A stretch of DNA of 15,506 nt from Clostridia bacterium. Lineage in GTDB: Bacteria > UBA6262 > WVXT01 > JAUXBS01. Both the position numbers and the translations under genes were made by a program. Location: positions 1 to 15,506 of the forward strand of contig JAUXDE010000030.1 of NCBI GenBank assembly GCA_030618495.1. Direction: 5' to 3'. Under the pieces are notes generated by a model that ran no database searches, was not told the origin of the DNA, and worked only from the letters and a program-made list of their open reading frames with translations. Numbering within the stretch: position 1 is the first letter of the stretch; every line of letters starts with the position of its first letter. Shown here piece after piece: positions 1 through 15,506 of this stretch.

Positions 1-21
1 GACAAAAAAATTGGAGGAAAT

Positions 22-75
22 ATGATTACTTTTTGTGAATGTATCAGGAGGATAAAATGTCTAATTACAGGATAG
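22..75 (+). other. Possible 17-codon leader ORF overlapping the first gene
   Basis: A GGAGG at 13-17 sits four bases ahead of ATG 22-24. The frame runs 17 codons to TAG 73-75. It covers the ribosome binding site (46-51) and start codon (57) of the next gene in another frame. The encoded peptide is unremarkable (begins MITFCEC). It could be a leader that tunes translation of the downstream gene, or a chance frame in a purine-rich leader. No homology is recognised and the assignment is weak. Confidence 0.2.
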
Positions 76-989
76 AGAGAATCACTAAGACAATGGTGCT
101 ATTAATGGTGCTAATAGTGATTTTTCAGAAAAAAAGCATGAGTGCAGGATTAAGCACAAAATTTGCTGACATAATACTATCAGGATTAAGGCCCGGCATG
201 GTTTATAGTATGAAACAAGAACAAAATCTGGGCTTTAAAGTTATGAATAGTGCTTCTGGGGCTATAGAAGTAGAGGTTGTCATTGAACCTCCAAATAAGA
301 GTAATCTCAGGGAAGGATATATAGCAATTCCTGATCCGGGCTGGATAAGGATTACTCCCCAGAGGTTTATATTGCAGTCGGGAGAATTGTCTGATTGTGA
401 TATTGTATTATCAATACCTGATAAAGAAGAATACTTGAATAAACACTTTCAGGCAAGCATTATAACTCAAACAGTTACTAAGCCTTCATCAAAAGGAGTT
501 GCCATAAGCATTGCTTTGCAGAGCAGGTTTAGGTTTTCAACAGGGCCTACTCCGGCAGCGGTTATGGATGAATACCGTAAGAAAGTACTGGAAGCACTCA
601 ATTTGGATGTCGCTCCTTTGAGTTTATACCTCTCCGATGTTGCAGTAGGTGAAGTAATTGAAATGGGGAAAGATGATTATGAAACTTTGCAGATAGTAAA
701 CAGGAGTAAGCAAAGTTACAAGGTTGAATTCAAGAAACCGGGGGAAATGTTGTCATATGGTATTAGTAGTGGTTATAGTCCTGCTCCTGACACGAGTTGG
801 CTGAAATTTAAGAAAAAGAGAGTAAAGGTAAAACCTAAGAAGATACAGGATATCAGGATGAAGTTGACTATTCCTGATAAGGAAGAGTACAGGGGAAAGA
901 GTTATGCCTTTATAGTAGTTGGAAATGTGCAGGGATTTGATTTACCTATACAGGTTTATGGAAGGGTTTATGTTAAAACGAGGAAATAA
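57..989 (+). CDS. Secreted protein with two duplicated beta-sandwich modules, function unknown
   Basis: This is a 310-residue protein. An in-frame ATG at 39 exists, but the AGGAGG at 46-51 lies five bases before ATG 57, so 57 is chosen. The N-terminus has basic residues, a hydrophobic core and a possible cleavage site after MSA near residue 30, so it is probably exported. The rest is two copies of one beta-rich module, about residues 40-160 and 190-310. Trp sits at 96 and 248 and an identical IPDKEEY at 120 and 272, so both landmarks repeat at an offset of 152 residues. A short helical linker (VMDEYRKKVLEAL) joins the modules. The fold may be Ig-like or chaperone-like, but I do not recognise a named family. 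It is followed 22 nt later by the FN3 giant, so a role as accessory or partner of that surface protein is possible. The gene looks more AT-rich than those downstream. Confidence 0.8.
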   Translation: MSNYRIERITKTMVLLMVLIVIFQKKSMSAGLSTKFADIILSGLRPGMVYSMKQEQNLGFKVMNSASGAIEVEVVIEPPNKSNLREGYIAIPDPGWIRITPQRFILQSGELSDCDIVLSIPDKEEYLNKHFQASIITQTVTKPSSKGVAISIALQSRFRFSTGPTPAAVMDEYRKKVLEALNLDVAPLSLYLSDVAVGEVIEMGKDDYETLQIVNRSKQSYKVEFKKPGEMLSYGISSGYSPAPDTSWLKFKKKRVKVKPKKIQDIRMKLTIPDKEEYRGKSYAFIVVGNVQGFDLPIQVYGRVYVKTRK

Positions 990-996
990 TCTAAAC

Positions 997-1003
997 AGGA
1001 GGT
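997..1003 (+). promoter_or_regulatory. Strong Shine-Dalgarno that fixes a CTG start for the FN3 giant
   Basis: AGGAGGT at 997-1003 is followed by eight bases and then CTG 1012-1014. In the reading frame of the FN3 protein there is a TAG at 1003-1005, so initiation must lie downstream of it. The codons from CTG onward encode a textbook signal peptide. The nearest conventional start, GTG 1114, has no Shine-Dalgarno sequence and would remove the signal peptide. Confidence 0.7.
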
Positions 1004-1011
1004 AGGGTACA

Positions 1012-4000
1012 CTGAACAGGCATTTTAAACGTCTAATTGCTGCCTTAGCGGGACTCGCGGTCCTGACTATAGGCACGCTTACGCCTGCATTCGGTGCTTC
1101 TACCGGCACGTGTGTGATGAGCCTTAATGTGAAACCGATTCATCATGTGCCGCCAAAGAAAGTTACTGACCTTACTGCAGAGACAGCTGATTATAATGTC
1201 AGGAAACCTCTTGAAGGCGAGATAGGCCTTACCTGGACAGCACCCGAGCCCAATACGAACAAGGTAGGGACTTATACAGATCCGTATATTAAGGGTTTTC
1301 TTATAAGGTGGAATACACTGAGCATAGATGGTCAGGGTGGCGATGTCACGACATGGTGGAATAATGCGGCCGGGGTTGACCGTGACGGGTCTGTGGGCGG
1401 AGAATTCAGCGCTCAATCCGGTGAACAAATGTCGTTCTCTGTGGATAGTGATACTTTACCACTGCCTATAAGGTTAAGCCCGAAAACAACGTATTACTTT
1501 GCTGTAAAGACAATAGATTTATTCGGAAATGAAAGTTACGTGGATGTGAAAGCGGATCCGCTTGGTGAAGACCAGGCGCACGCTGTCGCATCCTGCGATA
1601 ATATAGCTCCAAATGCAATTAATAACCTTGTCGCTGTTTCAACGGATACCGCGAATATTGTATTGTCATGGACGGCGCCCGGAGATGATGGTACGATAGG
1701 TAACAATACGATTAATTCAAATTACATAGTCAGGTATGCCACGTATGATTATAGTGCAATAGGTACAAATGCCTGGTGGAACAGCGCGGCTACCCAACAG
1801 CAGTTATTGGAAGTATCATTCCAGGGTATCACTCAGCAGTACGCCATAACAGGGCTTCAGAAGGGAACCACGTACTGGTACGCCGTCAAGACCGTGGATG
1901 ACAGGGGCAATGTATCTGATATTTCCAATATGGCGTTTTATAAAGTCTGGGGAGACATAATATCTCCTGAAGCCATAGCCGACCTGGTTGCTTACGGCAT
2001 ATATGATGCGGGCCTTGTTGAGCCGCAGATAAGGCTCAGCTGGACAGCGCCTCATGAGAATGAAGCGTCTGGCGGTAAGGTTATATCGTACGAGATAAGG
2101 TTTGCCACGTTCAGCAACCTCGGGATGGGGGCGACGACGTGGTGGAGTATTAACGCTTCATCTCCGATTGACTCGGCGTTAATGCCTGAACCGCTTGACC
2201 CGGGTGAAAAACAGGTCATAGTCATTAACAGCTGGATGGAGAATCCTGGTGGTATAAATGATTATTTCTATCCTGGTAAAACCAGCACTCCGGCTAAGAC
2301 CTACTGGTTTGCTATAAAGAGCACGGATATTGATGATTGTTCATCCGATGTTGACGTATCAACGCCGCAGGCGGGCGTCAGGCCGCAGATTGACGTTACG
2401 CCGCCTTACATGATTGAAGACCTTATGGCAGCGCAGGAGCCGGAAGACGGCAAGGTGGAACTTAGCTGGACGATGCCGGGCGATGACGGCAGCGCTTTGA
2501 ATAAATACTACGGGGGGAAGAACGATAACTGGAGGGGCGAGTATGATATAAGGTATTCCACGCTGGTCATAGTTTCAAGCGGCGCGGCGGTGGGAGAGGT
2601 TAACTTTGATGACGCGCCTGAGTGGGATTATAAGGTTGGGCAACTGTTGGAAGAAATAGGCGAACCGATGAAAACGACCATATCAGCACTCAAGAGCGAT
2701 ACTACCTACTGGTTTGCAATCAAGACGGCGGATGAAGTTTATTCTTTAAAACCCACTTCCGATAACCGCAACTGGTCCGAGATGTCCAACGTGGAGATTC
2801 AGGTTACTGCGGACTACACACCTCCGGTTCCGCCTACAGGGTTAACCGCCATGGCGGATATTGTAGGCAACGTGATTAACCTTGAATGGACGGCACCCGA
2901 TAAGGACGAAAACGGGAAGGATATCAGCCTTGGAAACGACCTTGCGAAGTTCAGGGTTTACAGGGCAACCGATTCCTTCTACGCCGTCCCGCAGGAGGCC
3001 TGGGCAGGCAGCGGGTACATACAGGCAATCACGACGCTGGCGGCGGATACCACGACCTACACCGATGCTACGGCTCTTGGCGGCACGACGTATTATTACA
3101 TCGTAACCGCAATCGATAATTCTGTTGTTAATGAGAACGAAAGCGGACCTTCAAATGAAGCCTGGGCTTCGCTTGAAGATTTCACGGCCCCCGTTCCTGT
3201 AACTGATTTGCTGGCTATGCCCGGGGAAAACAAGGAGGGTGTGATAGAACTCAGCTGGACATCGCCTTACGATACGGGAGCAGAGGGCAGGGCGGAGAAA
3301 TACTATGTAAGGTACGCAACGTTCAGTATAGCCAGCCTGGCAGGGGATTCAACGCTGTGGTGGAGCATGAGCGCAAGCGCTGATATAAGTGACGTGACTC
3401 CCGCAAAATCTTCGGGGACTATAGAAATCCTCGCTGTAACCGGTCTTACTCCCAACGTTACTTACTGGTTCGCCCTGAAGAGCGAGGATAGTTCCGGCAA
3501 TACGTCCTTTATAGACAGTACGACGCCGCAGGCAAGCGCCTCGGCAAGCGGCATGCCTCCGGGGCCTGTTAACGACCTTACTGCAAGAACCCCGACAGAA
3601 GCAGAACAGAGCATGAAGTATTCGCCCGTTGAAGGCAAAATTGTGCTTACCTGGTCCGCTCCCTATGATGACGATACGCCCACAGGCGGGGCAGTGAACG
3701 GGTACATTATAAAATATGCGGATATTTCAACTGAATCTGGATTTATAACTCCTGAAAACTGGTGGAATTTAGCGTCTTCAATTACCTTCAATGTCCCGGT
3801 GACTCCGAAACAGCCCGGTGAAACGGAAGAGATGGTGGTTCTGGGATTAAATGAAGGGATGACTCCCGGGACTACTTATTACTTTGCGATAAGGAGTATT
3901 GACGAGTATGGGAGTATGTCACCATTAGATTACTTTACAGTAAAAGCGAGTTCGGATAGCGATGGAGATATACAGGCGCACGCGTATCCACAGTACGACC

Positions 4001-5418
4001 AGACGCCGCCAACAATGATTTCTACACTGGAAGCCAAACCGTCAGGTGAGACCGCCACCACCGTCGTGTTGAGCTGGGATGCAACGGGTGATGACTACAT
4101 GGCGGGATTAAATGCGGGAGGATTGTATGAAATAGGTTATTCCACACATGTTCCTGTGAATAGTGAATCGGGTAAAATATACTGGTGGACCTGGCAAACA
4201 GAGAATATTCTTGTCAAGAGCGTTGAAAAAGGCGTGGGAGCGCAGGAGGTATTCTCCATAATCGATCTCAGGCCGGAATCCAAGTACTACTTCATAATAA
4301 GGGTAAGGGATGAAAGGTTCAACTGGTCCGGCTTGTCCAATATCGCCGAGGCAAGGACTTCCCTGTACAAGCCGCTTGACGTTACGGGTCTAAGGGCTTA
4401 CTTTGAGAATGAGGATAAGTTCGTGATAACCTGGAGCAAGGTTGATGAGAACACCGAGCGAAACGATATTAGTAATGTTGTTTATGAGGTTTACAGGACA
4501 AAGGATTACAGGCTGGGGAATGCCTGGACAGGGTCGCCAATCATTACCACTTCAGAAGAGAAGTTCACGGATACTAAGGGAGAGTTTGATAAGTACACCT
4601 ATTACTACAGGATAGTCGCTAAAGACGTTGGCGGTGAACAAGAAAGCGAGTTCTCCGCAATCATTGATACCGACATCAATCTCATATACCTTGTTGACGA
4701 GAGTAATAACTTTGCAAGAATCGTCGTTCCCGAGGAAATCAACAGCGCCCTGTACGGGGATGAGAATGAATATAAGTATGATATCAAGCTTAAGGCGGTG
4801 TACAAGAAAAACATGGTGGACGAAGATAAGGATGTGCAGACTGCCTATGAGTTCCAGGCGTACCCGTATTACTCCGAAAAGCCGGCGGATGAAGTTACCG
4901 GTTTCAACTTCACCAGGTCAAAGGCTGAAATTGTAATGCCGTATGAATCCGCCGGTGTTTCCGCCATGGTCGTAAGGGGTTCGCAGCTGGTTTCGGCGTA
5001 TTCAATATATTACTTCAACGGCAAGGAGGGTATCAAGATAGGCGGCGAGGTAAGCGAGCCTGAAAGCGAGATTTTAATAGAAGCCGGGAGGCTTGGAATA
5101 TTCATGGTGAAGGAAGACGAGCAGGAAACAACCGTGGGGTTAAAGAACGTATATCCCAAGACCTTCACTCCGAACGGGGACGGTTATAACGATAGGGTGA
5201 ACTTCGTATTCTCTAATCCTGATAACGATGCGATTTATGCAAGGATTTATGATTTGAAGGGCGCCGAGGTCAGGATAATCAGCGAGGGTGATTTCACCAA
5301 TGCGCTTTACTGGGACGGTATGGACGCCAACGGTTATGTCGCAAAGAGCGGTATTTACATATACCAGATTGAAATAGGGGAGGAAATGATTAACGGAACT
5401 GTGGTTCTGGCAAAGTAA
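1012..5418 (+). CDS. Giant secreted protein: nine FN3 domains plus C-terminal FlgD-Ig/CHU_C-like domain
   Basis: This is a 1468-residue protein if begun at CTG 1012. Residues 1-29 form a signal peptide: MNRHFKR, then a hydrophobic stretch, then TPAFGA with likely cleavage near 29. Nine fibronectin type III domains follow, beginning near residues 47, 199, 318, 464, 604, 726, 849, 999 and 1120. Each opens with a pattern like P-x-x-V-x-D-L-x-A followed by L-S-W-T-A-P, and most close with a YWFAIKT-like strand. At roughly 105-150 residues, most are longer than a typical FN3 domain, and six carry a paired-Trp insert. Residues 1224-1379 are an unassigned beta-rich segment. Residues 1380-1468 (VYPKTFTPNGDGYND ... 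SGIYIYQIEI ... NGTVVLAK) match the FlgD-Ig / gliding-motility C-terminal type, related in fold and role to T9SS sorting domains. It is likely a surface or extracellular adhesin. PorV-like barrels follow directly, which suits a cargo-and-shuttle relation (inference). No catalytic domain is visible. Confidence 0.9.
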   Translation: MNRHFKRLIAALAGLAVLTIGTLTPAFGASTGTCVMSLNVKPIHHVPPKKVTDLTAETADYNVRKPLEGEIGLTWTAPEPNTNKVGTYTDPYIKGFLIRWNTLSIDGQGGDVTTWWNNAAGVDRDGSVGGEFSAQSGEQMSFSVDSDTLPLPIRLSPKTTYYFAVKTIDLFGNESYVDVKADPLGEDQAHAVASCDNIAPNAINNLVAVSTDTANIVLSWTAPGDDGTIGNNTINSNYIVRYATYDYSAIGTNAWWNSAATQQQLLEVSFQGITQQYAITGLQKGTTYWYAVKTVDDRGNVSDISNMAFYKVWGDIISPEAIADLVAYGIYDAGLVEPQIRLSWTAPHENEASGGKVISYEIRFATFSNLGMGATTWWSINASSPIDSALMPEPLDPGEKQVIVINSWMENPGGINDYFYPGKTSTPAKTYWFAIKSTDIDDCSSDVDVSTPQAGVRPQIDVTPPYMIEDLMAAQEPEDGKVELSWTMPGDDGSALNKYYGGKNDNWRGEYDIRYSTLVIVSSGAAVGEVNFDDAPEWDYKVGQLLEEIGEPMKTTISALKSDTTYWFAIKTADEVYSLKPTSDNRNWSEMSNVEIQVTADYTPPVPPTGLTAMADIVGNVINLEWTAPDKDENGKDISLGNDLAKFRVYRATDSFYAVPQEAWAGSGYIQAITTLAADTTTYTDATALGGTTYYYIVTAIDNSVVNENESGPSNEAWASLEDFTAPVPVTDLLAMPGENKEGVIELSWTSPYDTGAEGRAEKYYVRYATFSIASLAGDSTLWWSMSASADISDVTPAKSSGTIEILAVTGLTPNVTYWFALKSEDSSGNTSFIDSTTPQASASASGMPPGPVNDLTARTPTEAEQSMKYSPVEGKIVLTWSAPYDDDTPTGGAVNGYIIKYADISTESGFITPENWWNLASSITFNVPVTPKQPGETEEMVVLGLNEGMTPGTTYYFAIRSIDEYGSMSPLDYFTVKASSDSDGDIQAHAYPQYDQTPPTMISTLEAKPSGETATTVVLSWDATGDDYMAGLNAGGLYEIGYSTHVPVNSESGKIYWWTWQTENILVKSVEKGVGAQEVFSIIDLRPESKYYFIIRVRDERFNWSGLSNIAEARTSLYKPLDVTGLRAYFENEDKFVITWSKVDENTERNDISNVVYEVYRTKDYRLGNAWTGSPIITTSEEKFTDTKGEFDKYTYYYRIVAKDVGGEQESEFSAIIDTDINLIYLVDESNNFARIVVPEEINSALYGDENEYKYDIKLKAVYKKNMVDEDKDVQTAYEFQAYPYYSEKPADEVTGFNFTRSKAEIVMPYESAGVSAMVVRGSQLVSAYSIYYFNGKEGIKIGGEVSEPESEILIEAGRLGIFMVKEDEQETTVGLKNVYPKTFTPNGDGYNDRVNFVFSNPDNDAIYARIYDLKGAEVRIISEGDFTNALYWDGMDANGYVAKSGIYIYQIEIGEEMINGTVVLAK

Positions 5419-5422
5419 ACTG

Positions 5423-5444
5423 CTTTGCAGGTTATCCTGCAAGG
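5423..5444 (+). other. Intergenic hairpin between FN3 giant and barrel A
   Basis: The stem 5423-5431 pairs with 5436-5444 around the loop TTAT. The core TTGCAGG/CCTGCAA is seven perfect pairs, extended outward by one G-U and one C-G. No T-run follows, so it is not a standard intrinsic terminator. The 3' arm overlaps AAGGT (5441-5445), the only Shine-Dalgarno-like match upstream of barrel A. It could be an RNA-processing or translation-modulating structure, or chance. Confidence 0.4.
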
Positions 5445-5473
5445 TAAAATGTTTGACGGGAATGAATGAGAAC

Positions 5474-6700
5474 ATGAAACAATTTGTCACAAAAATTATT
5501 ATTGCGCTTGCTATCACCGCCGGCTTGCTGGCGCCGGCAAGGGAGGCCTACGCCGATTTTGAGGATATAGGGGTAGGGGCCAGGCCCATAGCCATGGGGA
5601 ATGCCTTCGTGGGGCTTGCTGATGACGCAAACAGCATCTATTACAATCCCGCGGGGCTTGGCCTGCTTACAAGGAACGAGCTGACAGGCACTTACGGCAA
5701 GCTCTTCATGGGACTGACCGACGGCAGTGGTATTTCCAATGGTTTTATCGGCTACGTGCACCCGCTTAATAAGAAAATAGGCACGGTTGGCGTCGGGTGG
5801 CTTAACCTGAGCCTGACGGACAGTAATGCCTTTGTGGACGGCAAGGAGGCGGAGTCTATAACGAGGTATGCCGAGAACGCATTCATTGTTTCCTTCGGAA
5901 GGGATATTACGGATTTAGCAAGCACACCTTTGAAAAAGCTCTTCAAGGGGAAGGGAAAACTGCCCGGGAGCATGTCTGTGGGGCTTAATATGAAATTCAT
6001 GATGAAGTCATTCGGACTGGATGATTACTCCATGGAAGTGCCGGGTAAAGATGTATATGACCCTGTTTTCGGGGATGAGAATAATCTCAGGAGTGTGAAG
6101 GTGTTCACGAGCTACGATGCGGGATTGTTATACAAGCTTGATAATTTCCGTACTTCTTTCGGTCTTGCGGTAATAGATATTAACAGCCCTTACACGGCCC
6201 TGCAAACCAAGGATGAACAACATCCGGATGTCGAACCCGGAAAGGATTTAAGGAGACTGCCCGCGGGCTTGAGAGTCGGCGCTGCGTACAGGGAGCCGTT
6301 GATGAATATCGTTTTCGACATGAAACTCAAGGCGGGTGATGTTGACTTACACATGGGGATTGAAAGGTGGTTCCACGGCAGGGATATGGCGTTGAGGGCA
6401 GGGTATAATCACGGCAGCAGGGGACTCAACAACATTACGGTGGGGGCATGTTATAAATACGCTAATAAGTACCAGTTTGATTACGTGTTCCTCTATCCTC
6501 TTTCAGGATTTAAAAACATGTACGGTTCGCATAGAATGTCCTTTACTGTGAGGTTCGGCGAGATTACGGAGGAGAGGGAGATAAGGAGCCAGGCGGAGAA
6601 AATCACCAGGGGAATAAGGAAGGCAAAGAAAGTGAAGACGGAAAAGATGAAGAGGCTTGACCAGCTGAGAAACAAGTTCCTGCAGGGGGTCAGGAAATAG
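5474..6700 (+). CDS. PorV/PorQ-family (FadL-like) outer-membrane beta-barrel, paralogue A
   Basis: This is a 408-residue protein. ATG 5474 gives a clean signal peptide (MKQF, hydrophobic core, AYA|D cleavage after residue 27). In-frame TTG 5453 and ATG 5462 are alternatives, and ribosome binding sites are weak for all three. The mature protein opens with DFEDIGVGARPIAMGNAFV followed by LADDANSIYYNPAGLG, the N-terminal signature of the PorV/PorQ and UPF0164 barrels. Amphipathic strands follow up to about HRMSFTVRFGE. After the last strand comes a very basic helical tail of about 45 residues (ITEERE to GVRK), unusual for a protein whose last strand normally ends it. In Bacteroidota, PorV receives T9SS cargo through its C-terminal domain. 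Here the gene lies between a CTD-bearing giant and a TPR gene that starts 17 nt later. A transport or shuttle role is inferred; a porin role for hydrophobic solutes is the alternative. Confidence 0.85.
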   Translation: MKQFVTKIIIALAITAGLLAPAREAYADFEDIGVGARPIAMGNAFVGLADDANSIYYNPAGLGLLTRNELTGTYGKLFMGLTDGSGISNGFIGYVHPLNKKIGTVGVGWLNLSLTDSNAFVDGKEAESITRYAENAFIVSFGRDITDLASTPLKKLFKGKGKLPGSMSVGLNMKFMMKSFGLDDYSMEVPGKDVYDPVFGDENNLRSVKVFTSYDAGLLYKLDNFRTSFGLAVIDINSPYTALQTKDEQHPDVEPGKDLRRLPAGLRVGAAYREPLMNIVFDMKLKAGDVDLHMGIERWFHGRDMALRAGYNHGSRGLNNITVGACYKYANKYQFDYVFLYPLSGFKNMYGSHRMSFTVRFGEITEEREIRSQAEKITRGIRKAKKVKTEKMKRLDQLRNKFLQGVRK

Positions 6701-6717
6701 TAATGGGGAGAAAAAAC

Positions 6718-7932
6718 ATGATAAATAAAATATTTGTCCCGGTATTAATTGCGGGCGCATTTCTGCTTTTTATTAATCCTGAGGCAAGCGGGGAAAAGAA
6801 TGCCAAGACGTTCAAAATCTTCTTAAACGAGGCAAAGACAAAATATGCGGCGGGTAATTTGATAGGCGCCGTTAGCGCGGGAGAAAAAGCAATGGAGTCC
6901 GATCCCGAAAACAGGAAGGGCAGGAAATTCCTTTTAAGGGCGCTGGTTGAACTTGGGACGGAGTGCGCCCGTAACGAGGATTGGCAGAATGCCCTTCTAT
7001 ACCTTGATAAGGCAAGAAAGCTTGTACCCAAGGACAGGGACGTCAATGAAATGTATTCGTTGGTGAGGGATATGAGGAATTCATCGTACAGCATGTATGA
7101 AACAGAGACAGGCATGCCGGGCCTGGAGCAGATATGCCAGGGCGGCAATTACAGGGCTGCGTATGAGAAAATGAGAAAATTGGGAGCGGAAAAGTCCAAG
7201 GACATAGAAGTGCGCGACCTTTACAAGAAACTTAAGATGGTGTCAATGACGATACCGGAAATAAAGGGGGCGGATGAGAAGTCGGAATTCCTGAAAAAAG
7301 CCATAGGTTATTACTTGTCTGAAGAGCCTAAGGGCGCCATAAATATGCTGCAGTATTACACCGAAAAAAATCCTGACGACAGGGAGTCATCCTCTATTAT
7401 GAGGTCAGTGAAGGCGGAGTACCCTGATGTGGCAAAGGAGGAATCGGTAGCCGATGGTATGACTTTCGTGGAAAGCAAATTATTCAGGGCGCTGAACTAT
7501 ATTTATGAAAACAAGCATGACCTTGCCGTTAACGAATGCAACGCGGTTCTTGACATTGAGCCGGACAACCTGACAGCGCTGCTGCGGCTGGGTTCCGCCT
7601 ATTACGTCCTCGGGATGAAGGAAAGGGCGAAGGAGGCGTATACAAGGGCGAGGGAAATAGACTCGACAATTGATGAGGGGTTGGGTGATTGGGAGGTGGA
7701 AAAAGGGATAACCATAGAAGTTGAAGAGAAGGTATCAAAGTACGAAAGCGAGGACCAGAAGAATTTTGAGCAATCAATAAAGTATTACCAGGACAATGAA
7801 AAAAAGAATGATTTAAGATGGCGTGTTATAACGCTCAGGAGAATCGTTGATAAATACAAGTCAAAAGGAGTGGATGTTTCAAAAATACAGTCAATACTTG
7901 AAATTTTAAGAGAAACAAAAATAAAAAGATAG
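6718..7932 (+). CDS. Secreted TPR protein, likely periplasmic partner of the barrels
   Basis: This is a 404-residue protein. ATG 6703 is in frame, but GGGGAG (6705-6710) lies seven bases before ATG 6718, which gives a signal peptide (MINKIF, hydrophobic core, cleavage near EASG). The mature part is helical with TPR-like units near residues 30-110 (YAAGNLIGAVSAGEKAMESDP; DWQNALLYLDKARKLVP) and 255-315 (HDLAVNECNAVLDIEPDN; GSAYYVLGMKERAKEAYTRA). A C-terminal helical segment (KYYQDNEKKNDLRW to SILEILRE) follows. From about residue 160 onward it is collinear with the C-terminal half of the fusion protein at 9689-11794, sharing KLFRALNY, LAVNEC and YVLG. That gene fuses a barrel to this domain, so a physical contact between this protein and barrel A or B is a good inference. 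No enzymatic motif is visible. Confidence 0.85.
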   Translation: MINKIFVPVLIAGAFLLFINPEASGEKNAKTFKIFLNEAKTKYAAGNLIGAVSAGEKAMESDPENRKGRKFLLRALVELGTECARNEDWQNALLYLDKARKLVPKDRDVNEMYSLVRDMRNSSYSMYETETGMPGLEQICQGGNYRAAYEKMRKLGAEKSKDIEVRDLYKKLKMVSMTIPEIKGADEKSEFLKKAIGYYLSEEPKGAINMLQYYTEKNPDDRESSSIMRSVKAEYPDVAKEESVADGMTFVESKLFRALNYIYENKHDLAVNECNAVLDIEPDNLTALLRLGSAYYVLGMKERAKEAYTRAREIDSTIDEGLGDWEVEKGITIEVEEKVSKYESEDQKNFEQSIKYYQDNEKKNDLRWRVITLRRIVDKYKSKGVDVSKIQSILEILRETKIKR

Positions 7933-7982
7933 GGCCGGGAAGAAAAGGAAAAAAATAAAGGCCTTGAGGAATGGCGGGGATT

Positions 7983-9194
7983 ATGGTAAAATATGCCCTA
8001 AAAATTATTATTCTTGTTGTTTTCATGAATTTTCCGGGACCCGCAGTCGAGGTGTTTGCTGATTTTGAGGATGTGGGAGCGGGAGCGAGGCCGGTTGCCA
8101 TGGGAAACGCCTTTGCGGGGCTCGCGGACGATGCAAACAGCATATACTACAATCCCGCGGGGCTCGGCCTGCTTAATAACAGGGAGATAACCGGGGGGGA
8201 AAGCTGGTTGTACCTGGGACTGACTGACGGGAGCCGGTTATTCAACGGTTTTATCGGTTACGTCCATCCTGTAAACAGCGAAGTGGGAACTTTCGGCGTG
8301 GGCTGGCTCAACAGGAGCCTCATGGACAACAGCGCATTGATAGGAGGGGTGGAAGAATCCCTCACGAGGTATGCTGAAAACATTTTTATCCTTTCCTACG
8401 GCAGGGACATGTCGGATTTAGCAGACAGTTCACTGGAGGGGATTTTAAAAATAGAGGGCGGCATACCCGGAAGGTTATCCGTAGGAATGAACGTGAAGTT
8501 CATGACGAAGTCCTTTGGTATGGATGATTATACAATGGATGCGCTGACGGCTTCCGGTCCGTCCGGTATACCCGATCCCGTTTTCGGGGAAGAGGGGAAC
8601 GGGAACGCAAAGATATTCGCAAGTTTTGACATGGGGCTTTTTTACGGGATGGATAATTACCGTACTTCGTTCGGCCTGGTTTGTACGAATATAAATAATC
8701 CTTATACGGCGCTGGATGAGGACGGCGGTTCCGGAATGGATTTGCGCAGGCTCTCACCCGGCTTGAGGGTTGGGGCCGCCTACAGGGAACCCCTGATGAA
8801 CATTGTTCTTGACCTGAAACTGGCAGGGGGAGACGTTGACCTTCATGCGGGGCTCGAGAGGTGGTTCCACGGCAGGGATATGGCATTGAGGGCGGGAATC
8901 AGCCACGGCAGCAGGTCGCTTAACAATGTTTCGGCGGGAGCGTGTTACAGGTATTCCGGCAGGTACCAGATGGATTACGTGTTCGTTTACCCTCTTTCCG
9001 GGTTAAAGAAGTTCTACGGTTCGCACAGGATTTCCTTCACGATGAAGTTCAGCGAACTGACGGAGGAGAGGAAAATCAGGCGGCAGGCGGAGGATATTAC
9101 CAGGGGGATAAGGAAGACAAGGAAGGAAAAGACGGATAAGATAAAAAAACTTGATTACCTGCGGAATAAGTTTCTGCAGAAGGTTGAGAAATAA
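7983..9194 (+). CDS. PorV/PorQ-family (FadL-like) outer-membrane beta-barrel, paralogue B
   Basis: This is a 403-residue protein. ATG 7983 gives a 26-residue signal peptide ending VFA|D. ATG 7971 is also in frame and would add four residues; GAGGA at 7966-7970 and GGGGA at 7976-7980 make the choice uncertain. The mature start DFEDVGAGARPVAMGNAF and the LADDANSIYYNPAGLG block are nearly the same as in barrel A. The two genes align throughout, with a 26-nt identical block at 6365-6390 and 8859-8884 (encoding RWFHGRDMA). The basic C-terminal tail (LTEERK to KVEK, about 45 residues) is also kept. The main differences lie in putative loops, for example residues around 185-205. It is followed 21 nt later by the minimal CTD protein, so a barrel again sits beside a CTD-bearing protein. 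It looks like a local duplicate that may serve a second cargo (inference). Confidence 0.85.
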   Translation: MVKYALKIIILVVFMNFPGPAVEVFADFEDVGAGARPVAMGNAFAGLADDANSIYYNPAGLGLLNNREITGGESWLYLGLTDGSRLFNGFIGYVHPVNSEVGTFGVGWLNRSLMDNSALIGGVEESLTRYAENIFILSYGRDMSDLADSSLEGILKIEGGIPGRLSVGMNVKFMTKSFGMDDYTMDALTASGPSGIPDPVFGEEGNGNAKIFASFDMGLFYGMDNYRTSFGLVCTNINNPYTALDEDGGSGMDLRRLSPGLRVGAAYREPLMNIVLDLKLAGGDVDLHAGLERWFHGRDMALRAGISHGSRSLNNVSAGACYRYSGRYQMDYVFVYPLSGLKKFYGSHRISFTMKFSELTEERKIRRQAEDITRGIRKTRKEKTDKIKKLDYLRNKFLQKVEK

Positions 9195-9215
9195 GGCTGT
9201 GAAAGGGGAAATAAA

Positions 9216-9602
9216 ATGAGAAAAGGATACAAAAAATATATTTTCAGGATAATACTGGCTGTAGGATTTGTGGTTATTGCCGGCAGTTACAAGGCGGGCC
9301 GTTCGGATGCGTGGAAGGTTTACCCGCGCATTTTTACTCCCGCAGGCGCTCAAAACAATGTTGTGAAATTCAGTTTTCCCGACCCGGACCCCGGCGGCCC
9401 CGGAGTGGAAAAAGTCGGCCGTGTTTATGATATACAGGGGCACAGGGTGATTAACCTTGCTCTTGATTCCGAAGGTGGAAATTTTACTGCGACGTGGGAC
9501 GGCAATGACGCCGATTCCAATCCTGTAAGAAGCGGTATTTACATATATCACGTAACGGTATCAACCAAAGTTTACAACGGCACGGTAGTTCTTGCAAGGT
9601 AG
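9216..9602 (+). CDS. Minimal secreted protein consisting of a stand-alone FlgD-Ig-like C-terminal domain
   Basis: This is a 128-residue protein. AAAGGGGA at 9202-9209 lies six bases before ATG 9216, a good ribosome binding site. Residues 1 to about 32 are a signal peptide (MRKGYKK, hydrophobic IILAVGFVVIAG, possible cleavage after GRSDA). Everything after that is one domain: KVYPRIFTPAG, RVYDIQGHRV, ATWDGNDADSNPV, SGIYIYHV and YNGTVVLAR. It aligns end to end with the last 89 residues of the FN3 giant, and 17 nt are identical at 5347-5363 and 9531-9547. No passenger domain remains. It could be a decoy, plug or regulator of the PorV-like barrels, a small surface subunit, or the remnant of a larger cargo gene. 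It sits between barrel B and the barrel-TPR fusion. Confidence 0.85.
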   Translation: MRKGYKKYIFRIILAVGFVVIAGSYKAGRSDAWKVYPRIFTPAGAQNNVVKFSFPDPDPGGPGVEKVGRVYDIQGHRVINLALDSEGGNFTATWDGNDADSNPVRSGIYIYHVTVSTKVYNGTVVLAR

Positions 9603-9631
9603 AAAGTTTTTATATGAAACAAAATTGTATT

Positions 9632-9675
9632 ACCCCCTCACCCTACCCTCTCCCACGGGGGAGAGGGAGAAGAGG
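9632..9675. repeat. GC-rich palindromic repeat just upstream of the barrel-TPR fusion gene
   Basis: CCCTCTCCC at 9646-9654 and GGGAGAGGG at 9659-9667 form a perfect nine-base-pair stem with loop ACGG. It is preceded by a pyrimidine-rich arm (CCCCCTCACCCTA) and followed by AGAAGAGG. The C-rich then G-rich layout contrasts sharply with the AT-rich flanks. From memory it resembles a short palindromic repeat scattered in many bacterial genomes, often mistranslated as peptides such as TPSPYPLPRGRG. It occupies about half of the largest intergenic gap in the operon. Its right end supplies the only AGAGG ahead of ATG 9689. Confidence 0.7.
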
Positions 9676-9688
9676 ATTTGATTTTAAT

Positions 9689-11794
9689 ATGAAAAGAACT
9701 ATATCCGGTTTAACTCTTTTTTGCGTTATGGTTACCTGCGGTTTGTGTTTTGCAGAGTTTGAGGACATAGGAGCGGGCGCGCGTCCCATCGGGATGGGGT
9801 CTGCCTTTGTGGCTCTTGCGGATGATGCGCACAGCGTATACTACAACCCGGCCGGGATTGCCGGTATCGGCCGGAAGACATTTACTGCCGGGTACAACAA
9901 GCTTTACTGGGGCTTATCGGACGGAAGCGATCTCGGCAGTGGATTTGCGGGATACGTACAGCCCCTGGGTGATAAGGGCAGTTTGGGGGCGGGCGTACTC
10001 AGCCTGGGTTTGAGCCAGCCGGCAACCGAAGGCGGGAGTTATTCCGGTTCGCTTTATTCCGAGACAACGATAATAATTTCCTATGCCAGAAACGTGGGAG
10101 AGATACTCCCGGCAGTATTAACGAGAGAGGATTTGTCCGGTATGTACGTGGGGTTAAGTATTAAGTTTCTAAGCAAGGTGTACGGCAGCGATTATATTGA
10201 TAATAGCGGTGAATTTACCGGTACGAATTCAATTTTTGGCAGTGGAGGGTACGGGAAGTCGGGATTGGCTGCCGATATCGGTATGCTTTACCGGTATAAT
10301 TACAATTTCTCGGCGGGACTGGTGTTGACGGACCTGATAGCTCCGGACATGGGAATAGAAACGGGGAACCCGATGTCCATGGGATTGAAGGTAGGAGGCC
10401 TTTATAAGGCGCCGTATTTTAACGTCGTGCTTGACCTGGTTGTTAAGAATGGTAATTTTGATGCCCGGGTGGGTATGGAGAAATGGTTTATGGATGGCAG
10501 GTACGCTCTGCGCGCCGGCTTAAGCGGTTATGTGTCGGTTGGCGCGAGTTACAGGTTCAGGGAAAACATGGTTGTTGAATATTCCTATAACAACCCGATA
10601 ACGGGTATAAATAATACCGCGGGTTCGCATGTTGTTTCCTTGAATATGAGTTTTGGGGAGATGACCGGCAGAATGAAGAGCGTTGAGGATGAGGAGGAAA
10701 AACAAATTGATGCGGCAAAACTGTTAAGGCAAACGATGATTGATGAAGAAAAAGCGCGCGCGGGAATGTCACTTAAATACTATAAGGAAGCGCTCAAACT
10801 CACCGATAAGGGTGACTTCATTGAAGCCCAGCAGAAGATTAATTCGGCATTGACGCTGAATACCGAAAACGCCGATATACAGGCATTGTTCAAGAAGTTG
10901 AATACCGTGGCGATGATACTGCCCGTTTCCACGGGTGATGACAGGATGTCCGGGCTGATAAGGAAGGGGGTTAGATTCTACATCGATGATGAGTCAAAAC
11001 AACTGGTGAATGTATTTCAGTACCTGGTTGAAAAATACCCCAAGGACAGAAGGATTCATGATTTCATGAGGATTGTCAAGAGACAGTTTCCTTCAGTGGT
11101 AAGGCAGGAAAAGATAAGCGCCGGCATGAATTTTATAGACCAGAAGCTCTTCCGCGCGCTTAATTATCTCTACAACGGCAAGTATAACCTTGCGGTTAAC
11201 GAGTGCAAGGCTGTCCTTGACGTTGAGCCCGGCAATGTAACTGCGCTGACGAGGATGGGGTCTGCGTGTTATGTCCTCGGCCAGGAGGCAAAAGCCCTCC
11301 GGTTGTGGACGGAAGCGCTGAAAATAAATCCCGACAACGATGAGTTAAGAGGTTTTATAGAAGAGAAGGGCATTAACCTGGAGCAGATTAGAAAAAAAGA
11401 AGCGGTTAATGAAAAGAAAGAAAAAGATTTTAGAAATTCAATGAATTACTATTATAAGAAAGAAAAGACCCTGGGCAAAGAAGCCAGGCAGAAGCTGCTT
11501 CAGAGAATCATAAATAAGTATAAGCAGTCGGGGGTAGACATTTCCGTGGCGGAGTCGGAGTTGAAGAAGGTTAAAAAGGAAAAAACGGGGAAGAAGGAGA
11601 AGAAACCAAAAAAGAAGGCGCTTACTGAAGCAGAGAAAACAGCTCTTAAGAAGAAATACTATGGAGCGGGAATCGCTTACAAGCAGAAAGGGCAATACGG
11701 AAAAGCCATTGCCGAGTTTAAAAAACTGCTGGAAATTGACCCCGGTCACCCGCAGTCAAAAAGACAGGTAAAGGATTGCAGGGAGAAGTTATAG
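9689..11794 (+). CDS. Fusion of a PorV-like outer-membrane barrel with a TPR domain, paralogue C
   Basis: This is a 701-residue protein. The frame is open back to ATG 9614, but the first 25 codons translate the palindromic repeat. ATG 9689 gives a signal peptide (MKRTISG, hydrophobic core, CFA|E after residue 22), and AGAGG at 9671-9675 is a distant ribosome binding site. Residues 23 to about 320 form a barrel starting EFEDIGAGARPIGMGSAFV and LADDAHSVYYNPAGI. A charged helical linker (about 321-365) leads into TPR-like repeats (about 365-560) collinear with the TPR protein at 6718-7932: KLFRALNY, LAVNECKAVLDVEP and YVLGQEAKAL. A lysine-rich stretch (about 620-655) precedes a last TPR (KGQYGKAIAEFKKLLEIDPG). 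The gene thus joins in one chain what genes 5474-6700 and 6718-7932 make as two. It probably couples an outer-membrane barrel to a periplasmic scaffold or chaperone. Confidence 0.85.
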   Translation: MKRTISGLTLFCVMVTCGLCFAEFEDIGAGARPIGMGSAFVALADDAHSVYYNPAGIAGIGRKTFTAGYNKLYWGLSDGSDLGSGFAGYVQPLGDKGSLGAGVLSLGLSQPATEGGSYSGSLYSETTIIISYARNVGEILPAVLTREDLSGMYVGLSIKFLSKVYGSDYIDNSGEFTGTNSIFGSGGYGKSGLAADIGMLYRYNYNFSAGLVLTDLIAPDMGIETGNPMSMGLKVGGLYKAPYFNVVLDLVVKNGNFDARVGMEKWFMDGRYALRAGLSGYVSVGASYRFRENMVVEYSYNNPITGINNTAGSHVVSLNMSFGEMTGRMKSVEDEEEKQIDAAKLLRQTMIDEEKARAGMSLKYYKEALKLTDKGDFIEAQQKINSALTLNTENADIQALFKKLNTVAMILPVSTGDDRMSGLIRKGVRFYIDDESKQLVNVFQYLVEKYPKDRRIHDFMRIVKRQFPSVVRQEKISAGMNFIDQKLFRALNYLYNGKYNLAVNECKAVLDVEPGNVTALTRMGSACYVLGQEAKALRLWTEALKINPDNDELRGFIEEKGINLEQIRKKEAVNEKKEKDFRNSMNYYYKKEKTLGKEARQKLLQRIINKYKQSGVDISVAESELKKVKKEKTGKKEKKPKKKALTEAEKTALKKKYYGAGIAYKQKGQYGKAIAEFKKLLEIDPGHPQSKRQVKDCREKL

Positions 11795-11799
11795 GTATC

Positions 11800-13674
11800 A
11801 TGAATAAACGAAATACAAAATATATTATTTTCAATGTTCTGCTCGGAGCGGCAGTATGGCTTAACAGCTTGAAGGGCGGATTCCATTACGATGATTTTCA
11901 CGTATTAAAAAAAACGAGGGTATTGTTTGATATATTGAATTTCCGTTTTGTGGGCTGGCTGACGCTGTTTATCAATTCGCTCCCCGGGGAATCGAATACT
12001 GTTTTTTATCACCTGACGAATTTGTTCATACACGTCTGCGCGGGTATCTGCATATATTTCATAGTCCTTTTTATAATAAAAAAGGATAAATCGTATGTTC
12101 CTTTTTTTGTTTCAGCCCTTTTCATGGTTCACCCGCTTGCAACCGAACCGGTTAACTATATTTCCGCGCGTTTTACGCAGCTTGCGGCGCTTTTTTGTTT
12201 TTCAACCCTGCTGTTCTTTATCCTGTACACGCAAAGAAGGAAAACAGTGTATCTTGCGCTGACAGTCATATCCTTCCTGTTGGGGATGTATTCCAAGGGA
12301 GTGGGGATATATTACGTAACCGTCGCTATACTCGTATATAGTTTTTGTTTCCTGGACTGGAAGGGATTGTTTGCAAACAAAAGGAATGCTGTGGTCATTG
12401 GCGGTGTTATGTTCCTGTTGTTTTTCTTAATGCTCTCCTTTGCGGCGCAAAGGCTCAAAAGCCCGTTTTTCTGGCAGCACTTCATGGTCCAGAATAAAGT
12501 TTTCCTGTTGAAGTATTTTAGGCTGATGGCGCTTCCCGTTGGGCTGAACGTGGACCATTGGATAATGCCGCCGAAACACTTTCTGTTTGATTTTAGGATA
12601 CTGTTAAGCCTGGCCCTCAACGTTACCGTTGTCGCCGGCGCGGTATTAATGAAGAAAAGGAATAAACTCCTATCGTTTGCCGTCTTATGGATTTATCTCA
12701 TGAGTTTCCCTTATTTCCTGCTTACGACAAAGGAACTGGTTGTGGAATACAGGACGTATCCGGCTCTTTTCGGTTTTGTTCTCATGCTCGGTTATTTCCT
12801 GGGGGAATTCGTTAACGGAAGGAAACGCCAGAGGATTATTTTTTCGATAGTACTGCTTTTTTTTAGTATTATTACCGTGACAAGGAACAGGGTATGGAGC
12901 GATGATTTATTGTTATGGCGGGACGCCGCGGAAAAATCCCCCCAATCGGCCAGGGCCTACTGCAACCTTGGAATCGGCTACAAGAATAAGGGGTTTTATG
13001 ACCGCGCCATAGAGGCGTTCAACAGGTCGCTGGAACTGAAGTTCCAGTACCCGTACGCCGTATACATGAACCGCGGCGTAGTGTATGCCGAAAAGGGGTT
13101 TTATGCCCGGGCAATAGATGATTTCAACAGGGCGCTTGAATTGTATCCAAATAATTGTGGACTGTATCTTAACAGGGGCAGGGCTTATGCAATGAAGGGG
13201 CTTTTTGCGGAGTCAATAGCGGATTTTACAAGGACCGTGGAACTGGAACCCGGTAACGCCAGGGCATTTTTTTACAGGGGCAGGGTTTATGACGAAAAAG
13301 GATTATACGGTAAATCAATGGATGACCTGAACAGGGCAATTGAGTTAGACCCGAAACTTATAAATGCCTGGTTTGTCCGGGGGAACGTTCACCTGGAAAA
13401 AGGGTTGAGCGATAAGGCAGTCAGTGATTATGAAACGGCCATCAGGTTAAACCCGGAGTTCATGAACGCGTATAACAACCTCGGAAGCGCGTATGCGGCA
13501 AAGGGGTTATATGATAAGGCTATCCGGAGTTACAGCATTGCCATAGAGAAGTTTCCGGATTATTCTGCCGGGTACAGGAACAGGGCGGCGGTTTATCGCA
13601 GGCTGGGGGAGCAGGAACTGGCTTTTAAAGACGAGATTAAACTGAAGGAACTATCCGGGAAACCGGATAAATAG
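11800..13674 (+). CDS. TMTC/GT-C-like polytopic membrane protein with seven C-terminal TPRs, divergent motifs
   Basis: This is a 624-residue protein. ATG 11800, five bases after the previous stop, is preferred over TTG 11776, which overlaps that gene and would add eight residues. The first ~380 residues are strongly hydrophobic with about ten membrane segments. The luminal/periplasmic HYDD (29-32) after the first segment, HPLATEPVNYI (111-121) and EYR-x-Y later match the layout of TMTC-type GT-C glycosyltransferases. Residues from about 385 to the end hold seven 34-residue TPRs of the N-x-G-x-x-Y / A-I-x-D-F-x-x-A-I-E-L-x-P type. In contrast to the next gene, several conserved charged positions are replaced: RFVGW for YRPL (49-53), ARFTQ for QRSE (123-127) and SKG for SKE (165-167). 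It may use another acceptor, act as a non-catalytic partner, or have lost activity. The expected substrate class is polyprenyl-phosphate sugar (family knowledge). Confidence 0.8.
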   Translation: MNKRNTKYIIFNVLLGAAVWLNSLKGGFHYDDFHVLKKTRVLFDILNFRFVGWLTLFINSLPGESNTVFYHLTNLFIHVCAGICIYFIVLFIIKKDKSYVPFFVSALFMVHPLATEPVNYISARFTQLAALFCFSTLLFFILYTQRRKTVYLALTVISFLLGMYSKGVGIYYVTVAILVYSFCFLDWKGLFANKRNAVVIGGVMFLLFFLMLSFAAQRLKSPFFWQHFMVQNKVFLLKYFRLMALPVGLNVDHWIMPPKHFLFDFRILLSLALNVTVVAGAVLMKKRNKLLSFAVLWIYLMSFPYFLLTTKELVVEYRTYPALFGFVLMLGYFLGEFVNGRKRQRIIFSIVLLFFSIITVTRNRVWSDDLLLWRDAAEKSPQSARAYCNLGIGYKNKGFYDRAIEAFNRSLELKFQYPYAVYMNRGVVYAEKGFYARAIDDFNRALELYPNNCGLYLNRGRAYAMKGLFAESIADFTRTVELEPGNARAFFYRGRVYDEKGLYGKSMDDLNRAIELDPKLINAWFVRGNVHLEKGLSDKAVSDYETAIRLNPEFMNAYNNLGSAYAAKGLYDKAIRSYSIAIEKFPDYSAGYRNRAAVYRRLGEQELAFKDEIKLKELSGKPDK

Positions 13675-13682
13675 GCGCTGAA

Positions 13683-15413
13683 ATGGAAAAAACCTTTAAT
13701 AACACAACCTTTAATGTAAAGTGGCGGCATATGGCCCTGATTGCCGTAACGTGTCTTGCCCTGTATTCAAATACCCTTAAAAATGAATTCGTGTACGATG
13801 ATGTTGCGGTTATCGTCCAGAATAATCTCGTAAAAAACATTGCGCGCATTCCAACGTATTTCACCAAGCCCGTAATAAGCACCGCGTATGGGTTTGAAAA
13901 AGGGTACAGGCCGCTCGTAATGGCTTCTTTTAATATGAATTACGCGCTGGGTGGATTGAATGTTATCGGATATCATGCTGTGAACATCTTTTTCCATACA
14001 GCCAATGCCCTGCTGGCATATATATTAATTATCACAATCCTCGGGATTACAAAGAGCAACAATAAATACCTGGTTGCCTTATTTGCGTCATTGCTCTTTG
14101 CGGCGCATCCCATGAATACGGAAGCGGTCAATTATGTCTGGCAGCGCTCCGAACTCATGGCAGGGTTTTTCTACCTGCTTGCTGTCATATTATTCCTGAA
14201 GCGTATCCTGTTAAAAAAGCCCGGGTTGTTTCTGTTATCCATGATATCCTTTATCCTGGCGCTGTTGAGCAAGGAGATTGCGGTTACTATCCCGTTAATC
14301 ATGATAATACTGGACTGGTACCTGTTATCTGATTTTAAAAAAGAAAAGTTCTTTGGCAATATCAGAAGGTATCATTTATGGTCATTGGCTATCCTGGTCA
14401 TATACACGCTTTTCAGGCTGTTTAACCAGGGGGTCGTGGATGAATTGGTTTCTTCCTCCAAGGTCACTCCCTATAGTTACCTGTTGACCCAGTTTAGCGC
14501 GGTAGTAAAATATCTAAAGTTGTTAATCCTTCCCTGCGGGCTTTCTGTAAATCATGAGTTGCTGGCGGCGGAAAGTTTTCTCAATATCAATGTATTATTG
14601 TCCCTGGGGATATTAACAGCAATAATATTAATAAGCGTTGTTTTAAGAAAGAAATTAAGATTAGTTTCGCTTTTCATGGCCTGGTTTTTCATTATACTGA
14701 TACCAACCTCAAGTATCCTGCCGCTTAAAATCCTGATGAACGAGCACAGGGTATATTTATCCGGTATCGGGCTGTTTGTGATACTGGCGATATCGGCGCT
14801 TAAGAATGTAAACAAAAAAAGACAGGTAAACATTTTAACGATGGTTTTTATCATGATAATAACCGTACTGGCTCTTACCTCGTATAACAGGAATGCCGAC
14901 TGGAAGAACGGCGTGACTTTATGGTCGGACGCTTTAAGGGTAAACCCGGATTCCGTGGTTTCGTTGAACAACCGCGGAAAGTCCTATTATCTGTTGGGTT
15001 TTTATGATAAGGCAATAGATGATTTCAGCAGGGTAATAGAATTGAAGCCGGATTATGCGCTCACCTATAATAACCGCGGCGCCGCTTACCTGAGCAAGGG
15101 ATTGACTGACAGGGCAATAGCTGATTTCAGTATGTCCATTAAAGGAAACCCCGGGGATATAGGTTCATACGTGAATCTCGCCATAATATACCAGAATAAG
15201 GGAATGTACGCTGAAGCGTTATCGGTAATAAATAAAGCCCGTGATATAGACGATAAAGTGCCCGCTCTTTATAATGTCCTGGGTATAACATACGCGCGCA
15301 TGGGAAAGTATGAAGAGGCGGTAAAAGAGTTCAGTAAAGGATTAAGTCTTAACCCTGGAGATACGGAAATAAAAAGAAATTTGACAAAGATTCAACAGTT
15401 ATTGGCTGAGTAA
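13683..15413 (+). CDS. TMTC-like GT-C glycosyltransferase with four C-terminal TPRs
   Basis: This is a 576-residue protein starting eight bases after the previous gene with a weak ribosome binding site. The N-terminal ~400 residues are polytopic. Visible family motifs, in order, are VYDD (37-40; the Asp pair expected at the GT-C active site), YRPL (75-78), YHAVN-x-x-x-H (97-105), HPMNTEAVNYV (142-152) with QRSE (154-157), SKEIAVTIP (196-204) and EHRVYL. Four TPRs of 34 residues follow to the C-terminus. Animal TMTC1-4 share this layout and transfer mannose from dolichyl-phosphate mannose to cadherin beta-strands. Many bacterial homologues are uncharacterised. Here it is probably an inner-membrane, periplasm-facing protein glycosyltransferase. 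The secreted FN3 and barrel proteins of the same operon are candidate acceptors (inference). It is the last gene of the run. Confidence 0.85.
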   Translation: MEKTFNNTTFNVKWRHMALIAVTCLALYSNTLKNEFVYDDVAVIVQNNLVKNIARIPTYFTKPVISTAYGFEKGYRPLVMASFNMNYALGGLNVIGYHAVNIFFHTANALLAYILIITILGITKSNNKYLVALFASLLFAAHPMNTEAVNYVWQRSELMAGFFYLLAVILFLKRILLKKPGLFLLSMISFILALLSKEIAVTIPLIMIILDWYLLSDFKKEKFFGNIRRYHLWSLAILVIYTLFRLFNQGVVDELVSSSKVTPYSYLLTQFSAVVKYLKLLILPCGLSVNHELLAAESFLNINVLLSLGILTAIILISVVLRKKLRLVSLFMAWFFIILIPTSSILPLKILMNEHRVYLSGIGLFVILAISALKNVNKKRQVNILTMVFIMIITVLALTSYNRNADWKNGVTLWSDALRVNPDSVVSLNNRGKSYYLLGFYDKAIDDFSRVIELKPDYALTYNNRGAAYLSKGLTDRAIADFSMSIKGNPGDIGSYVNLAIIYQNKGMYAEALSVINKARDIDDKVPALYNVLGITYARMGKYEEAVKEFSKGLSLNPGDTEIKRNLTKIQQLLAE

Positions 15414-15436
15414 GAACAAAAAAGTTATTTGAAGTA

Positions 15437-15465
15437 TTGACAAATTATTTCTTTTATGGTAAAAT
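15437..15465 (+). promoter_or_regulatory. Strong sigma70-type promoter for the next gene
   Basis: A perfect -35 TTGACA (15437-15442), a 17-base spacer, and a -10 TAAAAT (15460-15465) preceded by TGG, an extended -10 element. The start of transcription would be near 15472, about 20 bases ahead of ATG 15491. It lies 23 bases after the stop of the last gene, with no terminator hairpin between. It is the only convincing promoter in the window and marks the end of the operon-like run. Confidence 0.75.
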
Positions 15466-15490
15466 AACATAATAAGGTATTAATGTAATA

Positions 15491-15506
15491 ATGAAAAAAC
15501 TAATTC
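15491..15506 (+). CDS. Start of a further gene, cut by the window end
   Basis: ATG 15491 is followed by AAA AAA CTA ATT, giving MKKLI, which could be the beginning of a signal peptide. AAGGT at 15474-15478 is the only ribosome-binding-like match, 12 bases away. An ATG at 15483 is closer but is followed at once by TAA. Only five codons are visible, so the product cannot be named. Confidence 0.45.

Follow-up and report, generated by a model that had tools for sequence, protein, structure and literature searches.

An operon that appears to encode a variant of the type IX secretion system in a lineage apparently outside the Bacteroidota and their nearest kin

The window, the whole 15,506-nucleotide stretch of DNA analysed here, raises the question of whether PorV-type barrels and proteins ending in an Ig-like C-terminal domain (CTD), encoded together in one operon, form a dedicated module for export and attachment, as the initial annotation had proposed. 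Our preferred answer, to which we assign a probability of roughly two in three, is that the operon encodes two cargo/carrier pairs that use a T9SS-type route without PorU, each cargo having its own PorV-family carrier.

Gene content of the operon

The nine genes of the window are all open and form a single run on the plus strand (Table 1). Those that had been described beforehand are present in the order given, although the first gene of the run had been omitted. The product of this additional gene shows a weak, sub-threshold similarity to the WxL-interacting protein PG-binding domain, and its homologues adjoin mini-CTD and barrel genes in four sister-family genomes. The gene for the giant protein starts with CTG, an in-frame stop lying at 1003-1005, and a Sec-type signal peptide is read from this start. 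The longest ORF of barrel C begins at 9614, its first 25 codons running through the GC-rich stretch, and from the sequence its real start is likely at 9689; the ORF of membrane enzyme candidate 1 opens at 11776. No structured RNA or tRNA was found in the window, in which terminator-like sites were no more frequent than expected by chance.

Table 1. Coordinates of the genes and sequence elements in the window
Feature	Position	Strand	Basis or remark
Ig-like secreted protein, two domains	39..989	+	22 nt upstream of giant gene
AGGAGG ribosome-binding site for CTG start at 1012	997..1002	+	sequence
Giant cargo protein (1468 aa) with signal peptide, ~9 fn3-type repeats and C-terminal CTD	1012..5418	+	
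CTD of giant protein, type B-like, TPNGDGYND motif	5140..5415	+	TIGR04131 match
Barrel A, PorV-family, 14 strands, long C-terminal helix	5453..6700	+	presumed carrier of giant protein
Secreted TPR protein, homologous to TPR domain of barrel C	6703..7932	+	
Barrel B, 64% identity to barrel A	7971..9194	+	
Mini-CTD protein, 128 aa: signal peptide and CTD, without passenger domain	9216..9602	+	
GC-rich stretch separating the mini-CTD and barrel C genes, palindrome arms of 9 bp, CCCTCTCCC...GGGAGAGGG	9633..9671	.	sequence
Barrel C, PorV-family barrel with fused TPR domain	9689..11794	+	presumed carrier of mini-CTD protein
Membrane enzyme candidate 1, GT-C/TMTC-like, YDD motif, 7 TM by hydropathy, C-terminal TPRs	11800..13674	+	
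Membrane enzyme candidate 2, GT-C/TMTC-like, YDD motif, 10 TM by hydropathy, C-terminal TPRs	13683..15413	+	

Protein glycosylation had been counted as a part of the module on account of the last two genes, whose TMTC label is based on the YDD motif, the 7-10 predicted TM segments and the C-terminal TPRs. The membrane halves of both enzymes gave no Pfam family match at E ≤ 1, and a PDB search with enzyme 1 recovered, among the matches listed, its TPR part only. Similar enzyme genes number 19 in the same genome and none to one in the sister-family genomes that keep CTD-barrel modules, so that the data do not support this function as specific to the module; on the count of 19 copies, the TMTC-like enzymes were rejected as one of its components.

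Pairing of CTD and barrel genes and the T9SS machinery of the genome

When the genome was checked, through searches and in selected stretches, for further proteins with the same C-terminal domain, 17 terminal CTD genes were identified, and a barrel gene lies directly 3′ of ten of them (hypergeometric p ~1e-17). Across this genome and its relatives the CTD gene is upstream of the barrel in 27 cases and downstream in 2, and in named genomes of many phyla it lies directly upstream of 50 out of 85 barrels and downstream of 8, many of the CTD-barrel gene pairs overlapping by 4 nt. Within the window, barrel B has no CTD gene directly upstream. Furthermore, the distances among CTDs correlate with those among their partner barrels (Mantel r 0.48, p 0.003; 10 pairs, from this genome only), a correlation that could alternatively be caused by co-duplication of linked genes. 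The gene order was also conserved when relatives were inspected. Together, the genome-wide order, the correlated distances, the PorV and T9SS-CTD folds and the order kept in relatives give good support to the proposal of a dedicated export and attachment module that combines CTD cargo with a PorV-type carrier.

The CTD of the giant protein scored 31.4-34.8 bits against TIGR04131 (type B; cut-off 35), and that of the mini-CTD protein 22.1-22.6 bits against TIGR04183 (type A; cut-off 23). With the latter model the two CTDs of the window, at 22.2 and 22.6, fall narrowly below the cut-off, which was passed by 12 of the 15 CTDs from this genome that were tested. In the structural model of the mini-CTD (pLDDT 85.7), the nearest folds are T9SS CTDs, the best being those of PorU (Z 10.2) and PorZ (9.3), while comparison with the PorV-bound NucA CTD gave Z 8.2. 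Two apparent barrel-CTD fusions (L054 and L096) carry a FlgD-like Ig domain after the barrel and were dropped as evidence because the CTD end motif is absent and a periplasmic location is expected.

A full-length SprA/Sov homologue is encoded elsewhere in the genome, as a 1759-aa ORF (C106). It scored 172.6 bits (E 7.8e-51) against TIGR04189, below the cut-off of 200, and 28.5 against Pfam SprA_N, above the gathering score of 27; comparison of its profile with strong SprAs gave 100% probability over 1521 columns. Profile methods were needed for this assignment, a single-sequence phmmer search against the PDB having given no match at E ≤ 1. In 60 independently sampled genomes, SprA and barrels were both present in 17, neither in 36 and one only in 7 (Fisher 1e-8). 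A PorU-type C25 peptidase (PF01364) was not found in the genome (98% complete), where matches to the PorU model covered CTD parts only; the same PF01364 search detected C25 in 19 of 49 genomes. Searches for GldL and GldM (PorL/PorM) gave no match here, but that for GldM detected no positive control either and that for GldL was silent even where SprA and C25 are clearly encoded, so that the missing matches are uninformative. Since SprA is encoded and most of the tested CTDs exceed the curated type A cut-off, the system is of T9SS type. The initial placement of the locus outside the classic T9SS thus agrees with the missing PorU/C25 match but not with the SprA gene and the CTD scores.

The same data bear on whether the carriers are shared, as in a standard T9SS in which cargo would be exported via SprA and served by any PorV-family barrel, an unrecognised sortase would release or attach it, and the neighbouring barrel would not be cargo-specific. 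Most CTDs of the genome are type A by NCBIfam, a class with one general PorV in Bacteroidota (PMC12618676), and seven of the 17 CTD genes have no adjacent barrel, six of these seven belonging to one clade (98/96), as if one carrier served them. However, the consistent CTD-then-barrel order and the correlated distances argue against sharing, as does the finding of C25 in 15 of 15 genomes with a strong SprA versus 3 of 28 with a divergent SprA, and we consider this account unlikely.

Identity of the barrels and the proposed route

All three barrels scored below the cut-off of 90 for the NCBIfam model PorV_fam (79.5 bits for A, 48.5 for B and 54 for C), which is exceeded by 10 barrels genome-wide, the window's own not being among them. 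Scores with PorP_fam (TIGR03519; cut-off 90.55) were weaker, at 36.1 and 30.6 bits, the former being that of barrel A, and Pfam alone assigned no family to barrel A. The nearest named barrels are from Elusimicrobiota, at 31-40% identity. The model of barrel A (pLDDT 87.9) has 14 strands, and its best fold matches are two PorV structures, 8gl6_F (Z 31.7) and 6h3i_F (Z 31.1).

By fold alone PorV and FadL (Z 30.3) are close together, and barrels of the Bacteroidota BAM complex also match the barrel A model (Z ~26-27). BamG belongs to the FadL-family barrels (PMC12611786), and Ig-like/FlgD-type domains are common, which would suit an alternative in which the barrels would be channels of the FadL type or assembly subunits like BamG, the CTD proteins would be Ig-tipped proteins of an ordinary kind that use another route, and the neighbourhood would reflect an envelope function only. 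The profile comparison nevertheless places the window barrel sequence nearer to PorV (E 1.4e-28) than to FadL (E 1e-3), a preference of ~25 orders of magnitude, and neither the co-occurrence with SprA nor the upstream polarity of the CTD genes would be expected from such proteins, so that we judge this alternative quite improbable. The display proposal was to fall if the barrels proved to be fatty-acid channels and the gene order was not conserved; what we found was a conserved order and a clear profile preference for PorV, with folds that are close. A signalling role, in which the mini-CTD protein and its barrel would be a surface sensor for two-component regulators, like P. gingivalis PorA, instead of a display device, would fit the mini-CTD-barrel-Ig trios that adjoin response regulators in sister genomes, the CTD/barrel-TPR/histidine-kinase runs in this genome (C95) and in Elusimicrobia loci, and PorA's binding of PorV and its action upstream of PorXY (PMC7712824), but the window contains no kinase or regulator gene and a giant fn3 cargo is unlike a signal, which leaves this role very improbable.

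Barrel C had been described as a PorV-type barrel, which it is, but not as a barrel alone, since a TPR domain is fused to it; this domain matches the free TPR protein at 41% over 252 aa. No OmpA-type peptidoglycan-binding domain was recognisable in the free protein. The C-tails of barrels A and B contain no cysteine and hence no Cys-X-Cys motif, and barrel C has a single cysteine, Cys722, close to its C-terminal end.

For the two cargo/carrier pairs we infer the following route. Both cargo proteins, the giant with its fn3 repeats and the mini-CTD protein, would cross the inner membrane via Sec, as suggested by the signal peptides seen in their sequences, after which the SprA homologue would serve as the passage of their Ig-like CTDs across the outer membrane. 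The exiting CTDs may be gripped by their own barrels, A (of which B is a near-duplicate) for the giant protein and C for the mini-CTD protein. Because no PorU-type sortase was found that could cleave the cargo and attach it anew, this cargo most likely stays in the grip of its barrel, which would anchor it at the surface in the way that SprF anchors SprB. The TPR moiety, a separate protein next to A and B and a fused domain in C, would be periplasmic and probably tethers the carrier to the cell wall or connects it with an energy source.

Distribution and comparison with known systems

T9SS genes have been stated to be absent outside the FCB phyla (PMC11285876), and the system to be exclusive to Bacteroidota (PMC12618676). 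For Elusimicrobiota, our literature search returned no paper on such a system, incidental mentions aside. Nevertheless, SprA, CTDs and PorV-family carriers occur together in genomes that bear the labels Elusimicrobiota, Goldbacteria, Firestonebacteria and Aerophobetes, among others. We tentatively suggest, at somewhat less than even odds, that the type IX pathway has a second lineage beyond the Bacteroidota superphylum, comprising Elusimicrobiota, Goldbacteria, Firestonebacteria, Aerophobetes, FCPU426 and the lineage of the window. Its SprA would be divergent and PorU absent, and its PorV-family carriers, each specific to one cargo, would be kept at the surface as anchors, in many cases bearing a periplasmic arm of fused TPRs. 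If this is true, PorP/SprF are not alone in pairing a carrier with its cognate cargo, and display is possible without a sortase. The split between genomes with strong SprA and C25 and those with divergent SprA would make the origin of the T9SS and its need for a sortase testable by comparative genomics, and a CTD gene directly before a barrel gene would provide a simple rule for finding surface proteins in poorly known phyla.

The system shares with the Bacteroidota T9SS a SprA homologue, PorV-family barrels, Ig-like CTDs (most of those in the genome lying over the type A cut-off) and Sec signal peptides. It differs in that no C25/PorU sortase was found, SprA is divergent, the PorV-family barrels are many, more than half of their genes lying immediately 3′ of a single CTD cargo gene, and the host lineage is apparently outside the FCB group. 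Type B cargo of Bacteroidota have dedicated carriers that are encoded directly downstream and required for cargo secretion (PMC12618676), and such carriers remain bound as an anchor (PMC12635249, PMC9143113). The pairs SprB-SprF and Fjoh_3952-3951 (PMC12618676, PMC12635249) resemble the present ones in having the barrel gene directly 3′ of the cargo gene, a large adhesin-like cargo, a TPR-bearing operon partner (PorE homologues in those systems) and orphan CTDs that are obliged to share a carrier. In contrast to them, the barrels here are PorV-family and not PorP/SprF by curated models, and most CTDs of the genome are type A-like; where SprF has a Cys-X-Cys C-tail (disulfide to GldK), barrels A and B have a long helix and C a TPR domain.

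The PorP-PorE-PG1035 complex (PMC9143113) likewise combines a CTD protein, a barrel and a periplasmic partner, and is PorU-independent, as would fit a genome in which no PorU was found, whereas the TPR protein here differs in lacking a recognisable OmpA-type domain and the TPRs of C are fused to the barrel. Finally, the mini-CTD protein is comparable to the small CTD proteins PorA of P. gingivalis, which binds PorV, and Fjoh_0547, which at 112 aa is near it in size (PMC7712824); unlike these, it consists of a CTD without a passenger domain and is located in a cargo/carrier operon.

Gene order and predicted folds

The window covers the whole of its contig (C40, 15,506 bases) in a 1.69-Mb genome (179 contigs, 98% complete), and its + strand carries nine genes with almost no gaps. 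The initial annotation had described these genes as a single run, which agrees with the layout found here, but it had left out g1, a two-domain Ig-like secreted protein. Because a g1-like protein belongs to a conserved trio in the sister family, we regard g1 as a member of the module.

Genes of the window
Feature	Position	Strand	Evidence
g1	39-989	+	ORF
giant	1012-5418	+	ORF, CTG start
barrel A	5453-6700	+	ORF
free TPR protein	6703-7932	+	ORF
barrel B	7971-9194	+	ORF
mini-CTD	9216-9602	+	ORF
barrel C with fused TPR	9689 (likely start)-11794	+	ORF
membrane/TPR enzyme 1	11800-13674	+	ORF
membrane/TPR enzyme 2	13683-15413	+	ORF

The giant, a cargo protein with about nine fn3-type repeats and a C-terminal Ig-like sorting-type domain (CTD), has no ATG at its 5′ end; a CTG that lies ten bases past an AGGAGG and right behind an in-frame stop gives the protein a clear signal peptide. 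The later start of barrel C was preferred because its longest ORF runs through a GC-rich palindrome. This stretch between the mini-CTD and barrel C genes (9633-9671; TPSPYPLPRGRG) looks, from its sequence, like a small repeat element.

Barrels A, B and C are nearest to PorV/PorQ in NCBIfam (79.5, 48.5 and 54 bits, all under the curated cut-off of 90). In a PDB search, a profile of 51 related barrels scored PorV at E 1.4e-28, against no better than 1e-3 for FadL. The AlphaFold model of barrel A (pLDDT 87.9) has 14 strands and a C-terminal helix of 43 residues, and its best fold matches were PorV from SprA complexes (8gl6_F, Z 31.7; 6h3i_F, Z 31.1); since FadL follows closely at Z 30.3, the fold alone does not decide between PorV and FadL. 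The predicted structure of mini-CTD, a signal peptide plus a single Ig-like domain (pLDDT 85.7, most of the domain >90), best matched the CTDs of PorU (Z 10.2), PorZ (9.3) and PorV-bound NucA (8.2); unrelated Ig folds also give Z of 8-9. The free TPR protein shares homology with two barrel-fused TPR domains, that of barrel C (41% over 252 aa) and one on contig C51 (32% over 277 aa), and the occurrence of the same barrel and TPR parts both split and fused argues that they act together.

Pairing and conservation of CTD and barrel genes

The search proposed in the initial annotation for other CTD-ending proteins returned 17 genes with a terminal CTD in the same genome (CTD profile), alongside 18-19 barrel genes (PorV model). 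A barrel gene directly follows 10 of the 17 on the same strand (p about 1e-17 given about 1,600 genes). Counted by barrel in this genome and its relatives, a CTD gene lies upstream of 27 and downstream of 2; in 80 loci of named genomes, gathered by barrel similarity, it lies directly upstream of 50 of 85 barrels and downstream of 8, the downstream count serving as an internal control. Among the ten pairs of this one genome, CTD distances correlate with barrel distances (r 0.48, p 0.003), which co-duplication of linked genes could explain even if the proteins do not bind. Of the seven unpaired CTDs, one is a fragment and the other six group in a single supported clade (98/96); five of these six are the best matches in the genome to the PorU-type CTD. 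The clade resembles the orphan CTDs of F. johnsoniae, three of which have one carrier in common (PMC12618676).

Other arrangements were also seen. Distant PorV-like barrels on C170 and C152 (L155, L156) follow small lipoprotein-like genes, not CTD genes, which suggests another partner type, and natural fusions join a PorV-like barrel to a C-terminal FlgD-like Ig domain (L054 8843-10081; L096 10115-11224). On contig C95 (L147 6792-11616; compare L200, L205, L070 and L052), a CTD protein, a barrel-TPR protein and a histidine kinase form one run, kept in sister-family genomes and Elusimicrobia loci with the kinase 38-45% identical; it is possibly a surface-to-kinase signalling operon. A barrel-TPR and kinase run on C178 (L151 3150-9746) lies close to a protein whose CTD-like domains are internal.

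The module is real and conserved. In the sole congener, contig C287 keeps, with DNA identity of about 75%, barrel A (partial), the TPR protein, barrel B, mini-CTD, barrel C-TPR and enzyme 1, and 4/4 sister-family genomes hold a conserved trio made up of a mini-CTD (149-173 aa), a barrel (about 400 aa) and a g1-like protein, adjoined by response regulators wherever the contig extends to show them. The congener bin, 76% complete, also contains a contig (L255, G001:C76:1-3186) 99.2-99.9% identical to window 10464-13473, either contamination or a second copy; the conservation claims use C287 alone.

GT-C/TMTC-like membrane-TPR enzymes, placed in the module as glycosyltransferases by the initial annotation, occur at 11800-15413 and in many other places in the genome. 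Enzyme-1 relatives number 19 here, 19 in the congener and 0-1 per sister-family genome, which marks the enzymes as a genus-level expansion and not as part of the module.

SprA, sortase and motor

The genome search for SprA found a homologue on contig C106, an ORF of 1,759 aa that matched TIGR04189 in three collinear stretches at 172.6 bits, under the cut-off of 200, and that clears the Pfam SprA_N gathering score. When 15 proteins of this type were aligned and compared with an alignment of six strong SprAs, the match spanned 1,521 columns at 100% probability, and PorV-like barrels, the negative control, gave no match. Of 54 genomes, most of them reached via barrel loci, 50 carried SprA. Among 60 relatives sampled by kinship, independently of barrels, barrel A relatives and SprA occurred together in 17, barrels only in 4, SprA only in 3 and neither in 36 (p 1e-8; 5e-7 without order-mates). 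The export module earlier proposed is well supported by the genome-wide CTD-then-barrel order; its placement outside the classic T9SS is upheld only in part, since a SprA homologue is present. The gene directly upstream of this homologue (L144 200-1735) encodes a membrane glycosyltransferase of the PMT_2 family (Pfam E 1e-30).

In the same genome, the PorU model matched only CTD parts and the C25 family gave no match; the C25 search works, since it finds the family in 19 of 49 genomes. Among genomes reached through named loci, C25 was present in 15/15 with SprA at >=200 bits versus 3/28 with weaker SprA. The weak-SprA group, named as in public records, consists largely of Elusimicrobia and also includes Goldbacteria, Firestonebacteria, Aerophobetes, FCPU426 and a Spirochaetia MAG, and the lineage of the window fits within it. 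Searches for the motor proteins GldM and GldL gave nothing above chance in any genome, even those where SprA and C25 are clear, and the positive controls did not match either.

Comparison with T9SS cargo/carrier pairs

In F. johnsoniae, PorV loops bind the substrate CTD inside SprA and the CTD exits with its carrier (PMC10994853). For the window module, we infer that the cargo CTD would be bound by a PorV-family barrel and routed via SprA, the barrel then serving as anchor; because no sortase is recognisable, cargo remaining on its carrier would be the simplest anchoring. A long C-terminal helix or TPR domain may tether the carrier to the wall, by analogy with the role proposed for PorE (PMC9143113). 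The wider point of interest is a possible PorU-less SprA system beyond FCB.

The module is best classed as a variant of the cargo/carrier pairs of the T9SS and not as something outside it. Each type B cargo protein has a carrier of its own, whose gene commonly lies immediately downstream (PMC12618676), and stays attached to it as its anchor (PMC12635249). Unlike SprF, barrels A and B have no Cys-X-Cys tail, and the carrier role here, unlike that of type B carriers, would be filled by a PorV-family barrel; gene order, partner folds and SprA are like the type B cargo/carrier logic.
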